Assembly (NCBI GenBank): GCA_945952065.1
Contig: CAMFGY010000001.1
Coordinates: forward strand, 186,001 to 250,000
Direction: 5' to 3'
Source: an uncultured Burkholderiales bacterium
GTDB taxonomy: Bacteria > Pseudomonadota > Gammaproteobacteria > Burkholderiales > Burkholderiaceae_C
DNA: 64,000 nt
Shown here piece by piece: positions 1 to 64,000 of this stretch; the first letter of the stretch is position 1, and every line of letters begins with the position of its first letter. The translations under genes and the position numbers were made by a program. The notes beneath the pieces are model-generated. The model was not told the origin of the DNA. It saw nothing but the letters and a program-made list of their open reading frames with translations, and searched no databases.

Positions 1-181
1 ACCAGGGGGCCTCGGACTTTTCGACTTGGGCTGCGGCTGAGGTTTGGGCTGGGGCTTGAGACTGGGCGCTGGACGCGGCATCGGGCAGCAAATCGGTGGC
101 CCGGACTTGCGGGAATTGCGTGGCCAGGACCAGGGTCAGGCCCAGCAAGGTCGCGATCAAAACAGGACGTTTGGTGTTCAT
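1..181 (-). CDS. N-terminal part of an exported or membrane-anchored protein (cut by window edge)
   Basis: Only the first 60 codons are visible; the gene runs off the left edge. The start is the ATG whose complement lies at 179-181. The N-terminus reads as a signal peptide or anchor: a short basic n-region (MNTKRP), a hydrophobic stretch (VLIATLLGLTLVLATQF), then a low-complexity Ala/Ser/Gln/Pro-rich segment typical of a linker after a signal or transmembrane segment. It is divergent from the LysR-type regulator at 327, with 145 nt between them, so it may be that regulator's target (inference). No family can be assigned from this fragment. Confidence 0.55.
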   Translation of the reverse strand, partial: MNTKRPVLIATLLGLTLVLATQFPQVRATDLLPDAASSAQSQAPAQTSAAAQVEKSEAPW

Positions 182-326
182 AAACTTGCGATGCTTTCAA
201 GAGAGACCGGGGTCGGCGAGCCTGAGTGCGCGCCCCAAGGCTGTTGCCATGCTGGGCATTTTGGGTTTTCAGTCAGCGGCTGAATAGCGCTGATTTCTGC
301 CCTGTTTGGAAAGTTAAACTGCCCAG

Positions 327-1247
327 ATGGCACAAAATCCTCGACTCCCCTTGCAGTACATGGCCGCGTTTCGCGCGGTGGCGCGCAGCGAAAACGTGCG
401 CGCCGCGGCCGAGCAACTGCATCTGACGCACAGCGCCGTCAGCCAGCAAATCCGGGCCCTGGAGGCGCAGATTGGCTTCCCTTTGTTCCAGCGCGCCGGG
501 CGCGGCATCCAGCTCAATGCCGCCGGACGCGCTTTGCAAGCCGGGCTCGAAAAAGCCTGGGCCGAGTTGGAACTGGGCCTGCGCGCCGCCAGCGCCACCA
601 ATGGCAGCACCATGCAAAGCCTGAACATCACCTGCACGCCCTCCTTTGCCCAGCGCTGGCTGATCCCGCGCCTGGGGCGCTGGCAGGCGGCACACCCAGA
701 CATCACGCTCAAGCTTTTCACCTTGCAGCGCGTCATTGACCTCGAACAAGAGGGCTTTCATCTGGCCTTGCGCCAGGGTGCAGGGCCCTGGCCGGGCTTG
801 GTCAATGAGGTGATGATGGAGTCACGCCAGATCGTGGTGGCCGCGCCGGCCCTGGCCCAGCGCTTGATGAACGCCTCTTTGGAAACTTTGGCGGGGGAGT
901 CCTTGTTGGGCGATGCCGAGCAATGGACACAGTGGTTTGCCCAAGCCGGCCTGGCCTGCCGCGTGGTGCCCAGCGCCAGCTTCAATGACGGCGGCCTGTT
1001 GGTGCAAGCTGCCGAGCAAGGCATGGGCGTGGCCCTGGCCCGCGAGCTGCTGTGCGCCGACGCCCTGCTGGAGGGCCGCCTGCAACGCCTGCCCGGCCCC
1101 ACCTTGACCGGCGTGAGCCAGCGTCGTTATCACATCGTCTATCCGCCTGCGCTGCGGGAAGAGCCCGCGCTGCGCACGCTGTGCGAGTGGCTGCATGCGG
1201 AAATGGCCGAGTCGGCGAGGCGCCTGCAGGCCATGGGCGAGGCTTGA
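327..1247 (+). CDS. LysR-family transcriptional regulator, GcvA-like
   Basis: A 306-aa protein of normal LysR length. Residues about 8-67 form the winged helix-turn-helix (AAAEQLHLTHSAVSQQIRAL, followed by the usual G-x-P-L-F-x-R wing). Residues about 95-295 are the periplasmic-binding-protein-like effector domain. The SPSF-like 'TPSFAQRWLIPRL' segment after the hinge and the spacing are like the GcvA/AmpR branch, which often controls a divergently encoded gene; here that is the exported protein ending at 181. No strong Shine-Dalgarno precedes the ATG. The family call is firm; the effector and target are unknown. Confidence 0.93.
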   Translation: MAQNPRLPLQYMAAFRAVARSENVRAAAEQLHLTHSAVSQQIRALEAQIGFPLFQRAGRGIQLNAAGRALQAGLEKAWAELELGLRAASATNGSTMQSLNITCTPSFAQRWLIPRLGRWQAAHPDITLKLFTLQRVIDLEQEGFHLALRQGAGPWPGLVNEVMMESRQIVVAAPALAQRLMNASLETLAGESLLGDAEQWTQWFAQAGLACRVVPSASFNDGGLLVQAAEQGMGVALARELLCADALLEGRLQRLPGPTLTGVSQRRYHIVYPPALREEPALRTLCEWLHAEMAESARRLQAMGEA

Positions 1248-1313
1248 CACTCCTCCATCAAGCCGAGATGGACCTTCGGGCACACTCTTGCCCTTGCTAA
1301 CCAGGAGAGTCCC

Positions 1314-1766
1314 ATGATGGTCAAACGCAGCTTTTGGGTTCACGCCGCACTTTGGTTCCTTGCAGCGCAAGTACCCGCCTGGGCAGACACCAGCAGCTTT
1401 GACGCCGCACTCAACACCCATTTGCAAGCGATCCAAACACGCGATTGGCCCCGCTTCGCCTCCACTTTGACGGCCTCTGACACACTGACCCTGGTCTTGC
1501 CCCATGGCCGTTTCTCCAAAACCCAAGCTGACTTCAGAAAAAGCACCCAGGCTTGGTTGGCCGACCCGGATTGGTCATGGTCCTATCAGGTCTTGAGCGC
1601 CCATTCGCATGCCCACACCGGCGTGGCAGTCCTGGACGTCCACTACACCGACAAAGACGCTGCGGGTGTCGAATACAAACTGCACTATTTGCTCAGCCTG
1701 GTGTTCAGCCAAGAAGCAGGAGGCTGGCGCTTGGTTCACGACCAAAACACGCGGCTGGCCGATTAG
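1314..1766 (+). CDS. Exported NTF2/SnoaL-like (DUF4440-type) protein
   Basis: A 150-aa protein with an N-terminal signal peptide (MMVKRSFWVHAALWFLAAQVPAWA, likely cleavage after AWA). The mature part has the pattern of a SnoaL/DUF4440 fold: an initial helix (FDAALNTHLQAIQTRDWPRFASTL), then strands including VAVLDVHYTDKD, YLLSLVFSQ and the closing GGWRLVHDQNT. Such domains in the periplasm have no single function. AGGAG lies 6 nt before the ATG at 1314. It sits between the LysR gene and a GFA gene on the same strand, with 66 nt to each neighbour. Function unknown. Confidence 0.75.
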   Translation: MMVKRSFWVHAALWFLAAQVPAWADTSSFDAALNTHLQAIQTRDWPRFASTLTASDTLTLVLPHGRFSKTQADFRKSTQAWLADPDWSWSYQVLSAHSHAHTGVAVLDVHYTDKDAAGVEYKLHYLLSLVFSQEAGGWRLVHDQNTRLAD

Positions 1767-1832
1767 CGACATCGCCGCCCAATACGTCCAGACGCAAGCA
1801 TCAGGCCGTCAAAAGCCTATGGAGAGCACACC

Positions 1833-2243
1833 ATGAGTCCCTATCTCGGATCTTGTCTTTGCGGGGCGGTGGCCCTTGAGGTGGAAGGCGGCATCACGTC
1901 CATCATCCATTGCCATTGCTCCAAATGTCGCAAGGCCAGCGGCACGGCCTTTGCCACCAATGGCTTTGTGCAGCGCAGCGGTTTTCGAATCACACAGGGC
2001 GAGGCCGGGATTCGGCGCTTCGAGAGTTCGCCCGGACGCTATCGGCATTTCTGCGGCCAATGCGGCTCGCCCTTGTACAGCGAGAACAGCGCCGACCCCG
2101 GCCGTGTGCGGCTGCGTCTGGGTGTGCTCGATTCCGACATCAGCGAACGCCCGATGTCGCACAACTTCGTCACCTCCAAAGCCTGCTGGGAAGACCTGGA
2201 CGCTCAATTGCCGCGTTATGAGGCTTACGAGCCGGGGCGTTGA
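1833..2243 (+). CDS. GFA-family zinc-binding protein (glutathione-dependent formaldehyde-activating-like)
   Basis: A 136-aa protein with the full cysteine signature of the GFA/CENP-V fold: C-L-C-G near residue 9, C-H-C-S-K-C-R around residue 29, and C-G-Q-C-G-S-P around residue 75, which bind two zinc ions in family members. GFA proteins were named for a role in S-hydroxymethylglutathione formation, but most paralogues have no demonstrated activity, so the reaction here is not known. GGAGA precedes the ATG at usual distance. Family call firm. Confidence 0.9.
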   Translation: MSPYLGSCLCGAVALEVEGGITSIIHCHCSKCRKASGTAFATNGFVQRSGFRITQGEAGIRRFESSPGRYRHFCGQCGSPLYSENSADPGRVRLRLGVLDSDISERPMSHNFVTSKACWEDLDAQLPRYEAYEPGR

Positions 2244-2290
2244 GATGCAGGCTTCGGCCCAATCCTTCGGCTCGGTCTGTGAATCAGACC

Positions 2291-3181
2291 TCAGGGCTCC
2301 GAACTGTCGGACTCAATCGCGCGCGGTTTGAAAAACGGCAGGGCCAGGCAGGCCAAATAGCTGTTGCTGCTGGGGTAGGGCTCGTCGCCCGCGATGCCAA
2401 GTCTGCGAGGCAGTTGTCCTGGGGCGTAGGAAAAGCTGCCAAAGACCAAATCCCAAATCGGCGTCACTGCGCCGTAATTGCCGGCCTCTGACAGAGTTGC
2501 ACTGTGATGGCGCCTATGCAGTTCGGTGCCAATCAGCAAATAGTTCAAGGGGCCGACGCGTATGTCCACATTGAAATGCGAGAACAGGCCTTGGATGCCG
2601 AGAATCAGGTTGAACAAGAACACCGCCTCCTGACTGATGCCCAGCAGAAAAGAGGGCACGAGGCCGATAGCCATCACCATCAGCACATTGAGTGGGTGCA
2701 TGACAGGATGCATCAAAAAATAGATGCGGCGCGGCAAATGGTGCACGGCATGAACGCGCCACAAGAATTGCGCGACTGTTCCGCGCCCCTCATGGCTGTA
2801 GCGATGCAGGCCGTATTGCAGCAACTCATACACCAGCAAAGCCACCAGAACCTGAAGACCCAGGGGCCAAGTGGCCAGACCTGACAGCTGCTGTTTCGCT
2901 GCACCGATGGCCAGCCAGGCGGTCGCAAACTTGGCGGACTGCATCAAGACGCCGCCAGCCAGCATGTACTTGAGATCACGCCAGACGCTGGCCCCCGTCA
3001 TCTGCCATTCCTCGCGGCAAGGCCAGACCAGTTCCGCGATGATGAAGACAAGAAAGCGCAGCGCCGTGAAGACCGCAAAAGCTGTTTGCAATTCCTTGTG
3101 GGCACTGAAGTTGAGCCAGGCAAAAGCCACGGTCAGGCCCGCAATGAGAGGATAAAAACCATAGGTGACGAAACGTCGCAT
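2291..3181 (-). CDS. Sterol desaturase / fatty acid hydroxylase-family membrane protein
   Basis: A 296-aa integral membrane protein with the histidine clusters of the di-iron fatty acid hydroxylase superfamily: H-R-Y-S-H-E (about residue 126), H-A-V-H-H (about 143), and H-R-R-H-H (about 223). Two hydrophobic hairpins precede and separate the clusters. Members hydroxylate or desaturate lipids, carotenoids or sterols; the substrate cannot be told from sequence. It is encoded convergently with the GFA gene and in the same direction as the AraC gene, but 87 nt separate them. Confidence 0.88.
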   Translation of the reverse strand: MRRFVTYGFYPLIAGLTVAFAWLNFSAHKELQTAFAVFTALRFLVFIIAELVWPCREEWQMTGASVWRDLKYMLAGGVLMQSAKFATAWLAIGAAKQQLSGLATWPLGLQVLVALLVYELLQYGLHRYSHEGRGTVAQFLWRVHAVHHLPRRIYFLMHPVMHPLNVLMVMAIGLVPSFLLGISQEAVFLFNLILGIQGLFSHFNVDIRVGPLNYLLIGTELHRRHHSATLSEAGNYGAVTPIWDLVFGSFSYAPGQLPRRLGIAGDEPYPSSNSYLACLALPFFKPRAIESDSSEP

Positions 3182-3268
3182 GACAAAGGCTTCGAGCGAA
3201 ACATGCGGCGCATGCTAGCCAGCCGTCTGCCAGCTTGCTTTGCAAATCTTGCTATTGCGCGCACGGGC

Positions 3269-4147
3269 CTAAATCACCAACTCGCCCTTGCGCCTGACCT
3301 TGAGAAACAACTCACGCTTGCAATGCGCGTAACCCTGCGCGCGGTCTTGCTGCGGATGCAAACGCTCAAAGAACAGAGTCGAAGCCAAGGCATAGGCCGA
3401 GGGCAGCAACACCTGGTCATGAAAAGCGAATATCGCGCGACCCAAGGCTTCGGTCGGGCCGGTGAACTCCAAACGCGCGTAATAGCCCCCGGGGAGCGTC
3501 AAGACATCGCGCCCCTCCTCGCCAGCAAAGTCACGCTCCCAAGCCATGAAATAGCGGCATTGCGCGGCCGGCACATGAAAGGGCGCGTCGACAAAGATGC
3601 CCAACACCGGGGGCATCAAGCCGGGCTGCTGTTCGGCCATGGCGGCCAGAACGCGGCTGATGGCCTCGTCGTCCAGAGTTTGTCGCATGACCCGCAGTCG
3701 ACGGGTCGGGATATGGCACAGCCTCGGCCGCGGGGCGGCCGAGGCGCTCGGCGCTAGCGCGCTGCGCTGCAGGCTCGCCCGTACCTGGCCCGGGGACTGC
3801 CCGTAAGCCTGTCGGTAGGCCCGGGAAAAACAAGCCGGTGAACTGAAGCCGCTCTCAATAGCCACGGCGACCAGAGAGGCGTCGGGCAAGGCTGCCAGCA
3901 GATGGTCGGCATGCGAGAGTCTGATGCGGCGCAAATAGGCCATCGGCGTCTCGCCATGCGCCGCCAGAAACAGTCGATGGAAATGGTGAGGCGATAAGCC
4001 GACCGCCGCCGCCAAGTCCTGCAAGGGCAAGGGCTCGCGAAAGCGCCGGGTCATCTCCAAAACGGCCCACTCCATGCGCGGGTCCGCGTGCCCATGCTGA
4101 TGGCGCTGAGCCGAGCTCACGTGGCCGAGAGGCGGGTCGGAATTCAT
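3269..4147 (-). CDS. AraC-family regulator with C-terminal GyrI-like effector domain
   Basis: A 292-aa protein with an N-terminal double helix-turn-helix AraC domain at about residues 25-125 (LQDLAAAVGLSPHHFHRLF and VAIESGFSSPACFSRAYRQ) and a C-terminal GyrI/SoxR-like effector domain (about 140-290) beginning RRLRVMRQTLDD. This order, DNA-binding first and GyrI-like second, is that of the Rob/SoxS-like multidrug and small-molecule sensing regulators. It begins 39 nt after the MarR gene on the same strand, so the two regulators may share a transcript. Ligand and targets unknown. Confidence 0.9.
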   Translation of the reverse strand: MNSDPPLGHVSSAQRHQHGHADPRMEWAVLEMTRRFREPLPLQDLAAAVGLSPHHFHRLFLAAHGETPMAYLRRIRLSHADHLLAALPDASLVAVAIESGFSSPACFSRAYRQAYGQSPGQVRASLQRSALAPSASAAPRPRLCHIPTRRLRVMRQTLDDEAISRVLAAMAEQQPGLMPPVLGIFVDAPFHVPAAQCRYFMAWERDFAGEEGRDVLTLPGGYYARLEFTGPTEALGRAIFAFHDQVLLPSAYALASTLFFERLHPQQDRAQGYAHCKRELFLKVRRKGELVI

Positions 4148-4186
4148 CGGTTTTGCTTACTGCTGCCGCCCTGTTGAAGCTCCGCA

Positions 4187-4711
4187 TCAGGCGGCTTCGG
4201 GATTGGGCTCCAAATGCGCCAGCAAGATCGCCAGGCTGCGGTTCAAGGCGGCGAGTTCGTTGGCGCTCAAGTCGGTCAGGATTTGGTGCTCGTTTTCAAG
4301 ATGCGCCTCCACCGCCTGATCGATCAGCGCCAAGCCCGCGGGTGTCAGCTGCACCAGCACGCTGCGCGCATCTTCGGGGTTAGGCAAGCGCTGCACCAGA
4401 TCGCGGCTCTCCAAGCCGCGCATGCGGTGGGTCATGGTGCCGGAGCTGACCATCAGCGTGGAAAACAACGCCGTGGGCGCCAAGCAATAGGGCGCGCCGG
4501 AGCGGCGCAAGGTGGCCAAGACGTCGAACTCCCAGGCGCTCAGCCCGAACTGGCCAAAAGTGTCCTCCAGACGGCGCTGCAAGAGCGCAGAGCAGCGCCG
4601 CAAGCGGCCGATGGGCCCCATGGGGCTGGCGTCCAGATCCGGCCGCTCGCGCGCCCACTGGCCCAAGATTTTGTCCACCGCATCGCCGCCGCCGTGCTTG
4701 GCCTTCGTCAT
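4187..4711 (-). CDS. MarR-family transcriptional regulator
   Basis: A 174-aa winged-helix protein: DNA-binding core at about residues 50-130 (LSAWEFDVLATLRRSGAPY, then TALFSTLMVSSGTMTHRMRGLESRDLVQRLPNPEDARSVLVQLT, the recognition helix and beta wing), with dimerisation helices at both ends. It is divergent from an EamA-type exporter gene at 4791. The 79-nt gap contains two 16-bp palindromes, typical of a MarR repressor controlling itself and an efflux gene. The pairing makes local repression of the exporter, relieved by a small molecule, the likely role. Confidence 0.92.
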   Translation of the reverse strand: MTKAKHGGGDAVDKILGQWARERPDLDASPMGPIGRLRRCSALLQRRLEDTFGQFGLSAWEFDVLATLRRSGAPYCLAPTALFSTLMVSSGTMTHRMRGLESRDLVQRLPNPEDARSVLVQLTPAGLALIDQAVEAHLENEHQILTDLSANELAALNRSLAILLAHLEPNPEAA

Positions 4712-4729
4712 GATCAGGGTTCCGCATTT

Positions 4730-4745
4730 ATCTTGACTTCAAGAT
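4730..4745. promoter_or_regulatory. Palindromic operator 1 for the divergent MarR regulator
   Basis: ATCTTGACTTCAAGAT is an inverted repeat with perfect 7-bp arms (ATCTTGA/TCAAGAT). It lies 18 nt before the MarR start codon and 45 nt before the exporter start. A near-identical copy begins 34 bp downstream. That it binds the MarR protein is inference from position and symmetry. Confidence 0.75.
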
Positions 4746-4763
4746 TATCTCATCGGACAATTT

Positions 4764-4779
4764 ATCTTTAATTCAAGAT
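4764..4779. promoter_or_regulatory. Palindromic operator 2 for the divergent MarR regulator
   Basis: ATCTTTAATTCAAGAT matches operator 1 at both ends; one T in the left arm breaks otherwise perfect 8-bp symmetry. It ends 11 nt before the exporter ATG, so bound protein would block initiation there. The start-to-start spacing of 34 bp from operator 1 is about three helical turns, putting both sites on about the same DNA face. Confidence 0.72.
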
Positions 4780-4790
4780 AGTTTGCCGGC

Positions 4791-5669
4791 ATGAGCCACG
4801 CACCCTCCCAACGCTTCACCGACACCGCTTTGACGGCCCTGGCCCCGCTGATCTGGGGCTCGACCTATATCGTCACCACCGAGTTGCTGCCGCCCGGTTT
4901 GCCCATCACGGCCGCTTGCATGCGCAGTCTGCCGGCCGGACTGTTGCTGGTGTTGCTGTGCAGGCAATGCCCGAAGAGACAGGAATGGCTGCGCCTGCTG
5001 ACCTTGGCCTTGCTGAACATCGGCGCCTTTCAAGCCTTGCTGTTTGTCGCGGCCTACCGGCTGCCGGGCGGCTTGGCCGCCGTGATCGGGGCCACTCAAC
5101 CCTTGCTGGTGATGGGCCTGGCTTGGGGGGTGGGCAAGCAGGTGCCGGCTTTGTCGGGCATTGCGGCCAGTCTGCTGGGCGTGCTCGGTATGGCCGCGTT
5201 GCTGCTGGCGCCGGGCTTGCGCTTTGACGCCGTGGGCATGGCGGCGGCGGCAGGCGGCGCTTTGTGCATGGGCTGCGGCACCTTCCTGACGCGCCGTTGG
5301 CGCTTGTCGCTCTCGGTCTTGAGCCTGACGGGCTGGCAGCTCTTGCTCGGTGGGCTGATGCTGCTGCCGCTGGTGTTTCTGCTGGACCCACCGCTGCCGC
5401 CGCTGAGCCCCAGGCATTGGGCCGCCTATGCCTATCTGAGCTTGTTTGGCAGCCTGCTGGCTTATGGGCTGTGGTTTCGTGGCGTGCAGCGGCTCAGCCC
5501 GGTGGCGGTGTCTTCGCTGGGCTTGCTGAGCCCGCTGGCGGCGGTTTTGCTGGGCTGGGCCTTGCTGAACCAAACGCTGCGGGGTCAGGCCTTGATCGGT
5601 TTGGGCGTGGTGCTGGTGAGCGTGCTGGCGGTTCAACTCAGCGCAACACCTCAGCGCAGCCCCGCTTGA
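4791..5669 (+). CDS. EamA/DMT-family transporter (drug/metabolite exporter)
   Basis: A 292-aa protein with ten predicted transmembrane segments in two EamA repeats (about residues 10-140 and 150-285), for example LAPLIWGSTYIVTTELLP at the start of repeat one and YLSLFGSLLAYGLWFRGVQRLSPVAVSSL in repeat two. Members export amino acids, nucleosides or small metabolites; the substrate here is unknown. The divergent MarR gene and two palindromes upstream show probable induction by the exported compound or a related one. Confidence 0.92.
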   Translation: MSHAPSQRFTDTALTALAPLIWGSTYIVTTELLPPGLPITAACMRSLPAGLLLVLLCRQCPKRQEWLRLLTLALLNIGAFQALLFVAAYRLPGGLAAVIGATQPLLVMGLAWGVGKQVPALSGIAASLLGVLGMAALLLAPGLRFDAVGMAAAAGGALCMGCGTFLTRRWRLSLSVLSLTGWQLLLGGLMLLPLVFLLDPPLPPLSPRHWAAYAYLSLFGSLLAYGLWFRGVQRLSPVAVSSLGLLSPLAAVLLGWALLNQTLRGQALIGLGVVLVSVLAVQLSATPQRSPA

Positions 5670-5728
5670 CAGGGCCGCGCCAGCGGGCCCAAGCTCTGCG
5701 CTGAAGGAGCGATTGGAGGCTGTCTGGG

Positions 5729-6118
5729 ATGGAATATTCGTTCGACTTTCAAATGGGCCAGATCCACGCCCTGTTGGCTTGGTTCAGCGTCACCATTTTT
5801 CTGGTGCGCGGCTTGGCTTACCAGTTCGGCGCGGTCTGGGAGCTCGACAGCCGATTGAGTGTGCTGGTCTTTGGCATTGACTTTGTGCTGACCATCACCG
5901 GCCTGAGCTTGTGGGCGCTGCAGCGCCTCAACCCCATGTATGACGGCTGGCTGATGGCCAAGCTGATCGGCTTGGCCAGCTACACCTTTTTCGCACACTG
6001 GGCCATGAGCCGTAACGCCTTTCATCTACAGAGCTATCTGCTGGCCCTGCTCTCGCTGGCCTACATGATGGGGGTCTCCATGACCCGCAGCCCCTGGCTG
6101 GGCATGGCGGGCGGCTGA
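5729..6118 (+). CDS. SirB2-family membrane protein
   Basis: A 129-aa, four-helix membrane protein (helices near residues 10-30, 45-65, 75-95 and 100-120). The pattern of a short loop with 'LSLWALQRLNPMYDGWLMAKLIGLASYTFFAHWA' is that of SirB2 proteins. SirB2 was first noted in a Salmonella invasion regulatory locus but has no proven biochemical function. GGAG lies upstream of the ATG. It follows the exporter gene by 59 nt on the same strand; a functional link is not evident. Confidence 0.8.
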   Translation: MEYSFDFQMGQIHALLAWFSVTIFLVRGLAYQFGAVWELDSRLSVLVFGIDFVLTITGLSLWALQRLNPMYDGWLMAKLIGLASYTFFAHWAMSRNAFHLQSYLLALLSLAYMMGVSMTRSPWLGMAGG

Positions 6119-6208
6119 CTGGACAAGAGCCCACCAGCCCGTTACGCTGCCCCGGCTATGGGCCAGCTCTCATAGCCCGCTATCTCCATTGACTCGAAAG
6201 GAAGTGAT

Positions 6209-6430
6209 ATGAAGTTTCCTCATCGGTTTTCATGGCTTGCCGGCGCCTTGCTCTTGCTCACTGCTTGCAGCAGCACGCAATACATCATGAGCACCAAAGA
6301 AGGCCGCTTGATCGTCAGCGACGGCAAGCCCGAGTTGAATGACAAGGGCGACACCTACACCTACAAAGACTCCGAGGGCCGCAAGACCACCATCCTCAAG
6401 GCCGATGTCGTGCAGGTGATGGAGCGCTGA
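6209..6430 (+). CDS. YgdI/YgdR-type (DUF903) small lipoprotein
   Basis: A 73-aa protein with a lipoprotein signal: basic n-region, hydrophobic core and lipobox L-L-T-A-C at residues 16-20, so Cys20 would carry the lipid. The mature part has the short SH3-like YgdI/YgdR pattern (IMSTKEGRLIVSDGKPELND, then TYTYKDSEGRKTTILKADVVQV). It is the usual length for the family. Likely anchored in the envelope; function unknown. AAGGA precedes the ATG. Confidence 0.88.
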   Translation: MKFPHRFSWLAGALLLLTACSSTQYIMSTKEGRLIVSDGKPELNDKGDTYTYKDSEGRKTTILKADVVQVMER

Positions 6431-6536
6431 AGCCGCCCCGGCTGCTCGCGCGATCTGGCCTTTTGCGCCACAAACCAGACTGGCCTGCCAGGGGCCCGTT
6501 TTCACAAACACCTCCCAAGCCACTCAGGAGCAATTG

Positions 6537-6923
6537 ATGAGCACCACCCTCCGTTCGGGCGCCTTGGCGCTGCTTTTGTGCGCCGGGCTTTCCACCGCGC
6601 CCGCCTGCTTTGCCGCACCTACCACTGCAGCAAGTGCTGACCCCGAAGAGCAGATCGACGAAGGCCTCAAAGGCTTTGGCTATATGACCGGGCTTGCCCT
6701 CGGCTGCGTTGCCAAAGAACAGCGCCCAGCCTTGGAACGCGAGGCCATGGACCTGAATGCCGAGATCAGCCGCCTGCTCGGCATTGATCGCGCCTTTTTG
6801 TTCACCGCGGGTTTTGGCCACGGCACCAGTGTGGAGTTGAAAGTCGAAGACTGCAAGACCGTGCTGACACGCTATGAAGCGCGGGTTCTGAAGTTCCGCC
6901 AAAGCAAAGGTGGCAAGTCATGA
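6537..6923 (+). CDS. Small exported protein of unknown function
   Basis: A 128-aa protein. ATG 6537 was chosen because AGGAG ends 6 nt before it; the in-frame TTG at 6534 is too close. Residues 1-27 are a signal peptide ending A-C-F-A-A. The mature part is mostly predicted helix (EEQIDEGLKGFGYMTGLALGCV, REAMDLNAEISRLLG) with two Cys, in GLALGCV and VEDCKTV, that could form a disulfide. No family recognised. Its stop codon overlaps the next gene's start by 4 nt (ATGA), so the two are translationally coupled and probably act together. Confidence 0.7.
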   Translation: MSTTLRSGALALLLCAGLSTAPACFAAPTTAASADPEEQIDEGLKGFGYMTGLALGCVAKEQRPALEREAMDLNAEISRLLGIDRAFLFTAGFGHGTSVELKVEDCKTVLTRYEARVLKFRQSKGGKS

Positions 6924-7378
6924 AGGCCGCGCTGCATGCCCTGCTGCTCTCGCTGGCCTTCACGAGCCTGAGTGCGCCCTCTGAGGTCTTGGCGCAGAGC
7001 TGGCAAGTGCGCCGCGAAGTCCGCGAAGGCGCGCGCGAAGTCGCCCGCGAAAAGCGCGAAGCCGCCCGCGAACTGAGCCGCTGCACCACCAAGGAATGCG
7101 CGCGGCGTGAAGTCCGTGAAGGCTACCGCGAGGTCAACCGAGAGCGGCGCGAAGCCCGCCGAGAAATCCGCCGCGAGGTGCGAGAAGACGTGCGCGACCA
7201 GTACTGGCGCGACGGGCGCTACTACCGCGATGGCCGCTACTGGGAGCGCGACGCCTATATGCGCCGCTACTACGGCAACTCCGACGATGACGGCGGCGCC
7301 AACTTGATCAAAGGCTTGGTGGTTGGCGCCGCGGTCGTTGGCGTCACAGCCGCCATCATCAACGCCCAAGAAGATTGA
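6920..7378 (+). CDS. Exported Arg/Glu-rich repeat protein
   Basis: A 152-aa protein. A signal peptide (about residues 1-25, ending VLAQS) is followed by an extremely charged helix-forming region (about 28-95) made of R-E-V/A-R-E units such as REVREGAREVAREKREAARE, repeated after a short C-x-x-x-x-C insert (CTTKEC) as REVREGYREVNRERREARRE. A Tyr/Arg/Asp-rich segment (YWRDGRYYRDGRYWERD) and a hydrophobic C-terminus (LIKGLVVGAAVVGVTAAI) follow. That order looks like a periplasmic charged coil tethered to a membrane at its C-terminus. Coupled to the upstream gene by ATGA. Function unknown. Confidence 0.72.
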   Translation: MKAALHALLLSLAFTSLSAPSEVLAQSWQVRREVREGAREVAREKREAARELSRCTTKECARREVREGYREVNRERREARREIRREVREDVRDQYWRDGRYYRDGRYWERDAYMRRYYGNSDDDGGANLIKGLVVGAAVVGVTAAIINAQED

Positions 7379-7442
7379 AACAAAAGCGCACAGGGGTTGC
7401 CGGTAGACTGGCTGCCAATACTGATCTGCAGGAGCTTCCCCC

Positions 7443-8192
7443 ATGTCATCCAAGAAACTCACAGCCGCAGCCCCAGCTGCGGCCATTTTGCTAAGCGCCA
7501 TCTTGCTCGGCACCAGCGCCCAGGCCCAACAGGCGCGCGGCGTCAACCCGGCGGAAATCGACAGCCGCTTTGATTTGATCGTCAAGCAGGTCAATCTAGA
7601 GCCCGGCGGCCATGTGCGCAGCGCCACCCTCAAGTACGACTACAAGCTCAACGATCGCTGGGGCCTGAACTTTGAGCTGCCGGTGTACAGCCGGCTCTCG
7701 CAGCCCGGATTTGAAAGCAGCGGCAATGGCGATTTGTTTGCGCGTGCGCGTTGGATCGTGCCGGCTGGGGCCTGGACCTATGGGGCCTCCATGGAGACGG
7801 TGTTGCCGGTGGCAAGCAAAGACCCCTTGGGAACCGGCCGCTACCAGCTCAATGTCGGGGCCCTGGTGGTGCGCGCTTTTTCAGCCAGTTTTTTGGCCGC
7901 TGCCGTGCTGAAGCAAAGCACCTCGGTGGGCGGTGACAGCAGCCGCGAGCAGTTCAGCAATACCGATTTTCGAGTGGTGCCGGTCTTCATCCTGCCGGAG
8001 GGCTGGGCCATCACTGGCGAGCTTCGCCAGACCTGGGAACACCGCGGCAGCCAAGCCCGCTGGCAACGCGCCGAAGTCAGCTTGAACAAACAGTTTGATC
8101 TGCATTGGGCGGCCTCGCTCTCGGCGGGCCGCGACTTCGGCGACCGCCAAGACCGCGGCGCCTACTCGGCGGCGGTGAAGTACTTCTTCTGA
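7443..8192 (+). CDS. Outer-membrane beta-barrel protein of unknown function
   Basis: A 249-aa protein with a signal peptide (MSSKKLTAAAPAAAILLSAILLGTSAQAQ). The mature chain shows alternating strands (SATLKYDYKLNDRWGLNFELPVYSRL, GDLFARARWIVPAG, TYGASMETVLPVA) and ends in aromatic V-K-Y-F-F, the terminal Phe recognised by the BAM complex. The size suggests 8-12 strands. CAGGAG is 8 nt before the ATG. It is resembled by the 'transporter/porin-like' barrels of Burkholderiales, but the cargo is unknown. Confidence 0.78.
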   Translation: MSSKKLTAAAPAAAILLSAILLGTSAQAQQARGVNPAEIDSRFDLIVKQVNLEPGGHVRSATLKYDYKLNDRWGLNFELPVYSRLSQPGFESSGNGDLFARARWIVPAGAWTYGASMETVLPVASKDPLGTGRYQLNVGALVVRAFSASFLAAAVLKQSTSVGGDSSREQFSNTDFRVVPVFILPEGWAITGELRQTWEHRGSQARWQRAEVSLNKQFDLHWAASLSAGRDFGDRQDRGAYSAAVKYFF

Positions 8193-8227
8193 CTTCGGCG
8201 CACCGCCGAGCTCCGTCGGCGCCTTCT

Positions 8228-9307
8228 TCAGGCCGCGGCGCCGCGCAAGGCCCGGCCCGCCTGTGCAAGCGCCTCAGCCAGGGTTTGCAAATGCTTGGGC
8301 TCTGGCGCGGGCCAATCCAAGCCCGGCGCATGAAGCTGGGCCAGGGCCATGGGGCTCAGCAGCGCTTCGCGGCGGAACTCCAGCTGCAAAGCGCCGATTT
8401 GGGGCTGCCCCCTGGGCCGCAACAAAGCGCCAAAGTGTTGGGTCTCATAAGCGCCTTTGTAGGGCTTGTTGAGCAGAATCGCGCGCTGGCCTTGCGCCTC
8501 GCTCAGGCCCAAGGCCCGAGCCCAGGCCGTGGCGATGCGGCGCAGTTCGGCGCCCGGCAAGCTCAATGGTTCACCCGCCTCATTGCCTGCTTCGTCCCCG
8601 CGATTGCCCAGATTCATCCAGTCCGGCAAACGGTCTTCCAGCGGGCGTTCCACCACGATGGCGCCATCGGCGCGCATCTGGGTGTTCATGGTGTCGTGCA
8701 GGCTGATCACACGCAGCGGCGCTGCGGCCGGGCGCTTGTCCAGCAGCATGGCCAAGACCTCTTCACAGCAAGCCCGGTACACCGCCACAGTGCGCTCGGC
8801 CGCATCTTGCAGCAGCTCGCCCAGGGCCTGCCACTGCGCTTCTGAGCGAGGCTCCAGCAAGACCTGTTCGCCGCTGAAGCTGATGGGGCGAATTGCATCC
8901 ACACCGGCAAAACTCTGCGCCACGCCGGCGCGCTGCAGCTCCAAGCGCCGGAAGAACTCGTGCAAGCCGCCCAAGGCATCGGCGGGCGGCGCACGGTTGG
9001 CATCCTGCACCAGCCGCGAGACGGGGTTTTCGATATAGACCACCCCAGCGTCGGCGGCTGCCCAGGCTCGGCCCAGATCCGCAGTCAGGCAGTCAGAAAA
9101 ATCACATTGCTTGCGACGGGTCCAGCCCGGCGCAATGAATGGGCGCAACTCGGCGGGCAATGCCGCGCTGGCATGCGGGCCCAGCACCAAGGTGTCCACC
9201 GTGGCAGCGCATTCGCTCAAGCTTTGGCGCCCACGGCCTTGCCAAAACACCAAGTCCTCGGCGCCAAAGCGGCGCCCGGCCTCGATCCAGAGCAATGCCT
9301 CACTCAT
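8228..9307 (-). CDS. N-formylglutamate amidohydrolase-family protein
   Basis: A 359-aa protein of the FGase superfamily (zinc-dependent deformylase/amidohydrolase). Recognisable segments are LHDTMNTQ (about residue 203), NKPYKGAYETQHFG (about 281) and the conserved A-L-Q-L-E-F-R-R-E near residue 308, where His/Glu residues form the metal and catalytic site in the family. Family members release formate from N-formyl-glutamate in histidine breakdown, but many act on other substrates. GAGG is 5 nt before the ATG, and the gene begins 7 nt after the Dcu transporter stop, implying joint expression. Confidence 0.85.
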   Translation of the reverse strand: MSEALLWIEAGRRFGAEDLVFWQGRGRQSLSECAATVDTLVLGPHASAALPAELRPFIAPGWTRRKQCDFSDCLTADLGRAWAAADAGVVYIENPVSRLVQDANRAPPADALGGLHEFFRRLELQRAGVAQSFAGVDAIRPISFSGEQVLLEPRSEAQWQALGELLQDAAERTVAVYRACCEEVLAMLLDKRPAAAPLRVISLHDTMNTQMRADGAIVVERPLEDRLPDWMNLGNRGDEAGNEAGEPLSLPGAELRRIATAWARALGLSEAQGQRAILLNKPYKGAYETQHFGALLRPRGQPQIGALQLEFRREALLSPMALAQLHAPGLDWPAPEPKHLQTLAEALAQAGRALRGAAA

Positions 9308-9314
9308 GATGACC

Positions 9315-10640
9315 TCACTTCAGGGCCGCCAGCGCCAGCCCCACCGCGACGGACACCACGGTGTAGATCAGCACGGGCAATAGGAAAGAATGATTGATCA
9401 CCGCTGCGCCGATGCGGGTGCTGCCGGTGCGATCCAACTCCACCGTGGCGATCTGCGCGCCATTGGTTGGCAGCAAGAACACCCCCACCACGGCGGGCCA
9501 CATGGCGGCCAGCGTGGCCGGCGACAGGCCCAGGGCAATGCCGATGGGGATGATGGAAAAAGTGGCACTGGATTGACTGGTGGTGATGGCCGCCACGGCA
9601 AACAGCGCCACGGCAATCATGAGGGGCGTTTGCTTGGCCAGCTCGCCCAGGCCACCGACGATCACCGTCTCATTCGCGGCAATGAAGGTATTGGCCATCC
9701 AGGCCACGCCGAACAAGGCCACCACAGCCACCATGCCTGAATCGAACAGCGGGCTCTTGACGATCTCGCCGGCCTTGATGCGGCACAGCGCGGTGATAGC
9801 CGCCGCCACAGTGAACATGGAGATCTGGATCAGCTGCGAGAGGTCGACCTCCATCATCTGGCCCTTGGCCTTCACCAAGGGGCGCAGTTCTTCAAAAATG
9901 CCCGCGCAGACGATGAAGGCCACACCGGCCAAAAAGATCAGCGCCGAACGCTTGCCTTCGGGCGTCACCGCCTTGGCCTCGAGCTCGCTATTGGGCGGCG
10001 CCAACTCGCCTGCCGCCAAACGGGCCTGAAACTCGGGGTCGTCTTCCAGCTCCTTGCCGCGGCGGTTCATGATGAAGGCGCCCACGATGATGGCCAGGAT
10101 GGAGGCCGGTACGGTGATGGCCAAGATGTCCGTGATCTTGAAGCCCAGCGGCGCCATCAGGCCCACCATGGCGGCCGTGGCGGCAGACACTGGGCTGGAG
10201 GTGATGGCCAGCTGCCCGGCTGTGGCCGCCAGGGCCAAGGGTCGCTCGGGCCGCACCTTGTTGGCATAAGACACCTCGTAGATCACCGGCATCAGCGAGT
10301 AGTAGATATTGCCGGTGCCCGCCCCAACGCAAAAGCCATAGGTGGTCAGCGGCGCCACAAAGGTGATCTGGCGCGGAAAGCGCCGGATCAGCTTTTGCGC
10401 CAAGCTGACCAGATAGTCGATGCCACCGGCCAGCTGCATCGCTCCGGCCGCCGTCACCACGCTCATGATGATGAGCATGGCACTCACGGGCACGCTGCCC
10501 GGCGCGATCTTGAACAAGAGCACAAAGGCCAAAACCCCCACGGCGCCGAACAGGCCAATGGCCATGCCCTTGTAGTGCACCCCCACCGCAATCAAGCCCA
10601 TCACCATCAGGCCTTGGATCAATACCCACATGAGGTCCAT
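9315..10640 (-). CDS. Dcu-family anaerobic C4-dicarboxylate/aspartate transporter
   Basis: A 441-aa membrane protein matching DcuA/DcuB in length and pattern: about ten to twelve hydrophobic segments, with the conserved APLTTYGFCVGAGTGNIYYSLMPVIYE and GQLAITSSPVSAATAAMVGLM stretches. DcuA/B exchange aspartate, malate, fumarate and succinate across the inner membrane. AAGGAG lies 8 nt before the ATG. The partner gene 7 nt downstream is an N-formylglutamate amidohydrolase-type enzyme, so uptake of a dicarboxylic amino acid or derivative is plausible (inference). Confidence 0.92.
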   Translation of the reverse strand: MDLMWVLIQGLMVMGLIAVGVHYKGMAIGLFGAVGVLAFVLLFKIAPGSVPVSAMLIIMSVVTAAGAMQLAGGIDYLVSLAQKLIRRFPRQITFVAPLTTYGFCVGAGTGNIYYSLMPVIYEVSYANKVRPERPLALAATAGQLAITSSPVSAATAAMVGLMAPLGFKITDILAITVPASILAIIVGAFIMNRRGKELEDDPEFQARLAAGELAPPNSELEAKAVTPEGKRSALIFLAGVAFIVCAGIFEELRPLVKAKGQMMEVDLSQLIQISMFTVAAAITALCRIKAGEIVKSPLFDSGMVAVVALFGVAWMANTFIAANETVIVGGLGELAKQTPLMIAVALFAVAAITTSQSSATFSIIPIGIALGLSPATLAAMWPAVVGVFLLPTNGAQIATVELDRTGSTRIGAAVINHSFLLPVLIYTVVSVAVGLALAALK

Positions 10641-10686
10641 CGTCGTCGCTCCTTGAATCTTTTAAGGGTTGGCTTGCTTGCAGGAA

Positions 10687-10705
10687 TGAGTGAGTGAGTG
10701 AGTGA
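10687..10705. repeat. TGAG tetranucleotide microsatellite
   Basis: Four complete TGAG units plus TGA lie in the 121-nt gap between the BatD stop and the Dcu start, about 47 nt upstream of the Dcu ATG (as CTCA on that gene's strand). Short, but in a position where length change could alter the leader. Confidence 0.6.
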
Positions 10706-10761
10706 ATCAACGAATGTTTGATGCGTGAAGCGTCGCCGGTTTGCGCATGGCTGGCATCGAC

Positions 10762-12129
10762 TCAGGGATGCAAGGCGGGCAAGTCCGCCTGCGCCAGCTT
10801 GGCGCGCTGGGTCGCCGCCGCATGCAGTCCTTGCAAGGCCTGCCACAAGTCGTCGCCTCGCCAGGGCGCTTGTGAGCCTTGCGACTGGCCAAAGCGCAGG
10901 CGCTGCAACTGCTGCACCGCTTGGCTCAATGCCGCATCCTGATGCCAATGCGCGGCCTCGTCCCGCGGCAGGCCTTGTAGCCATGCTGCCAACAAGGCTT
11001 CGGCGGCTTCGGCCCGGTGCTGCCGACAGGCCCGTCGCAAGCGGCGCCACCGCCGGGCCGGATCGCTCGGCTGCGCGCTGGCGGCGCCAGCATCCCGGCC
11101 CCCCGAGTAGCGCCGCCAAGCCCAGGCCGCCCCACTGGCGGTGGCCAAAACAGCCGCTGGCCAGCCCAGGCTCGGCCACAAAGCGCCGAGGCCAGGGCGC
11201 TCTGGCGCGGCCTCGGCGGGCGCAGCGGCGGGCAGCGCAAAAGGGTCCTGGCTCGGCTGCGCGGGGCGCACCTCCAGCACGCGGCCCTCAAGCCGACTGA
11301 CGCGGCGACGCCGTGCCTGCACATCCCACCACACCAGTTCCACCGCCGGCAGCTCGACGCGACCGGCCTGCTCCAGCGTGTAAACAGCCTCATAGCGCAG
11401 GCTCAGTTGTGCCGTGGCCGCGGCATGCAAGCGCTGCTCCTGGCGCTGCGGCGCCAGCACATGCCAGCGGGTGCCCGGCGCGGGGCCAAACTCCGGCGCT
11501 GGCAAGAGCGGCGAGCTGCTGTCGGTCTCCAACACAATCTCGCGGCGCAGCAACTCCCCCACTTGCAAGCCGGTCTCGCTCTCTGCTTCGGGCCACCAAC
11601 GCTGACGCAAGCTCAGACGCCGGGCCGCGACAAAGGGCTGGATGTCTTGCGCACCGGCAGGCACGCTCACTTGCAGGTTCAGCGCCGCAGGCGGCTGCAA
11701 GCGCATCGGCTTGCCACCGCCCGGGTGCACAAGCAGGGGCTCGCTCAGGCTGACGCGAATCTGCCCCGGCTGCACCGGCAGCAGGCGGTAGCGGCGAATC
11801 AAACCCGTCCAGCGTTGGCCGCCCTGCTCTTCAAAACGCGAATCGGGAGAGCCGCCCACCAACTCGACCAAAGCACCTTCCGCCGCCAAGGTGGACGGAA
11901 ACTCCACCGGCGCCTGGAACCAAGTGCTGACCCAGACCTCCAGGCTCAGCATCAGCACCTCGCCCACCTCCAATCGCTGGGCGGCGCCGTCCAAACGCCA
12001 ACGCAAGCGGGCCGCTGGCGCGGCTTGCGCCCGGGCGGCAGGCAGCAGCAAGGCGCCGGTCAACAAGGCCAGCACGCGGCGGCGGCGACGGCCAGCGCCC
12101 AACGCTTGGCGATCCAGGCTGCGGCTCAT
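10762..12129 (-). CDS. batD: BatD-like protein (oxygen-tolerance family), last gene of the MoxR/Bat set
   Basis: A 455-aa protein with an N-terminal signal (polyArg n-region, VLALLTGALLLPAARAQA), a large beta-rich periplasmic part (about 30-300), a single transmembrane helix (about 318-338, LGWPAAVLATASGAAWAWRR) and a C-terminal cytoplasmic helical tail. This is the BatD layout; BatD proteins act with MoxR ATPases and VWA proteins in a membrane complex of poorly known role. Its start overlaps the preceding VWA/TPR stop by 4 nt (12126-12129). Identity rests on layout and gene order more than on sharp motifs. Confidence 0.8.
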   Translation of the reverse strand: MSRSLDRQALGAGRRRRRVLALLTGALLLPAARAQAAPAARLRWRLDGAAQRLEVGEVLMLSLEVWVSTWFQAPVEFPSTLAAEGALVELVGGSPDSRFEEQGGQRWTGLIRRYRLLPVQPGQIRVSLSEPLLVHPGGGKPMRLQPPAALNLQVSVPAGAQDIQPFVAARRLSLRQRWWPEAESETGLQVGELLRREIVLETDSSSPLLPAPEFGPAPGTRWHVLAPQRQEQRLHAAATAQLSLRYEAVYTLEQAGRVELPAVELVWWDVQARRRRVSRLEGRVLEVRPAQPSQDPFALPAAAPAEAAPERPGLGALWPSLGWPAAVLATASGAAWAWRRYSGGRDAGAASAQPSDPARRWRRLRRACRQHRAEAAEALLAAWLQGLPRDEAAHWHQDAALSQAVQQLQRLRFGQSQGSQAPWRGDDLWQALQGLHAAATQRAKLAQADLPALHP

Positions 12130-13787
12130 GGCCGGCTCTCCTGAGGCCGCGGCGGCGCTTCGCGCGACTGGATCTCAAACTTGCGCCGCAAGAAGCCGGC
12201 CGGGCTGGTGTCCAGACGCTGCAACCAAAGGCTGTTGATTTCCGCCTCGCTGAGCCGACGCGCCGGCCCAGGCTTGCGGGCACTGCGCTTGCCGGGGCTC
12301 TTGCCCTCGCGATCCCCCTCGCCGGCTTGCGGGTCGCCGTCGTCCGCGGCTTGCTCGGGCTCGCGCGGGATCAAGCTGCGCACCCGCTCACGGTCTTGTT
12401 GCGCTTGCCCCCAAGTGGGCAGGCGCAGCAAGGCTTGGTCGTAGGCCGCCACGGCCTCGACATACAGGCCTTGATGCGCCAAGGCCTGGGCTTGGTTGAA
12501 CCAGGCCGCGGCCGAGTCCACCCGCGCGAAATCCTGCGCCGCCTGGGCCCAGTGGCCGGCACGCGCATGGGCCAGGCCGCGCCAGAAGGGGTCGGCAAAA
12601 TGTTGCGCCGCGCGCGCCGGGTCGCCGCGCTCCAGCCACCAGCGGCCCTGTTGGTCGGGGGTCAGCCACCAACTGACGAAGCGCTGCGCAACTGTTGATG
12701 GCGCCCGCCCGGGCTCGGCTTGCGCCCAGGCCGGGCTGGGGCTGGCGCCGCCCAAGATCAGCAGCGCCAGCAGCCACAAGGCCGGCGACGGCAGCACCCA
12801 GCCTCGGCGCAAAGAGAACAGCAAAGCCAGCAAGCCCGGCCCAATGAACCAGGGGCCACTGTCCCGCCAGCGACGCGTCTGGTCTTGCTCCTGCGCCTGG
12901 GCACTTTGGCTGGCAATCAGGGCTTGGATGCGTTGCAAATCCGTCCCGTCGGAGCTGAGGCTGATCAAGGCCGCAGCGCTGCGCTCGCGCAAGGCCTGCA
13001 GCCCAGCCACGTCCAGACGGGCGCTGCGCGAGCGGCCTTGCGCGTCGGTGATGAGTTGCCCCTGCGCGTCACGCAAAAGCCCGCCCTCGGGCGTGCCCAA
13101 GGCCCAAACCAAGAGGCGCTGGCGCGAGCCCTTCAACAACGCCGCGCTGCGGGCCAACTCAGCCGCGGGCCAATCGGCCGTCAGAAACAAGACCGTGCCC
13201 GGCACCGCACTGCGGTCCAGCCACTGCAAGGCCAAGGCCAAAGCCTGCGCGGGTGCTTGGCCCGGCGTGGGCATCAAATCGGTGGACAAGGCGTCCAAAT
13301 AGCCCAGCAATACCTGCCGATCGGCCGTGGGCGGCAGCACCAGATGGGCGCTGCCGGCATAGACCAGCAAACCCGTGGGCGCATCTCCGCGCTGCGCCAG
13401 CAACTGGCGCAGCTTGTCGCGCGCCCGGTCCAGGCGGCGCGGCGGCAGGTCCACGGCGTCCATCGCCGCCGACAAATCCAGCGCCAGCATCAGCGGCGCG
13501 GCTTCCTGAGCAAAGGGCGCGGGTTCACGCTGCCAAGCCGGGCCGGCCCAGGCGATGCAAAAACAAGCCAAGGCCAGCGCCAAGGTGTCGCCGGGTCGCA
13601 GCCCCGTGCGGCGCCCGCCACCCAAGAGCAGATGGGGCAGCAGATGCTCGGCGATCACGCCACGCGGCACGGCACGGGCCGAATCGCGCCGGCCCCACAG
13701 CGGCAACAACAAGATGGGCAAGAGCGCCCACAAAGCCTGGGGCCGCAGCCAGTGCAGGGGCAGCAGGGTCCAGACGCCCTCAGCCAT
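12126..13787 (-). CDS. batB: BatB-like VWA protein fused to a BatC-like TPR region
   Basis: A 553-aa protein starting at ATG 13787 (MAEGVWTLLPLHW); the longer frame back to 13928 lies inside batA and is not used. Two N-terminal hydrophobic segments are followed by a VWA domain (about 85-290), a further membrane segment (about 320-370) and a C-terminal tetratricopeptide-like region (about 400-490, AWFNQAQALAHQGLYVEAVAAYDQALLRLP). The MIDAS motif reads D-L-S-A-A-M where D-x-S-x-S is usual, so metal binding may be weakened. The start overlaps the batA stop by 8 nt. Fusion of BatB and BatC functions is common in Proteobacteria. Confidence 0.87.
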   Translation of the reverse strand: MAEGVWTLLPLHWLRPQALWALLPILLLPLWGRRDSARAVPRGVIAEHLLPHLLLGGGRRTGLRPGDTLALALACFCIAWAGPAWQREPAPFAQEAAPLMLALDLSAAMDAVDLPPRRLDRARDKLRQLLAQRGDAPTGLLVYAGSAHLVLPPTADRQVLLGYLDALSTDLMPTPGQAPAQALALALQWLDRSAVPGTVLFLTADWPAAELARSAALLKGSRQRLLVWALGTPEGGLLRDAQGQLITDAQGRSRSARLDVAGLQALRERSAAALISLSSDGTDLQRIQALIASQSAQAQEQDQTRRWRDSGPWFIGPGLLALLFSLRRGWVLPSPALWLLALLILGGASPSPAWAQAEPGRAPSTVAQRFVSWWLTPDQQGRWWLERGDPARAAQHFADPFWRGLAHARAGHWAQAAQDFARVDSAAAWFNQAQALAHQGLYVEAVAAYDQALLRLPTWGQAQQDRERVRSLIPREPEQAADDGDPQAGEGDREGKSPGKRSARKPGPARRLSEAEINSLWLQRLDTSPAGFLRRKFEIQSREAPPRPQESRP

Positions 13788-14835
13788 GGGCCAACTCCCG
13801 GCGTTCACGCCACGCGGCCCAGGCGCTGGCGAGCATGCGCTGCAACACATGCACGCCCAGCAGCAGCAAGGCCGCACCCAGCGGCCAGTGGAACAAGGGG
13901 CGGCGCGGTCGCGCCGACAGGGTTTCATGATCGCGCGGCGTCAAGGCATCCAGCTCGGCATAAATGGCGCGCAGGCCTTCACGGTCGCTGGCTTGATAGG
14001 CCTTGCCGCCGGTGGCCTCGGCCCAGGCGCGCAAGCCGGCCAGATCGGCCTCTTCCCCCGCTTTGGCAGCGGCGCTGCCGATCGCCACGGTGTACAGACG
14101 CACGCCCCGTTGAGCCGCAATCTCGGCGGCTTTGGCCGGCGGCACACGGCTGCCGGTGTCGCGTCCGTCGGTCATCAGCACCAGGGTGCGCTGGCGCGCT
14201 TCGGATTCCTCAAACACCCGCAGCGCCAGGCCGATGGCGTCACCAATCATGGTGCGCGTGCCGGCCATGCCGATGCGCGACTCCGCCAGCAAAGCGCGCA
14301 CCGCCTCATGGTCCAGCGTGAAGGGCACTTGCACATAGGCCTGCTGCCCGAAGACCAGCAGGCCGATGCGGTCGGCACTGCGGCGCTGCAGAAAGTCTTC
14401 GCTCAACTCGCGCAGCACGCTCAAGCGGTCTTGCGGTCGGCCTTGGGCGTCGCGGAAGTCGCGGGTCTGCATGGAGGGCGACAAGTCCACGGCCAAGAGC
14501 CAGTCGCGGGTCGGCTTGATGCGGGTGATGGGCGGCTCCACCCATTGCGGCTGCATCAAGGCCAGCACCGCCGCCAACCAAGCCATGCCCAGCAAGCACC
14601 AGCCCAGCACGCCATGCGGCAGCACCACAGCACCGCTGCGCGGCTTTTGTCCGCTGCCCTGCACCGCCAACTCGAAGAAGGGCACACGCAAAGCCGTGCG
14701 GCGGCTGCGGTATGGCGGCAGCAGCGGCATCAACAGCCCCAGGGGCGCCAACACTGCGGCCCAGGGCAAGGCCCACTCCAGCTGACTCCACAAGCCCAGC
14801 AACTCGGCCGGGCTGGCCAGCAAGCGCGCGCTCAT
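13780..14835 (-). CDS. batA: BatA-like VWA-domain membrane protein
   Basis: A 351-aa protein with two N-terminal membrane segments (residues about 8-30 and 60-80), a VWA domain (about 90-290) with an intact MIDAS (DLSPSMQTRDF, later T at MIGDAIG and D in MTDGRDTGS), and a C-terminal transmembrane helix (PLGAALLLLGVHVLQRMLA). BatA proteins bind the MoxR/Bat complex at the inner membrane with the VWA domain in the periplasm. Its start overlaps the DUF4381 stop by 4 nt and its end overlaps batB by 8 nt. Confidence 0.92.
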   Translation of the reverse strand: MSARLLASPAELLGLWSQLEWALPWAAVLAPLGLLMPLLPPYRSRRTALRVPFFELAVQGSGQKPRSGAVVLPHGVLGWCLLGMAWLAAVLALMQPQWVEPPITRIKPTRDWLLAVDLSPSMQTRDFRDAQGRPQDRLSVLRELSEDFLQRRSADRIGLLVFGQQAYVQVPFTLDHEAVRALLAESRIGMAGTRTMIGDAIGLALRVFEESEARQRTLVLMTDGRDTGSRVPPAKAAEIAAQRGVRLYTVAIGSAAAKAGEEADLAGLRAWAEATGGKAYQASDREGLRAIYAELDALTPRDHETLSARPRRPLFHWPLGAALLLLGVHVLQRMLASAWAAWRERRELAHG

Positions 14836-15395
14836 CGTGCAGCCTCCGGCAGCTGGTGCTCATGGATCCATCGCTCGATCAAGGCCAGCAGCCCGTCCAG
14901 CTCGGCCCAAGGCAGGGCCGCAGACGGCCGATAGGCCCAATCGGCCAGGTGGCGGCCCGCGCCGTGCTCGAAAGCTGCCTGGCCCTGGGGCAGGCTGCGA
15001 TCCAGCCAGCGCGCCCAGTCTTGGCCTTGCAATGCGGCAACTTGCGCGCGCGGCGCGTGGGCCAGCGCCACGCGTCGCACCAGCGCAGGCAGTTCGCGCG
15101 CTGCCGCCAGACGCTGCTCGGCCGTGGCCGCGTCGGACTGCAAACACTGGCGCAGCTGCCGCAAGCGCTGCGCCGCCAAGCGCCGAAAGCGCCGCGCCTG
15201 CCAGCGCCGCCGGGCGCGCCAAGCCAGCCAGGCACCGAGCAGCAGCAAGAGCAGCGCCAGCACCGCCCAGCCCCAGGTCTGCGGCATCCAGCTCGGCGGC
15301 GCAGGCTGCATCAAGGGATGCAGGTCTTGCAGCACCGAGGACGCCGCTTCGGCAGCGGCAGCCGGCAAGGATTCACGCGGGCTCATCATGGCCAT
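14832..15395 (-). CDS. DUF4381 membrane protein of the Bat operon
   Basis: A protein of about 187 aa. Three in-frame ATGs (15395, 15389, 15386) are possible; the longer frame to 15761 lies wholly within the DUF58 gene and is rejected. One transmembrane helix near residues 33-57 (WGWAVLALLLLLLGAWLAWRA) is followed by a basic, Arg/Gln-rich helical cytoplasmic part with the DUF4381 pattern (LAAQRLRQLRQCL, ALVRRVALAHAPRAQVAALQGQDWARWLD). DUF4381 proteins occur between DUF58 and BatA genes in many Proteobacteria. Only 16 nt separate it from the DUF58 gene. Confidence 0.85.
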   Translation of the reverse strand: MAMMSPRESLPAAAAEAASSVLQDLHPLMQPAPPSWMPQTWGWAVLALLLLLLGAWLAWRARRRWQARRFRRLAAQRLRQLRQCLQSDAATAEQRLAAARELPALVRRVALAHAPRAQVAALQGQDWARWLDRSLPQGQAAFEHGAGRHLADWAYRPSAALPWAELDGLLALIERWIHEHQLPEAAR

Positions 15396-15411
15396 CACCC
15401 AAGGCTGACCC

Positions 15412-16431
15412 TCACAGCCGCGCCGCCGTGGGCGGTGTCTGATCGAGCCCACGCGCCAACTGCAAGAGCGCCGGCTCGGTGTTGAGCAGGGGCAGCACCG
15501 CGCAGCCCAGTTCGCTGCGCAGGCCACGCAGGCGCTCGCTGCGCTCATGCGCCAGCCGGGCCAGGCCCTCGATGACTTTGCGGTCGCCATGGTCGATGGG
15601 CAGCTGGGCCCGGCCATCGCTGACCACCAGGCGCGCCCCCGGTGTGGTGCTGCGGGGGTCTTCCCAAATCGGCAGCAAGACCAGATCGTTGTGCCGGGCC
15701 AGTTCCAGCAGCAATGAGCGACTGCCCTCGCCCAGGCCGTCGAAATCCGAAAACACCGCAATCACCGCCTGGCGCGGCGCATGCCGCAGCAAGCGCTGCA
15801 AGGCGGCGTCCAACTGCGCAGGAGCGGGCGGCACCGCAGACTCGGCGCGCAAAGCATGGTTGCGGCGGCGCAGCTGTTCGAGAAATTGCAGCAAAGAACG
15901 CCGGCCGCGACCAGGCAGGGTTTCATCCAAGCCCTCATCCGAGATCACCAGGCCGCCCACGCGATCGCCGCCGGACAAAGCACGCCAGCCCCAAACCGCG
16001 GCCGCTTCGGCAGCCACCACCGAGCGCAGCGATCCGCTGCGGGCAAAAAACATCGAGAGGCGCTGGTCCGCCACCAGCCAAGTGGGGCGGTCGCGCTCTT
16101 CGGCGTAGACGCGCACATGGGTATGGCCGGTGCGGGCACTGGCGCGCCAGTCGATGCTGCGGGTGTCGTCACCCGGCAGGTAATGCCGCAGCTCGATGAA
16201 ATCCAAGCCGCGCCCGCGCACCCGGGAGCGATGGCGACCGGCCAGCAAGCTGCGCGCCGAGGCCTGTTGCGGGGGCCAGCGCACCCGTCGCGCCGCGAAC
16301 TCCAGGCCCAGCAAGGCCTGCCAATCCACGTAAACGCCGGCCGCCCCACCCTGCGCATCGGCCGCCTCGGCCGCAGCAGCGCGGCGCCAAGGCCATCGCC
16401 TGCGCAGGCCAGCCAAGGCGCCCTCGCTCAT
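15412..16431 (-). CDS. DUF58 protein (MoxR-associated VWA-like)
   Basis: A 339-aa protein with the DUF58 hallmark at about residues 85-115: Y-L-P-G-D-D-T-R-S-I-D-W followed by R-A-S-A-R and V-Y-A-E-E-R-D. The C-terminal half is a degenerate VWA-like fold (VIAVFSDFDGLGEGSRSLLLELARHNDLVLLPIWED). DUF58 proteins are the standard partner encoded directly after moxR. The ATG at 16431 overlaps the moxR stop by 4 nt (ATGA). No signal peptide, so it acts at the cytoplasmic face. Confidence 0.92.
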   Translation of the reverse strand: MSEGALAGLRRRWPWRRAAAAEAADAQGGAAGVYVDWQALLGLEFAARRVRWPPQQASARSLLAGRHRSRVRGRGLDFIELRHYLPGDDTRSIDWRASARTGHTHVRVYAEERDRPTWLVADQRLSMFFARSGSLRSVVAAEAAAVWGWRALSGGDRVGGLVISDEGLDETLPGRGRRSLLQFLEQLRRRNHALRAESAVPPAPAQLDAALQRLLRHAPRQAVIAVFSDFDGLGEGSRSLLLELARHNDLVLLPIWEDPRSTTPGARLVVSDGRAQLPIDHGDRKVIEGLARLAHERSERLRGLRSELGCAVLPLLNTEPALLQLARGLDQTPPTAARL

Positions 16432-17468
16432 GGGGCGGCAACGGCGGCCAGCAGTCGGTCCACCACCTGATCGGCCTGCACGCCGGCGGCCAGCGCCTCG
16501 TGGCTGAGCAAGAGGCGGTGACGCAAGCAGGCATGGGCCACCGCGCGAACATTGTCCGGGCCGACAAAGTCACGGCCTTGCAACCAAGCATGGGCGCGGG
16601 CACAACGGTCCAGGGCGATGGTGCCGCGCGGGCTGGCGCCCACCTCGATCCAGCGCCCCAGGTCTTCACCCACGCGAGCGGGCTCGCGGCTGGCTTGCAC
16701 CAGGTCGACGATGTAGTGCTCCACCGCTGCCGCCACATGCAGGCCATGCACAGCGCGGCGGGCGTCCAGCAGATGCACCAGGGCCGAGCCTTCGGCGGCG
16801 GACTCAACAGCCGCGGCAGTGGGCGCTGGCGTGCTCGCTGCATTGGCAGCGCTGGCTGCGCTCGCAGCCGCCAGCTTGGCCCCCTCTTCGGCGCGCACCA
16901 ATCGCATGATGTCGCCTTCGGCCTCGCGGCCGGCGTAGCCGATCACCACCTTCATCAAAAAGCGGTCGTTCTGGGCTTCGGGCAGGGGGTAGGTGCCCTC
17001 CTGCTCGATGGGGTTTTGCGTCGCCATCACCAAAAAGGGCTGCGGCAGGCGATGGGTTTGCCCAGCCACGGTGACTTGGCGCTCTTCCATGGCTTCCAAC
17101 AAGGCCGATTGCACCTTGGCCGGGGCGCGGTTGATCTCATCTGCCAGCACCAAGGGGGCGAACACCGGCCCGGGCTGGAACACAAAGCGCGCGCCTTCGG
17201 GCCCGCCTTGGTGATAAATCTCGGCGCCCACCAAGTCGGAGGGCAGCAAGTCCGGCGTGAACTGAATGCGGGCCAAGGGCGCGCGCAATTCGCGCCCCAA
17301 GGCCTTGATGGCACGGGTCTTGGCCAGACCCGGCAGGCCTTCAAGCAGCACATGGCCGTCGGCCAGCAAAGCCATCAACAAGGCTTCGACGACCGCCGGC
17401 TGGCCAATGACGGCCTCGCCCAGCCGCTCACGCAGCTGGGCAAAGGCCTGAAACGCCTGTTGACTCAA
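16428..17468 (-). CDS. MoxR-family AAA+ ATPase
   Basis: A 346-aa AAA+ protein. Walker A reads E-G-L-P-G-L-A-K-T (about residue 40), Walker B L-V-L-A-D-E-I-N-R-A-P-A-K (about 110), and sensor and arginine-finger regions follow (MATQNPIEQEGTYPLPEAQNDRF). MoxR ATPases are chaperone-like and help assemble or activate partner enzymes with VWA proteins. The start is a TTG at 17468 with GAGG 6 nt upstream; its TTGA overlaps the sulfatase stop, so translation is coupled to the sulfatase. An Ala/Thr-rich insert (about 190-215) interrupts the usual C-terminal helical domain. Confidence 0.93.
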   Translation of the reverse strand: MSQQAFQAFAQLRERLGEAVIGQPAVVEALLMALLADGHVLLEGLPGLAKTRAIKALGRELRAPLARIQFTPDLLPSDLVGAEIYHQGGPEGARFVFQPGPVFAPLVLADEINRAPAKVQSALLEAMEERQVTVAGQTHRLPQPFLVMATQNPIEQEGTYPLPEAQNDRFLMKVVIGYAGREAEGDIMRLVRAEEGAKLAAASAASAANAASTPAPTAAAVESAAEGSALVHLLDARRAVHGLHVAAAVEHYIVDLVQASREPARVGEDLGRWIEVGASPRGTIALDRCARAHAWLQGRDFVGPDNVRAVAHACLRHRLLLSHEALAAGVQADQVVDRLLAAVAAP

Positions 17469-19018
17469 TCCAGGCCTCGCGTGTCACCCATGCGCAGGGA
17501 GCCGCTCTTCTGACGCGGCTTGCATTCCTGGAAGGTGGCCATGTGCGCGCCCACCGTGTCCTGGATCATGCCGCCCAGGGCCACGCCCATCTTCATCGCC
17601 AAGTCATTGCTCTTTTGGCCGCCGTGACGCTCGAAGGGGTCCATGCGCAGATTGAAGACCAAGGAGCTGGGCTTGTGATAGTCGAAGAAGCCCTCGCGGG
17701 TTTGGAAGTGCGACTTCCAAGGGCCCACGCGCACCGCGGTCATATTGTTCTCGTCGTAATAGATCAGCGAGTTACGGGCCGAAGGCGCTTCGCTGGTCCA
17801 GTGGGCAAGGTTGTCGATGCCGTCAATGCAGACCTTGTCACGCGACTTGAGCTTGCCGCGCACATCGCCATAGCCGGCGGCAGCGGCCAGGGTGGTGAAC
17901 ATGTCTTCGTGGGTCTGGATGCCGTTGGAAACCTTGCCCTTGGGGATCTTGGCCGGCCAACGCACCAGCATGGGCACGCGCACGCCGCCTTCCCAGGTGC
18001 TGGCCTTCTCGCCGCGGAAGGGCGTGGTGCCGGCATCGGGCCACCAAGACACCATGGCGCCGTTGTCGGTGGTGTAGACCACGATGGTGTTGTCGGCAAT
18101 CTTCAAATCATCCAGATGCTTGAGCAGCTGGCCCACGTGGCCGTCATGCTCCATCAAGCCGTTGCCATAGGTGTCAAACTCGCTGGAGATGTCGCTGGCC
18201 AGATTGCGCGAGGCCGGCTTCAGGTGGGTGTAGATGTGCATGCGGCTGGGGTTGAACCAAGCCAGGAAGGGTTGCTTGGCCTGGGTCGCATTGCTGATGA
18301 ACTTCTTGGTGCGGTCGAGGAATTCCTCGTCCACGGTCTCCATGCGCTGGGTGGTCAGCGGGCCGGTGTCCTTGACCTTTTGCTTGCCGATCTTGCCAAA
18401 GCGCGGGTCCACGGTGGCGTCGTCTTCTTGCGTGGCCACGGAGTCAATCACGCCGCGCGGACGGTAGCGCTGGTTGAAGCCAGCGTCTTTGTTCCACATG
18501 CGCAGCTCGGGCTCCTCTTCGGAGTTGAGGTGGTAGAGGTTGCCGTAGAACTCATCAAAGCCATTGACGGTGGGCAGGTGGCTGTTGCGGTCGCCCAAGT
18601 GGTTTTTGCCGAACTGGCCGGTGCGGTAGCCCAACTCCTTGAGCACCTTGCCCAGGGTGGGGTCGCGCTGGTCAATGCCCACGGGCGAGCCCGGCAGGCC
18701 CACCGTGGTCATGCCGGTGCGGATGGGCAACTGCCCGGTGATGAAGGCGGCACGCCCGGCGGTGGAACTGGGGTGGGCGTAGTGGTCGGTGAACAAAATG
18801 CCCTCGCGACCGATGCGGTCGATATTGGGCGTGGGCACCATCATGCCGTTGCTGTAGGCGCCCACATTCCAATAGCCAACGTCGTCGGCCATGATGACCA
18901 GGATATTGGGGCGCTGGGCGTTTTGCTGCGCCAGTGCGGGTGCGATGGCGCCCGCGCTGCTGGCGGCGACGGCGGCCGCGATCGCGGCACGGCGCCATTG
19001 AGGACGGTTCTGGATCAT
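17465..19018 (-). CDS. Periplasmic Ser-type arylsulfatase
   Basis: A 517-aa sulfatase of the alkaline-phosphatase superfamily. A signal peptide with basic start (NRPQWRR) ends at about residue 31. The metal site starts at NILVIMADDVG (D45, D46). The formylglycine motif is S85-T-A-G-R89 followed by AAFITG, so Ser rather than Cys is the residue converted. GYRTGQFGKNHLG (Lys) and VVYTTDNGA (Asp-Asn) complete the active site. Ser-type enzymes need a radical-SAM maturase, and that gene ends 50 nt upstream. AGGAG is 9 nt before the ATG. The 3' end overlaps moxR. Substrate unknown. Confidence 0.93.
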   Translation of the reverse strand: MIQNRPQWRRAAIAAAVAASSAGAIAPALAQQNAQRPNILVIMADDVGYWNVGAYSNGMMVPTPNIDRIGREGILFTDHYAHPSSTAGRAAFITGQLPIRTGMTTVGLPGSPVGIDQRDPTLGKVLKELGYRTGQFGKNHLGDRNSHLPTVNGFDEFYGNLYHLNSEEEPELRMWNKDAGFNQRYRPRGVIDSVATQEDDATVDPRFGKIGKQKVKDTGPLTTQRMETVDEEFLDRTKKFISNATQAKQPFLAWFNPSRMHIYTHLKPASRNLASDISSEFDTYGNGLMEHDGHVGQLLKHLDDLKIADNTIVVYTTDNGAMVSWWPDAGTTPFRGEKASTWEGGVRVPMLVRWPAKIPKGKVSNGIQTHEDMFTTLAAAAGYGDVRGKLKSRDKVCIDGIDNLAHWTSEAPSARNSLIYYDENNMTAVRVGPWKSHFQTREGFFDYHKPSSLVFNLRMDPFERHGGQKSNDLAMKMGVALGGMIQDTVGAHMATFQECKPRQKSGSLRMGDTRGLD

Positions 19019-19068
19019 GGGTCTAGCTCCTCTGTCGGTGGGTGGTGCAAAAAGTCGGTGTTAGGCCT

Positions 19069-20343
19069 TCAGCGGCCCAAACGTTGGCGAATCTTGGGCA
19101 TGTCCTGCTGGACCTGGGCATAAAAGCGCTTCAGCCCTTCGCACAGATAGTTCAAGCCCGCCGCGCCATCCGGGGTGGCGATCAAACGGTTCTTGGGGCA
19201 TTCGCCCCAGCACAAGGCGAGCTGGGGACAGGTCTTGCAGTAATCGGGCAAGCTGTCGCGCTTGGCCAGGCCAAAGGCGATCTGCTTTTTGGAGAAAGCC
19301 AGATCCCCCTCGTGGGTGTCGCGGATATTGCCCAGCTTGTACTCGGGGTAAACAAAATGGTCACAGCTGTACAGGCTGCCGTCATGCTCCAGGGCCATGG
19401 CCTTGCCGCAGATCGGCGAGCTGGTGCACATCTGGGCCGGCAGGCCCAAGCACTGGGCCACAGCGCTTTCAAACACATTGATGTGCACCCGGCCAAAACC
19501 ATCCGCCAGCCACTCGCGCCAGACGGTGCACAAGAACTCCCCATAATCTCGCGCATCCACGGACCACTCGGTGACCAAAGACAGCGGGTGATCGGGCCGC
19601 GTGCGCGGGCTGCCCAAGCGAGGCGCAGTGGCGTCCTGCAGCGCGGGGCCTTGCTCCTTGAAGCCGCGTGGCTCCACGCAAGGGGTGAACTGGATGCGGT
19701 ATGTGCCGGACACGCTGCTCAAAAAACGCCACACTTCCAGGGGCTGGCGCGCCACATCCCGGTTGACCACACACAGCAGCGCGAACGACACCTCATGCTC
19801 GGCCAGCAAACGGGCGGCCTGCATGACCTTGTCAAAGGTGGGCGTGCCGCCCTTGGTGGGGCGGTATTTGTCATGCAGCGCTTGCGGGCCGTCCAGGCTC
19901 AGGCCCACATGGAAACCATGTTGTTTGAGGAAACGCGCCCAATCTTCATCCAATAGCGTGCCATTGGTCTGCAGATCGTTTTCGATGCGCTGACCGGGTT
20001 TGCGCCAGCGCGCCTGCAAGGCCACGATCTTTTCAAAAAAACCCAGCCCCATGACCGTGGGCTCGCCGCCCTGCCAGGAGAACACCACCTCGTCCCCGGT
20101 CTGCGCCTCGATGTACTGGCGGATGTGCTGCTCCAACAGTTCCGCCGCCATGCGCGCATTGCTCTCATGACCCAGCAGCTCGGTCTTGTGCAGATAAAAG
20201 CAGTAAGGGCAGTCCAGATTGCACAGCGCACCGGCCGGCTTGATCATGGTGTGGAAGCGGTACTGCCGGCCCGCCGGCAGCGGCGGCAGTTGGCACTGCG
20301 GCCCAGCGGTCTTCGAGCTGTCCATAGAAATCGACTCAGCCAC
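19069..20343 (-). CDS. Anaerobic sulfatase-maturating enzyme (radical SAM, SPASM)
   Basis: A 424-aa radical SAM protein. The [4Fe-4S]/SAM motif is C41-x-x-x-C45-x-x-C48 (CNLDCPYC). The C-terminal SPASM-type cysteines bind two further clusters (CTSSPICGKAMALEHDGS, YSCDHFVYPE, CKTCPQLALCWGECPKNR). The sequence runs like AtsB/anSME proteins, which oxidise the active-site Ser or Cys of a sulfatase to C-alpha-formylglycine in the cytoplasm. The start is GTG 20343, overlapping the preceding gene by 8 nt; ATG 20325 is an alternative. The substrate is very probably the sulfatase encoded next. Confidence 0.94.
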   Translation of the reverse strand: MAESISMDSSKTAGPQCQLPPLPAGRQYRFHTMIKPAGALCNLDCPYCFYLHKTELLGHESNARMAAELLEQHIRQYIEAQTGDEVVFSWQGGEPTVMGLGFFEKIVALQARWRKPGQRIENDLQTNGTLLDEDWARFLKQHGFHVGLSLDGPQALHDKYRPTKGGTPTFDKVMQAARLLAEHEVSFALLCVVNRDVARQPLEVWRFLSSVSGTYRIQFTPCVEPRGFKEQGPALQDATAPRLGSPRTRPDHPLSLVTEWSVDARDYGEFLCTVWREWLADGFGRVHINVFESAVAQCLGLPAQMCTSSPICGKAMALEHDGSLYSCDHFVYPEYKLGNIRDTHEGDLAFSKKQIAFGLAKRDSLPDYCKTCPQLALCWGECPKNRLIATPDGAAGLNYLCEGLKRFYAQVQQDMPKIRQRLGR

Positions 20344-20833
20344 GCGCCCACACCTGTACTGTTGCGCGCTCCTTGGCGCCCAAGGGCGTCTTGTACCAGA
20401 AGATGATGCTCTCGATGAAGCGGCGCTCGCCGGGCAAATCGATGACGCGCGTCGCGCCGCCGCGCTCGATCAATTGGCGCACCTCGATCTCGCGGTTCTC
20501 GCCGTTGCGAAAGCGAACACGTACCGTGAGCATCTCAACCGGGGCATGAAAGACCCTCAGCCGAATGGCGCTGTAGGCACGATCGGCGCGCACCCGGATT
20601 TCGTCTCGATCCAAGCTGCGACTGGCTTGCTTCTCGCCCAGTTTGCGCCAACCACGCCCCGGTTTGCCGCCGACGCGAAAGCCATCGTCATCATCCGGTC
20701 GGGCCTGCGCGCCCCAGGGCCATGCGCCCAGCATCAGGCCGGCAGCCATGCCACTCAGGCCCAGAGCCAGGCGTCGCCGAGCCCCTTGCACTTGCGGCTG
20801 GTCGGCCTCCAACGCATTGTCGTTTTGCTTCAT
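20336..20833 (-). CDS. Small exported protein, DUF2541-like pattern
   Basis: A 165-aa protein. An N-terminal region with Arg-Arg-Arg and a hydrophobic stretch (RRRLALGLSGMAAGLMLGAWPWGAQA) suggests export, perhaps by the Tat route. The mature part carries a beta-sandwich-like pattern (SAIRLRVFHAPVEMLTVRVRF, IERGGATRVIDLPGERRFI) seen in small exported DUF2541-type proteins; that assignment is tentative. It overlaps the maturase gene by 8 nt and so belongs to the sulfatase transcript. Role unknown. Confidence 0.68.
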   Translation of the reverse strand: MKQNDNALEADQPQVQGARRRLALGLSGMAAGLMLGAWPWGAQARPDDDDGFRVGGKPGRGWRKLGEKQASRSLDRDEIRVRADRAYSAIRLRVFHAPVEMLTVRVRFRNGENREIEVRQLIERGGATRVIDLPGERRFIESIIFWYKTPLGAKERATVQVWARG

Positions 20834-20959
20834 CGCGTGCGTCCCCTTGTTTCAAGATGGATTGCGCCCCAGCGCTTGCTTCAAGCGCTCTCGGCCTGGC
20901 CCGCCCTGCTCACATCGGCAGCGCCTGTTGGCGCGGCGCGATGCGGACTGTTGCTGAAC

Positions 20960-22399
20960 TTAAAAGTTAGCCGTCAAACCCACGCCGATGGTGGTCCAGG
21001 CCTGCGTGCCTTGCGGAGCGGTGGCCTTCAAGCCTGCGCCCGGTGAGTTGCGGGCCACAAAGGCAATGGCCACCAACTGCGGATTGAAGACGCGCGCATA
21101 TTGCAAATACAGCTCATCCGACAGCTTGGCCTCCGGCACCCCCACCAGCAAGCCGTTTTGCGTGAAACGAACACCCTGGCCGAACTGGACCGCGCTGTTG
21201 AGCTGGTCCACCTTGGCGCTGACGTGCTGGAACTGCAAGATGTCTTGCGGGGACAAATAAGCGTCGATGATGAAGCGCTGGGCACGCAGATTGGCGTTCA
21301 GCCAGGAATAAGCGCCGTTCGCGCCAAACCACCAGTTCTCCAGGCCATTGCCCCAGAACATCGGGTCAAAGCGCTCATAGGTTGAGGTGCCCGGCTTATC
21401 GCCCGAAAACTGCGCAATGTGGTAGCTGAACTTGGGCGCAAAAGGCAAGGACTGACCCCACCAACTGGCGCCGAGCAGCCAGGCATTGGCTTTCATCGGG
21501 TCGCGCTTGCCATCCGCACGGGTGATGGTGTTGCGCTGCTGGGCAAACTCGGCGCGCACACCAAAGGTCGGCAGGCCCGGCACAAAGCCGGTGATGTCCG
21601 CCCAGCCATGCCAGGTGGACAAGCCTTCGCGGCCTTTTTCAATGAAGACCAAGGGCGCTAAGTCACCGGGATAAATCGCATCCGACTTCGGCACATGGAA
21701 CCAAGAGATTCCGGCCTTGCCCATCTTGGGCTTGTCCCATTGCAGGGCCAAGCCTTCGACGCGGGTGTGGGTGCGAGCCTCGGGCACTTCATCGGGCTCC
21801 AGCGCAAACGCACTGGCCTTGAACTCGCCCATGGAAGCGCTGGCGATGGCGCTGCGCGCCCAAGTCTTGCGCTGTGTGGAAGCGCCGCCGCCCCAGCTGT
21901 AACCATTCGATGAACCCGCGGCGAGCAACATGCCGCTGCCCAACACAAAAGGCTGACGACCGAGCGACAGGTCGTAACTCACCTCACCCGACTTGCCCCG
22001 CAGCCCCACAAAGCTCGCGTCCATGCGAACCGTGCCTTGGTTGTGATAGTCAAAGGCATCGCCACCGAGGTTTTTGCTGGCGCCCACCGACAAGGTGCCA
22101 TAGGCCTGCCAATCTGCGCCCAGTTTGAAAACCCCATTGAGCTTGGGGCGCACCCACAGTTCGGCGAAGCTGCGATCGGTTTCAAAACGAGGGGCCGAAC
22201 TGGCTGCCAAATTCCACCAAGTGCCACGCATCGAGTAGTAAGCACTGTAGGTGTCGAGCCCGGCATCCAAGCTGAGATCTCCCGACTGCATCGCCCACAG
22301 CGGCTTGGCGGCCTGTTGGGCCTGAGCGGTTCCTAGCGCAAAGATCGCCGCGGCGGCGAGCAAGCAACGCTTCATCGAGCGGTATTGATGATGGCCCAT
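20960..22399 (-). CDS. Outer-membrane porin, alginate-export (AlgE)-like
   Basis: A 479-aa outer-membrane barrel. The ATG at 22399 has AAGGAAG 5 nt upstream; ATG 22375 is a second option. Signal peptide ends at about residue 28 (GTAQAQ). The mature chain shows many amphipathic strands (AELWVRPKLNGVFKLGADWQAYGTLSVG, VSYDLSLGRQPFVLG) and a C-terminal T-A-N-F with terminal Phe. The 'FETDRSFAELWVRPKLNG' and 'R-Q-P-F' segments are like alginate-export-type porins, which let polysaccharides or anionic compounds cross. First gene of the minus-strand sulfatase block, so uptake of a sulfated substrate is the best guess. Confidence 0.82.
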   Translation of the reverse strand: MGHHQYRSMKRCLLAAAAIFALGTAQAQQAAKPLWAMQSGDLSLDAGLDTYSAYYSMRGTWWNLAASSAPRFETDRSFAELWVRPKLNGVFKLGADWQAYGTLSVGASKNLGGDAFDYHNQGTVRMDASFVGLRGKSGEVSYDLSLGRQPFVLGSGMLLAAGSSNGYSWGGGASTQRKTWARSAIASASMGEFKASAFALEPDEVPEARTHTRVEGLALQWDKPKMGKAGISWFHVPKSDAIYPGDLAPLVFIEKGREGLSTWHGWADITGFVPGLPTFGVRAEFAQQRNTITRADGKRDPMKANAWLLGASWWGQSLPFAPKFSYHIAQFSGDKPGTSTYERFDPMFWGNGLENWWFGANGAYSWLNANLRAQRFIIDAYLSPQDILQFQHVSAKVDQLNSAVQFGQGVRFTQNGLLVGVPEAKLSDELYLQYARVFNPQLVAIAFVARNSPGAGLKATAPQGTQAWTTIGVGLTANF

Positions 22400-22656
22400 G
22401 GCAACTTCCTTCTCATATTGTCCTGCCGCCTGCAGTGCGTCCTTCCCTGAGCGCTACTGCAGATGAGCGGTGCATATCGCCTGAGTCACCACTCGCTTTG
22501 CTTGCCACTTTACACCGCTTTGAGCGGGCCAAAACCCAAACGGAACAGGCGGCCCCCTTCATCAATTTGACATCTCACGCGCGCGCCGCGTTCCGGCGCG
22601 GCGCCCTTGCGCTGACCGCTCACTTCAGCGGCAAGGCCAGCCAGCGCTTTGGCGCA

Positions 22657-24123
22657 TCAGCGCGCCGCTGCGGGCTCAGTGATCAAGCGGCGCAGGAAAG
22701 GAATCAACAGCGCCAGCACCGCGCCCACCGCCACGCTGCCCAGCCCCAATTGGGTGAACAGCAAGCTGTAGGCGGGGTTGCTGACCAGGGCCGTGGTCTC
22801 AGGCGGCTGGGCCACCATGCCGGAGAAGTCGGCGGCGAACAGCGAGGCAAGACCTGTCACCAGCATCCAGCTGCCCATCATCACGCCCTGGTATTGGCGC
22901 GGCGCCAAGCGGCCGATCATGGCGTAGCCCACCGGCGAAATCAGCAGCTCGCCCACGCTTTGCAAGACATAGCTGACGAACAGCCAGACAAAGGCCACCT
23001 GGCCTTGCGCGTCGGCCAGGGCAATGCCCAGCGGCAGGGCCAAAAAGCCCAGCCCCATCAAAACCAAAGAGGCCGAAAACTGCTGCGGCACATCCACCGG
23101 CCAGCCGCGCTCCCGCAGCTGCTTGAACCAGGCCGCCAGCAAGGGCCCGCCAATCACGATCACCACGGTGTTGATGTTCTGCACCCACTGCGGCGCAACT
23201 TTCACGCCCCACAACTCCAGCTTCACATTGCCCACGGCAAACAACTGCAGGCCACTGGGCGCCATTTGGTAGAGCGACCAAAACATCAGCGAACCCAGGG
23301 TCAAGATCAAATAGGCCCACATGCGCTTTTTCTCCGCGGCATCCGGGTGTTTGATCGTCAGGAACAGCAAGGCCACAGCCACCGCGGCACAGACCCATTT
23401 GAGCAAAGCGCCGGTGTCCTTGGGGTTTTGCAAGAGTAGCCACAGCAAGGGCACCAGGCCGATCAAGATCGCCAAACCTGCGGCAAAGCGCAAGCGAAAC
23501 TGCGCCGGGCTGGCCTGCATCAAGGGCGTGTCCAAATCCGCCAAAGTCTTCCAAAAGATCAAGGACAAGACGATGGCCAAGCCGCCGCCCAGCGTGGCGA
23601 ACAGGAACAAGCTGTTGTAGCTCTGGCTCAGCTGGTAGTGGCCGGCCATGGTGAAGCCCACAAAGAAGCCGACATTCATGCCCGCGTAGTTCCACAAAAA
23701 GGCGCTCTCGCGGCGGCTGTCTTCCGGCGCATAGCGCTGGGTCAGCATCATGTTCAGGCAGGTCACGTTCAAGCCGCTGCCGACCAGGAACAAGGCCAGC
23801 CCCCAGTAAAGCAAATCAGCGGTGCCGCCAGCAATCGCCGCGCACCCGAGCACCTGCAGGGCCATGCCGCCCACAAACAGATTGCGGTTGCTCAAAAAGC
23901 GCCCGCCCAAATAGCCGCCGAACAGATGCAGGCCGTAGTTGAAGGCGCCAAACACGCCCATCATCATCGAAGCCTTCTCGGAGGCAAAGCCCAGGTGCTG
24001 GGTCACATAAAGCACCAAGCTGGAATACAGCACCGCATAAGCCAGCGTCGAAAAAATCTGAATGAAAAAGAGGACGCCAGCGCCTTGTGGGACGGCGGTC
24101 AAAGTGGGTTTTGCGGTGGACAA
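22657..24123 (-). CDS. POT/PTR-family proton-dependent oligopeptide transporter
   Basis: A protein of about 488 aa with 12-14 transmembrane segments and the POT pattern (GAFNYGLHLFGGYLGGRFLSNR; FYxxINxG-like segment here NYAGMNVGFFVG; SVGELLISPVGYAMIGRLAP). These import di- and tripeptides with protons. No usable ATG exists near the N-terminus; TTG 24123 (MSTAKPTL) has TGGAG about 6 nt upstream and is preferred to TTG 24180, which has none. Divergent from the M13 peptidase gene at 24394, giving a peptide-use theme. Confidence 0.9.
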   Translation of the reverse strand: MSTAKPTLTAVPQGAGVLFFIQIFSTLAYAVLYSSLVLYVTQHLGFASEKASMMMGVFGAFNYGLHLFGGYLGGRFLSNRNLFVGGMALQVLGCAAIAGGTADLLYWGLALFLVGSGLNVTCLNMMLTQRYAPEDSRRESAFLWNYAGMNVGFFVGFTMAGHYQLSQSYNSLFLFATLGGGLAIVLSLIFWKTLADLDTPLMQASPAQFRLRFAAGLAILIGLVPLLWLLLQNPKDTGALLKWVCAAVAVALLFLTIKHPDAAEKKRMWAYLILTLGSLMFWSLYQMAPSGLQLFAVGNVKLELWGVKVAPQWVQNINTVVIVIGGPLLAAWFKQLRERGWPVDVPQQFSASLVLMGLGFLALPLGIALADAQGQVAFVWLFVSYVLQSVGELLISPVGYAMIGRLAPRQYQGVMMGSWMLVTGLASLFAADFSGMVAQPPETTALVSNPAYSLLFTQLGLGSVAVGAVLALLIPFLRRLITEPAAAR

Positions 24124-24393
24124 GATGGCTCCAGGAATGGGCAGCAAGACGCGGCGCGCTGAGCAGGCAGCGGGCCGCAAGCGGCGGAATCATAGCGGCG
24201 CCCCTGGCCGCCTTGCAGGCGAGGAAACCCGCCGCCGCGGGCCGCGCGGGTCCACGCCCAGCCGCAGCTCGCGGGGGCGCCGCTCATCCCCAGCCAGCGC
24301 CGCTGGGCACCTTTTTTACCGCGCGCAAGCGACCGCGCCGAGACTGCGGGCATCCGGCCTTGCAACAGGCCCGCCCCACTCGAAAGGATGCCC

Positions 24394-26472
24394 ATGACAC
24401 CCCTCACCCGCCCCTTGAGCGCGCTGCTGCTGGCGCTGCAACTCGCTGGTCTGGCCAGCTCTTCCCTCGCTTCACAAGGCATAAACGCCGCCGCCAGCGC
24501 TAGCCCCACCGCACCCGCCCGCGCCCCAGGCTTTGACCGCAGCGGCTTTGATCCACAAGTGCGCCCGCAGGACGATCTCTACCGCGCCGTCAATGGCGGC
24601 TGGTTGCGCCAAGTCCAAATCCCTGCGGACCGGGTCGAGGTCTATGGCGTGGACATGCCCGCGGTGGTGAATGAGCGCTTGCAGCACATGGTTCAAGAGC
24701 TGGCCGCAAGCAAAGCGCACCGGCCGGGCAGCGTTGAGCAAAAGATCGCGGACTACTACCGCGGCTATCTCGACACCGCGGCCATAGACGCTGCGGGCAT
24801 GGCGCCCGTGCGCAGGCTGATGGCCGAGATCGACGCGATCCAAAGCGTCAGGTCCTTGGCCGCTTGGCAAGGCCGCGCCCAGGGCCTGCTGCAAACGCCG
24901 ATCTGGTTCTGGGGCGGCTTTGCGGACTTCATGGACCCGAATCTGAACCGTGTCATGGCTTGGCAAGGCGGCTTGGGCCTGCCCGACCGTGACTACTATT
25001 TGCAGCTCGAGGAGCCCCGCTTCGCTCAGGCCCGCAGCGCCTACCTCGCTTATCTGCAGCGCTTGGCTGAACTGGCCGGCGACCGCGACCCCGCCCGCAG
25101 CGCCCAAACCGTGCTGGCCCTGGAAACCCGGCTGGCGGCCGTGCATGTGCCGCTGAGCGAAGCCCGCGAGCCCAGCAAGATGGCCAACCCTTTGACCCCG
25201 GCCGAGCTGCAGGCCCGAGCCCCCGGTTTTGACTGGCCGGCCTTTTTTGCGGCCGCACAGTTGTCGGCCACCGACAAGGTCAATGTGACCCAGCTGGGCA
25301 CCGCCATCGCCACCGCGCGGCTGTTTGCTGAACTGCCGCTGGCCGACTGGAAGACCTATTTCCGACTGCGCAGCCTGGATGCCCACGCGCAAGTCTTGCC
25401 GCAGGCTTTCAGACAGGCGCATTTCGCTTTTCATGGCAAGGCCTTGGGCGGCGCCAAGACGGAGCGCCCCCGTGCGCAGCGCGCACTGGAGCAGCTCAGC
25501 GAAGCCTTGAACGATGCCCTGGCCCAGCAATATGTGGCGCGCTATTTCACAGCGGCTCACAAGCAAGGCGTGCAAGGCATTTATGAAAAGGTCTTGGCCG
25601 CCTACCGTGAGGTGCTGAGCACCCACAGCGGGATGGCGCCAGCCACACGCGCCGCCGCGCTCGACAAGCTGGACCGCTACAAAGCCAAGATTGGCCACCC
25701 CGAGCAATGGCCCGAAGGCCCGCGCTGGCAGGTGCGCGCCGGCGATGCCTTTGGCAATTTGCAAGCCGCACGCCGCGCGGCATGGGCCCTCAAGGCCGCC
25801 GCCGCCGGCAAGCCCATGGACCCACAGGCCTGGGCCATGTCGCCCTTGGAGGTCAACGCGTTTTACGACCCCATGGGCAATGAGATTTTGCTGACCGCCG
25901 CCATTTTGCAAGCGCCTTTGTATGACCCGGCCGCCGATGAGGCCGCCAACTTCGGGGGCATTGGCGCGCAAATCGCCCATGAGATCAGCCATGGCTTTGA
26001 CAGCATGGGCGCGCAGTTCGACGGCCAGGGCCGCCTGCGCAACTGGTGGACCGAGGAGGACCGCAAGGCTTTTGAAGGCAAGGCGGCTCAGCTGAAAGCG
26101 CAGTTCAACGGGCTGGAAGCCCTGCCCGGCAAAACCGTCAATGGCGAGCTGACCCTGCCCGAGAACATGGCCGACCTGATGGGCTTGCACATCGCCTTCA
26201 AAGCCTACCAAGCCAGCCTGGGCGGCCAGCCCTCTGCACTGATCGACGGCCTCAGCGGCGAGCAGCGCTTTTTCATGAGCTATGCCAGGAGCTGGCGCGT
26301 CAAGCGCAGCGAGCAGCGCAGCTTGCAGCTGCTCAGTGCCGATCCGCATGCGCCGAATGAGTTTCGCGCCAATGTGCCGGCGATGAACTTGGACGCTTTT
26401 CACGAGGCCTTCCAGACCGCCCCGGGCGACGCCATGTTCAAACCCGTGAGCAGCCGCATCCGGCTCTGGTGA
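24394..26472 (+). CDS. M13-family zinc metallopeptidase (neprilysin/PepO-like)
   Basis: A 692-aa exported peptidase. The zinc motif H-E-I-S-H lies within GGIGAQIAHEISHGFDSMGAQFD, and the third ligand Glu in E-N-M-A-D-L-M-G-L; a catalytic-domain N-A-F-Y-D-P segment precedes it. The N-terminal signal peptide ends near SSLASQG. ATG 24394 was chosen because GAAAGG is 6 nt before it; the ATG at 24388 abuts that site. M13 enzymes trim short peptides in the periplasm. Only 22 nt separate it from the LytS-type kinase gene, suggesting one transcript. Confidence 0.94.
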   Translation: MTPLTRPLSALLLALQLAGLASSSLASQGINAAASASPTAPARAPGFDRSGFDPQVRPQDDLYRAVNGGWLRQVQIPADRVEVYGVDMPAVVNERLQHMVQELAASKAHRPGSVEQKIADYYRGYLDTAAIDAAGMAPVRRLMAEIDAIQSVRSLAAWQGRAQGLLQTPIWFWGGFADFMDPNLNRVMAWQGGLGLPDRDYYLQLEEPRFAQARSAYLAYLQRLAELAGDRDPARSAQTVLALETRLAAVHVPLSEAREPSKMANPLTPAELQARAPGFDWPAFFAAAQLSATDKVNVTQLGTAIATARLFAELPLADWKTYFRLRSLDAHAQVLPQAFRQAHFAFHGKALGGAKTERPRAQRALEQLSEALNDALAQQYVARYFTAAHKQGVQGIYEKVLAAYREVLSTHSGMAPATRAAALDKLDRYKAKIGHPEQWPEGPRWQVRAGDAFGNLQAARRAAWALKAAAAGKPMDPQAWAMSPLEVNAFYDPMGNEILLTAAILQAPLYDPAADEAANFGGIGAQIAHEISHGFDSMGAQFDGQGRLRNWWTEEDRKAFEGKAAQLKAQFNGLEALPGKTVNGELTLPENMADLMGLHIAFKAYQASLGGQPSALIDGLSGEQRFFMSYARSWRVKRSEQRSLQLLSADPHAPNEFRANVPAMNLDAFHEAFQTAPGDAMFKPVSSRIRLW

Positions 26473-26494
26473 GCCCGGCCACAATGCAAGCCTG

Positions 26495-27583
26495 ATGAAC
26501 GCAAGCCAAGCGCACTTCTTCTTTCCGCGCCACGCACAGTTCTGGCGCTACCACCTCGCGGCCATGGGCTTTGTGGTGGGCGTGACGCTGGCCAGCATTG
26601 TGCTGTTCGGCCAGCTGGACGCCTTCAACAGCAGCGCCACCCTGATCTGGATGCCGCCCTACACCTTAGCGGTGCTGGGTTTTCGCTGGCTGTATCTGCA
26701 GCGCGGCTGGGCCGCTTACAGCATGCGGCGCTTGATCCCCCTGGTCGTGCTCTACAGCTTGGCCAGCGGCATGGCGGTGATGTTCAGCGTGAGTGCGCTG
26801 ATGGCCCCCTTCTTCTGGCCGCAACTCAGCGCCGGGCATAGCGGCAGCGCGGCCTGGGCCCACTTGGCCCGGCAAGTCCTCAGCAATGGCCTGCAGGCCC
26901 AGCTCTTCATCAGCGCCTGGGCGTTTGTCTACCTCAGTGCCGCAGCGGCCGAGCGGGCGCGGGAAGGCGAGCTGCAAAACCTGCGCCTGCAAATGAGTTT
27001 GAAAGCGGCGCAGCTGAGCCAGTTGGCCGAGCAGCTGAACCCGCACTTTCTGTTCAATGCGCTGAACAATATCCGCTTCATGATCCATGAAGACGGCGCG
27101 CGCGCCGACGCCATGATCGTGTCACTCTCAGAGATCCTGCGCTACTCGCTGGAAAGCAGCCAAAGCGGCCGCAGCACACTGGGTCAAGAGTTGGAGGTGG
27201 TGCAGGCCTATATCTCGCTGATGCGCAGCCAGCTGGAACAGCGGCTGGACTTCCAGCTGCAACTGGCCCCCGGCCTGCTGGCCTGCAAAATGCCGCCCAT
27301 GGCTTTGCAACTGCTGGTAGAAAACGCCATCAAGCATGGCATTGAGCCCTTGCCGCAAGGGGGCCGGCTGCTCTTGCAGGTGGGTGAAGAGGGTCAGGAC
27401 TTGCTGCTGCGCATCGGCAATGAAAAACCGCTCACCCAGCCCGGCACTGCGCGCCAAGGCCTGGGGCTGGGGCTGCCCAATATCGAGCGGCGCTTGCAGC
27501 TCTTGTATGGCGCGCGGGCCAGTCTCCAGGTGCACGAGCAGGCCCAGTTCTTCCAGGTCGAGATGCGCCTGCCCAAGGAGTGA
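26495..27583 (+). CDS. LytS/YehU-type sensor histidine kinase
   Basis: A 362-aa membrane kinase. Four transmembrane segments lie at about residues 20-42, 50-70, 80-105 and 125-150. The His-kinase domain begins with Q-L-N-P-H-F-L-F-N-A-L-N-N-I-R (phosphoacceptor His), typical of the LytS class, and the ATPase domain has V-E-N-A-I-K-H-G and G-L-G-L-G-L-P-N-I. It overlaps the LytTR regulator gene start by one or a few bases. The 5TM-Lyt input domain of true LytS is absent. The signal is unknown. Confidence 0.93.
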   Translation: MNASQAHFFFPRHAQFWRYHLAAMGFVVGVTLASIVLFGQLDAFNSSATLIWMPPYTLAVLGFRWLYLQRGWAAYSMRRLIPLVVLYSLASGMAVMFSVSALMAPFFWPQLSAGHSGSAAWAHLARQVLSNGLQAQLFISAWAFVYLSAAAAERAREGELQNLRLQMSLKAAQLSQLAEQLNPHFLFNALNNIRFMIHEDGARADAMIVSLSEILRYSLESSQSGRSTLGQELEVVQAYISLMRSQLEQRLDFQLQLAPGLLACKMPPMALQLLVENAIKHGIEPLPQGGRLLLQVGEEGQDLLLRIGNEKPLTQPGTARQGLGLGLPNIERRLQLLYGARASLQVHEQAQFFQVEMRLPKE

Positions 27584-28425
27584 TGACCCCCATGAAGCTG
27601 AAGGCCTTGGTAATTGAAGACTCGCGGCTGGCGCGCCAGGGCTTGGTGCGCATGCTGCAGGCTTTTGCCGATCAAATCGAAGTGCTGGGTCAAGCGGAGA
27701 ACGCAGCCCAGGCCTTGCAGCTGATCGAGCAGCTGCGGCCCGATGTGCTGTTCCTGGACATCCATCTGCCCGGCGACAGCGGCATGGCCTTGCTGGCGCA
27801 GCTGCCCGCCGAGCGCGCCATGCCTCGCATCATCTTCACCACGGCCTACTCGGACTACGCCATCCGCTCTTTTGACTTCAACACCGTCGACTATCTGCTC
27901 AAGCCCATCAGCCCGCAAAGGCTGGCCCAAGCCATGGCCAAGCTGACGGCAGCCCCTATCGCCCCCGCGACCAGCCGCAGCGATGCATTCGATTCGCCCG
28001 ACGCCGGTGACGCCGGTGACGCCAGTGATTCGATCAAGCCGAATGACCCGAGCGAGGACGAGCCCGAAGCCCAGCTCAAGCCCAAGCTGGAACTGAGCAG
28101 CAAGATCTTCATCAAAGACGGCGAGCGCTGCCATTTGATTGCGCTGGAAGAGATTGTTTGCCTGGAGAGTTGCAAGAACTATGCGCGGGTGTTTTTCGGC
28201 GCGCAGCAAAGCGCCTATGTCAAACGCTCACTGAACCAGATTGAGCAGCGCCTGCCCAGCCCACCGTTTTTTCGCGCCAGCCGCCAATACATCGTCAATC
28301 TGCAGGCCATACGCAGCATCGCGGAAACGATCCGTGAAGGCTATGAAATTACCATGAGCGATCATCGCAAACTGGAGATCTCGCGTCGGCAGGCTTTGGC
28401 GCTCAAAGACCTGCTGAGTTTTTAG
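27583..28425 (+). CDS. LytTR-family response regulator
   Basis: A 280-aa protein: receiver domain at about residues 5-120 (acidic pair E-D near the start, phosphoacceptor in VLFLDIHLPGDSG, conserved K in YLLKPISP), an acidic low-complexity linker (DAGDAGDASDSIKPNDPSEDE), and a LytTR DNA-binding domain from about residue 175 (VCLESCKNYARVFFG, FFRASRQYIVNLQAI). The start is placed at ATG 27583, which overlaps the kinase stop as TGATG; ATG 27592 is possible. With the upstream kinase it forms a two-component system. LytTR regulators bind paired 9-bp direct repeats. Confidence 0.93.
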   Translation: MTPMKLKALVIEDSRLARQGLVRMLQAFADQIEVLGQAENAAQALQLIEQLRPDVLFLDIHLPGDSGMALLAQLPAERAMPRIIFTTAYSDYAIRSFDFNTVDYLLKPISPQRLAQAMAKLTAAPIAPATSRSDAFDSPDAGDAGDASDSIKPNDPSEDEPEAQLKPKLELSSKIFIKDGERCHLIALEEIVCLESCKNYARVFFGAQQSAYVKRSLNQIEQRLPSPPFFRASRQYIVNLQAIRSIAETIREGYEITMSDHRKLEISRRQALALKDLLSF

Positions 28426-28473
28426 CTCTTGCCCTGGGGCTATACCCGCCCCCGATCATGAAAGACCCGAAAG

Positions 28474-28962
28474 ATGGATGCCAAACCGCTGCTGCTGCAA
28501 CTGATTGACTTCAAAGCCTGGGCCAACCGGGACCTGTTCCCCTTGGCGATGACACTGTCCGCTGAAACGCAAAGTCAGGAGCGGCATAACGCCACCCGCC
28601 TGCTGAACCATATTTATGTGGTGGACCGCATCTTCCAAGGCAATCTGCAAGGCCAGCCGCACGGCTACACCGGTTTGAACACGCCCGAGACTCCCGCCCT
28701 GGACGCCCTGTTCGCCGAGCAACAAGCGCTGGACCAATGGCTGGCGACCTATGTGCAAGGCCTGAGCAGCGCCGAACTGGGCGAGGCGGTGGACTTCCGC
28801 TTTGTGGATGGCAAGCCCGGCCGCATGACACGCGCCGAAATGCTGCTGCATGTGCTCACCCATGGCAGCTACCACCGCGGAGCGGTCGGTCGCATCCTCT
28901 TCCAAGCCGGCGTGCAGCCGCCGCCCGACGCGCTGACAGTGTTCATCCACACCTCAGCCTAG
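28474..28962 (+). CDS. DinB-family protein
   Basis: A 162-aa four-helix protein of the DinB/YfiT superfamily. The three metal-binding histidines expected for the fold are visible: one in L-L-N-H-I-Y near residue 47 and two in L-T-H-G-S-Y-H-R-G near residues 130-135. Members are metal-dependent thiol transferases or stress proteins; the activity here is unknown. It starts 48 nt after the LytTR gene in the same direction and may be its target or co-transcribed. Confidence 0.88.
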   Translation: MDAKPLLLQLIDFKAWANRDLFPLAMTLSAETQSQERHNATRLLNHIYVVDRIFQGNLQGQPHGYTGLNTPETPALDALFAEQQALDQWLATYVQGLSSAELGEAVDFRFVDGKPGRMTRAEMLLHVLTHGSYHRGAVGRILFQAGVQPPPDALTVFIHTSA

Positions 28963-28996
28963 AGCTTCTCGACCCCGACGGTTCTCGGATAAGCGC

Positions 28997-31900
28997 TTAG
29001 GGCGCCCTCAGCTCATCCAGCCACGCTTGCACGAGCGGGCAGGCCTGGGCGAACTCCAAGCGCGCCAAAGCCTCGTCCAATGGCTGCAGCCGCGCGCCCA
29101 GCGGAGCGTCGAACTGCGCTTGCAGCTGGGCAAGCAGCTGCAAGGCCTCCAGATCAAACTCGCCCAAGAGGGTTAGCAATTGCTGCAAAAGGCGGCGCAG
29201 CGATTCTTGGTCGGCCTTGGACAAGTCCCGCAAAGAAGCCAGCCCCGGGCCCTGCCCCAGCGGGGGTTCTGCGTCTTGCATCTGAGTCGCCAAGGCCTTG
29301 AGACTGGGCTGAGCCTCTGCCATGGCCCGCTGCACCGGAGCGACCACCGCGGCCAAGTCGGCCTCGGCGTTGCCCAGTTGCGCTTCCCCTTGCGCGGCCA
29401 CACGGCTCAGGGCCTGCACGCCCAAGGTGGCGGCCAAGCCTTTGACGGTGTGCAGCAGGCGCCGGGCCGAGGCGGGATCGTGCCGCTGCGAATAGCCGTT
29501 CAACTCGCTCTGCAGCGCCGGCAAATCCGCCACAAAGTTCTGCAGCATGCGTTGATACACCGCCGGCTTGTCGCCCATGCGTCGCAAGGCCGTGGGCAGG
29601 TCCACCCCTGATTGAGCCGCTGCTTGCAGCCACGACGCAGGCAAGGCGTGCTTTGATTGCGGGCTGGCAAGCGCCTCTCGCCCGGTTTGTTGACGCAGCA
29701 CCCGCAACAACTCTGCCAAATCAAAAGGCTTGCCCACATGCTCGTTCATGCCGGCGGCCAGGCAGGCCTGCCGGTCGGCTGGCAGGGCATTGGCTGTCAT
29801 GGCCACGATGGGCAGCGCCCGCAGCCCCAAGACCTCGCGCACGTGTCGGGCGGCCGTGAGCCCATCCATCACCGGCATTTGCAAATCCATCAGCACCAGA
29901 TCAAAGCACTGCGGCCTCGCTTGAAGCGCCTCCAGGGCCTGCTGGCCGTCGCCCGCAATCTGAACTTGCGCCCCTTCGTCTTGCAGCAACTCGCAGGCCA
30001 CTTGCTGGTTGTTGGGGTTGTCTTCCACCAGCAGCAGGCGCAGGCCGGCCAAGGGCTTTTCGGCTGCGGTCTGCGAAGCCGGGAGCGCTGCGGGCTTGGC
30101 TTGCGGCGCGCTCAATTCAGCCCATATTTCCGCAAGGGCCAAGGCGGTGACGGGCTTGACCAAGACGCCTTGGAACCCAGCCGGTTCCGCCGTCGGCCAC
30201 TGCGCCAGTTGCTCGCGCTCCTGTGCAGTCGCCAAGAGAATCAGCGCTGCCGCTTCGAGCCGCCCCTGTTCGCGCAGGCGGCTCAGGGTCTGCCAGCCGT
30301 CCAGGCCCAGCAATCGCCAATCCATGCACAAGGCCTGATAGAGCGGGCGGTCGGCCGGGGTGCTCAACAAATCCAGCGCCTCGTCCACACTCGCCGCCAG
30401 CGTCACCTGCCAGGCTTGCGACGCCCACAAACGCCCCAGCACCTCGCGGCTCAATGCATGGTCGTCCAGAATCAGCACGCGTTGGGCGAGGGGCTCGGGG
30501 CCTGGGGTCGAGGTCCCTGTCGAGGTCAGGCCCAGGCGCTGCCCCGCTGATGCAGGCTCGGCATCTTGCAGGCTCAAGGTGAATTCAAAACAACTGCCTC
30601 GCCCCAGTTCGCTTTGCAGGCGGAGTTCGCCTCCCATCAAAGCGACCAAGCGCTGGCTGATGGCCACGCCCAAGCCGGTACCGCCAAAGCGGCGGGTGAT
30701 GGACGCCTCGGCCTGGGTGAAGCCGGCGAAGATGCGCGCCTGGTGTTCCGGCGCAATGCCGATGCCGCTGTCGCGCACCTCAAACAAGACCTGCTGGGAC
30801 TGCGCTTCTTGCGCGGTGACACGCATGCGCAAGACCACCTCGCCCTTCTCGGTGAACTTGATGGCATTGCCAAGCAAATTGACCAAGACCTGTTGCAGGC
30901 GCATCGCATCTGCCAGCCAGGCATGCGACAAGGCCGGGTCGATGTCGAACACCACTTCGAGCTTCTTGGTCCCCACAGCTGCGGCAACAATCTCAGCCAG
31001 GTCGCGCAGCAGCTGCTCGGGCCGCATCGGCTGCAAGTCCAAGCTCATCTTGCCGGCCTCGACCTTGGAGAAGTCCAAGATCTCATTGAGCAGGCCCAGC
31101 AATGCACGCGAGGCTCGTTCGGTCTTGACCACATAGTCGGCTTGACGCTCGCTCAGCGCCGTCTTTCGCAACAGGGTCAACATGCCCAAAATGGCATTCA
31201 TGGGCGTGCGAATTTCATGGCTCATATTCGCCAGGAACTGGCTCTTGGCCTGACTGGCCGCCTCAGCCGCCTGCTTGGCCTCTCTCAACTCGGCCTGCGC
31301 GCGGTGATGTTCGGTGGTGTCCCAGTTGACCCCGACCATGCGCAAGGGGCGGCCGCCGTCATCGCGCGTGATCAGCGCCGAGCTTCGGATGTGGTGCACG
31401 CTGCCATCGGCCCAAATGATTCGAAACTCGGTCGTGAAAGGGTGCCGACCGAGCAAGGCGTCTTGCACCGCGGCTTCAGCGGCGGCTCGATCTTCGGGGT
31501 GCAGATGACGCGCCCACAAGTCATACGGGGCCAGGCCCTCGGCGGGCGGGAGGCCATACAGGCGGTACATCCAAGCGTCCCACCTCAAGCCGCCTTGCAC
31601 CAAGTCATAGACCCAAATGCCGATGGCGCCACTTTCGGTGGCCAATCGCGCCACGGAGTGAGCTTCTTGCAAGGCGATGCGCTCATTGACCCGCTCGGTG
31701 AGGTCTTGAAATGCACCCACCACGCGCACCACCCGCCCGGCTTCAAACTCAGCGCCGCCGACGGCCCGCACCCAGATGGAGCGACCATCGCGCAAGACCT
31801 GGCGAAGCTCCAAGTCAAAGCCTTTGCCTTCTTCGATTGCCGCTTCCACCGCCTTTTGAATGATGGGCCGGGACTCGGGGGCATAGAAAGCGATGGCTTC

Positions 31901-32944
31901 TTCCAAATTGGGCTCATAGTCGGGTGGCAGGCCGTGTATGCGGCAGGTCTCGTCCGACCAATACAACTTGGACTTGAGCAGATCCAGCTCCCAGCCGCCC
32001 ACGCCCGCGAGCCGCCCGGTGCGGTCCAGAAAGGCCTGACTGGTGCGCAGCGCCTCTTGCTGCGCCAGCATTTCACTGATGTCTTGCACCGTTCCGACAA
32101 AGGCCAGCAACTGCCCGCATGCATCGACCTGATGTTTGGCCAGCACACGCACATGGCGCACGCTGCCATCGCTCAGTTGCACACGGAACTGCCCCTCCAC
32201 ATCACGGGGCGCGGCCAAGGTTTGGGCCCAGATGGCGCTCACGCTGGCGCGGTCCTCCGGGTGCACCACATCGGTCCACGCCAAGGCTTGGCCGCGCCGC
32301 AAGCCAAAGATGCTCAGCAAGCGTTGGTTGGCAAAGGTGAAGCTGCCCTGGGCGTCGACCTCAAACACGCCGATGGGCACGCTCTCGCTCAAGGCTCGAA
32401 ACCGGGCTTCGCTTTGCGCCACTTGGCGCGAGGCCTGCTGCACCTCGCGCAGCGCCCGCCGGCCTTCCAAAGCCTGAGCCGCCGCCAGCGCCAGTTCGCA
32501 CAACACCTGGCGCTGACTGGCAGTCAACCGCTGCGGTTGGCGGTCAATGACGCACAAGGTGCCGATGCGGGAGCCATCGCTGAGCTTGACCGGTGCACCG
32601 GCGTAAAAGCGAATATCGGGTTGACCGCTCACCAAGGGGTTGTCGGCGAAGCGAGGGTCAAGCGCGGCGTCCGGCACTTCAAACAATTCGTCGCCCAAGA
32701 CCGCATGGGCACAAAACGCCACATCGCGGGGCGTTTCACTGACGCCCGGCAGACCGATATTGGCCTTGAACCACTGGCGCTCGGTGTCGATCAGGCTGAT
32801 CAAGGAAATCGGCACCCCGCAAACCATGGACGCGGCGCGCACCAAGGCATCGAACTCGGCCTCGGGGCCGCTGTCCAGCACCTCCAGACGCCTCAACGCC
32901 GCCAGACTGGCGGCTTCCTCATCACGCAGCGGAGCAGATTGCAT
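28997..32944 (-). CDS. Large hybrid sensor histidine kinase (GAF-PAS-HK-REC-REC-HPt)
   Basis: About 1315 aa, starting at ATG 32944 with AGGA upstream; the GTG at 32974 is less likely. Domains in order: GAF (about 10-155), three PAS/PAC units (about 180-555), HisKA with H-E-I-R-T-P-M-N (about 590), HATPase (N-A-I-K-F-T and G-G-T-G-L-G-V-A), receiver 1 (about 830-940), receiver 2 (about 975-1090, phosphoacceptor in LVLMDLQMPVMDG), and HPt (L-L-H-T-V-K-G-L-A, about 1185). No transmembrane segment, so it senses cytoplasmic cues. Its output partner is not adjacent; the PAS-LuxR and orphan receiver nearby are candidates. Confidence 0.95.
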   Translation of the reverse strand: MQSAPLRDEEAASLAALRRLEVLDSGPEAEFDALVRAASMVCGVPISLISLIDTERQWFKANIGLPGVSETPRDVAFCAHAVLGDELFEVPDAALDPRFADNPLVSGQPDIRFYAGAPVKLSDGSRIGTLCVIDRQPQRLTASQRQVLCELALAAAQALEGRRALREVQQASRQVAQSEARFRALSESVPIGVFEVDAQGSFTFANQRLLSIFGLRRGQALAWTDVVHPEDRASVSAIWAQTLAAPRDVEGQFRVQLSDGSVRHVRVLAKHQVDACGQLLAFVGTVQDISEMLAQQEALRTSQAFLDRTGRLAGVGGWELDLLKSKLYWSDETCRIHGLPPDYEPNLEEAIAFYAPESRPIIQKAVEAAIEEGKGFDLELRQVLRDGRSIWVRAVGGAEFEAGRVVRVVGAFQDLTERVNERIALQEAHSVARLATESGAIGIWVYDLVQGGLRWDAWMYRLYGLPPAEGLAPYDLWARHLHPEDRAAAEAAVQDALLGRHPFTTEFRIIWADGSVHHIRSSALITRDDGGRPLRMVGVNWDTTEHHRAQAELREAKQAAEAASQAKSQFLANMSHEIRTPMNAILGMLTLLRKTALSERQADYVVKTERASRALLGLLNEILDFSKVEAGKMSLDLQPMRPEQLLRDLAEIVAAAVGTKKLEVVFDIDPALSHAWLADAMRLQQVLVNLLGNAIKFTEKGEVVLRMRVTAQEAQSQQVLFEVRDSGIGIAPEHQARIFAGFTQAEASITRRFGGTGLGVAISQRLVALMGGELRLQSELGRGSCFEFTLSLQDAEPASAGQRLGLTSTGTSTPGPEPLAQRVLILDDHALSREVLGRLWASQAWQVTLAASVDEALDLLSTPADRPLYQALCMDWRLLGLDGWQTLSRLREQGRLEAAALILLATAQEREQLAQWPTAEPAGFQGVLVKPVTALALAEIWAELSAPQAKPAALPASQTAAEKPLAGLRLLLVEDNPNNQQVACELLQDEGAQVQIAGDGQQALEALQARPQCFDLVLMDLQMPVMDGLTAARHVREVLGLRALPIVAMTANALPADRQACLAAGMNEHVGKPFDLAELLRVLRQQTGREALASPQSKHALPASWLQAAAQSGVDLPTALRRMGDKPAVYQRMLQNFVADLPALQSELNGYSQRHDPASARRLLHTVKGLAATLGVQALSRVAAQGEAQLGNAEADLAAVVAPVQRAMAEAQPSLKALATQMQDAEPPLGQGPGLASLRDLSKADQESLRRLLQQLLTLLGEFDLEALQLLAQLQAQFDAPLGARLQPLDEALARLEFAQACPLVQAWLDELRAP

Positions 32945-33033
32945 AAGCGCGGATTCCTGAGCGAGCAAGAGCACCCACTATGCCCGAGGAGAGCCGGCTT
33001 GCGCAGGCCCGAAGCCCTAAAATTCCGCCCATC

Positions 33034-33951
33034 ATGAGTCCCATCGCCCGCCCCGAATCCGACGCCCGCGCTCCAGCCACTGAGTTGTTGGCCTTTGCTG
33101 GCCGCCAATGGCGTGTGCGCCGCCCCAAGTCTTTTGTGTTGGTGATTGAAGGCGAGGCCGGCGCGCAGACCTCTGAGCCCAGTGACTATCTGCACGAGCA
33201 CCTGTTGGACCCCAGCTGCCGCGAAGCCTTCTATCAACTGGTGGACGCCACCGGCTTGGTGGTCTGCCTGAATGTGGCCACCGCACACCCCACGTATCGG
33301 GATGTGCGCGGGCGCTCCAGCAAGGGCCGGCTCAGCCAGGGCGAGTACTACCACCACGACGGCTGCTCGGGCCCGACCAAGCCCCGCTTTGTTGAAATCC
33401 GCTGCCCCATCCAGCCGCAAACCCGCGGCATTGCCACCGCGGTGGCGCCCCATCATGCCGTGGTGGCTGCCATGGTGCAGGTGCTGCCGGCCGAGCTGGC
33501 GGCCGCACCCGCGCTGGCCGAGGCCCTGGCCGGGCAAGACCTGTCCCCAAGCGCGGTGGCCGGCATGAGCGACGAAGCGCTGGACCAGTTGCAAGGCCTG
33601 ATCACCCGCACCGTGCGCCGCAAGCTCAATGCCGAAGGCGCGCGCGCTTACTTCCGCGCCGTGGACCGGGCGGCCGACGCTTATTTCGAACCCTGGCAGT
33701 TGGGTGAGAGCCGCTTCATCGCCAATGCCAATGCCGGGGTGACCATGCAGCACCGTCGCGCCTACCAGCACGAGCACAAAGGTGGCGTGGCCAATGGGCA
33801 TTTGGTCAAGCGCTGGACCCACGAAGAACTGCTCTTGCCCGGCCAGACGGTCGACGCCGCCTTCATCGCCGCGCTGTGCAGCGAAGAAGATGAAGGCGAT
33901 GGCGCCAAGCCCGACCGCCCGGACCGCAGCTGCTACCTCGGCGCACACTGA
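33034..33951 (+). CDS. Conserved protein of unknown function with a H-H-D-G-C motif
   Basis: A 305-aa soluble protein, start taken at ATG 33034 (MSPIARPES); an upstream ATG at 32980 in frame has no ribosome site. Notable segments are GEYYHHDGCSGPTKPRFVEIRC (about 95-118; the His-Asp pair could bind metal as in 2-oxoglutarate/iron oxygenases) and a late His-rich stretch MQHRRAYQHEHKGGVANGHLVKRW (about 230-255). The last part is acidic (CSEEDEGDGAKPDRPDR). TAAAAT lies 11 nt before the ATG and could be a -10 element. An oxygenase-like fold is only a guess. Divergent from the hybrid kinase. Confidence 0.72.
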   Translation: MSPIARPESDARAPATELLAFAGRQWRVRRPKSFVLVIEGEAGAQTSEPSDYLHEHLLDPSCREAFYQLVDATGLVVCLNVATAHPTYRDVRGRSSKGRLSQGEYYHHDGCSGPTKPRFVEIRCPIQPQTRGIATAVAPHHAVVAAMVQVLPAELAAAPALAEALAGQDLSPSAVAGMSDEALDQLQGLITRTVRRKLNAEGARAYFRAVDRAADAYFEPWQLGESRFIANANAGVTMQHRRAYQHEHKGGVANGHLVKRWTHEELLLPGQTVDAAFIAALCSEEDEGDGAKPDRPDRSCYLGAH

Positions 33952-34094
33952 GGGCGCGGGTTCCGAACAGCCCTTCTCGCGCGGCTTGTCCTGAGGACCT
34001 GAACGCGCGCCTGTCGCACCGCGACCTGCCGCCCACACCGGCGGCCCACCGTGCTTCACCAAAGCGCTGTGATTTTCGGTTAGCCTACGCAACC

Positions 34095-34676
34095 ATGAGC
34101 CTTGCGCCTAGCCCCAAAACTACCCCCGGGTTTTCCCCGGCCGACACCTTTGCCGCCTTGTGTCCGCTGGGTTTGGCCCTGTCCAGCGAACGGGTGCTGA
34201 CCTGGGTGAATGAAGGCTTTGCCAGCATGTTTGGCTACGCCCCCGAAGAGCTCTACGGCCAAAGCTTTGCCCTCCTCTTCCCCACCGAGCTGGAGTTCCG
34301 CCGCATCGGCCCGCGTATTCAAAACGCCATGCTGGGCAGCGGCAGCTACCGCGACGAGCGGCTGATGCGACATCGCGATGGCAGCATGCGCTGGTTTCGC
34401 GTGCATGGGCAGGCACGCCATTTGAACGCCCCGTTCTTGGAAGCCGCCTGGACCTTTGAGCCCATCCCGGGCGGCGGCGACGCCGACACCCTGAGCCCAC
34501 GCGAACGCGAGGTCTTGATGGCCATGGCCTCGGGCCAGACGGCCAAAGAATGCGCCCAGCAACTGGGCTTGTCGCCGCGCACCGTGGAAAAGCTGCGGGC
34601 CAAGCTGAGGCAGCGCTATGGCGTGCACAACGCCGCCGGCCTGCTCGGCCGACTGATGAGCAGTCTGCCCGAATAA
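34095..34676 (+). CDS. PAS-domain LuxR-type transcriptional regulator
   Basis: A 193-aa protein with an N-terminal PAS domain (about 15-120, CPLGLALSSERVLTWVNEGFASMFGYAPEELYGQS) and a C-terminal LuxR helix-turn-helix (about 130-190, LSPREREVLMAMASGQTAKECAQQLGLSPRTVEKLRAKL). A PAS module with no receiver suggests direct sensing of a small ligand, redox state or another PAS partner. It lies just upstream of the Liv-type ABC operon and may regulate it (inference). Confidence 0.93.
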   Translation: MSLAPSPKTTPGFSPADTFAALCPLGLALSSERVLTWVNEGFASMFGYAPEELYGQSFALLFPTELEFRRIGPRIQNAMLGSGSYRDERLMRHRDGSMRWFRVHGQARHLNAPFLEAAWTFEPIPGGGDADTLSPREREVLMAMASGQTAKECAQQLGLSPRTVEKLRAKLRQRYGVHNAAGLLGRLMSSLPE

Positions 34677-34708
34677 ATAAGGCGTTAGCCCAGCGAATCT
34701 TTGTAAAC

Positions 34709-34724
34709 CCAGGGTTAACCCTGG
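34709..34724. promoter_or_regulatory. 16-bp perfect palindrome upstream of the Liv-type operon
   Basis: CCAGGGTTAACCCTGG is perfectly symmetrical over 16 bp. It lies in the 150-nt gap between the PAS-LuxR gene and the first ABC gene, 102 nt upstream of the proposed GTG start. It could be an operator for the adjacent LuxR-type regulator, whose sites are usually imperfect dyads. Confidence 0.5.
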
Positions 34725-34735
34725 CGAAATGCTAC

Positions 34736-34754
34736 GCACAGGTAACTCCTGTGC
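34736..34754. promoter_or_regulatory. Inverted repeat with 7-bp arms upstream of the Liv-type operon
   Basis: GCACAGGTAACTCCTGTGC has perfect 7-bp arms and a 5-nt loop. It begins 12 nt after the palindrome at 34709-34724 and has no T-run, so a terminator is unlikely. It may be a second operator or an mRNA hairpin in the leader of the ABC operon. Confidence 0.5.
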
Positions 34755-34826
34755 CAGTGCGGTGCAGAACGCCCTACATTGGCGTTTCAACTCATGCTGC
34801 GCCCTTTGTCGGTGCGGCCCGTCACT

Positions 34827-35597
34827 GTGAGCGAACTCATCCTCGAAACACGCGGACTCAGCAAGGACTTCAAGGGCTTCACCGCCGTTGACGGCGTGAA
34901 CTTGCGGGTGGAACGCGGTGCCATTCATGCCTTGCTGGGCCCCAACGGGGCCGGCAAGACCACCTGTTTCAACTTACTGACCAAGTTCTTGGAGCCGACC
35001 CGCGGCAGCATTCACTTCAACGGTGTGGACATCACCGCCGAAAAGCCGGCCGAAATCGCCCGCCGGGGCGTGATCCGCTCCTTCCAGATCTCCGCCGTGT
35101 TCCCGCATCTGACGGTGCTGGAAAACGTGCGCATCGGCCTGCAGCGTTTCACCGGCACCTCCTTTCACTTCTGGAAGGGACTGACCGGCTTGAAGCAACT
35201 CGACGCCCGGGTGCTGGCCTTGCTGGAGTTGGTGGACCTGCGCGAAATGGCGCAGCTGAAGGCCGGCGATCTGCCCTATGGCCGCAAGCGCGCCTTGGAG
35301 ATCGCCACCACCATGGCCATGGAGCCCACGCTGATGTTGCTGGACGAACCCACCCAGGGCATGGGCCATGAGGATGTGGACCGCGTCACCGACCTGATCA
35401 AACGCGTGGCCGAAGGTCGCACCGTGCTGATGGTTGAACACAATATGAAAGTGGTGGCCAAGATTGCCGACCGCATCACCGTGCTGGCGCGCGGCGCGGT
35501 GCTGGCCGAAGGCACTTATGCCGAGGTGTCCAAACACCCGGCCGTGCTGGAAGCTTATATGGGCAGCGAAAGCGCCGAATTGCAGGGGGCGCATTGA
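34827..35597 (+). CDS. livG: Branched-chain-type ABC transporter ATP-binding protein (LivG-like)
   Basis: About 256 aa from GTG 34827 (MSELILETRG); the longer frame to 34779 has no ribosome site. Walker A is G-P-N-G-A-G-K-T-T; the signature segment reads L-P-Y-G-R-K-R, in place of LSGGQ, as in the Liv/Urt type; Walker B MLLDEPTQG; H-loop M-V-E-H-N-M-K. Energises import of amino acids, urea or aromatic acids at the inner membrane together with LivF and the LivHM pore. Its stop overlaps the livF start. Confidence 0.92.
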   Translation: MSELILETRGLSKDFKGFTAVDGVNLRVERGAIHALLGPNGAGKTTCFNLLTKFLEPTRGSIHFNGVDITAEKPAEIARRGVIRSFQISAVFPHLTVLENVRIGLQRFTGTSFHFWKGLTGLKQLDARVLALLELVDLREMAQLKAGDLPYGRKRALEIATTMAMEPTLMLLDEPTQGMGHEDVDRVTDLIKRVAEGRTVLMVEHNMKVVAKIADRITVLARGAVLAEGTYAEVSKHPAVLEAYMGSESAELQGAH

Positions 35598-36313
35598 TGA
35601 TGGCCGACGTCGCGCTACAAATCACCGACCTGCACGCTTGGTACGGCGAAAGCCACATCCTTCACGGCATCAATCTGAGCGTCAACAAGGGTCAGGTCTT
35701 GACCCTCTTGGGCCGCAATGGCGCGGGCCGCACCACCACGCTGCGCGCCATCATGGGCCTGACCGGCACCCGCAAGGGTTCGATCAAGGTGCACGGCGTG
35801 GAAACCATCGCCATGCCCACCCACCGCATCGCGCATCTGGGCCTGGGCTATTGCCCGGAGGAGCGGGGCATTTTTGCCTCGCTGAGCACCGAGGAAAACC
35901 TGCACCTGCCGCCACGCCTGAGCGGTGGCCGCGGCACGCCCATGAGCGATGAGCAGATTTACGCCATGTTCCCCAACCTGGCCGAACGCCGCCACAGCCC
36001 CGGCACCCGGCTTTCGGGCGGCGAGCAGCAGATGCTGGCCGTGGCGCGCATTCTGCGCACCGGCGCCGACATCTTGCTGCTGGATGAAATCTCCGAAGGC
36101 CTGGCCCCGGTGATCGTGCAAGCGCTGGCGCGCATGATCACAACCCTGAAATCGCAGGGCTTCACCATCATCATGGTGGAGCAAAACTTCCGCTTCGCCG
36201 CCCCGCTGGCCGATCACTTCATGGTGGTGGAGCACGGCGAGGTGGTGGAGTCCTTCCCCGCTGCCGAGCTGCCCGCCAAGCAGGCCAAGCTCGACGAGCT
36301 GTTGAGTGTTTGA
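35597..36313 (+). CDS. livF: Branched-chain-type ABC transporter ATP-binding protein (LivF-like) with Arg in Walker A
   Basis: A 238-aa ATPase. Start at ATG 35597 overlapping the livG stop (TGATG). Walker A reads G-R-N-G-A-G-R-T-T: the usual Lys is Arg. The LSGGE signature (R-L-S-G-G-E-Q-Q-M), Walker B (LLLDEISEG) and H-loop-like MVEQNF are present. Lys-to-Arg in Walker A usually lowers ATP hydrolysis, so the partner LivG may supply most of it; alternatively this change is tolerated in this lineage. Second gene of the five-gene importer operon. Confidence 0.92.
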   Translation: MMADVALQITDLHAWYGESHILHGINLSVNKGQVLTLLGRNGAGRTTTLRAIMGLTGTRKGSIKVHGVETIAMPTHRIAHLGLGYCPEERGIFASLSTEENLHLPPRLSGGRGTPMSDEQIYAMFPNLAERRHSPGTRLSGGEQQMLAVARILRTGADILLLDEISEGLAPVIVQALARMITTLKSQGFTIIMVEQNFRFAAPLADHFMVVEHGEVVESFPAAELPAKQAKLDELLSV

Positions 36314-36358
36314 CGCACCGTTTGCCCGACTGATTGACCCCTTGAAGGAGACCCCAGC

Positions 36359-37573
36359 ATGACCCCCAGTTTCAAACGCATCGCCCTCGCCAGCCTCGCC
36401 GCCTGCGGCCTCATGGGCAGCGCCGCGCAGGCGCAGATCTCCGGTGATGTGGTCAAAATCGGCCTGATCACCGATATGTCCAGCGTCTACGCCGACATCG
36501 ACGGTGCGGGTGGCGTGGAAGCCATCAAGATGGCCATTGCCGACATGAAGGGCATGGTCGCCGGCAAGAAGATCGAGCTGATTTTTGCTGACCACCAAAA
36601 CAAGGCCGACGTGGCCGCCAGCAAAGCGCGTGAGTGGATCGACACCCAGGGCCTGGACCTGCTGATCGGCGGCACCAACTCCGGCGCCAATCTGGCCATG
36701 GCCACGGTGGCGGCGGAGAAGAAGCGCCCCTTCATTTCCATTGGCGCCGGCAGCTCGGCACTGACCAATGACAAGTGCACGCCCTACACCATCCACTACG
36801 CCTATGACACCGTGGCCCTGGCCAATGGCACGGGCGCTGCCGTCACCAAGGGCGGCGGCAAGAGCTGGTACTTCCTGCAGGCCGACTACGCCTTCGGCCA
36901 AGCCCTGCAAGCCGACACCGCCAAGGTGGTGGCTGCCTCGGGTGGCAAGGTGGTGGGCACCGTCAAGCATCCGCTCAATGCCAGTGACTTCAGCTCCTTC
37001 TTGCTGCAAGCGCAGGGCAGCGGCGCGCAGATCCTGGGCCTGGCCAATGCCGGCGGCGACACCATCAACGCCATCAAGGCGGCGAATGAATTCGGCGTCA
37101 CCAAGAGCATGAAGCTGGCCGGCTTGCTGATGTTCATCAACGACATCCACTCCCTCGGCCTGAAGACCACCGAAGGCATGTACCTGACCGACAGCTGGTA
37201 CTGGAACCAAAGCCCAGAAGCCCGCACCTGGAGCCGCCGCTTCTTCGAGAAGATGAAGCGCATGCCCTCTTCGCTGCAAGCCGCCGACTACTCGGCCGCC
37301 TGGAACTATCTGAAGGCCGTGGAAGCGACCAAGACCGACGACGCCGACAAGGTGATCGCCCATATGAAGGCCACGCCCATCAACGACTTCTTCTCCAAGG
37401 GTCAGATCCGCAAGGAAGACGGTCGCTTCGTCCACGATATGTTCCTGCTGCAGGTCAAGTCGCAGAAGGATTCCGTGGAACCCTGGGATTACTTCAAGGT
37501 CGTGACCCGCATCCCTGGCGACGAAGCCTTCACCAAACTGGCGGACTCCAAATGCCCGCTAGTGAAAAAGTAA
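36359..37573 (+). CDS. ABC transporter substrate-binding protein (Liv-type, type I fold)
   Basis: A 404-aa periplasmic binding protein. Signal peptide MTPSFKRIALASLAACGLMGSAAQAQ; mature chain starts with VVKIGLITDMSSVYADIDGAGGVEA, the typical first strand of Leu/Ile/Val-binding-protein folds. Landmarks are RLNLL-like LIGGTNSGANLA, the TIHYAYDTVALANG segment and SWYFLQADYAFG. It likely binds a carboxylated or aromatic ligand, but the ligand cannot be read from sequence. AAGGAG precedes the ATG. Located between the ATPases and permeases of one operon. Confidence 0.93.
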   Translation: MTPSFKRIALASLAACGLMGSAAQAQISGDVVKIGLITDMSSVYADIDGAGGVEAIKMAIADMKGMVAGKKIELIFADHQNKADVAASKAREWIDTQGLDLLIGGTNSGANLAMATVAAEKKRPFISIGAGSSALTNDKCTPYTIHYAYDTVALANGTGAAVTKGGGKSWYFLQADYAFGQALQADTAKVVAASGGKVVGTVKHPLNASDFSSFLLQAQGSGAQILGLANAGGDTINAIKAANEFGVTKSMKLAGLLMFINDIHSLGLKTTEGMYLTDSWYWNQSPEARTWSRRFFEKMKRMPSSLQAADYSAAWNYLKAVEATKTDDADKVIAHMKATPINDFFSKGQIRKEDGRFVHDMFLLQVKSQKDSVEPWDYFKVVTRIPGDEAFTKLADSKCPLVKK

Positions 37574-37726
37574 AGCCCTCGCCCGAGGCGCGACGCTGAA
37601 CGCGCGCGCCTTGGTGCAGTCCCCCCGGGGACGCCGATCAATGCTGGCGCACGCTTGCATCGACCTCGGCCCAGGCCGCCCTCTGGAGCGGCCTGGCGGG
37701 CACCCAGGGTTCAGTACAGGACTACC

Positions 37727-38614
37727 ATGACCGATCTGTTTGGAATACCGCTCCCAGCCCTACTCGGCCAGTTGCTGCTTGGCCTGGTGAATGGCTCGTT
37801 TTACGCGATGCTGTCGCTGGGCCTGGCCGTGATCTTCGGCATGCTCAACATCATCAACTTCGCCCATGGCGCGCTCTACATGATGGGCGCTTTTCTGGCC
37901 TGGATGGGGCTGGAGTACCTGGGCTTGAATTACTGGGTGATGTTGCTGTTGGCGCCAGCCGTTGTCGGTGTGCTGGGCATCGTCATCGAGCGCACCATGC
38001 TGCAGTGGCTCTACAAGCTGGACCATATTTACGGTCTGCTGCTGACCTTTGGCATCACGCTGGTGATGGAAGGGGTCTTCCGCAGCTTTTACGGCGTGTC
38101 GGGCCAGCAGTACTCGGTGCCTGAGGCCTTGCAGGGCGCCACCAATCTGGGCTTCATGATCCTGCCGAATTACCGCGCCTGGGTGGTGGTGGCCTCCATC
38201 ACCGTCTGCCTGGCCGTTTGGGCCCTGATCGAAAAAACCTCGCTGGGCGCCACGCTGCGCGCCGGCACCGAGAACCCCAAGCTGGTGCAAGCCTTTGGCA
38301 TCAATGTGCCGCGCATGATCACCCTCACCTATGCCGGCGGCGTGGCTTTGGCCGCGTTTGCCGGAGTGCTGGCGGCGCCGATTCTGCAGGTGAGCGCGCT
38401 GATGGGCAGCAATCTGATCATCGTGGTGTTCGCCGTGGTGGTGATCGGCGGCATGGGCTCCATCCTCGGCTCCATCTTGACCGGCCTGGGCCTGGGGCTG
38501 GTGGAGGGCTTGACCAAGGTCTTCTACCCCGAGGCCTCGAGCACCGTGGTGTTTGTGGTCATGGCCATCGTGCTGCTGGTCCGTCCTGCGGGTCTGTTCG
38601 GGAAAGAAAAATGA
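37727..38614 (+). CDS. livH: Branched-chain-type ABC transporter permease (LivH-like)
   Basis: A 295-aa inner-membrane permease of about eight helices. Start ATG 37727 (MTDLFGIPLP) with AGGA 5 nt upstream; the longer frame to 37655 lacks one. The core GLVNGSFYAMLSLGLAVIFGMLNIINFAHGALYMMGAF and the late VVVIGGMGSILGSILTGLGLGLVEGL (EAA-like loop) are LivH hallmarks. The stop overlaps the livM start by 4 nt. Pairs with LivM as the translocation pore. Confidence 0.93.
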   Translation: MTDLFGIPLPALLGQLLLGLVNGSFYAMLSLGLAVIFGMLNIINFAHGALYMMGAFLAWMGLEYLGLNYWVMLLLAPAVVGVLGIVIERTMLQWLYKLDHIYGLLLTFGITLVMEGVFRSFYGVSGQQYSVPEALQGATNLGFMILPNYRAWVVVASITVCLAVWALIEKTSLGATLRAGTENPKLVQAFGINVPRMITLTYAGGVALAAFAGVLAAPILQVSALMGSNLIIVVFAVVVIGGMGSILGSILTGLGLGLVEGLTKVFYPEASSTVVFVVMAIVLLVRPAGLFGKEK

Positions 38615-39594
38615 GCCTCCAGAAGAACCCTCTCCTCGGCTATGCCGCACTGTTCGCTGCCATCGCCCTGCTGCCGGCCCTGGGCGTGTACCCCATCTTT
38701 GTGATGAAGGTGCTGTGCTTTGCACTGTTTGCCTGCGCCTTCAATCTCTTGATCGGTTTCACCGGCCTGCTGAGCTTTGGTCACGCGGCGTTCTTGGGCA
38801 CCGCCGCTTACAGCGCCGGCCACGCGCTCAAGGTCTGGGGCTTGTCGGCGCCACTGGGCTTGATCTTCGGGGCGCTGGCCGCGGGCGTGGTGGGCCTGGC
38901 CATCGGAATCTTGGCGATTCGCCGCACCGGCATTTACTTCTCAATGATCACGCTGGCGCTCAGCCAGATGCTTTACTTCTTCTTCCTGCAAGCCTCCTTC
39001 ACCGGGGGGGAGGACGGCTTGCAATCGGTGCCGCGCGGGCAATTCTTGGGCCTGGATTTGTCCAACGATCTGGTCTTGTACTACGTGGTCTTGGCCATTT
39101 TCATTGGCGCCTTCTGGCTGATCTACCGCACCGTGCATTCGCCCTTCGGGCAGGTGCTGACCTCGATCCGCGAGAACGAGCCACGCGCCATCTCGCTGGG
39201 CTATGACGTGGATCGATTCAAGCTGCTGGCCTTTGTGCTGTCGGCCACGCTGGCCGGTCTGGCCGGTGCCACCAAAACCTTGGTGCTGGGCTTTGCCACG
39301 CTGACCGACGCTTTGTGGACCACCTCGGGGCTGGTGATCTTGATGACCTTGGTGGGCGGCATGGGCACCCTGGTCGGGCCCATGGTGGGCGCGCTCATCA
39401 TCATTGCCCTGGAGAACAAGATCGGTGACTTGGGCAAGGGCCTGGCCGAGCTCAGCGGCATCAGCTGGTTCAACGGCCTGGGCGAGTCAGTCAGCCTGGT
39501 GACCGGCCTGATCTTCATTGTGTGCGTGCTGGCCTTCCGCCGCGGCGTGGTGGGCGAGGCCCTGGCCCTGTTCGAAAAGCGGCGCAGCGCTTGA
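38611..39594 (+). CDS. livM: Branched-chain-type ABC transporter permease (LivM-like)
   Basis: A 327-aa permease, start ATG 38611 overlapping the livH stop (ATGA); the long frame to 38218 lies in livH and is rejected. The LivM pattern is clear: NLLIGFTGLLSFGHAAFLGTAAYSAG near the N-terminus and EPRAISLGYDVDRFKLLAFVLSATLAGLAGA in the EAA-like region, with about nine helices. Last gene of the importer operon; a convergent receiver gene follows. Confidence 0.93.
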   Translation: MSLQKNPLLGYAALFAAIALLPALGVYPIFVMKVLCFALFACAFNLLIGFTGLLSFGHAAFLGTAAYSAGHALKVWGLSAPLGLIFGALAAGVVGLAIGILAIRRTGIYFSMITLALSQMLYFFFLQASFTGGEDGLQSVPRGQFLGLDLSNDLVLYYVVLAIFIGAFWLIYRTVHSPFGQVLTSIRENEPRAISLGYDVDRFKLLAFVLSATLAGLAGATKTLVLGFATLTDALWTTSGLVILMTLVGGMGTLVGPMVGALIIIALENKIGDLGKGLAELSGISWFNGLGESVSLVTGLIFIVCVLAFRRGVVGEALALFEKRRSA

Positions 39595-39615
39595 GGCGCC
39601 GCCAGCGGCCCGGCC

Positions 39616-39657
39616 CAGCTGCCGGGCCTCAGCTGCCGGGCCTCAGCTGCCGAGCTT
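39616..39657. repeat. Three tandem copies of a 14-bp unit
   Basis: CAGCTGCCGGGCCT occurs twice in tandem (39616-39629 and 39630-39643) and a third time with three changes (39644-39657). The repeat sits between the livM stop and the stop of the convergent receiver gene, and its last base is the first of the TCA complement of that stop. It is GC-rich and could form alternative stems, but has no U-run. Confidence 0.75.
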
Positions 39658-40034
39658 CAGTTCCGATAAAGGGCCGACAAACTCTCCACCAATTGCACGG
39701 GCCCGAAGGGCTTGGCAATGAAGAGATCGGCGCCACAGGATTTAGCGCCTTCTTTGATCTGATCCACCGGTTTGGCGCTGATCAGCACCACCTTGGGGGC
39801 AGCGGCCCCGCCCGCGGCCTTGATCTGACGGCAGGCCTCCACGCCGTCAATGGGGCCAGGCATCATGATGTCCATCAAGACAATCTCGGGCTGCAAGGTG
39901 GCCACAGCCGCCACCGCCGCGGTTCCATCGCGGGCTTCATGCACCTCGAAGACCTCAGCCAAATCCAAGGTCGCGTGCAACAAAGCCAGGATGTCGGCGT
40001 TGTCGTCAACGATGAGAACCCGTTTCTTCGTCAT
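39657..40034 (-). CDS. Receiver-only response regulator
   Basis: A 125-aa stand-alone receiver domain. The acidic residues sit in V-L-I-V-D-D-N, the phosphoacceptor Asp in IVLMDIMMPGPIDG (about residue 55), and the conserved switch Lys in F-I-A-K-P-F-G-P (about 108). No output domain. Such CheY-like proteins relay phosphate or act through protein contact. Its kinase is not adjacent; the hybrid kinase at 28997-32944 has its own HPt and could pass phosphate to it. A long CCACA repeat lies 94 nt upstream. Confidence 0.92.
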   Translation of the reverse strand: MTKKRVLIVDDNADILALLHATLDLAEVFEVHEARDGTAAVAAVATLQPEIVLMDIMMPGPIDGVEACRQIKAAGGAAAPKVVLISAKPVDQIKEGAKSCGADLFIAKPFGPVQLVESLSALYRN

Positions 40035-40127
40035 GCACCCACTCCCGTGTGAGAGTCAATACGACCCAAGCTGACCGCAGGGTAGCGCAAGCCTGCACTG
40101 CCGACAACTGAAAATCGAGCCTGAAGG

Positions 40128-40172
40128 CCACACCACACCACACCACACCACACCACACCACACCACACCACA
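40128..40172. repeat. Pentanucleotide microsatellite, nine CCACA units
   Basis: Nine perfect CCACA units in a row (45 bp) with a trailing CC. It lies 94 nt upstream of the receiver gene start, reading TGTGG on that strand. Because the unit length is 5 and the tract is not in a gene, length change would alter promoter or leader spacing, not a reading frame. Confidence 0.95.
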
Positions 40173-40360
40173 CCGCCCCGCCCTGCACCAGCCTGCCGGC
40201 TATAGGTCGGCGCCCCCAACGCTGCCGCACGATGGCCGCATGCGCGGCACTGGGCTTGGCCCAGTGATGAAACACACCGCTGCACCCGCGCTGGTGGTGA
40301 GCCGCATGGGGCTGCTCTTGAACTCACGAAGGTGGGCCCGAGCGGCGTCGCGCCAAACCT

Positions 40361-40428
40361 TCGATTGCCACCGGCCTAGGCCGGCGTCCAAGGCTTGACT
40401 GCCACAACCCAAGCTCGGCGTCCAAGGC
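40361..40428. repeat. 34-bp imperfect tandem duplication
   Basis: Two adjacent 34-bp copies (40361-40394 and 40395-40428) match at 26 of 34 positions and share the last 13 bases, CGGCGTCCAAGGC. The first copy contains the perfect palindrome CCGGCCTAGGCCGG at 40371-40384, which the second copy has lost. About 200 nt upstream of the PEP-CTERM start. Confidence 0.8.
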
Positions 40429-40631
40429 CACCTGCGCCGAAGTGGTCGCTCCGCTTTGCCCGGCTCCGTCCAGAAAGACGATTAGATTTGGCGCACTTCT
40501 CGTGCTCATTTCACGCGATTGAAAACCGCGTGCGCAGGGTAAGCCCCCATGGAGCGGCATCCACGCAGACACTGCGCCTCCGATCGCCAGCACATCTGCC
40601 GCGCGACGCTATCCCCTTGAGGAGGAATCCT

Positions 40632-41519
40632 GTGAAACGAAAAAATCGCCTCAGCCTGGCGCTGGCCGCCGCCGGCTGTTTGGCGAGCACGCCGGTGTTT
40701 TGCGCACCGGTGCTGCTCAGCCAGACGTTCCAGCTCAACAATCTGCTGGATCGCAACAGCGTCAGCTTGAACTTCGACTTGGGCAGCTTTTTGTCCGGCA
40801 AGGGCTATGGGGCCAAGGACATCGTCTCCGGCAATGCAACCCTGCATGCTTACTCTGATCTGCAGTATGGCGCCGCCACGGCGACGCCTTACAGCGACTA
40901 CCAAGTGACCGGCAGCGCCAGCCACATGGCGACTTACTCCTACTATGTGCCAGACACACAAAACTGCGGCTGGTGGGGTCGTAGCGCTTGCAACAATGCG
41001 CACACTGAATATGTGAACTACACAATCTCAGACCGAAACACCACCCGTTGGCGTGACATCAAACACGAGGATTTGGTGGCGGACAGCATGAAGTTGCTGA
41101 TCGGCACCAGCAACGCAAGCGATGTAGCCGAGACCCGCAGCAGCTCCATCGGCAGCTATGGGGCTGAAGCCTATGAAGGCCGTGATTGCCGAAGCACCGA
41201 TTTCTATGGCAATTGCAGTTACGACAACCGCTTCTCCCGCCAGCGCGATACCTACAGCGCGATTTTCGGCGGGCTCGATGCCAGCCTGAACTTGGATGCA
41301 GCCGCCTTGATGGACGTGCGCAGCGACGGCGTGTTGGGGGTGGGCGTCCAAGCGACGGCCGGGCAATTCAAGCTCAATGCCATCAGCTTCGATCTGCTGG
41401 TTGAAAAAGCCGCCGCTGTGCCTGAACCTGCATCGCTTCTCTTGGCCAGCAGCGCCATCGCCGGCTTGGCCATGACAACACGGCGCCGCAAAAAGGTGAA
41501 GGACGACGGCAAGGCTTGA
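40632..41519 (+). CDS. PEP-CTERM sorting-signal exported protein
   Basis: A 295-aa protein from GTG 40632, with GGAGGA 5 nt upstream. Signal peptide VKRKNRLSLALAAAGCLASTPVFCA. The mature part is rich in Ser, Thr, Tyr and Asn (SNATLHAYSDLQYG, TYSYYVPDTQNCGWW), with Cys pairs in CGWWGRSAC and CRSTDFYGNC. The C-terminus is V-P-E-P-A-S, then a hydrophobic helix (LLLASSAIAGLAM) and basic RRRKK: the PEP-CTERM signal cut by exosortase. Such proteins go to the outer surface or exopolysaccharide. No exosortase is in this window. The tail after RRRKK is longer than usual. Confidence 0.9.
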   Translation: MKRKNRLSLALAAAGCLASTPVFCAPVLLSQTFQLNNLLDRNSVSLNFDLGSFLSGKGYGAKDIVSGNATLHAYSDLQYGAATATPYSDYQVTGSASHMATYSYYVPDTQNCGWWGRSACNNAHTEYVNYTISDRNTTRWRDIKHEDLVADSMKLLIGTSNASDVAETRSSSIGSYGAEAYEGRDCRSTDFYGNCSYDNRFSRQRDTYSAIFGGLDASLNLDAAALMDVRSDGVLGVGVQATAGQFKLNAISFDLLVEKAAAVPEPASLLLASSAIAGLAMTTRRRKKVKDDGKA

Positions 41520-41656
41520 GCCTCGCGCAATGCGCATCGGTCATGGCCTCGACTTTCGGCAGTCCCTCACGCTTGCCGGGTCAAGTGCCGCGCGTGAATG
41601 CCGAAACTCGATGCTGTGACCGGCTTGGCCGACCTTGACCCTCTTTATTCATCCCA

Positions 41657-43192
41657 ATGGTTCCTTATCGTTCGATCTTGATTGTGGGCGGCGGCACTGC
41701 CGGCTGGATGGCGGCCGCGTATTTGCAACGCGTGCTGGGAAGCAACCCCGAACTGCCGGTGCAAATTCGGCTGGTCGAGGCACCAGAGATTGGCAGCATC
41801 GGCGTCGGCGAAGCGACCGTGCCGACCCTGCAAGCCACCTTGCAAGCGATGGGCATCCCCGAATCCGCGCTGTTCACCCAGGCGGACGCCACCTTGAAGA
41901 ACGGCATTCGGTTTGTCGGCTGGAAGCACGGCGGCTCGGCCGCCTCGGACCGCTATGACCATCCCTTCGACCCCCCGGTGACGCTGGCCGGCCACTCGAC
42001 GATGGTGCACTGGATGAACCTGCATCAGCGCGGCCTGAGCACCAAGGCCTTTGACGAAGCCGGCGGCGTGCAAACCGCCTTGTACGAGAAGAACCTGTCG
42101 CCCAAGTTCTTGAATTCGCCCGACTACCAAGCCCCCATCACCTACGCCTACCATCTGGACGCCATCAAGCTGGCGACGCTTTTGCGCACGGTGGCCACCT
42201 CGCGTGGCGTGCAGCACAGCCAGGGTGAAGTGACCGAGGTAGAGGTCGGGGAAGCGGGCATCCAGGCCGTGCGGCTGAAAGACGGCCAACGACTGACGGC
42301 CGACTTGTACATCGACTGCACCGGCTTTGCCAGCCTGTTGATCGGCAAGGCCTTGGACGTGCCCTGGGTGTCTTACGCCGACAGCCTGTTGTGCGACCGG
42401 GCTGTCGCCTGCCCAATCGCCCACCCTGATGCGCAACAGCCGCTGCGCTCTTACACCACCGCCACCGCGCGTGGCGCCGGTTGGACCTGGGAAATCGACC
42501 TGCAAACCCGCACCGGCACGGGCTATGTCTATTCCTCCGCCCATTGCTCCGACGATGAGGCCCTGGCCACATTGCGTCAGTTGCACGGCTCGGCCGTGCC
42601 GATGGCGGAACCCCGCTTGCTGAAGATGCGCATTGGCCACCGTGCCCGCATGTGGGAGAAAAACTGTCTGGCCCTGGGCTTGGCCGGCGGCTTTATTGAA
42701 CCGCTCGAGTCCACAGGCATCTATCTCATCGAGCGGGCCTTGCAATCGTTCTTGGACTATCTGCCCGCCACCCCTTCGGCCACGCAAGGCCGCAGCAAGT
42801 TCAATGCCTTGATGGGCGATCTTTACGACGAGCTGCGCGACTTCATCCTGCTGCACTACATCATTTCGGGCCGGCGCGACACGCCCTTCTGGCGCGACTA
42901 CACCGAGGAAGTGGCGGTTCCGCCCAGCCTGCAAGAGCTGCTCGATCTGTGGAATGAGAAGCTGCCCCATAACACCGATATTCAGCGCAAGCAGTCACTC
43001 TTCGCTTCCGGCAACTACTTCTACATTTTGGCGGGCTTGAACCGCCTCCCTTCCCAAGGGATTGGCCCAGCGCGCTATCTGCCGCCCGCCGTCAGTCAAG
43101 AGGCGCTGGCGCATATCGCCAAGATCCGGGCCGCGGCGGTCCAACAATCGCCCACGATGCGCGAGTACACCCAGAAGATGCGCGCCTTGTAG
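41657..43192 (+). CDS. Flavin-dependent tryptophan halogenase-family protein
   Basis: A 511-aa flavoprotein. The FAD motif is V-G-G-G-T-A-G-W (G11-W17). The conserved active-site Lys (K81 in DATLKNG) and Glu (E348 in FIEPLEST) match the residues known in PrnA (K79, E346), and F-I-E-P-L-E-S-T-G fits the second halogenase motif. The W-x-W-x-I-P motif reads W276-T-W-E-I-D281: Pro is replaced by Asp. Family members chlorinate or brominate indoles or related aromatics using reduced FAD. The gene follows the PEP-CTERM gene by 137 nt. No flavin reductase gene is adjacent. Substrate unknown. Confidence 0.88.
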   Translation: MVPYRSILIVGGGTAGWMAAAYLQRVLGSNPELPVQIRLVEAPEIGSIGVGEATVPTLQATLQAMGIPESALFTQADATLKNGIRFVGWKHGGSAASDRYDHPFDPPVTLAGHSTMVHWMNLHQRGLSTKAFDEAGGVQTALYEKNLSPKFLNSPDYQAPITYAYHLDAIKLATLLRTVATSRGVQHSQGEVTEVEVGEAGIQAVRLKDGQRLTADLYIDCTGFASLLIGKALDVPWVSYADSLLCDRAVACPIAHPDAQQPLRSYTTATARGAGWTWEIDLQTRTGTGYVYSSAHCSDDEALATLRQLHGSAVPMAEPRLLKMRIGHRARMWEKNCLALGLAGGFIEPLESTGIYLIERALQSFLDYLPATPSATQGRSKFNALMGDLYDELRDFILLHYIISGRRDTPFWRDYTEEVAVPPSLQELLDLWNEKLPHNTDIQRKQSLFASGNYFYILAGLNRLPSQGIGPARYLPPAVSQEALAHIAKIRAAAVQQSPTMREYTQKMRAL

Positions 43193-43229
43193 GACGGCCC
43201 GGCCAGCAAAGGCTGGCTAAACTGCCGCC

Positions 43230-44129
43230 ATGTCGCCTTCTGCTTCCCGCATTTCCAACTACCTGAACCTGATCCGCTGGGACCGCCCTGCCGGCTGGTT
43301 GCTCTTGCTTTGGCCCACGCTTTGCGCCTTGTGGATTGCCGCCGATGGCTTCCCGGGCTGGCATCTGCTGATCGTGTTCACACTCGGCACGGTGCTGATG
43401 CGCTCGGCCGGTTGCTGCGTCAACGATGTGGCCGACCGCGATTTCGACAAGCACGTCAAACGCACGGCGAATCGCCCGGTCACCAGTGGCGCGGTGTCGG
43501 TGAAAGAGGCGCTCGCGCTGGGGGCAGGTCTTGCCCTGCTGGCCTTCGGCTTGGTGTTGACGACCAATGCGCCAACGATTTTGCTGTCCTTCGCCGCACT
43601 GGCCGTGACCCTGCTCTACCCCTATGCCAAACGGGTGGTGAACATGCCCCAGGCCGTGCTGGGCGTGGCCTTCAGCTTTGGCATCCCGATGGCTTTCTCG
43701 GCGGCCTTGGGCGGCACGGAGTGGAGTTTGAATGCCATCAAGGCGGCAGTGCCACTGACGGCCTGGGCCTTGCTGGTGGCCAATCTGTTCTGGGTGCTGG
43801 CCTATGACACCGAGTACGCCATGGTGGACCGCGATGACGACATCCGCATTGGCATCAAGACCTCAGCCCTGACCCTGGGACGCTTTGACGTGGCCGGGGT
43901 GATGGCCTTTTATGCGATTTACCTGGGCCTGTGGACGGCCTTGGGCCTGCGCCTCGGTCTGGGCCGGTACTTCTTGCTCGGCATCGCGGTGGCGGCGGCT
44001 CAGGTGCTGTGGCACTACCGCTTGATCAAAGACCGCAGCCGAGAGGGCTGCTTCAAAGCCTTCCGCGAAAACCACTGGCTGGGCTTGGCGGTGTTCGCGG
44101 GCACGGCGCTCGACTTGGCGCTGCGTTGA
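43230..44129 (+). CDS. ubiA: 4-hydroxybenzoate octaprenyltransferase
   Basis: A 299-aa integral membrane prenyltransferase with eight or nine helices. The first Asp-rich motif is N-D-V-A-D-R-D-F-D (about residue 67-75) followed by K-R-T-A-N-R-P; the second is [13 protein letters not shown] (about 192-204). It attaches the polyprenyl tail to 4-hydroxybenzoate in ubiquinone synthesis. The substrate maker, ubiC, is encoded convergently 700 nt away. No Shine-Dalgarno; TAAACT precedes the ATG closely, so a short or absent leader is possible. Confidence 0.95.
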
Positions 44130-44160
44130 GCGCAGCGAAGAAGGCGCGCTCGCACGAGGG

Positions 44161-44178
44161 CGCCCGCCCCTTCGGGCG
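44161..44178. terminator. Hairpin after ubiA
   Basis: CGCCCGCCCCTTCGGGCG has 6-bp arms. It follows the ubiA stop by 31 nt in a convergent gap and is followed directly by a second hairpin at 44181-44196. No T-run, so intrinsic termination is uncertain. Confidence 0.4.
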
Positions 44179-44180
44179 GT

Positions 44181-44196
44181 GCCCCACGCATGGGGC
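44181..44196. terminator. Second hairpin in the ubiA convergent gap
   Basis: GCCCCACGCATGGGGC has perfect 6-bp arms and a 4-nt loop. It lies 30 nt before the stop of the convergent gene (44226), so it could serve both strands. No T-run. Confidence 0.4.
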
Positions 44197-44225
44197 GCTC
44201 AGCCCCACCTCATCTCATTGCCAAC

Positions 44226-44768
44226 TCAAGCCTTGGAGGCTTTGAGCAGTTCCTTCAGCGCCTTGCCCTCGGCGCGCTTGGCTCGGGTGGCGGCGCGTTG
44301 GTAGGCTTCCTCGGCCTTGGCGCGCAATTCCACGGCCCGGGCCAAAGCGGCTTGGTACTTCTCAATCGTGTAGGTGTTCTCGGTGCCGATGTAAACACTG
44401 CGGCCTCGCGGCGCGGCGCCGTAACGCGGCAAAGACACGGCGAAGCTGCAGTCGCGCACGCGGCTGCTGGCGCGCTGACGCACGATAGGCCCGGAGATGC
44501 CGACCGGCAGGTCATTGCCCTTGTTGCCGCTGGGCTTGCGCTGCAGCCTGGAGGGCGCAGGCAGCTTGGCAATTCGGCTCAGCAACTCTTTAGTTGCCAG
44601 CGCCAGTGCCGCGGCGGCACCGCTGCCGTCTTGCGAATGGTCGGAGAAGAGTTTGGTGCCACCGTATCGCAGTTGCCAACCATGTGTGCTCTGGTGGTCA
44701 ATGCGCTGGATGCACTGGGGAACAGCAAACTGTTCACCGCTAAAAATTACAACGTCTCGTGTTTTCAT
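44226..44768 (-). CDS. Orphan protein with an AP2-like segment
   Basis: A 180-aa protein from ATG 44768, with GAGGAA about 5 nt upstream; TTG 44780 is not used. Residues about 85-135 (GISGPIVRQRASSRVRDCSFAVSLPRYG then RGRSVYIGTENTY) are reminiscent of AP2/integrase-type small DNA-binding folds, and the C-terminus is a long Ala/Lys/Arg helix (ALARAVELRAKAEEAYQRAATRAKRAEGKALKELLKASKA). The 5' end is relatively AT-rich compared with its neighbours. It lies last in the minus-strand proC-ubiC direction, 43 nt after ubiC. Family unknown; AP2-like is tentative. Confidence 0.6.
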   Translation of the reverse strand: MKTRDVVIFSGEQFAVPQCIQRIDHQSTHGWQLRYGGTKLFSDHSQDGSGAAAALALATKELLSRIAKLPAPSRLQRKPSGNKGNDLPVGISGPIVRQRASSRVRDCSFAVSLPRYGAAPRGRSVYIGTENTYTIEKYQAALARAVELRAKAEEAYQRAATRAKRAEGKALKELLKASKA

Positions 44769-44811
44769 GAGATTCCTCAATACGGCTGATGAACCCCCCT
44801 AATTTGTAATT

Positions 44812-45384
44812 CTACGGCCTATTGTTCAGTTTTCCACGTCCCCTAACGCGTCCAATAGTCGGTATATACGCTGCCAATTCCGGATTGAACAACTCCATCA
44901 CACGTAACTGAGCACCGCAGCGGTTAAACACCGAGTTGCGGGACCACAGCATTTGCTTGGAGGCGGGGGTGCCGGTGGCGGCCAGCCATTGCTTTTCCAT
45001 CTGCCGTCGTGTATGGCCATAGCGTGCCAGCCGCACGGGCTGCAACTCGCTGCGGTGCACCCGCGGGTCGGCGTAGAGCAAATCGGCCAAAGGGCGCGGC
45101 CCCAGGCCCTTCAGGGCTTGCCATGGGCCAGCCAAGGCGGTGCAATGCAAGCTCGATCGCGCCCAAACCAAGGGCTGACCATCGACGCGCAGAATCACCT
45201 CGCGCACCAAGGTGCAGCCGCGGCGCGGGCGTCCCAGAGCGGCCAACTCGCGGCTGCGCAAAGGTGCGGTGCGTTGGCTCAAGAGCTGCACGTCAAAGCG
45301 CTCGCCCAGCTGCGCCAAACGGCGGCTCAGCGAGCCCGGTGCACGCAACCAAGCGCGCAGACTCCAGCGACTGGCCAGCCCCAT
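44812..45384 (-). CDS. ubiC: Chorismate pyruvate-lyase
   Basis: A 190-aa protein from ATG 45384 (MGLASRWSL); the longer frame lies in proC. The UbiC pattern is visible: LRAPGSLSRRLAQLG (N-terminal, basic), VREVILRVDGQPLVWARSSLH (core sheet with the substrate Arg), and LWSRNSVFNRCGAQLRVMELFNPEL near the C-terminus, matching the family's 'LWGRRSRL...LLTELFLP' end with its Glu. It converts chorismate to 4-hydroxybenzoate and pyruvate, feeding UbiA. It starts 17 nt after the proC stop. Confidence 0.85.
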   Translation of the reverse strand: MGLASRWSLRAWLRAPGSLSRRLAQLGERFDVQLLSQRTAPLRSRELAALGRPRRGCTLVREVILRVDGQPLVWARSSLHCTALAGPWQALKGLGPRPLADLLYADPRVHRSELQPVRLARYGHTRRQMEKQWLAATGTPASKQMLWSRNSVFNRCGAQLRVMELFNPELAAYIPTIGRVRGRGKLNNRP

Positions 45385-45401
45385 AACAACGCAGCCCGCG
45401 C

Positions 45402-46220
45402 TCAGGCTTGACCGAACTCGTCGCCCAACTCGCGGGCGCGCTGCTGGGCGGCTTTGACGGCCCGCTGTATAGCTGCGCCCACCCCATCGGCCTGCAGGCT
45501 GCTGAGCGCGGCATAGGTGGTGCCGCCTTTGGAAGTGACGCGTTCGCGCAAGACCGCGGGGGACTCGTCGGACTGCTGCGCCAAGGCGGCCGCACCGGCA
45601 CAGGTGGCCAGCGCCAGTTGGCGGCCCTGTTCGGCGCTCAAGCCCATCTCCACCGCCGCCGCCATCATGGCCTCGACGAAATAGAAGAAGTAGGCCGGGC
45701 CGGAGCCCGACAAGGCGGTCACCGCATCCAGATCCGACTCTTGCTTCAGCCACATCAGCTGGCCGGTCGGTGCCAGCACGCGTTCAACCAATTGCTGGTC
45801 TGCGGCACTGACTTCGGGGCGGGCGTACAAGCCGGCCATGCCGCGGCCGATCAAGGCCGGGGTGTTGGGCATGGCCCGCACAATGCGCGCGGCGCCACAT
45901 GCTTTTTGCAAGGCCTCGCAGCGAATGCCGGCCATCACCGACAAATGCAAAGCCTGCGCGCCATACGTTGCGCAGGGTGCGGCGGCCTCGGCAAAGAGCT
46001 GCGGCTTGACGGCCCACAGCCACAAATCCGCCTGCGCCAAAGCAGGCTCGGCCTGCGCCAAGGCTTGCACACCGAATTGCGCCGCCAGCTTCTCGCGTTG
46101 CGCAGCGTAGGGCTCCACCACGATCACCCGCTCACGGGGATGGCCGCTCTCCAACAGGCCGCCGAGGATGGCGCTGGCCATATTGCCGCCCCCGATAAAG
46201 GCCAAGACCGGATGATTCAT
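45402..46220 (-). CDS. proC: Pyrroline-5-carboxylate reductase
   Basis: A 272-aa NAD(P)H-dependent reductase. The nucleotide motif is F-I-G-G-G-N-M-A-S-A-I (residues 8-18); further landmarks are A-V-K-P-Q-L, R-A-M-P-N-T-P-A-L-I-G-R-G and the C-terminal signature S-G-S-G-P-A-Y-F-F followed by V-T-S-K-G-G-T-T-Y-A-A-L. It makes proline from 1-pyrroline-5-carboxylate. It begins one base after the stop of the upstream small membrane protein, and ubiC follows 17 nt later, so the three form an operon. Confidence 0.96.
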   Translation of the reverse strand: MNHPVLAFIGGGNMASAILGGLLESGHPRERVIVVEPYAAQREKLAAQFGVQALAQAEPALAQADLWLWAVKPQLFAEAAAPCATYGAQALHLSVMAGIRCEALQKACGAARIVRAMPNTPALIGRGMAGLYARPEVSAADQQLVERVLAPTGQLMWLKQESDLDAVTALSGSGPAYFFYFVEAMMAAAVEMGLSAEQGRQLALATCAGAAALAQQSDESPAVLRERVTSKGGTTYAALSSLQADGVGAAIQRAVKAAQQRARELGDEFGQA

Positions 46221-46221
46221 C

Positions 46222-46662
46222 TCAGTTCGCCCCTGCGCTGGCCGCCGAGGCCGCGGGTGCGGCCGGATTGGTATGCACCACCACCCCGGGCGAGAGCGAG
46301 ATGTCGTTGGCCACGGCCACCTTGGTCACGTAATGGCGGGTCTCGCCAAAACAGGAGGTGGGCAAGCCCACTTTTTCTTCGTAATGCAAGGTGACGCGCT
46401 TGCCCATCACCTCGGTCAGCTCGGCCGCGACCGCATCATTGGCCACGGTGAAGGGAAACTTCTCCACGGTCGCGCTACCCGGGATCGAGACCAAGGCCAG
46501 CTCGCCCTCCCAGGTCTTGCAAATCCAGCCCTTTTTAGAGAGCTTTTGAATCCAACCGGCCCGCTCGCCCGAGGAGTAGCTCCAGTTCAGCGCAGCCCAG
46601 AAATAGACCGTCACCAGCAAGGCCAGCGCCAGCAGGGCGAGAAACACACGTTTGAAAGTCAT
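46222..46662 (-). CDS. Small membrane-anchored protein of unknown function
   Basis: A 146-aa protein with an N-terminal transmembrane anchor (about 5-27, VFLALLALALLVTVYFWAALNW) and a soluble part with a compact beta pattern (GWICKTWEGELALVS, VMGKRVTLHYEEKVGLPTSCFGETRHYV) including two Cys that may pair. The C-terminus is an Ala/Ser-rich tail. It lies directly upstream of proC, with one base between. The family recurs in Betaproteobacteria as an uncharacterised protein; no function is known to me. Confidence 0.75.
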   Translation of the reverse strand: MTFKRVFLALLALALLVTVYFWAALNWSYSSGERAGWIQKLSKKGWICKTWEGELALVSIPGSATVEKFPFTVANDAVAAELTEVMGKRVTLHYEEKVGLPTSCFGETRHYVTKVAVANDISLSPGVVVHTNPAAPAASAASAGAN

Positions 46663-46764
46663 GATCTAGGAATCGCTTGAGGTGAGAGTCAGCGTACAAA
46701 TTCGCCACGGCAGGCGTCCGGAGTCGTCGAAACGGATCGCCCCGCCTGACGTGCGGGGGCGATG

Positions 46765-49068
46765 TTAACGCCCCGGTGTGAGCACACTGCCCAGCACCAG
46801 ATAGAAGCTGCTGGCCCCATCGGCTGCGCGGCCTGCGCCCAAGTAAAGCGGGCCCACAAAGGTGTCCAGACCCACATAGACGGCCACCGATTTGCGCCAG
46901 GCCTCCGAGTTCAGCCAAAGCAGAGGCTGGGTGACACGGCCGAGCTCCAGCGACAGGCCGCCATAAGCGCCCTCCAAGAGCTGACCCGGGGCCACCCGGC
47001 GGTAGTACATCAGGCGAGCGAACTCCAAGCGCTGGCCCAGCAACTGCCCCTGGGCATAGCCGGATTGCTGCAAAAAGCCGCCCCATTGCACCAGACTTTG
47101 GGCCGGCAAAAGGCCATGGCCCATAGGACCGGCACCCACCAGGGCCAGATTCAGGGTGTTATCACCAAAGGTGTAGGCCCCGGCCACGCTGGCATCCCAT
47201 TTGGTGAAGGCGTCTTCTGCGCCCAGCGCCTTCATGGAGCGAAACACATTCAAGCCGGCCAGCCACCCGGAGCGCGGGAACAGCACGCTGTCCAGCCGGT
47301 CCAGTTGCAAGCGCGCGTTCAAGCCGCCGGTAGCCACCTGGGCCGATCGTGGCACGCCAATGCCGTCGCCGGTGTCGAGCTTGGCGCTGACCCGCCCGCG
47401 TTGCGCGCCCAGGCGGAACTCACCGTATTGGTAGAAGTGCCGCCCCAGATCCAAGCCCACTTGGCTCGACACCAAGTTGTAGATGGACTGGCGGGCGTCA
47501 CCGGCATACACCGACACCGTGCTGCGCCCGATACTGAGGTTGGGCGCCACGAACCAGTCTTGGCGCGCATCCAGCGGCTGATAGAACTCACTGCTCAGAC
47601 TGTGGTTGTAGCCAAAGCGCAAATCGGTGCGCCATTCCGCCCCCAAAGAATTGATCCAAGTGCGGCGGTAGGTGGCAAACAAGCTGGCCTGAGATTCGCT
47701 GCCAAAGTCGCTGCTCATGCCCAGCCCAAAGCGCAGATAGTTCGGCCCCCAACTCTTTTCCAAGGCTTCGATAGCCAGGATGCGCTTGTTCTTCTCGCTC
47801 AGCATGCGGTAGTTGACATGCTCGAAGTCGCCGCTGCCGTACAGCCGGCGCATATCGGCGTCCAGCACCTCCTGATTGATCGGCGTATTGGCCTTGGTTT
47901 CCATCAGCGAGGCGGCAGACTCGGGATTGACGCGCTTGAGGCTGACAAACCGAACCTCATCCACCGGCCGCAGATCGGCCCTTACCGTGGCCTGCTGCCG
48001 CTGGCGCAGGGCGGCATATTCCTCGGGCGACACCGAGTAGCGGCTCAGTTGCTGCGCGACCAAGCGGGCCGCGATCTCGCCCTTGGGCGAGATCTGGCTC
48101 AAGTGGTCAAAGTCCGCCGTCGAAAAGTCACCCAGATCGGGCGAAATCAAGACATCGCCTGGCCGCAGAGACGCCAAAGACGCCTGCACGTTTTGCTCGG
48201 TCAAGATACTGAGCATCTGATTGGCCACACCCAGCACGCCGTTCAACTGCTCGCGCTTGAGCAAGGGCGTGCCGACGTTGACCGCAATGACCACATCGGC
48301 CCCCATGGCCCGCGCCGCATCGACCGGCAGATTGCTGGTCAACATACCGTCCACCAAGAGCAGCCCACCGATCTCGGCCGGCGCCACCGCCCCCGGCACC
48401 GCCATGCTGGCGCGCATCACATTGGCGATATCGCCTTCGCTGAAGACCACCGGCTTGCCGCTGACCAAATCCGTCGCCACAGCGCGAAAGGGAATGGGCA
48501 GATGATCAAAGTCGCGGTAGCCCCGCACTTTGGTCAGCTGGCGCAACACGGTTTCGAGCTGCACTCCGGACACAAAGCCCTTGGTCGCCACCGCCTCCTC
48601 AGCCCCCACGCCGATCTCTGGGCCGACGAAGTTGTAGAAGTCATCGTTCTTGCGGCGCATGGTCAGCTCTTTGCGCGGCGCCTTTTCCTTGAAGAGCTTC
48701 TCGACGGTGATGCCGGCATTGACGGCATCCATCTCATCCACACTCATGCCGGTGGCATAGGCGCCCCCCACCAAGGCCCCCATGCTGGTGCCGGCAATGC
48801 AATCAATCGGCACGCGCAAATCTTCAAGCACCCGCAAAACCCCGGTGTGCGCCGCCCCGCGCGCGCCACCGCCCGACAACACCAAACAAATCTTCGGCCG
48901 TTGACGGGGCGTGGCCGCAGCCTCGGGCGCCGCCGCCACCAGGCTGGCAGGCGTCGATGGGTTTGGCGCCACAAGCGGCTCCCCAGCAGCACCGGCATGG
49001 CTGGCCCAACACAGCGCCAGCAACAGACTCAGGCGCGTCGAACAAAAGAACTTCATCTGGCTTGACAT
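46765..49068 (-). CDS. Patatin-like phospholipase with C-terminal Omp85-type barrel (PlpD-like)
   Basis: About 767 aa from ATG 49068; ATG 49056 is possible. Signal peptide, then a patatin domain (about 50-260) with S-G-G-G-A-R-G oxyanion motif, G-T-S-M-G nucleophile (G-x-S-x-G) and D-G-M at the catalytic Asp (LLLVDGML). A POTRA-like segment follows (about 320-410) and the last 350 residues are a beta-barrel. This order is that of type Vd secreted lipases, where the barrel carries the phospholipase to the surface. The final residues are V-L-T-P-G-R, not the usual aromatic ending. Confidence 0.92.
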   Translation of the reverse strand: MSSQMKFFCSTRLSLLLALCWASHAGAAGEPLVAPNPSTPASLVAAAPEAAATPRQRPKICLVLSGGGARGAAHTGVLRVLEDLRVPIDCIAGTSMGALVGGAYATGMSVDEMDAVNAGITVEKLFKEKAPRKELTMRRKNDDFYNFVGPEIGVGAEEAVATKGFVSGVQLETVLRQLTKVRGYRDFDHLPIPFRAVATDLVSGKPVVFSEGDIANVMRASMAVPGAVAPAEIGGLLLVDGMLTSNLPVDAARAMGADVVIAVNVGTPLLKREQLNGVLGVANQMLSILTEQNVQASLASLRPGDVLISPDLGDFSTADFDHLSQISPKGEIAARLVAQQLSRYSVSPEEYAALRQRQQATVRADLRPVDEVRFVSLKRVNPESAASLMETKANTPINQEVLDADMRRLYGSGDFEHVNYRMLSEKNKRILAIEALEKSWGPNYLRFGLGMSSDFGSESQASLFATYRRTWINSLGAEWRTDLRFGYNHSLSSEFYQPLDARQDWFVAPNLSIGRSTVSVYAGDARQSIYNLVSSQVGLDLGRHFYQYGEFRLGAQRGRVSAKLDTGDGIGVPRSAQVATGGLNARLQLDRLDSVLFPRSGWLAGLNVFRSMKALGAEDAFTKWDASVAGAYTFGDNTLNLALVGAGPMGHGLLPAQSLVQWGGFLQQSGYAQGQLLGQRLEFARLMYYRRVAPGQLLEGAYGGLSLELGRVTQPLLWLNSEAWRKSVAVYVGLDTFVGPLYLGAGRAADGASSFYLVLGSVLTPGR

Positions 49069-49145
49069 AGGAAGACGAGCTCGCAATCCAAGGGCGGCAA
49101 AACAGGCGAAACAGGCATCAGCTCAAGCAAGAACTCGCCAAACGC

Positions 49146-50171
49146 TCAACGCAACGCGGGCGCGGGCGCCCTTATGCGAGCCGAGAAGTCGCTGGCTTGA
49201 TCGGCGGCCTGCGCACGCGCATTGATGTGCGCGCGGCGGCGCAAGCCTTCCAGATCCAGGCCCGGCTCCGCGTCCAGCATGCCAAGTTCAAACAGGTATT
49301 CGGGCACATGGCCGCTGGCGATGATTTTCCAACTCATGGGCAACTGCGCAGGGTAGATGCGCGCATTCAACCAAATATTGGTGGTGCAGTTGGTCAGCAA
49401 GCTGTTGTAGAAGGCCGGCTTTTCCTTCAACTCATTCATTTGCCGCAAATACTCAAGAAAGAGGCGACGCCCCCCTTCCAGGCTGCCCTTCAGACGGTAC
49501 ACATAGACATCTTCCGGCGGGTCTTGGCGGTAGTTGCTGCGTACCCGAATCAAGTCGCGCTCATCGCCGACCGCATAGAACAACTCGTACTGACGGAAGA
49601 AGCCCTTCAAGGTGGAGTAGCCCTCGCCCTTTTCGGTGCGGGTCTCGATGGACATGGCCAGGTGTTTGCCATCTGAAAAGGAAAAACTGAGAAAGACATG
49701 GGCAATGTGCGGGCCCATCCAATACGAGGTGACCAGATCCACGCCCTCAAACTTGCTCAGGTCATAACGCCGATCTTCCCAGGCAGGCGTGAAGTCAAAT
49801 TCGCTGCGGTAGTCAAAGTTGCGCACCTCGTGCACGGTCACACTATTGCCGTTGATGGTGGCATAAGGGGCCCGCGCCACCTCATCGCGCCAGTTGCGAT
49901 CGTTCGACGGTTGTTTCTCAAAAAACTGCAGCAAGCTGAAGGCAACCATCGCCGCAAACGCAAGCAGGGCCGACTTGCGCGACAAAGCCGGGATGCTGGG
50001 CAGCAGGCTCAGCAAGGCGGCCAGCGTGCTCAAACCCAGCGCTGCCAGACTCGCATAGCGCCAGGTCGGATCCGCGAGCCCGGTCCACAACAAAGCGGCC
50101 CAACTCCAGGCGGCAACCGCGCCCAACAAGAGGGCGAGCAGCAAACGGCCCAGACGTTCCACCACGGTCAT
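49146..50171 (-). CDS. DUF4105 (Lnb N-terminal periplasmic domain-like) membrane protein
   Basis: A 341-aa protein from ATG 50171. Three transmembrane segments (about 8-30, 38-60 and 70-90) are followed by a periplasmic domain with the DUF4105 pattern: HVFLSFSFSDGKHLAMSIETR, YELFYAVGDERDLIRVRSNYR, and the Cys-containing FYNSLLTNCTTNIW with nearby W-K-I-I-A-S-G-H-V-P-E-Y-L-F. This fold resembles NlpC/P60-like enzymes, so the Cys may be catalytic; substrate unknown. It precedes the patatin gene by 77 nt on the same strand. Confidence 0.85.
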   Translation of the reverse strand: MTVVERLGRLLLALLLGAVAAWSWAALLWTGLADPTWRYASLAALGLSTLAALLSLLPSIPALSRKSALLAFAAMVAFSLLQFFEKQPSNDRNWRDEVARAPYATINGNSVTVHEVRNFDYRSEFDFTPAWEDRRYDLSKFEGVDLVTSYWMGPHIAHVFLSFSFSDGKHLAMSIETRTEKGEGYSTLKGFFRQYELFYAVGDERDLIRVRSNYRQDPPEDVYVYRLKGSLEGGRRLFLEYLRQMNELKEKPAFYNSLLTNCTTNIWLNARIYPAQLPMSWKIIASGHVPEYLFELGMLDAEPGLDLEGLRRRAHINARAQAADQASDFSARIRAPAPALR

Positions 50172-50324
50172 GTGCGAGATCCGATCCAAAGTAAAAGCGC
50201 GTCGCCATCACGCGGCGAACCCGAAATGTGCCAGCCGGCATGACGGCCAAATCAAGCGGAGGCAAAGCGCGCCATCATAGTCGCGCGCTGCCCACCAACG
50301 CAGGCGGCCTGCCGCGGTATCGGC

Positions 50325-50654
50325 TCAGGCTTGCGGGTCGCCCAGCCGGTCTCCAAAGCGTTCACGCAAACGCTCCACCACTTGCTGCACGATGGCCAGC
50401 GCCTGCTCGGGGCCCAGTGCCTCTATCGCCTTGGCCTGATCAGAGTAGTGCATCATCAACAAGCCCCGCAGCTTGCCAAAGGCTGCCGGCTTCTCCTTGC
50501 CGCAAACCTGGATGTCGCCATGCAAGACGCGTTCGATCACGCCCGGCTGGATCAAGGGCACTTCGCACATCAAAGCCAAGGTGGCAATTTCTTTGTCGAT
50601 CTCTTCAAAGTGCAGGGCCCAACGGCCGGTTCGGTAATTGGCTTGCTCAGACAT
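50325..50654 (-). CDS. Small conserved cytoplasmic protein
   Basis: A 109-aa protein from ATG 50654 with AAGGAG 7 nt upstream; the ATG at 50678 is not used. Sequence MSEQANYRTGRWALHFEEIDKEIATLALMCEVPLIQPGVIERVLHGD is helical and acidic, with two Cys (LALMCEV and IQVCGKE). No membrane segment, no signal. Not recognised. It is divergent from the nitroreductase gene and in the same direction as the DUF4105 gene, 153 nt upstream of it. Confidence 0.7.
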   Translation of the reverse strand: MSEQANYRTGRWALHFEEIDKEIATLALMCEVPLIQPGVIERVLHGDIQVCGKEKPAAFGKLRGLLMMHYSDQAKAIEALGPEQALAIVQQVVERLRERFGDRLGDPQA

Positions 50655-50892
50655 CTCGACTCTCCTTGAACAAAACATGCCATCGGCTCACACCGGGCGA
50701 GCCCACTGAGCCTGACTCTAACGCCTGATTGCGCATGATTGATGAAGCCCAGCAAGGCAAAAGCCCGAGCCCAGGCGCACCAAAGTCACCCGCCGGGCCT
50801 TATGCTTCGTCGCTGCGTCGAAGTGCCGCGACCGCTGGCCACAAGCCAGTGCTTGCCCACGTTTTGCTATCACTTGATTCACTCCATTGATC

Positions 50893-51576
50893 ATGCTCAA
50901 TCTGCCCGCACCCGCTTTGGAACCCCTGACCGGCTACCGCGAACTGCCGCCCCCCACCATGTTGGAGCGCGCCCGCGCCAACTATCAAAACCTGTTGCGG
51001 CGCCGCACCGTGCGGGATTTCGACAGCCGGCCGGTGGAGCGGGCCGTCATCGAGCAATGCCTGCTGGCCGCAGGCACCGCGCCCTCGGGGGCCAACCAAC
51101 AGCCTTGGCATTTCGTGGTCATCACCGATGCCGAGCGCAAGTCACAAATCCGCGCGGCCGCTGAGGAAGAAGAGCGCAGCTTCTACAACGGCCGGGCGCC
51201 CGAAGAATGGCTGCGCGCCTTAGCGCCACTGGGCACCGATGAACACAAGCCTTTTTTGGAAGAAGCGCCGCTGCTGATTGCCATCTTTGCCCAAAAGTAC
51301 GGCATCGATGCGCAAGGCGAGCGCTACAGCCACTACTACGTGCCCGAGTCGGTGGGCATTGCCACCGGCTTTTTGATCAGCGCCTTGCATGACGCCGGCT
51401 TGGCCACCCTGACCCACACGCCCAGCCCGATGGGCTTTTTGAGCAAGCTCTGTGGCCGCCCCGAGTCCGAAAAGCCTGTCATCTTGCTGGTGGTGGGCTA
51501 TCCCAAACCGGGCTGCCAAGTGCCGGTGCATGGCGGCATCAAAAAGCCGCTGGAGCAAATCAGCACCTGGCTGTAA
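50893..51576 (+). CDS. Nitroreductase-family FMN oxidoreductase
   Basis: A 227-aa protein of the NfsA/NfsB-type flavin fold. R-R-R-T-V-R-D-F (about 35-42) contacts the FMN phosphate, [12 protein letters not shown] (about 61-72) is the classical second segment, and the C-terminal I-L-L-V-V-G-Y-P closes the fold. Closest in pattern to nitroreductases annotated with iodotyrosine-dehalogenase-like proteins ([11 protein letters not shown] and the later [14 protein letters not shown]). The substrate is not predictable. ATG 50893 was taken over TTG 50887. Confidence 0.9.
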
Positions 51577-51648
51577 GCGGCGGCTGGGCGCTCAAAACCT
51601 AGCGCTGAGGAGATATTCCGGGCGCCAGGCAAAAACCGAGGCGGGGGC

Positions 51649-52854
51649 GTGGACAATATTGGCAATATTGCCATGCGTGATTTTGTCCCTTTCCCCGACC
51701 TGCACCTGCCAACGCTGCTGATCGTCTACCAATTGGTGGCGACGCTGATGATGGTGATCGCCGCCGGCAGCGCCTGGCAGGCTCGCGGACGCTATGGACT
51801 CTGGTACTGGACGGGTGCGTTTGCAGCCATCGCGCTGGCCCAGCTGCTGCGCAGCCTGGGCCTGGCCTTTGGCACGCCCACCGCGATGCAAACCATCGGG
51901 CATATCGGCGGCGTGCTGTCCAGCGGCCTGGTGCTGCTGGGTTTGCGCACCTTTTTGGGCCTGCCTCTTCGCGCCCGACCGGTGCTGGTTCTGGTCGGAC
52001 TGAGTGCCCTGGCTTCGGTCAGCACCGCCTTCATGGGCTGGCCCGCTTGGACTTCCCTTTCATTGACGCTGATCACCAGCGGCGTCTTGCGGCTGTGGGC
52101 CTTGCCGACTTTGTGGCGCGCATGGCGGCGCGACGGCGGCTTTCCTTTGCTGCTGATGCTCTTGGACATGGGCCTGTGGGTGGGTGCCTATTTCTTGCGC
52201 GGCAGCACGGTCACCCCTGGTTTGGCCGGTTCTTTGGACATGGCCCGCGTGGTCAACGCCCAATGGCTGCTGCTCTTCATTGCATTGTTGATGCTGCAAG
52301 GCTTGGCCGTGCTCTTGCTCATCAACAGCGAATTGCAGCGCAGTTTGTGGGCCTTGATCGAATTGGACCCGCTGACCGGCTTGCTGAACCGGCGCGGCCT
52401 GAAGAGCCGCTTGGAGCGCCTGCAACAACGCGCCAGTGACACGCCCGGTGGCAGCGGCCTGGTGGTCGCCATGATTGACTTCGATCACTTCAAATCGATC
52501 AACGACCGCTTCGGCCATGCCGCCGGTGACGCGGTGCTGCGAGGCCTGGGCAAGCTGCTGCTCAGCCATGTGCGGCCCAATGACCTGGCCGTGCGCATGG
52601 GCGGCGAAGAGTTTGCGGTGGTGTGGCAAGCGGTGGATGCTTCGCAGGCGCAGGGCCTGGCCGAGCGCCTGCGCAAGAGTGTGGCCGAGCTCAGTTTTGA
52701 CACGCCCATGGGCCCCATCCAAGCCACCGTCAGCATCGGCGTGGCCATGCCGCGCGCCGAGAATGAGGGCGTGGAAGAGTTGCTGGGCCGGGCCGACTCG
52801 GCGCTGTACAAAGCCAAGCGCGAGGGGCGCAACCGCGTGGAACATGCTTTTTGA
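51649..52854 (+). CDS. Membrane-bound diguanylate cyclase (GGDEF)
   Basis: About 401 aa from GTG 51649, with GAGG 8 nt upstream; ATG 51673 is the alternative. About six transmembrane segments (residues 20-225) are followed by a GGDEF domain (about 240-400): D-P-L-T-G-L-L-N-R-R start, M-G-G-E-E-F active site, and the autoinhibitory I-site R-P-N-D five residues before it. It makes c-di-GMP from two GTP and is product-inhibited through the I-site. The input domain resembles a 7TM-type sensor without a known ligand. Confidence 0.92.
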   Translation: MDNIGNIAMRDFVPFPDLHLPTLLIVYQLVATLMMVIAAGSAWQARGRYGLWYWTGAFAAIALAQLLRSLGLAFGTPTAMQTIGHIGGVLSSGLVLLGLRTFLGLPLRARPVLVLVGLSALASVSTAFMGWPAWTSLSLTLITSGVLRLWALPTLWRAWRRDGGFPLLLMLLDMGLWVGAYFLRGSTVTPGLAGSLDMARVVNAQWLLLFIALLMLQGLAVLLLINSELQRSLWALIELDPLTGLLNRRGLKSRLERLQQRASDTPGGSGLVVAMIDFDHFKSINDRFGHAAGDAVLRGLGKLLLSHVRPNDLAVRMGGEEFAVVWQAVDASQAQGLAERLRKSVAELSFDTPMGPIQATVSIGVAMPRAENEGVEELLGRADSALYKAKREGRNRVEHAF

Positions 52855-52878
52855 GCGCAGGGGCTACCATCGCAGCCC

Positions 52879-53961
52879 ATGAATCCTCCCCAGATCCAGG
52901 GCCGCAACCGGCCCCACACCCCGCTGGAAAAAACCAGTCTGCTGATCCTGCTGTTCACCATCACGGCAGCGCTGATCTGGATCTTGCTGCCCTTTTACGG
53001 TGCCATTTTGTGGAGCGTGGTGATTGCGCTCTTGTTCGCCCCTTTGCAGCGCCGCCTGAGACAGCGCTTGCGCATCGGGCCCACGCCGGCTGCCTTGATC
53101 ACTTTGTCGCTGGTGCTGGTGATCGGCATCTTGCCGGTCATCCTGATCTCCACCGCCTTGGTCAATGAGGTCGCCGCGCTCTACCTGCGGCTGCAATCGG
53201 GCGAGCTCAATCCCCTGCCCTATTTGCGCGGGCTTTTAGACGCCTTGCCCAGCGGCCTCTTGAGCCTGCTGAAAAGCCTGGGCCTGGGTGACTTGCACGC
53301 CCTGCAGGCGCAACTCAGCAGCGGCCTGGCCAAGACCAGCCAGTTCTTGGCCGCCCAGGTCTACAACTGGGGGCAAAACACCTTTGGCTTTGCCACCAGC
53401 GTGGCCATCACGCTGTACCTGTCCTTCTTTCTGATCCGCGACGGCCAGCACATCGTCGCCCAACTCGGCCGCACCCTGCCCTTGGCCGCAGTCCACAAGG
53501 CCGAGCTGTACGACAAGTTCGCCACCATGATTCGCGCCACCGTCAAAGGCAATTTGCTGGTGGCGGCCATCCAGGGCCTGTTGGGCGGTTTGGCGTTTTG
53601 GTTTTTCGATGTGCGCGGCGCGCTGCTATGGGGCGTGTTGATGGCCTTTTTGTCCATCTTGCCGGCGGTCGGGGCCAGCTTGGTATGGGCCCCGGTGGCG
53701 CTGTACTTTTTGTTCACCGGCGCGGTCTGGCAGGGACTGAGCCTGATGGCCTTTGGCGTGCTGGTGATCGGCATGATCGACAACCTGCTGCGCCCCATCC
53801 TGGTGGGCAAAGACACCCGTTTGCCCGACTACGTGATCATGATCACCACCCTGGGCGGCATGGCGGTGTTTGGCCTCAATGGCTTTGTCATCGGCCCGGT
53901 GATTGCAGCCATGGCCGCCGCGGTGTGGCAGCTGTTCACCCAGTCCCGCGCCCAGAACTGA
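52879..53961 (+). CDS. AI-2E (PerM)-family membrane permease
   Basis: A 360-aa membrane protein with about seven to eight helices and the AI-2E pattern (AILWSVVIALLFAPLQRRL near the start, GLLGGLAFWFFDVRGALLWGVLMAFLSILPAVGASLVW, and the C-terminal GLNGFVIGPVIAAMAAAVW). Members include TqsA/PerM; only a few export autoinducer-2, so that role should not be assumed. 24 nt separate it from the diguanylate cyclase gene, so they may be co-transcribed. Confidence 0.92.
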   Translation: MNPPQIQGRNRPHTPLEKTSLLILLFTITAALIWILLPFYGAILWSVVIALLFAPLQRRLRQRLRIGPTPAALITLSLVLVIGILPVILISTALVNEVAALYLRLQSGELNPLPYLRGLLDALPSGLLSLLKSLGLGDLHALQAQLSSGLAKTSQFLAAQVYNWGQNTFGFATSVAITLYLSFFLIRDGQHIVAQLGRTLPLAAVHKAELYDKFATMIRATVKGNLLVAAIQGLLGGLAFWFFDVRGALLWGVLMAFLSILPAVGASLVWAPVALYFLFTGAVWQGLSLMAFGVLVIGMIDNLLRPILVGKDTRLPDYVIMITTLGGMAVFGLNGFVIGPVIAAMAAAVWQLFTQSRAQN

Positions 53962-53991
53962 GGCGCGGTGGGCTGAAACTCAGCCGGCTGC

Positions 53992-54468
53992 TTAGCGCTG
54001 CGGCTGCCCCGGCCCCTGGGTGCCCTCGGAGCGGGCGCTCAGGTAGGCATAGAGGTCGACGATATGCGCGTTCACCACGGGGTCGCTTTGCCAAGCCGGC
54101 ATTTGCGCCTGACCGGGCAAGCGCGGGCTCAGGCCCGCGGCGTTGCCGCTGCCAGGCGTTGCAGCCCAGTCATAGCGCTTGAGCACCAAATTGGCAAAGC
54201 GCTCGGCCCCCATTTGCTGCACCAGAGGCAAGAGATTGGGCGCTTTGACGGTGCCGCTGGCGGCGGCGCCATGACAAGCGGCGCAGTTGTCTTGAAACAC
54301 CCGCCAGCCGACCGCCACCGAGCCCGGCAGTTTGGCCGCCTGGGCGATCTCTTGAGCGCCTTGTTTGTTTTGGATCTCGACGGCACACCCGCCCACGGAC
54401 AGGGCCAGCAGCGCCAGCGTGGACGCGAGGCTCAAGCCGCTGGCGCGATGGGGTTTGGCTGTATGCAT
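53992..54468 (-). CDS. Cytochrome c-type lipoprotein
   Basis: A 158-aa protein from ATG 54468 with GGAG 8 nt upstream; the longer frame is not used. Signal with lipobox V-G-G-C, so it is probably a lipid-anchored envelope protein. The haem site is C-A-A-C-H (QDNCAACHG) and a Met ligand is likely the M in Q-M-P-A-W, in a single class-I cytochrome c domain (about 45-140). It carries electrons in the periplasm; partner unknown. Convergent with the AI-2E gene. Confidence 0.9.
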   Translation of the reverse strand: MHTAKPHRASGLSLASTLALLALSVGGCAVEIQNKQGAQEIAQAAKLPGSVAVGWRVFQDNCAACHGAAASGTVKAPNLLPLVQQMGAERFANLVLKRYDWAATPGSGNAAGLSPRLPGQAQMPAWQSDPVVNAHIVDLYAYLSARSEGTQGPGQPQR

Positions 54469-54659
54469 CGTGGGGTCTCCGTCCTGAGTGACTTGGCTGA
54501 TGCTGATTGTGGCGGCACCCCGTCGCGAGCCCTTGAGCAAAGTCAAGACTTGCCAGCGAGGCTTAGAACTTGTCCGCAAATCGGCGGGGCAGAGGAAGAG
54601 CGAGACGATTGGATCTGCACCGCAGCCATGCGTTCAAAGCGACCGCAGGCCGACCCCGG

Positions 54660-56819
54660 CTATTGACGGAGTCGTTCTTCATCGTCGCCCTGCCCCAAAT
54701 TAACGCCATTGCGGCCGCCGTTTTTGACTGCGTACATGGCCCGGTCGGCGCGCAGCAAGGCGGTCTCGGCGCTGCCATCGGTCCAGCGCATCGCGCTAAC
54801 CCCGATGCTGACCGTCACCGGAATCACGGCACTGCGGTATTGCGCCGGGTTTTGCTCCACGCGCAAACGCAATCGTTCCGCCAGGGCCAGTGCGTCTTCG
54901 CTGCTGGTGTCGGGCAGCAAGAGGGCAAATTCTTCACCGCCGATGCGAGCCACCACATCCAAGGGCCGGGTTCCCAGCCGCATCAGCAGGGTCACATGGC
55001 GCAGCACCGCGTCACCGGCCGCATGGCCAAAGCTGTCATTGACCCGCTTGAAATGATCCAGGTCGAGCACCACCACGCAGCTGGAAATATCGTTCTTGCG
55101 CTGGATACGCCCATACTCGGCCTGCAAGCGGTCCATGAATTGGCGGCGGTTGGAGGCGCCGGTGAGGTAGTCGGTGCTGGCTTGGCGACGCAGCTCTTGC
55201 CGGGTGCGCACCAGCTCGGTGATGTCTTCAAAACTGGCATGCACCTCGGTCAGCTCGGCGTGCTTGAACAAAGGCGTGGCATGCACTTGCAGCCAGACGA
55301 GGGCGCCATCTGGGGTGTGCACCCCCATCACCACCTGCCGCACCGGCAGGCCCAGGCGCAATGCCTCCATGGCCGGGTGCTGCTCCGCCGGGAAGTCGCT
55401 GCCGTCCTCCCGCATCGCATGCCAGTTCGAGTCGAACGGCGTTTTGCCCACCAGCTGCGCCACTTCCAAGCCCAAGATGCGACCGGCCGCAGGGTTGGCC
55501 GCCGTGATGCGCCCACTGCGGTCGTGGTAGACCACGCCCAAGGGCACGGTTTCGAAAAAGGTGCGAAAGGTTTCCTCGCTGGTCTTGAGGGCGATTTGCG
55601 CGTGGCGCCGCTCACTGACGTCGGTCAACATGCCGGTCCACAAGAGGCCGCCATCGGCCTGCACCTTGGCATGGGCCTTCACATGCACCCACTTCAACGC
55701 GCCGTCCAGGCTGCGGATCTGCAGCTCGCATTCCCAATGTTGCCCGCTGCGCAAAGCCTGCCGCAACAGCGCTTTGCCCTCGGGCCGCGCAGGCGCCAAA
55801 ACGCAGCGCCAAAGGCTGCGGCCGTCGCCACAAGCCCGCGCCGGACTCAATCCAAACAAAGCTTCAATGCCTGGGCTGAAGTAGAAAAAGTGTGGCCGCC
55901 CGCTGGGGCCACGCTGCATGCGGAACAAAGCCCCAGGCACTGAGTCGGTCAGGTCACGCAATTCGGCTTCGTGGCGGCGCAACACCTCTTGCACCAGCTT
56001 CAGCTCGGTGACGTTGTCATGCGCCACCACCACACGCGGGGGCTCCACGCCGCGCACCCGCGACACCCGCGCCAAATACCAAGCCGGCTGATCGCCCGAA
56101 GGGCAAGGGTATTCAAACTGAAACCCCTCCGTGCGCCCCGCCAACACTGCTTTCAAGCGGGCCGCAAAGGATTCGGCCTCCGAGCTCGGCAGGACGGGCG
56201 CCGGCAAGCAGCTGGCCCGCTCGCACGCGGCCAAATAATTGCCGCCTTCACAGCAATCGTCACTCTTGCCCCCTTGGCTTGCGGCAAAGTCGCGCCAAGC
56301 TTGGTTGACCTTCACGATGGTGGCGTTTTCGTCCAGCACGCAGATATGAGCCGACAAGGCGTCCATCACCGACACAATCATGCGGCGCGACTCTTCTTTG
56401 GCTTGCTCCAGCTGGGCCCGTGCGGTGATGTCCAAGACATAGACCAAACGGCTCTTGCTGCCGTCATCACCGACCACGGCGATCGACTCCGACAAGACGC
56501 GCAGCTGCTGACCATCTCGCCGCAGCACGTCCAATTCGCCCTGGAACTCACCGCAGTCGTGCAAAAACTGTTGGTGACGGCGCATGATGGCCGCCTGCTG
56601 ATCGGGCGGAAACACCATCATGAAGCTGCGCCCCAACATTTCGGTTTGGGCATAGCCATACATGGCGCAATAAGCCGGGTTCACCACCAGATAGGTGCCG
56701 TCCTCTGCGATCACGGCCACCCCGACTGGCGCATGCTTGATCAAGGCCTCCAGCCACGGCCCATTGATCGGCAGCTCTCCACGAACAGACTGCTGTGAAC
56801 GCTGATCCGGATCCGGCAT
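54660..56819 (-). CDS. PAS-domain diguanylate cyclase (four PAS, GGDEF)
   Basis: About 719 aa, start placed at ATG 56819 (MPDPDQRS). Four PAS units (about 20-130, 145-265, 280-400 and 410-535) are followed by a GGDEF domain (about 545-715) with A-R-I-G-G-E-E-F, preceded by the I-site R-P-L-D. The second PAS contains CVLDENATIVKVNQAW and a C-rich C-C-E-G-G-N-Y-L-A-A-C-E-R-A-S-C-L loop, which could sense redox or metal. No transmembrane segment. Makes c-di-GMP in response to cytoplasmic signals. Confidence 0.93.
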   Translation of the reverse strand: MPDPDQRSQQSVRGELPINGPWLEALIKHAPVGVAVIAEDGTYLVVNPAYCAMYGYAQTEMLGRSFMMVFPPDQQAAIMRRHQQFLHDCGEFQGELDVLRRDGQQLRVLSESIAVVGDDGSKSRLVYVLDITARAQLEQAKEESRRMIVSVMDALSAHICVLDENATIVKVNQAWRDFAASQGGKSDDCCEGGNYLAACERASCLPAPVLPSSEAESFAARLKAVLAGRTEGFQFEYPCPSGDQPAWYLARVSRVRGVEPPRVVVAHDNVTELKLVQEVLRRHEAELRDLTDSVPGALFRMQRGPSGRPHFFYFSPGIEALFGLSPARACGDGRSLWRCVLAPARPEGKALLRQALRSGQHWECELQIRSLDGALKWVHVKAHAKVQADGGLLWTGMLTDVSERRHAQIALKTSEETFRTFFETVPLGVVYHDRSGRITAANPAAGRILGLEVAQLVGKTPFDSNWHAMREDGSDFPAEQHPAMEALRLGLPVRQVVMGVHTPDGALVWLQVHATPLFKHAELTEVHASFEDITELVRTRQELRRQASTDYLTGASNRRQFMDRLQAEYGRIQRKNDISSCVVVLDLDHFKRVNDSFGHAAGDAVLRHVTLLMRLGTRPLDVVARIGGEEFALLLPDTSSEDALALAERLRLRVEQNPAQYRSAVIPVTVSIGVSAMRWTDGSAETALLRADRAMYAVKNGGRNGVNLGQGDDEERLRQ

Positions 56820-56960
56820 TGCCTCCCCCTTTGCCATGGCGCTGTTCGCGCCCACCTCGGGCTGAAATCCTCAACACCTGCCCGGGACGGCCGGGCGCAC
56901 GCGTCAATTTACCCTTAGCGAGCATTGCTGTGTGCAGTGCCTGACAAATCCGCACAAAAG

Positions 56961-56985
56961 AAAAAAGGGCGCCGAGCGCCCTTTT
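56961..56985 (-). terminator. Rho-independent terminator of putA, probably bidirectional
   Basis: Stem GGGCGC/GCGCCC with a CGA loop at 56966-56980, extended by A5/T5 to an 11-bp stem, with A-rich DNA on one side and T-rich on the other. It lies 23 nt beyond the putA stop. The flanking A and T runs make it work on either strand; the cyclase start lies 142 nt further on. Confidence 0.9.
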
Positions 56986-57008
56986 TCGAGTAAAGCCGCA
57001 AGCCGGGC

Positions 57009-60000
57009 TCAGTGCAAACCTGCCAGCAAGGCCGCATTACCGCCAGCCGCTGCGGTGTTGATGGTCAGCGTCTGCTCGGCGCTGAAGCGGTATTGCTGGC
57101 GCACATCAAACAACTCGCTGGCGGTGATCAAGGGGCGAATGGCACCATCGTCCGCCGCCAACTGGCGCAGCACGGCGCGCTCGGTGGCTGCATCGCCGCT
57201 GGCCAAGCACACCCCGGCCACACGTTCATCGTCCAGCAAAGCGCTCAGGGTCTGCGCAGAAGCCGGCAACAGAATCAGCGCCTCACTGGGCAAGCCGGCA
57301 GCGCGCAAACAGCTTTGCAAGGCCTCGGCCTGCGCGGCCACAGCAGCGTCCAAAAGCAAGGCCACGCTATTGCCCGCCACCAGGGTCGCCGCCAGGGCCA
57401 AGGGCAAGGCCTCGGGGGCGGCGCCCACCACCTGCACGGCCAACACGCCACGACCGTGCAAACGCAGGGCATTGCTCTCACCGGTGGGGCCGGGCAGCTG
57501 TTGCTCTTCCAACAGGCGTTCGGCTTGGCTCAGGCGCTGCAGCGCCGGCCCTTCAAACACCCGGCTCAGCAAAGCGGCGCGCTCGGCCAGGGCTTTGGCG
57601 CCCCAGACTTCATGGCCTGCCGACAAGGCCGCCACTGCCGCGGGCACAGCGACGGCGGGCAGGGCCGCGGGGGCTGCGTTCGCGGGTGTCTCGGCTTTGG
57701 GGGCCGCGGCCAAAGCGCAGAAGCGGTACAGATAGTTCGGTCCGCCCGCCTTCGGGCCGGTGCCGGACATGCCTTCACCACCGAAAGGCTGCACACCCAC
57801 CACCGCACCGATGATGTTGCGGTTGATATAGACGTTACCGATGCGGGCCTTGTCGGCCAAACGCAGGGCGCGGCTGTCGATGCGAGTCTGGATGCCCAAG
57901 GTCAGGCCATAGCCCAGCGCATTGATCTGCTCGATCACCGCATCGGCATCCCCACCCCAGCGCACCACATGCAAGACCGGGCCAAAAATCTCCTGGCGCA
58001 AGGCGCTGATGCTGGGCAGCTCGAAGGCCACCGGGCGAATCAAGCGGGGCAGTTGGTCGTGCACCGGCGCTTCGGCGATCAGCTTGGCTTCGCGCTTCAG
58101 GCGCTCGACGTTCTTGGCCACGTTCTCATAGGCCTCGTCGTCGATCACCGGGCCCACATCGGTGGCCAAATCGGCCGGTTGGCCGACCCACAGCTCTTGC
58201 AGCGCGCCACTGAGCATTTCGATCACGCCATCGGCAATGCTTTCATGCACGCACAGCAAACGCAGCGCCGAGCAGCGCTGGCCGGCCGAGCGGAAGGCCG
58301 ACTGCACCACCGCATCGATCACCTGCTCGGGCAGGGCGGTGGAGTCCACCAGCATCGCATTCAAGCCGCCGGTTTCCGCGATCAAAGGCAGGACCTGACC
58401 CTCTTTGGCGGCCAAGGTGCGGTTGATGATCTGCGCCACCTGGGTCGAGCCGGTGAAGCACACACCGGCGGTGCGCTCGTCGGCCACCAGGGCCGCGCCA
58501 ACGGTTTCGCCGGGGCCGTGCAGCAGTTGCAAAGCGTCATGCGGCACGCCAGCGGCATACATCAACTCGACAAACTGCTTCGCCACAAACGGGGTTTGCT
58601 CGGCCGGCTTGGCCGCCACCGTGTTGCCCGCCACCAGCGCCGCCACCACCTGACCGGCAAAAATGGCCAGCGGGAAGTTCCAGGGGCTGATACAGACGAA
58701 CACGCCACGGCCGTTCATGCGGCTGGCGTCGCTCTCGGCCTGATCGGCGTAGTAGCGCAAGAAGTCCACCGCCTCGCGCACCTCGGCCACGCAGTCGCCC
58801 TGGGTCTTGAAGGCTTCCTTCACCAGCAGGGCACAGAACTCGGCCAAGCGGGCGTCCAGCGCATCGGCGGCGCGGCGCAGGATGGCGGCACGCTCTTGCA
58901 CCGGCGTGCTGTTCCAGCCCGCAAAACCGGCTTGCAGGCCGGCCATGGTGGAGGCCACATAGCCGGGCGAGGCTTCAGCCACGGGCAAGACCTGCACCTC
59001 GGCCAAGGCGCGCAGCAAGGGCTGGCGCTGGGCCAGATCGGTCAGATCGGCACCGGTGGAGTTGAGTCGGCCATGGCCCACGCGGTCCAGGTACAAGGCC
59101 TTGGGCAAGGGCAAGGCGCTGACGCTTTGAATCTGGGTCAGCGGCGAGCTCAGCAGCTCCGGCACTTGCACATTCACATCGGCCAACTGGTGCACAAAGG
59201 ACGAGTTGGCGCCGTTCTCCAGCAGGCGGCGCACCAAATAGGCCAGCAGATCGCGGTGCTCGCCCACTGGCGCGTAGACGCGGCAGGGGATGGAGCCGTC
59301 GCGCAGCACCTCGCGGTACACGCCTTCGCCCATGCCGTGCAGGCGCTGCATTTCGAACTTGGCCCCGGCCTTGCGCGCCATCAGCACGATGGCGGCGATG
59401 GTGCCGGCATTGTGGCTGGCGAACTGCGGGTAGATCACATCGGCATGGCCGATCAAGGCCTGGGCACAAGCCAGGTAAGAGACATCGGTGTGCTGCTTGT
59501 GGGTGAACACCGGGTAGGCGGCCAAGCCCTGTTCTTGGGCGCGCTTGACTTCGCCGTCCCAATAAGCGCCCTTGACCAAGCGCACCATGAAGCGCAGGCC
59601 ATGCTTTTTGGCGATGGCGGCCACCTCGTGAATGACGCTCAAGGCGCGCGTCTGGTAGGCCTGCACGGCCAGACCGAAACCGCGCCACTGCGGATAGTGG
59701 CTGGCGATGCGGGCGGCCAGGGCGTCCAGCACGTCCAGCGACATCTCCAGACGGTCAACCTCTTCGGCATCGATGGTCAGGTTGATATTGGCCTGGGCGG
59801 CCAGGGTGATCAGCTCCCAGACGCGCGGCAGCAGCTCGGCAAACACCCGTTCGCGCTGCAGCACTTCATAGCGCGAGAACAAGGCGCTCAGCTTGATGGA
59901 GATGCCATCGGCGCTCTCCGGCGCGTCAGCCCGGGCGCCGCTGGCGATGGCCTTGATGGCGCCGATGTAAGCGGCGTGGTAGCGGCGCGCATCGGCTTCG

Positions 60001-60605
60001 GTGCGGGCGCCCTCGCCCAGCATGTCGTAGCTGAAGCTCAGCTGCGGCTGCACCTTGCGGGCGCTGGCGGCTTCGCCCATCGCTTCTTGAATATTGCGGC
60101 CCAGCACAAACTGGCGGCCCAGCAACTGGATGGCTCGCACGGTGGCGGCCACCACGGTCTGCGAGCCCAGGCGGGTCATCAAGCCGCCCTGGCCTTCGGC
60201 ATCGGGCAAGAACTTTTTGGACAAAGATATGGCCGAGGCCGACAGGCTGGCCAGCATTTTGTGCGGGCCGTCCGAGGCGCCAGCAAAGTCTGCACGGCCC
60301 AGCTGGTCGGCCGTCAACGCGATGGCGGTGGGCGCGTCCGGCACCCGCAACAGCGCCTCGGCCAAGCGCATCAGGGCCAGACCCTCGGCGCTGCTGATCG
60401 GGTACTCCCGCAGCAAAGACTCCATGGCCCAGAAGGGCGCTGGGTTGGCGCGCACCTGCTGCACCCAGGGGCCGGCCAAGCTCAACACGGCCGACCAATC
60501 CAACTGCGCGTGCACGGACTGGGCCAGGGCATGAACCACCGCGATTTCCTCGCGATAGGGGTCGGGCAGGCGGGCGGCTTCGGGAGGCAAAGCGAATGCG
60601 GTCAT
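57009..60605 (-). CDS. putA: Bifunctional proline dehydrogenase / glutamate-semialdehyde dehydrogenase
   Basis: A 1198-aa protein. Residues about 1-75 lack the ribbon-helix-helix DNA-binding domain of trifunctional PutA. The FAD proline dehydrogenase barrel spans about 90-460 (RLEMSLDVLDALAAR, FMVRLVKGAYWDGEVKRAQEQGL). The aldehyde dehydrogenase domain spans about 510-980 with the catalytic Cys in SAGQRCSALRLL and the Glu in L-I-A-E-T-G-G-L-N-A-M. The last 200 residues are the extra ALDH-like C-terminal domain of type B PutA. It oxidises proline to glutamate. The divergent Lrp-type gene is its likely regulator. Confidence 0.95.
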   Translation of the reverse strand: MTAFALPPEAARLPDPYREEIAVVHALAQSVHAQLDWSAVLSLAGPWVQQVRANPAPFWAMESLLREYPISSAEGLALMRLAEALLRVPDAPTAIALTADQLGRADFAGASDGPHKMLASLSASAISLSKKFLPDAEGQGGLMTRLGSQTVVAATVRAIQLLGRQFVLGRNIQEAMGEAASARKVQPQLSFSYDMLGEGARTEADARRYHAAYIGAIKAIASGARADAPESADGISIKLSALFSRYEVLQRERVFAELLPRVWELITLAAQANINLTIDAEEVDRLEMSLDVLDALAARIASHYPQWRGFGLAVQAYQTRALSVIHEVAAIAKKHGLRFMVRLVKGAYWDGEVKRAQEQGLAAYPVFTHKQHTDVSYLACAQALIGHADVIYPQFASHNAGTIAAIVLMARKAGAKFEMQRLHGMGEGVYREVLRDGSIPCRVYAPVGEHRDLLAYLVRRLLENGANSSFVHQLADVNVQVPELLSSPLTQIQSVSALPLPKALYLDRVGHGRLNSTGADLTDLAQRQPLLRALAEVQVLPVAEASPGYVASTMAGLQAGFAGWNSTPVQERAAILRRAADALDARLAEFCALLVKEAFKTQGDCVAEVREAVDFLRYYADQAESDASRMNGRGVFVCISPWNFPLAIFAGQVVAALVAGNTVAAKPAEQTPFVAKQFVELMYAAGVPHDALQLLHGPGETVGAALVADERTAGVCFTGSTQVAQIINRTLAAKEGQVLPLIAETGGLNAMLVDSTALPEQVIDAVVQSAFRSAGQRCSALRLLCVHESIADGVIEMLSGALQELWVGQPADLATDVGPVIDDEAYENVAKNVERLKREAKLIAEAPVHDQLPRLIRPVAFELPSISALRQEIFGPVLHVVRWGGDADAVIEQINALGYGLTLGIQTRIDSRALRLADKARIGNVYINRNIIGAVVGVQPFGGEGMSGTGPKAGGPNYLYRFCALAAAPKAETPANAAPAALPAVAVPAAVAALSAGHEVWGAKALAERAALLSRVFEGPALQRLSQAERLLEEQQLPGPTGESNALRLHGRGVLAVQVVGAAPEALPLALAATLVAGNSVALLLDAAVAAQAEALQSCLRAAGLPSEALILLPASAQTLSALLDDERVAGVCLASGDAATERAVLRQLAADDGAIRPLITASELFDVRQQYRFSAEQTLTINTAAAGGNAALLAGLH

Positions 60606-60656
60606 GGAATTCCCCTTGATGGGCGGTTTCTAGCGAAGTTCCGAACTATAAAAATG

Positions 60657-60668
60657 ATCCAGATGGAT
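60657..60668. promoter_or_regulatory. Candidate Lrp-type operator in the putA intergenic region
   Basis: ATCCAGATGGAT is an inverted repeat with 5-bp arms and a 2-nt centre in the AT-rich 104-nt gap between putA and the divergent Lrp-family gene. Lrp/AsnC members bind short AT-rich dyads, so this is a plausible site for autoregulation and putA control; not tested. Confidence 0.5.
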
Positions 60669-60709
60669 TAAATTCAGATGATTTCCAATTCAGCAGTTAA
60701 AAATCCAGC

Positions 60710-61183
60710 ATGAACGACGAATCTGCCAGCCTGGACAAGATCGATATGCGCATCTTGCGGGTGCTGCAAAGCGATGGGCGCATCTCCAATCTGAAGTTGG
60801 CGGAGGCGGTGCACCTCTCACCCACGGCCGTGCTTGAACGCGTCAAACGCCTGACCCGCGAGGGCTTCATCCTGGGCTATGAAGCCCGGCTGAACCCCGA
60901 GAAGTTGGGCGCCGCCATGCTGGTCTTCATCGAGATCTTGCTCGATCGCACGGTACAAGACGTGATGGACAACTTCAAGGCCGCTGTGCAGGCCCGGCCC
61001 GAAATCCTCGAATGCCATCTGGTCGCCGGTGGTTTTGACTACCTCTTGAAGACCCGCGTGTCCGATATGAGCGCCTACCGCGAGTTCATCGGCAGCGTGA
61101 TCTGGACCCTGCCCGGCGTGCGCGAAACCCGCACCTATGCGGTGATGGAGGAAGTCAAAAACACCACGGCGCTGCCTTTCTAG
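60710..61183 (+). CDS. Lrp/AsnC-family transcriptional regulator (PutR-like)
   Basis: A 157-aa regulator with an N-terminal helix-turn-helix (about 10-65, LDKIDMRILRVLQSDGRISNLKLAEAVHLSPTAVLERVKRL) and a C-terminal RAM effector domain (about 70-150, ILECHLVAGGFDYLLKTRVSDMSAYREF). Divergent from putA, like PutR proteins that activate proline use in Alphaproteobacteria and Burkholderiales. Proline as effector is inference. Confidence 0.93.
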   Translation: MNDESASLDKIDMRILRVLQSDGRISNLKLAEAVHLSPTAVLERVKRLTREGFILGYEARLNPEKLGAAMLVFIEILLDRTVQDVMDNFKAAVQARPEILECHLVAGGFDYLLKTRVSDMSAYREFIGSVIWTLPGVRETRTYAVMEEVKNTTALPF

Positions 61184-61228
61184 AGCTTTTGTTGCCCGCT
61201 CCCCACTTTGGTGGGAAGGGTCAGCCCA

Positions 61229-61245
61229 GGGGGGTGCTGCCCCCC
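61229..61245. terminator. G/C hairpin after the Lrp-type regulator gene
   Basis: GGGGGGTGCTGCCCCCC has 6-bp arms and a 5-nt loop, 46 nt after the stop. Followed by CCTTC, not a T-run, so termination is uncertain; a weaker hairpin (CCCAC/GTGGG) lies at about 61202-61215. Confidence 0.35.
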
Positions 61246-61324
61246 CCTTCGCCCCACCCCCGGTGTGATGGGAATCTAGACCCCCATGCACGAAATTCAG
61301 GGCAGGAGATCAAGGAGACTCACC

Positions 61325-61552
61325 ATGCAAACCGGGATTCAAGCCACCACGCCCTTTCCCCCTAGCCCCGCCCTCGGGCGCAGTCTGCCGCAAGCCCTTG
61401 TGGCGCCGGTCGATGCGCAGAAGCCTTTGCCCTGCGGCTGGTATGACTCGAGTTTCGAGCTCCACGCGGGCTTGCAAGTGATTGAAGAACAAGACCCATG
61501 CTTGCTGCAACTGTGGGCCTTGGCTTTCGATGTGGGGGTGCACAAGCACTGA
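61325..61552 (+). CDS. Small hypothetical protein (75 aa)
   Basis: A 75-aa protein from ATG 61325, with AAGGAG 7 nt upstream; the in-frame ATG at 61286 is not used. A Pro/Ala-rich N-terminal half is followed by WYDSSFELHAGLQVIEEQDPCLLQLWALAF, a compact amphipathic pattern. No signal peptide or membrane segment. The clear ribosome site argues for a real gene; no family known to me. Confidence 0.6.
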   Translation: MQTGIQATTPFPPSPALGRSLPQALVAPVDAQKPLPCGWYDSSFELHAGLQVIEEQDPCLLQLWALAFDVGVHKH

Positions 61553-61573
61553 GGCCGCGCCCGGGCGCAGAGC

Positions 61574-62311
61574 TCAAGAACGGTTGGGCACCGTGGCTGC
61601 TGGTGCCGATGCCGAAGGCGCGGGCCACTGCTTGTGCAGCGCATCCCGGGTGTACACCGCCGGTCGGCCGGAGAGCTTCATCGCCAATTGCATCACCACA
61701 TCATGGGTACGCGACTTGGGCGCGCCCAAGGGCAGGAGCAAAAGCGCCAAACCCAGGGCGGCGGGCCAGTAGAGTGGCAACGCCAGCAGCGGTCCCGGGC
61801 GCGTGAGCACCTCACGCAGGCTGAAAACCGTGACGGCGCAGCCCAGCACAAAGCCGGCAATCGATTCAGAGGGCGAATGGGCACCGACCTTCAGTCGCGA
61901 GTACGCCACCAGCGCTGCCAGCCCCAACGCCAAGCCCACCGCCGCTTGCTGCAGCCACCGTCTGCGGCCTTGAGTCGCCACCCAGGCCAGGCCCGGCAGC
62001 ATGGACGCCGAAGCCATGGCATGGCCGGAGATGCCGGTGAAGTCCCAGGCGGCCACACCAAGCCCCCATCCAAAGAACGCCAGCTTGCTGGCCGCCGTCA
62101 GAGCGATGGCCAGACTCAAACTCAGCAGCCAACGCCAAGCGGTATCAACTCGCGCCCCAGAGGACGGGGCCGCCCGCTGCTGCATCCACAGCCCGGCCAT
62201 CGCCAACAAAGCCATGGGCAGCAAAAGCTGCACCTCACCCAGCCGGGTCAAGAACTGCCAAGCGGGCATGGGCACGCTGAGGGATAGGGGGCCTGGACTC
62301 ATGGGCCCCAT
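61574..62311 (-). CDS. PAP2-like membrane phosphatase with altered motifs
   Basis: A 245-aa protein with six helices. The PAP2 fold signatures are partly present: the second motif reads G-I-S-G-H-A (P-S-G-H normally), and the third S-R-L-K-V-G-A-H-S-P-S-E, where H is present but the final Asp of S-R-x5-H-x3-D is Glu. The first K-x6-R-P motif is not seen. Phosphatase activity on lipid or polyprenyl phosphates is therefore uncertain. Start ATG 62311 (or 62302). Confidence 0.78.
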   Translation of the reverse strand: MGPMSPGPLSLSVPMPAWQFLTRLGEVQLLLPMALLAMAGLWMQQRAAPSSGARVDTAWRWLLSLSLAIALTAASKLAFFGWGLGVAAWDFTGISGHAMASASMLPGLAWVATQGRRRWLQQAAVGLALGLAALVAYSRLKVGAHSPSESIAGFVLGCAVTVFSLREVLTRPGPLLALPLYWPAALGLALLLLPLGAPKSRTHDVVMQLAMKLSGRPAVYTRDALHKQWPAPSASAPAATVPNRS

Positions 62312-62360
62312 GCTAGCCGCTTGTCATGACGAATCCATGCAGCGGCGCCGGGCCCCAGCT

Positions 62361-63110
62361 TCAAGGCGTCTTGACCGACACCGAGCCTTCTTCAGTCATA
62401 TAGCTGACGCTCATGAACGCGCCCAAGCTGCCATCGGTCAAGACTTGATGGCATTGCGAGCCTTCCCGCGTGAAGCCACTCGCCACCACTTTGGACTTGC
62501 GGTTCAAGCACAGCAAGACCCGCCCGGCTTCTTCTTTCAGCTGCCAGGTGTCGACATAGTTGGCTTCCACCGCGGCGCCGAAAGCACAGCTCACGTATTC
62601 CACGCCGCTGCCATTGGAGCCGCTGTCGCCCACTTTGGCGCTGCGCGGAAAGCTGCCTTTGGTCTGCGCCATTTCGCAGGCGTTATCGCTGCGCGCGCTG
62701 TTGGCTTCGGTCTGAAACACCGCCGGATCAAAAAACAACTCCGAGCTTGATGTCTGGCTGAGCCCATTGGCAGTCAGCTTCATTTCTTGCAAGGTGTAGG
62801 CGTAGGACTTGCCGTTGACCGGGAAGATTGCGGTCCCCGTTTTGGGCGTCAAACTCAGAGTCATGGTCACAGGGACGCTGCCGGAGCTGCCACTCAAGGT
62901 CCAGCTCTGCGCCTTGGTGTAGTACTGGCTCATGGTGGCCTGCAGGTCATAGCTGCTGGGCTTGACCGGCTCAGGCTCGGGCGAGCTGCTGCCGCCACCG
63001 CCGCAGGCTTGCAAAAGACCCAGGCTCAGGGCCAAAGCTGCGCTGCTCAGCGCGTGAGGACGACGCAGCCCATGGGGTGCGCTGGCATTAGACGTTCGCT
63101 TGATGCGCAT
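62361..63110 (-). CDS. Exported lipoprotein of unknown function
   Basis: A 249-aa protein with a lipoprotein signal (basic n-region, ALALSLGLLQAC, then GGGGSSS linker). The mature part has several Cys (NACEMAQ, YVSCAFG, LLCLNRK, SQCHQVL), enough for two disulfides, and beta-rich pattern (SVPVTMTLSLTPKTGTAIFPV, EYVSCAFGAAVEANYVDTW). No family known to me. It shares direction with the PAP2-like gene, 49 nt upstream of it. Confidence 0.75.
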   Translation of the reverse strand: MRIKRTSNASAPHGLRRPHALSSAALALSLGLLQACGGGGSSSPEPEPVKPSSYDLQATMSQYYTKAQSWTLSGSSGSVPVTMTLSLTPKTGTAIFPVNGKSYAYTLQEMKLTANGLSQTSSSELFFDPAVFQTEANSARSDNACEMAQTKGSFPRSAKVGDSGSNGSGVEYVSCAFGAAVEANYVDTWQLKEEAGRVLLCLNRKSKVVASGFTREGSQCHQVLTDGSLGAFMSVSYMTEEGSVSVKTP

Positions 63111-63206
63111 GGTGAAAGCTCAGTTGTCGAGCAGAGTGAAGGGCGGGCGCATTGCACCCCGCCGCTACCCGCAAGGTCCATCGCCCCAAATGGGGAGCAC
63201 GGAGCT

Positions 63207-64000
63207 TCAGTAAATCTCCGGCACGATCATTTCCGGCGGCACCGGTTGGCGCAGATAGTCTTCATGACGCTCCCGCGGCGGCAGGGTCACGGGCGCGTGC
63301 TCGATCTCGTGATAGGGCATTTGCGCCAGCAAATGCGCCATGCAGTTCAGGCGCGCTTTCTTCTTGTCCACGGCCTGCACCACCCACCACGGCGCTTCAG
63401 GGATGTGGGTGCGCTCCAGCATGGTTTCCTTGACCTTGGTGTAGTCCTCCCAACGGCGGCGCGATTCCAAGTCCATGGGGCTGAGCTTCCACTGCTTCAG
63501 CGGGTCGTGAATGCGCCCCAGAAAGCGGGTGTGCTGCTCTTCGTCGGTGATCGAGAACCAATACTTGATGACCTGGATGCCGGCGCGCACCAGCATTTTT
63601 TCGAACTCGGGCACGGAACGGAAGAACTCCTCGTACTCGTCGTCGCTGCAAAAACCCATCACCCGCTCCACACCGGCACGGTTGTACCAGCTGCGGTCAA
63701 ACAGCACGATCTCACCGCCAGCCGGCAGGTGCGAAATATAGCGTTGGAAGTACCACTGGGTGCGCTCGCGGTCATTCGGCGCCGGCAACGCGGCGACCCG
63801 GCAGACGCGCAGATTCAAACGCTGGGTGATGCGCTTGATGACGCCGCCTTTGCCGGCGGCATCGCGGCCTTCAAAAATGATGACGGCCTTGTGCTTGGTG
63901 TGCACCACCCAGTCCTGCAGCTTGACCAGCTCACCTTGCAGGCGAAACAGCTCTTTGAAATAGGCCCGGCGCTGCAGGCGCTGCTCGGCACTGAAAGAGC
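63207..64000 (-). CDS. ppk2: Polyphosphate kinase 2 (C-terminal part; 5' end beyond window)
   Basis: The frame stays open to the window edge (for example SAEQRLQRRAYFKELFRLQGELVKLQDWVVHTKHK upstream of the first internal GTG), so the gene is cut on the right; about 264 codons are visible. Walker A is F-E-G-R-D-A-A-G-K-G-G, Walker B-like FDRSWYNRAGVERVMGF, and lid residues R-R-x-x-D are seen (SRRRWEDYTKVKETMLERT). PPK2 enzymes transfer phosphate between polyphosphate and nucleotides. It ends E-M-I-V-P-E-I-Y. Confidence 0.94.
   Translation of the reverse strand, partial: SFSAEQRLQRRAYFKELFRLQGELVKLQDWVVHTKHKAVIIFEGRDAAGKGGVIKRITQRLNLRVCRVAALPAPNDRERTQWYFQRYISHLPAGGEIVLFDRSWYNRAGVERVMGFCSDDEYEEFFRSVPEFEKMLVRAGIQVIKYWFSITDEEQHTRFLGRIHDPLKQWKLSPMDLESRRRWEDYTKVKETMLERTHIPEAPWWVVQAVDKKKARLNCMAHLLAQMPYHEIEHAPVTLPPRERHEDYLRQPVPPEMIVPEIY

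Follow-up and report, generated by a model that had tools for sequence, protein, structure and literature searches.

In the mxa cluster, MoxR (MxaR) is encoded together with MxaS, a DUF58-type protein, and the VWA proteins MxaC and MxaL, and the client, methanol dehydrogenase, is exported, depends on Ca2+ and is encoded in that cluster as well. For MoxR-MoxC/L, a role in inserting calcium into methanol dehydrogenase is stated in a published account (PMC12657314). In NorQ/NorD, which inserts iron into nitric oxide reductase, a MoxR-type ATPase with a VWA partner likewise matures a metalloenzyme, as described in two papers (PMC13036017, PMC9976466), one of which has NorQD driving the metal insertion (PMC13036017). 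The bat genes of Bacteroides and Leptospira also occur with moxR, and a Leptospira biflexa paper terms the function of the Bat proteins elusive (PMC3557215). Sulfatase systems are of two kinds, anSME with Ser-type and FGE with Cys-type enzymes, and in both the sulfatase and its maturase are encoded side by side. To our knowledge, these systems need the maturase alone. Literature searches retrieved no paper on a pairing of MoxR/Bat with a sulfatase.

The window analyzed here is a 64,000-nucleotide stretch of an uncultured Burkholderiales genome, in which positions 10762..22399 hold ten genes in series, all on the minus strand. They encode a porin-like protein, a DUF2541-like protein, anSME, a sulfatase, MoxR, DUF58, DUF4381, BatA, BatB-TPR and a BatD-like protein; all were named in an earlier sequence-only reading, which gave the count as nine while listing ten. 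That reading also described overlaps of 4-8 nt at almost all junctions from the maturase onward, and this held for five of the seven junctions: sulfatase/MoxR, MoxR/DUF58, DUF4381/BatA and BatB/BatD overlap by 4 nt and BatA/BatB by 8 nt, while anSME and the sulfatase are separated by 50 nt and DUF58 and DUF4381 by 16 nt. The sulfatase stop does lie inside the MoxR start, with TTG and TGA sharing the tetranucleotide TTGA at 17465..17468 (minus strand). Upstream, the DUF2541-like gene overlaps anSME by 8 nt, provided that the GTG start is correct, and lies 126 nt from the porin-like gene; 121 nt separate the BatD-like gene from the transporter gene that follows. All of these distances were read from the sequence. 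Across 9000-23000 we found no sigma-70-like sites (shuffled sequences gave 1.4) and 12 terminator-like sites, as many as shuffling predicts (11.9), none of them at 17.4-17.5 kb; neither scan was informative. The ten genes may form a single transcript. The adjacency of sulfatase and MoxR goes beyond chance: in the 5.27 Mb of genome G000, PF00884 is matched once at E<=1e-10, and the pairing is found again in many genomes.

The sulfatase gene (17465..19018, minus strand) encodes a Ser-type arylsulfatase-like enzyme (PF00884, 191 bits; PF14707) with a signal-peptide-like start. Alignment with 7aj0 and 4fdi placed S85-T-A-G-R at the motif and D45, D46, D318 and N319 in the metal-site motifs, so that the protein carries both the [CS]-x-[PA]-x-R motif and the metal ligands of a formylglycine (S1) sulfatase; we take these residues to have their usual roles here. 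The neighboring gene (19069..20343, minus strand) encodes a radical SAM/SPASM anaerobic sulfatase maturase that scores above the NCBIfam cut-off for TIGR03942 (457 versus 349 bits; also PF04055 and PF13186), and a hydropathy scan found no TM segment in it. The small DUF2541-like protein (20336..20833, minus strand) has an export-like start by eye and matches PF10807 at 26.5 bits, below the cut-off of 28.2. The 479-aa porin-like outer-membrane protein (20960..22399, minus strand) had no match in Pfam or NCBIfam and takes its name from the earlier reading and its export-like start; a relative with 67% identity adjoins an 87% identical sulfatase at locus L040 (genome G357). This G357 cluster is without MoxR/Bat and also holds counterparts of the two genes beyond the cassette in the window, a DcuA/DcuB-type C4-dicarboxylate transporter (9315..10640, minus strand; PF03605, 410 bits; 86% identity) and an N-formylglutamate amidohydrolase-like protein (8228..9307, minus strand; PF05013; 63% identity).

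The six remaining genes, again all on the minus strand, make up a complete Bat machine gene set with MoxR and DUF58. MoxR (16428..17468) has the AAA_3 domain with Walker motifs (PF07726, 205 bits) and the MoxR lid (PF17863 AAA_lid_2, 70 bits), and the motifs LPGLAKT and LADE were invariant across five linked MoxR proteins. It is accompanied by DUF58 (15412..16431; PF01882, 104.5 bits) and by DUF4381 (14832..15395; PF14316, 112 bits), which has one hydrophobic segment by hydropathy and for which we chose the ATG 16 nt past the DUF58 stop as the start. Two VWA proteins follow: a BatA-like protein (13780..14835; PF00092, PF13519) with three hydrophobic segments and the MIDAS motif DLSPS, and a BatB-like protein (12126..13787; PF13519 and TPR families) with a degenerate MIDAS (DLSAA). 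Among the group of related machines described below, the BatA motif DxSxS was intact in all 45 proteins retrieved and the BatB MIDAS in 24 of 45, some BatB reads being short through gene splitting or frame choice. The BatD-like protein (10762..12129) has a signal-peptide-like start by eye, is 18-26% identical to its counterparts in eight related loci, and is named from PF25607 (DUF7939) and its position; at E<=0.001 PF25607 was its only match, with no domain of the PF13584 type, presumably the BatD family. A second strong MoxR of the same genome (C14) was considered as a spare Bat machine and set aside, as it forms a MoxR-DUF58-like pair with no VWA gene among the ORFs of the 3.4 kb retrieved there.

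The window shares MoxR, a DUF58-type protein and VWA proteins with the mxa cluster but differs in its candidate client, a sulfatase, and in the presence of DUF4381, a TPR-bearing BatB and BatD. A scan of the 12 genes between 8228 and 22399 gave no PQQ dehydrogenase match, so that the PQQ methanol dehydrogenase adjacent in an mxa cluster is missing from this stretch. NorQ/NorD, as described in those papers, is a two-protein system with another client, whereas the window has six genes. Compared with the anSME/Ser-type and FGE/Cys-type systems, the window has the MoxR/Bat cassette in addition. The canonical proteobacterial MoxR-DUF58-DUF4381-BatA-BatB-BatD machine has the same gene set and order, but it lies on the other side of the machine tree and, among the loci sampled, was never linked to a sulfatase.

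That tree was built from concatenated MoxR, DUF58 and BatA of 119 loci, one of 120 rows (L081) having been dropped. Every one of the 37 loci whose MoxR gene has a sulfatase gene within 10 kb fell into one group of 46 (SH-aLRT 99), and none of the other 73 rows, four of which are a non-proteobacterial outgroup, was linked. Linkage changed 8 times on the tree against a shuffled mean of about 32, with none of 500 shuffles as low. In a 72-row tree thinned of near-copies the split was retained (UFBoot 100/SH-aLRT 99), and it places the window machine opposite the canonical copies, outside their group. Since L105 and L162 are identical rows from the same genome, the 37 linked rows represent at most 36 independent loci, and because contig ends truncate some of the loci, an unlinked locus can be a miss (for example L071 and L196). 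None of 56 further loci (60 fetched, four without a MoxR match dropped) belonged to the group. Linkage was seen in Alpha-, Beta- and Gammaproteobacteria and on one Bacteroidota plasmid; this group of machines is thus tied to sulfatases across phyla, and the canonical proteobacterial Bat machine stands apart from it. Linked loci of non-pathogenic plant symbionts include those of Sinorhizobium meliloti pSymA (L253) and Rhizobium leguminosarum (L254). The 37 linked loci rule out the pairing as a one-off of the window, and the idea put forward in the sequence-only reading survived this search for its adjacency in other genomes. Nor is just any MoxR/Bat machine sulfatase-linked, as none of the 73 rows beyond the group has such a link.

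Comparisons within genomes gave the same picture. Where both kinds of machine were placed from one genome (17 genomes), the sulfatase lay beside the group copy in 15, beside neither in two (G629 and G695) and beside the canonical copy in none. In a draw across the phylum, sampled by DUF4381 independently of sulfatases, 152 of 398 genomes bore DUF4381 and 33 of these had a sulfatase of this subfamily (E<=1e-60), with linkage in 26 and a group machine in 29. One locus each could be placed for 76 of the 119 DUF4381 genomes without such a sulfatase, 43 having no placed locus, and a single one (G626) fell in the group, second DUF4381 copies (as in G626) being outside the count. The genome-level association has a Fisher value of 5e-21, uncorrected for kinship. 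This search covered the subfamily near L038 alone and could have passed over sulfatases of other kinds beside canonical machines. The order set was searched for PF00884 matches of any kind (E<=1e-10), and there 5 of 31 showed linkage. A contig search used a MoxR profile built from five linked loci, which favors the group, and yielded 80 loci; 36 entered the tree (L071-L106), and the other 44, searched by tblastn alone, gave no sulfatase match and one weak FGE-like match (L146). Twelve plasmid loci, hand-chosen for spread and annotation from 131 records with a match rather than at random, divided across the same split (100/99) into nine in the group, eight of them with a sulfatase, and three canonical with none. 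Absence went together as well: eleven further genomes from the family to which the window belongs had neither the subfamily sulfatase nor DUF4381.

The partners of this machine group have been exchanged while the machine stayed. In a tree of the sulfatases, the linked enzymes are interspersed among unlinked ones: linkage changes 15 times (29.7 on average after shuffling), and starred branches impose at least 12 of these changes. This rules out simple co-descent as one clade, and the enzyme of the window clusters with L040 and L041, neither of which is linked. Of the 37 linked loci, 32 have a Cys-type sulfatase, and the maturase found nearby was FGE in 8, anSME in 11 and neither in 18; the Cys-type majority and the FGE loci exclude that the linkage depends on anSME or on a Ser-type enzyme. 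It is this variety of sulfatase lineages and maturases beside one machine group that points to exchange, and the occurrence of anSME- and FGE-type loci with the same machine argues against a role solely in formylglycine formation. Of all partners sought, the sulfatase was the commonest, present in 37 of the 46 group loci, ahead of a HAD-type hydrolase (23), either maturase (19) and a SpeE-like protein (9), where HAD, FGE, anSME and SpeE-like partners were counted as tblastn matches above 100 bits in the sequence retrieved for each locus. None of these four kinds of partner occurred in the other 73 rows.

Machines and sulfatases also occur apart. In the order, 21 of 27 sulfatase-bearing genomes had no DUF4381 match over the cut-off, which speaks against a strict need of the sulfatase for the machine; one of these, G039, is 100% complete and has a Ser-type sulfatase 76% identical to that of the window with anSME beside it. 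Nine of the 46 group loci had no sulfatase within 10 kb. Eight of those genomes have strong PF00884 matches elsewhere (subfamily checked in part), and G626 has a weak match alone; in C. metallidurans CH34 a sulfatase lies about 1 Mb from the group machine. Four genomes with a subfamily sulfatase (G467, G566, G486 and G701) had a canonical machine alone among their placed loci.

A functional link between this machine group and sulfatases is, in our judgment, very probable. The proposal of the sequence-only reading that the MoxR/VWA machine serves the sulfatase draws strong support from the linkage, the separate group, the same-genome pairs and the exchange of partners and maturases, and is upheld in part overall. 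On the comparative-genomic evidence, the six-gene cassette is probably an accessory machine dedicated to the exported sulfatase, and we favor, with some reserve, the reading that it matures the sulfatase itself. The cytosolic MoxR ring would act by way of DUF58 and of three membrane proteins, DUF4381, BatA and BatB; it would drive remodelling carried out by the periplasm-facing VWA, TPR and BatD domains, which would leave the exported sulfatase active and loaded with metal. Formylglycine formation would be left to the variable maturase, anSME in the window and FGE elsewhere. MoxR-MoxC/L with its methanol dehydrogenase, and NorQ/NorD with its nitric oxide reductase, suggest by analogy that the likeliest step would be loading or checking of Ca2+ at the D45/D46/D318/N319 site, and Ca2+ loading as the step performed is put forward tentatively. 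It is conceivable, if somewhat short of probable, that the group is a second, ATP-driven system by which many bacteria mature formylglycine sulfatases in addition to the formylglycine maturase, a horizontally mobile, sulfatase-dedicated MoxR/Bat branch that completes Ca2+ loading or folding of the exported enzyme.

It may instead be that a sulfated polymer, of the envelope or the environment, is the common target of machine and sulfatase, in sensing, binding or transport, and that their joint use accounts for the linkage. VWA and TPR domains are able to bind other partners, and the clusters also hold porin-like or outer-membrane transport proteins, HAD hydrolases, MscS channels, multihaem cytochromes and SpeE-like membrane proteins; we nevertheless consider such a shared pathway unlikely, as the sulfatase outnumbers every other partner searched for and a MoxR ring with VWA partners would fit enzyme maturation better than binding. 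A machine that aids formylglycine formation, either by offering the maturase its Cys or Ser or by holding the protein unfolded, would account for the frequent contiguity of maturase and machine genes; in Rahnella and Pantoea the anSME gene, as annotated, is placed between those of the sulfatase and MoxR and shares 4 and 1 nt with the latter. However, one machine group occurs with two unrelated maturases, and the 18 linked loci without a maturase match nearby, whose maturase may sit elsewhere in the genome, further weaken this idea. The topology also fits it poorly: the VWA, TPR and BatD domains are predicted to lie outside, anSME lacks a TM segment in our scan, and an N-terminal hydrophobic anchor was present in 6 of 10 FGEs examined and absent from 4. 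We regard it as improbable.

Export, release or surface placement of the sulfatase by the machine seems equally improbable. Several cassette parts look membrane-bound or exported, but most linked sulfatases have signal-peptide-like starts, as judged by eye, so export itself seems provided for. Three of these are Tat-like with RR (L170, L171 and L172), and RR pairs also occur in the window sulfatase (WRRAA) and six Vibrio-type rows (KRRLA), which makes any assignment of export routes tentative. Hitchhiking of both genes on a mobile island or plasmid without a functional tie would be compatible with the plasmid loci, two of which, in the group, were typed conjugative, and with the one locus in another phylum. 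It is nonetheless very improbable, given that the same two elements stay together despite sulfatases of different lineages, maturases of two types and rearranged gene orders, and that canonical machines placed from the same genomes are never linked.

Maturation of the sulfatase by this machine group would give one kind of Bat machine a specific, easily assayed partner enzyme in hosts that are not pathogens, and with it a MoxR/Bat function that can be tested by a colour assay. The association suggests that some bacterial sulfatases may need more than a maturase for their production, and it makes the machine group a genomic marker that predicts the client. If the proposal is correct, sulfatases would be a new class of MoxR clients and Bat machines would gain a testable function.

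The locus at 10762..22399 on the minus strand, in a genome of 5.27 Mb, contains ten genes in series, one more than the nine counted in the sequence-only reading: genes for a porin-like and a DUF2541-like protein, an anaerobic sulfatase maturase (anSME; TIGR03942 at 457 bits, cut-off 349), a sulfatase (PF00884, PF14707), MoxR (PF07726), DUF58, DUF4381, a BatA-like VWA protein, a BatB-like VWA/TPR protein and a BatD-like protein. Overlaps had been claimed at nearly every junction from the maturase onward, and we found them (4 or 8 nt) at five of these seven; the other two are gaps when read from the sequence (50 nt from anSME to sulfatase, 16 nt from DUF58 to DUF4381). The sulfatase stop does fall inside the MoxR start, at a junction reading TTGA. 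One shared transcript is plausible for the locus. Alignment of the sulfatase with solved sulfatase structures (7aj0, 4fdi) identified residues S85-T-A-G-R, D45, D46, D318 and N319. Upstream of the locus lie genes for a POT-family transporter (22657-24180, minus strand) and an M13 peptidase (24388-26472, plus strand).

Adjacency of MoxR and a sulfatase was checked across genomes and recurred in surveys of the order, of one genome per species and of the phylum. Among 399 genomes of the order, the sulfatase subfamily (E<=1e-60) was present in 27 and DUF4381 in 31; 14 of these 31 had a PF00884 match, which stood beside the machine (the MoxR to BatD genes) in five. These are the genome of the window and four from three genera of another family; those four carry a Cys-type sulfatase with the unrelated maturase FGE (PF03781 in all three scanned) in place of anSME, together with SpeE-like genes and, in three of four, HAD genes. 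When a MoxR alignment was scanned against one genome per species, nine of the 80 named loci recovered had a sulfatase in the vicinity of MoxR (Ruegeria, Camelimonas, Cupriavidus pauculus, Pseudoruegeria, Vibrio pectenicida, two other Vibrio, Pantoea and Colwellia). Of 398 genomes drawn from the phylum, 152 encoded DUF4381 and 33 of these the sulfatase subfamily; the two lay within 10 kb of each other in 26 of the 33, with two genomes holding two such loci.

A tree of concatenated MoxR, DUF58 and BatA from 119 loci placed all 37 loci with a sulfatase within 10 kb of MoxR (linked loci) in one group of 46 (SH-aLRT 99), and none of the 73 rows outside it (69 canonical, 4 outgroup) had a linked sulfatase. 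The split was retained in a thinned tree of 72 rows (UFBoot 100, SH-aLRT 99). Both kinds of machine could be placed in 17 genomes, where the sulfatase adjoined the group copy in 15, neither copy in two (G629, G695) and the canonical copy in none. Of 12 plasmid loci that we chose from 131 records, nine fell in the group, eight with a sulfatase, and three were canonical, none with a sulfatase. We also took 60 DUF4381 loci from genomes lacking the subfamily sulfatase; 56 were placeable and none fell into the group. With 20 placed before, a group machine was present in 1 of 76 placed genomes without the sulfatase (G626) versus 29 of 33 with it (Fisher 5e-21, kinship ignored). Of the 46 group loci, 23 had matches above 100 bits to HAD genes, nine to SpeE-like genes, eight to FGE and 11 to anSME; the 73 rows outside the group had no such matches.

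The sulfatase partners have been exchanged. On a tree of 89 sulfatases (42 from linked loci, 47 unlinked), linkage changed 15 times, at least 12 of them forced by well supported branches, versus 29.7 in shuffles; linkage is thus clustered, yet was gained or lost many times. The window sulfatase groups with unlinked sulfatases of G357 and G039. G357 has the order porin-like, sulfatase, MscS-like channel, DcuA/B and formylglutamate amidohydrolase-like gene with the Bat cassette absent, and in the window the cassette sits between sulfatase and DcuA/B. The Ser-type sulfatase of this G357 cluster (L040) was 87% identical by tblastn, and its 11.6-kb contig had no anSME match (genome 83% complete). 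Across the 37 linked loci the maturase was FGE in eight and anSME in 11, with neither found in 18. In 25 of them a sulfatase lay upstream on the same strand; in the others the closest one was downstream on the same strand (five), divergent (six) or convergent (one). Plasmids of Rahnella victoriana and Pantoea agglomerans have the order arylsulfatase, anSME, MoxR, with annotated anSME/MoxR overlaps of 4 and 1 nt, respectively. Plasmid pPP2 of Persicobacter psychrovividus (Bacteroidota; L260) carries sulfatase, MoxR and Bat genes that fall in the mainly proteobacterial group, an apparent cross-phylum transfer of the set.

Other genes recur at these loci. Two Cupriavidus loci (L251, L076) have the permuted order BatB-BatD-FGE-HAD-(sulfatase)-SpeE-MoxR-DUF58. 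A HAD-type hydrolase (PF12710 in both scanned, L038 and L105) often adjoins this sulfatase subfamily with the machine or without it (L036-L038, L072, L074, L076, L077, L151-L153, L254, L259; unlinked L044, L045, L049, L053, L054). A multihaem c-type cytochrome lies between sulfatase and MoxR or adjoins the machine in L155, L163, L168, L104, L159, L184, L187 and L255, with TPR repeats in both scanned (L184, L187). MscS-type channels recur near sulfatase clusters (L040, 4221-6047; L254; L259). L173 has a second alkaline-phosphatase-superfamily enzyme (PF01663; 6107-7792) between sulfatase and MoxR, perhaps another client.

The association has exceptions. Nine of the 46 group loci lacked a sulfatase within 10 kb; eight of their nine genomes had strong PF00884 matches elsewhere, and G626 only a weak one. 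L184 and L187 retain the multihaem cytochrome that in related loci separates the sulfatase from MoxR. C. metallidurans CH34 has its machine, FGE, HAD and SpeE-like genes in one place and a sulfatase 79% identical to that of L036 ~1 Mb away. Weighing most against a strict need for the machine, only six of the 27 sulfatase-bearing genomes of the order had DUF4381 over the cut-off and 21 had none; G039 (listed 100% complete) has anSME and a 76% identical Ser-type sulfatase with no DUF4381 over the cut-off. Given these exceptions, the machine is far more often accompanied by the sulfatase than the sulfatase is by the machine.

The sequence-only reading had proposed that the machine acts on the sulfatase. 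Because a hydropathy scan found no transmembrane segment in anSME or DUF58 and flagged in MoxR a single one (residues 18-36) beside the ATPase domain, we took all three as cytosolic. BatA has three segments; its first loop is basic, with 6 K/R among 29 residues, and under the positive-inside rule the VWA domain would therefore lie outside. No segment was found in BatD, whose start resembles a signal peptide by eye. Sulfatase starts also look signal-peptide-like by eye, with Tat-like RR in three (L170, L171, L172); a pattern scan gave a score to two of 42 rows. Six of ten FGEs examined have an N-terminal hydrophobic anchor (L036-L039, L076, L262; not L074, L170, L171, L254), which suggests that formylglycine would form outside the cytosol where FGE is anchored. 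Because the machine is kept with both anSME and FGE, it would most simply act downstream of either maturase, on the exported enzyme. The MIDAS was kept in all 45 BatA proteins retrieved and in 24 of 45 BatB. Sulfatases have Ca2+ adjoining formylglycine. According to two published reports, MoxR-MoxC/L inserts calcium in methanol dehydrogenase (PMC12657314) and NorQD performs metal insertion (PMC13036017), both parallels for the step proposed here. With this Ca2+ site and these parallels, our first guess is that the machine may load Ca2+ into the sulfatase.

Among the literature matches listed, no title or abstract opening concerned a pairing of MoxR/Bat (BatA, DUF58, DUF4381, VWA) with a sulfatase. 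The MoxR-VWA maturation machine is a kind already known, and a group of it dedicated to sulfatases appears to be new.
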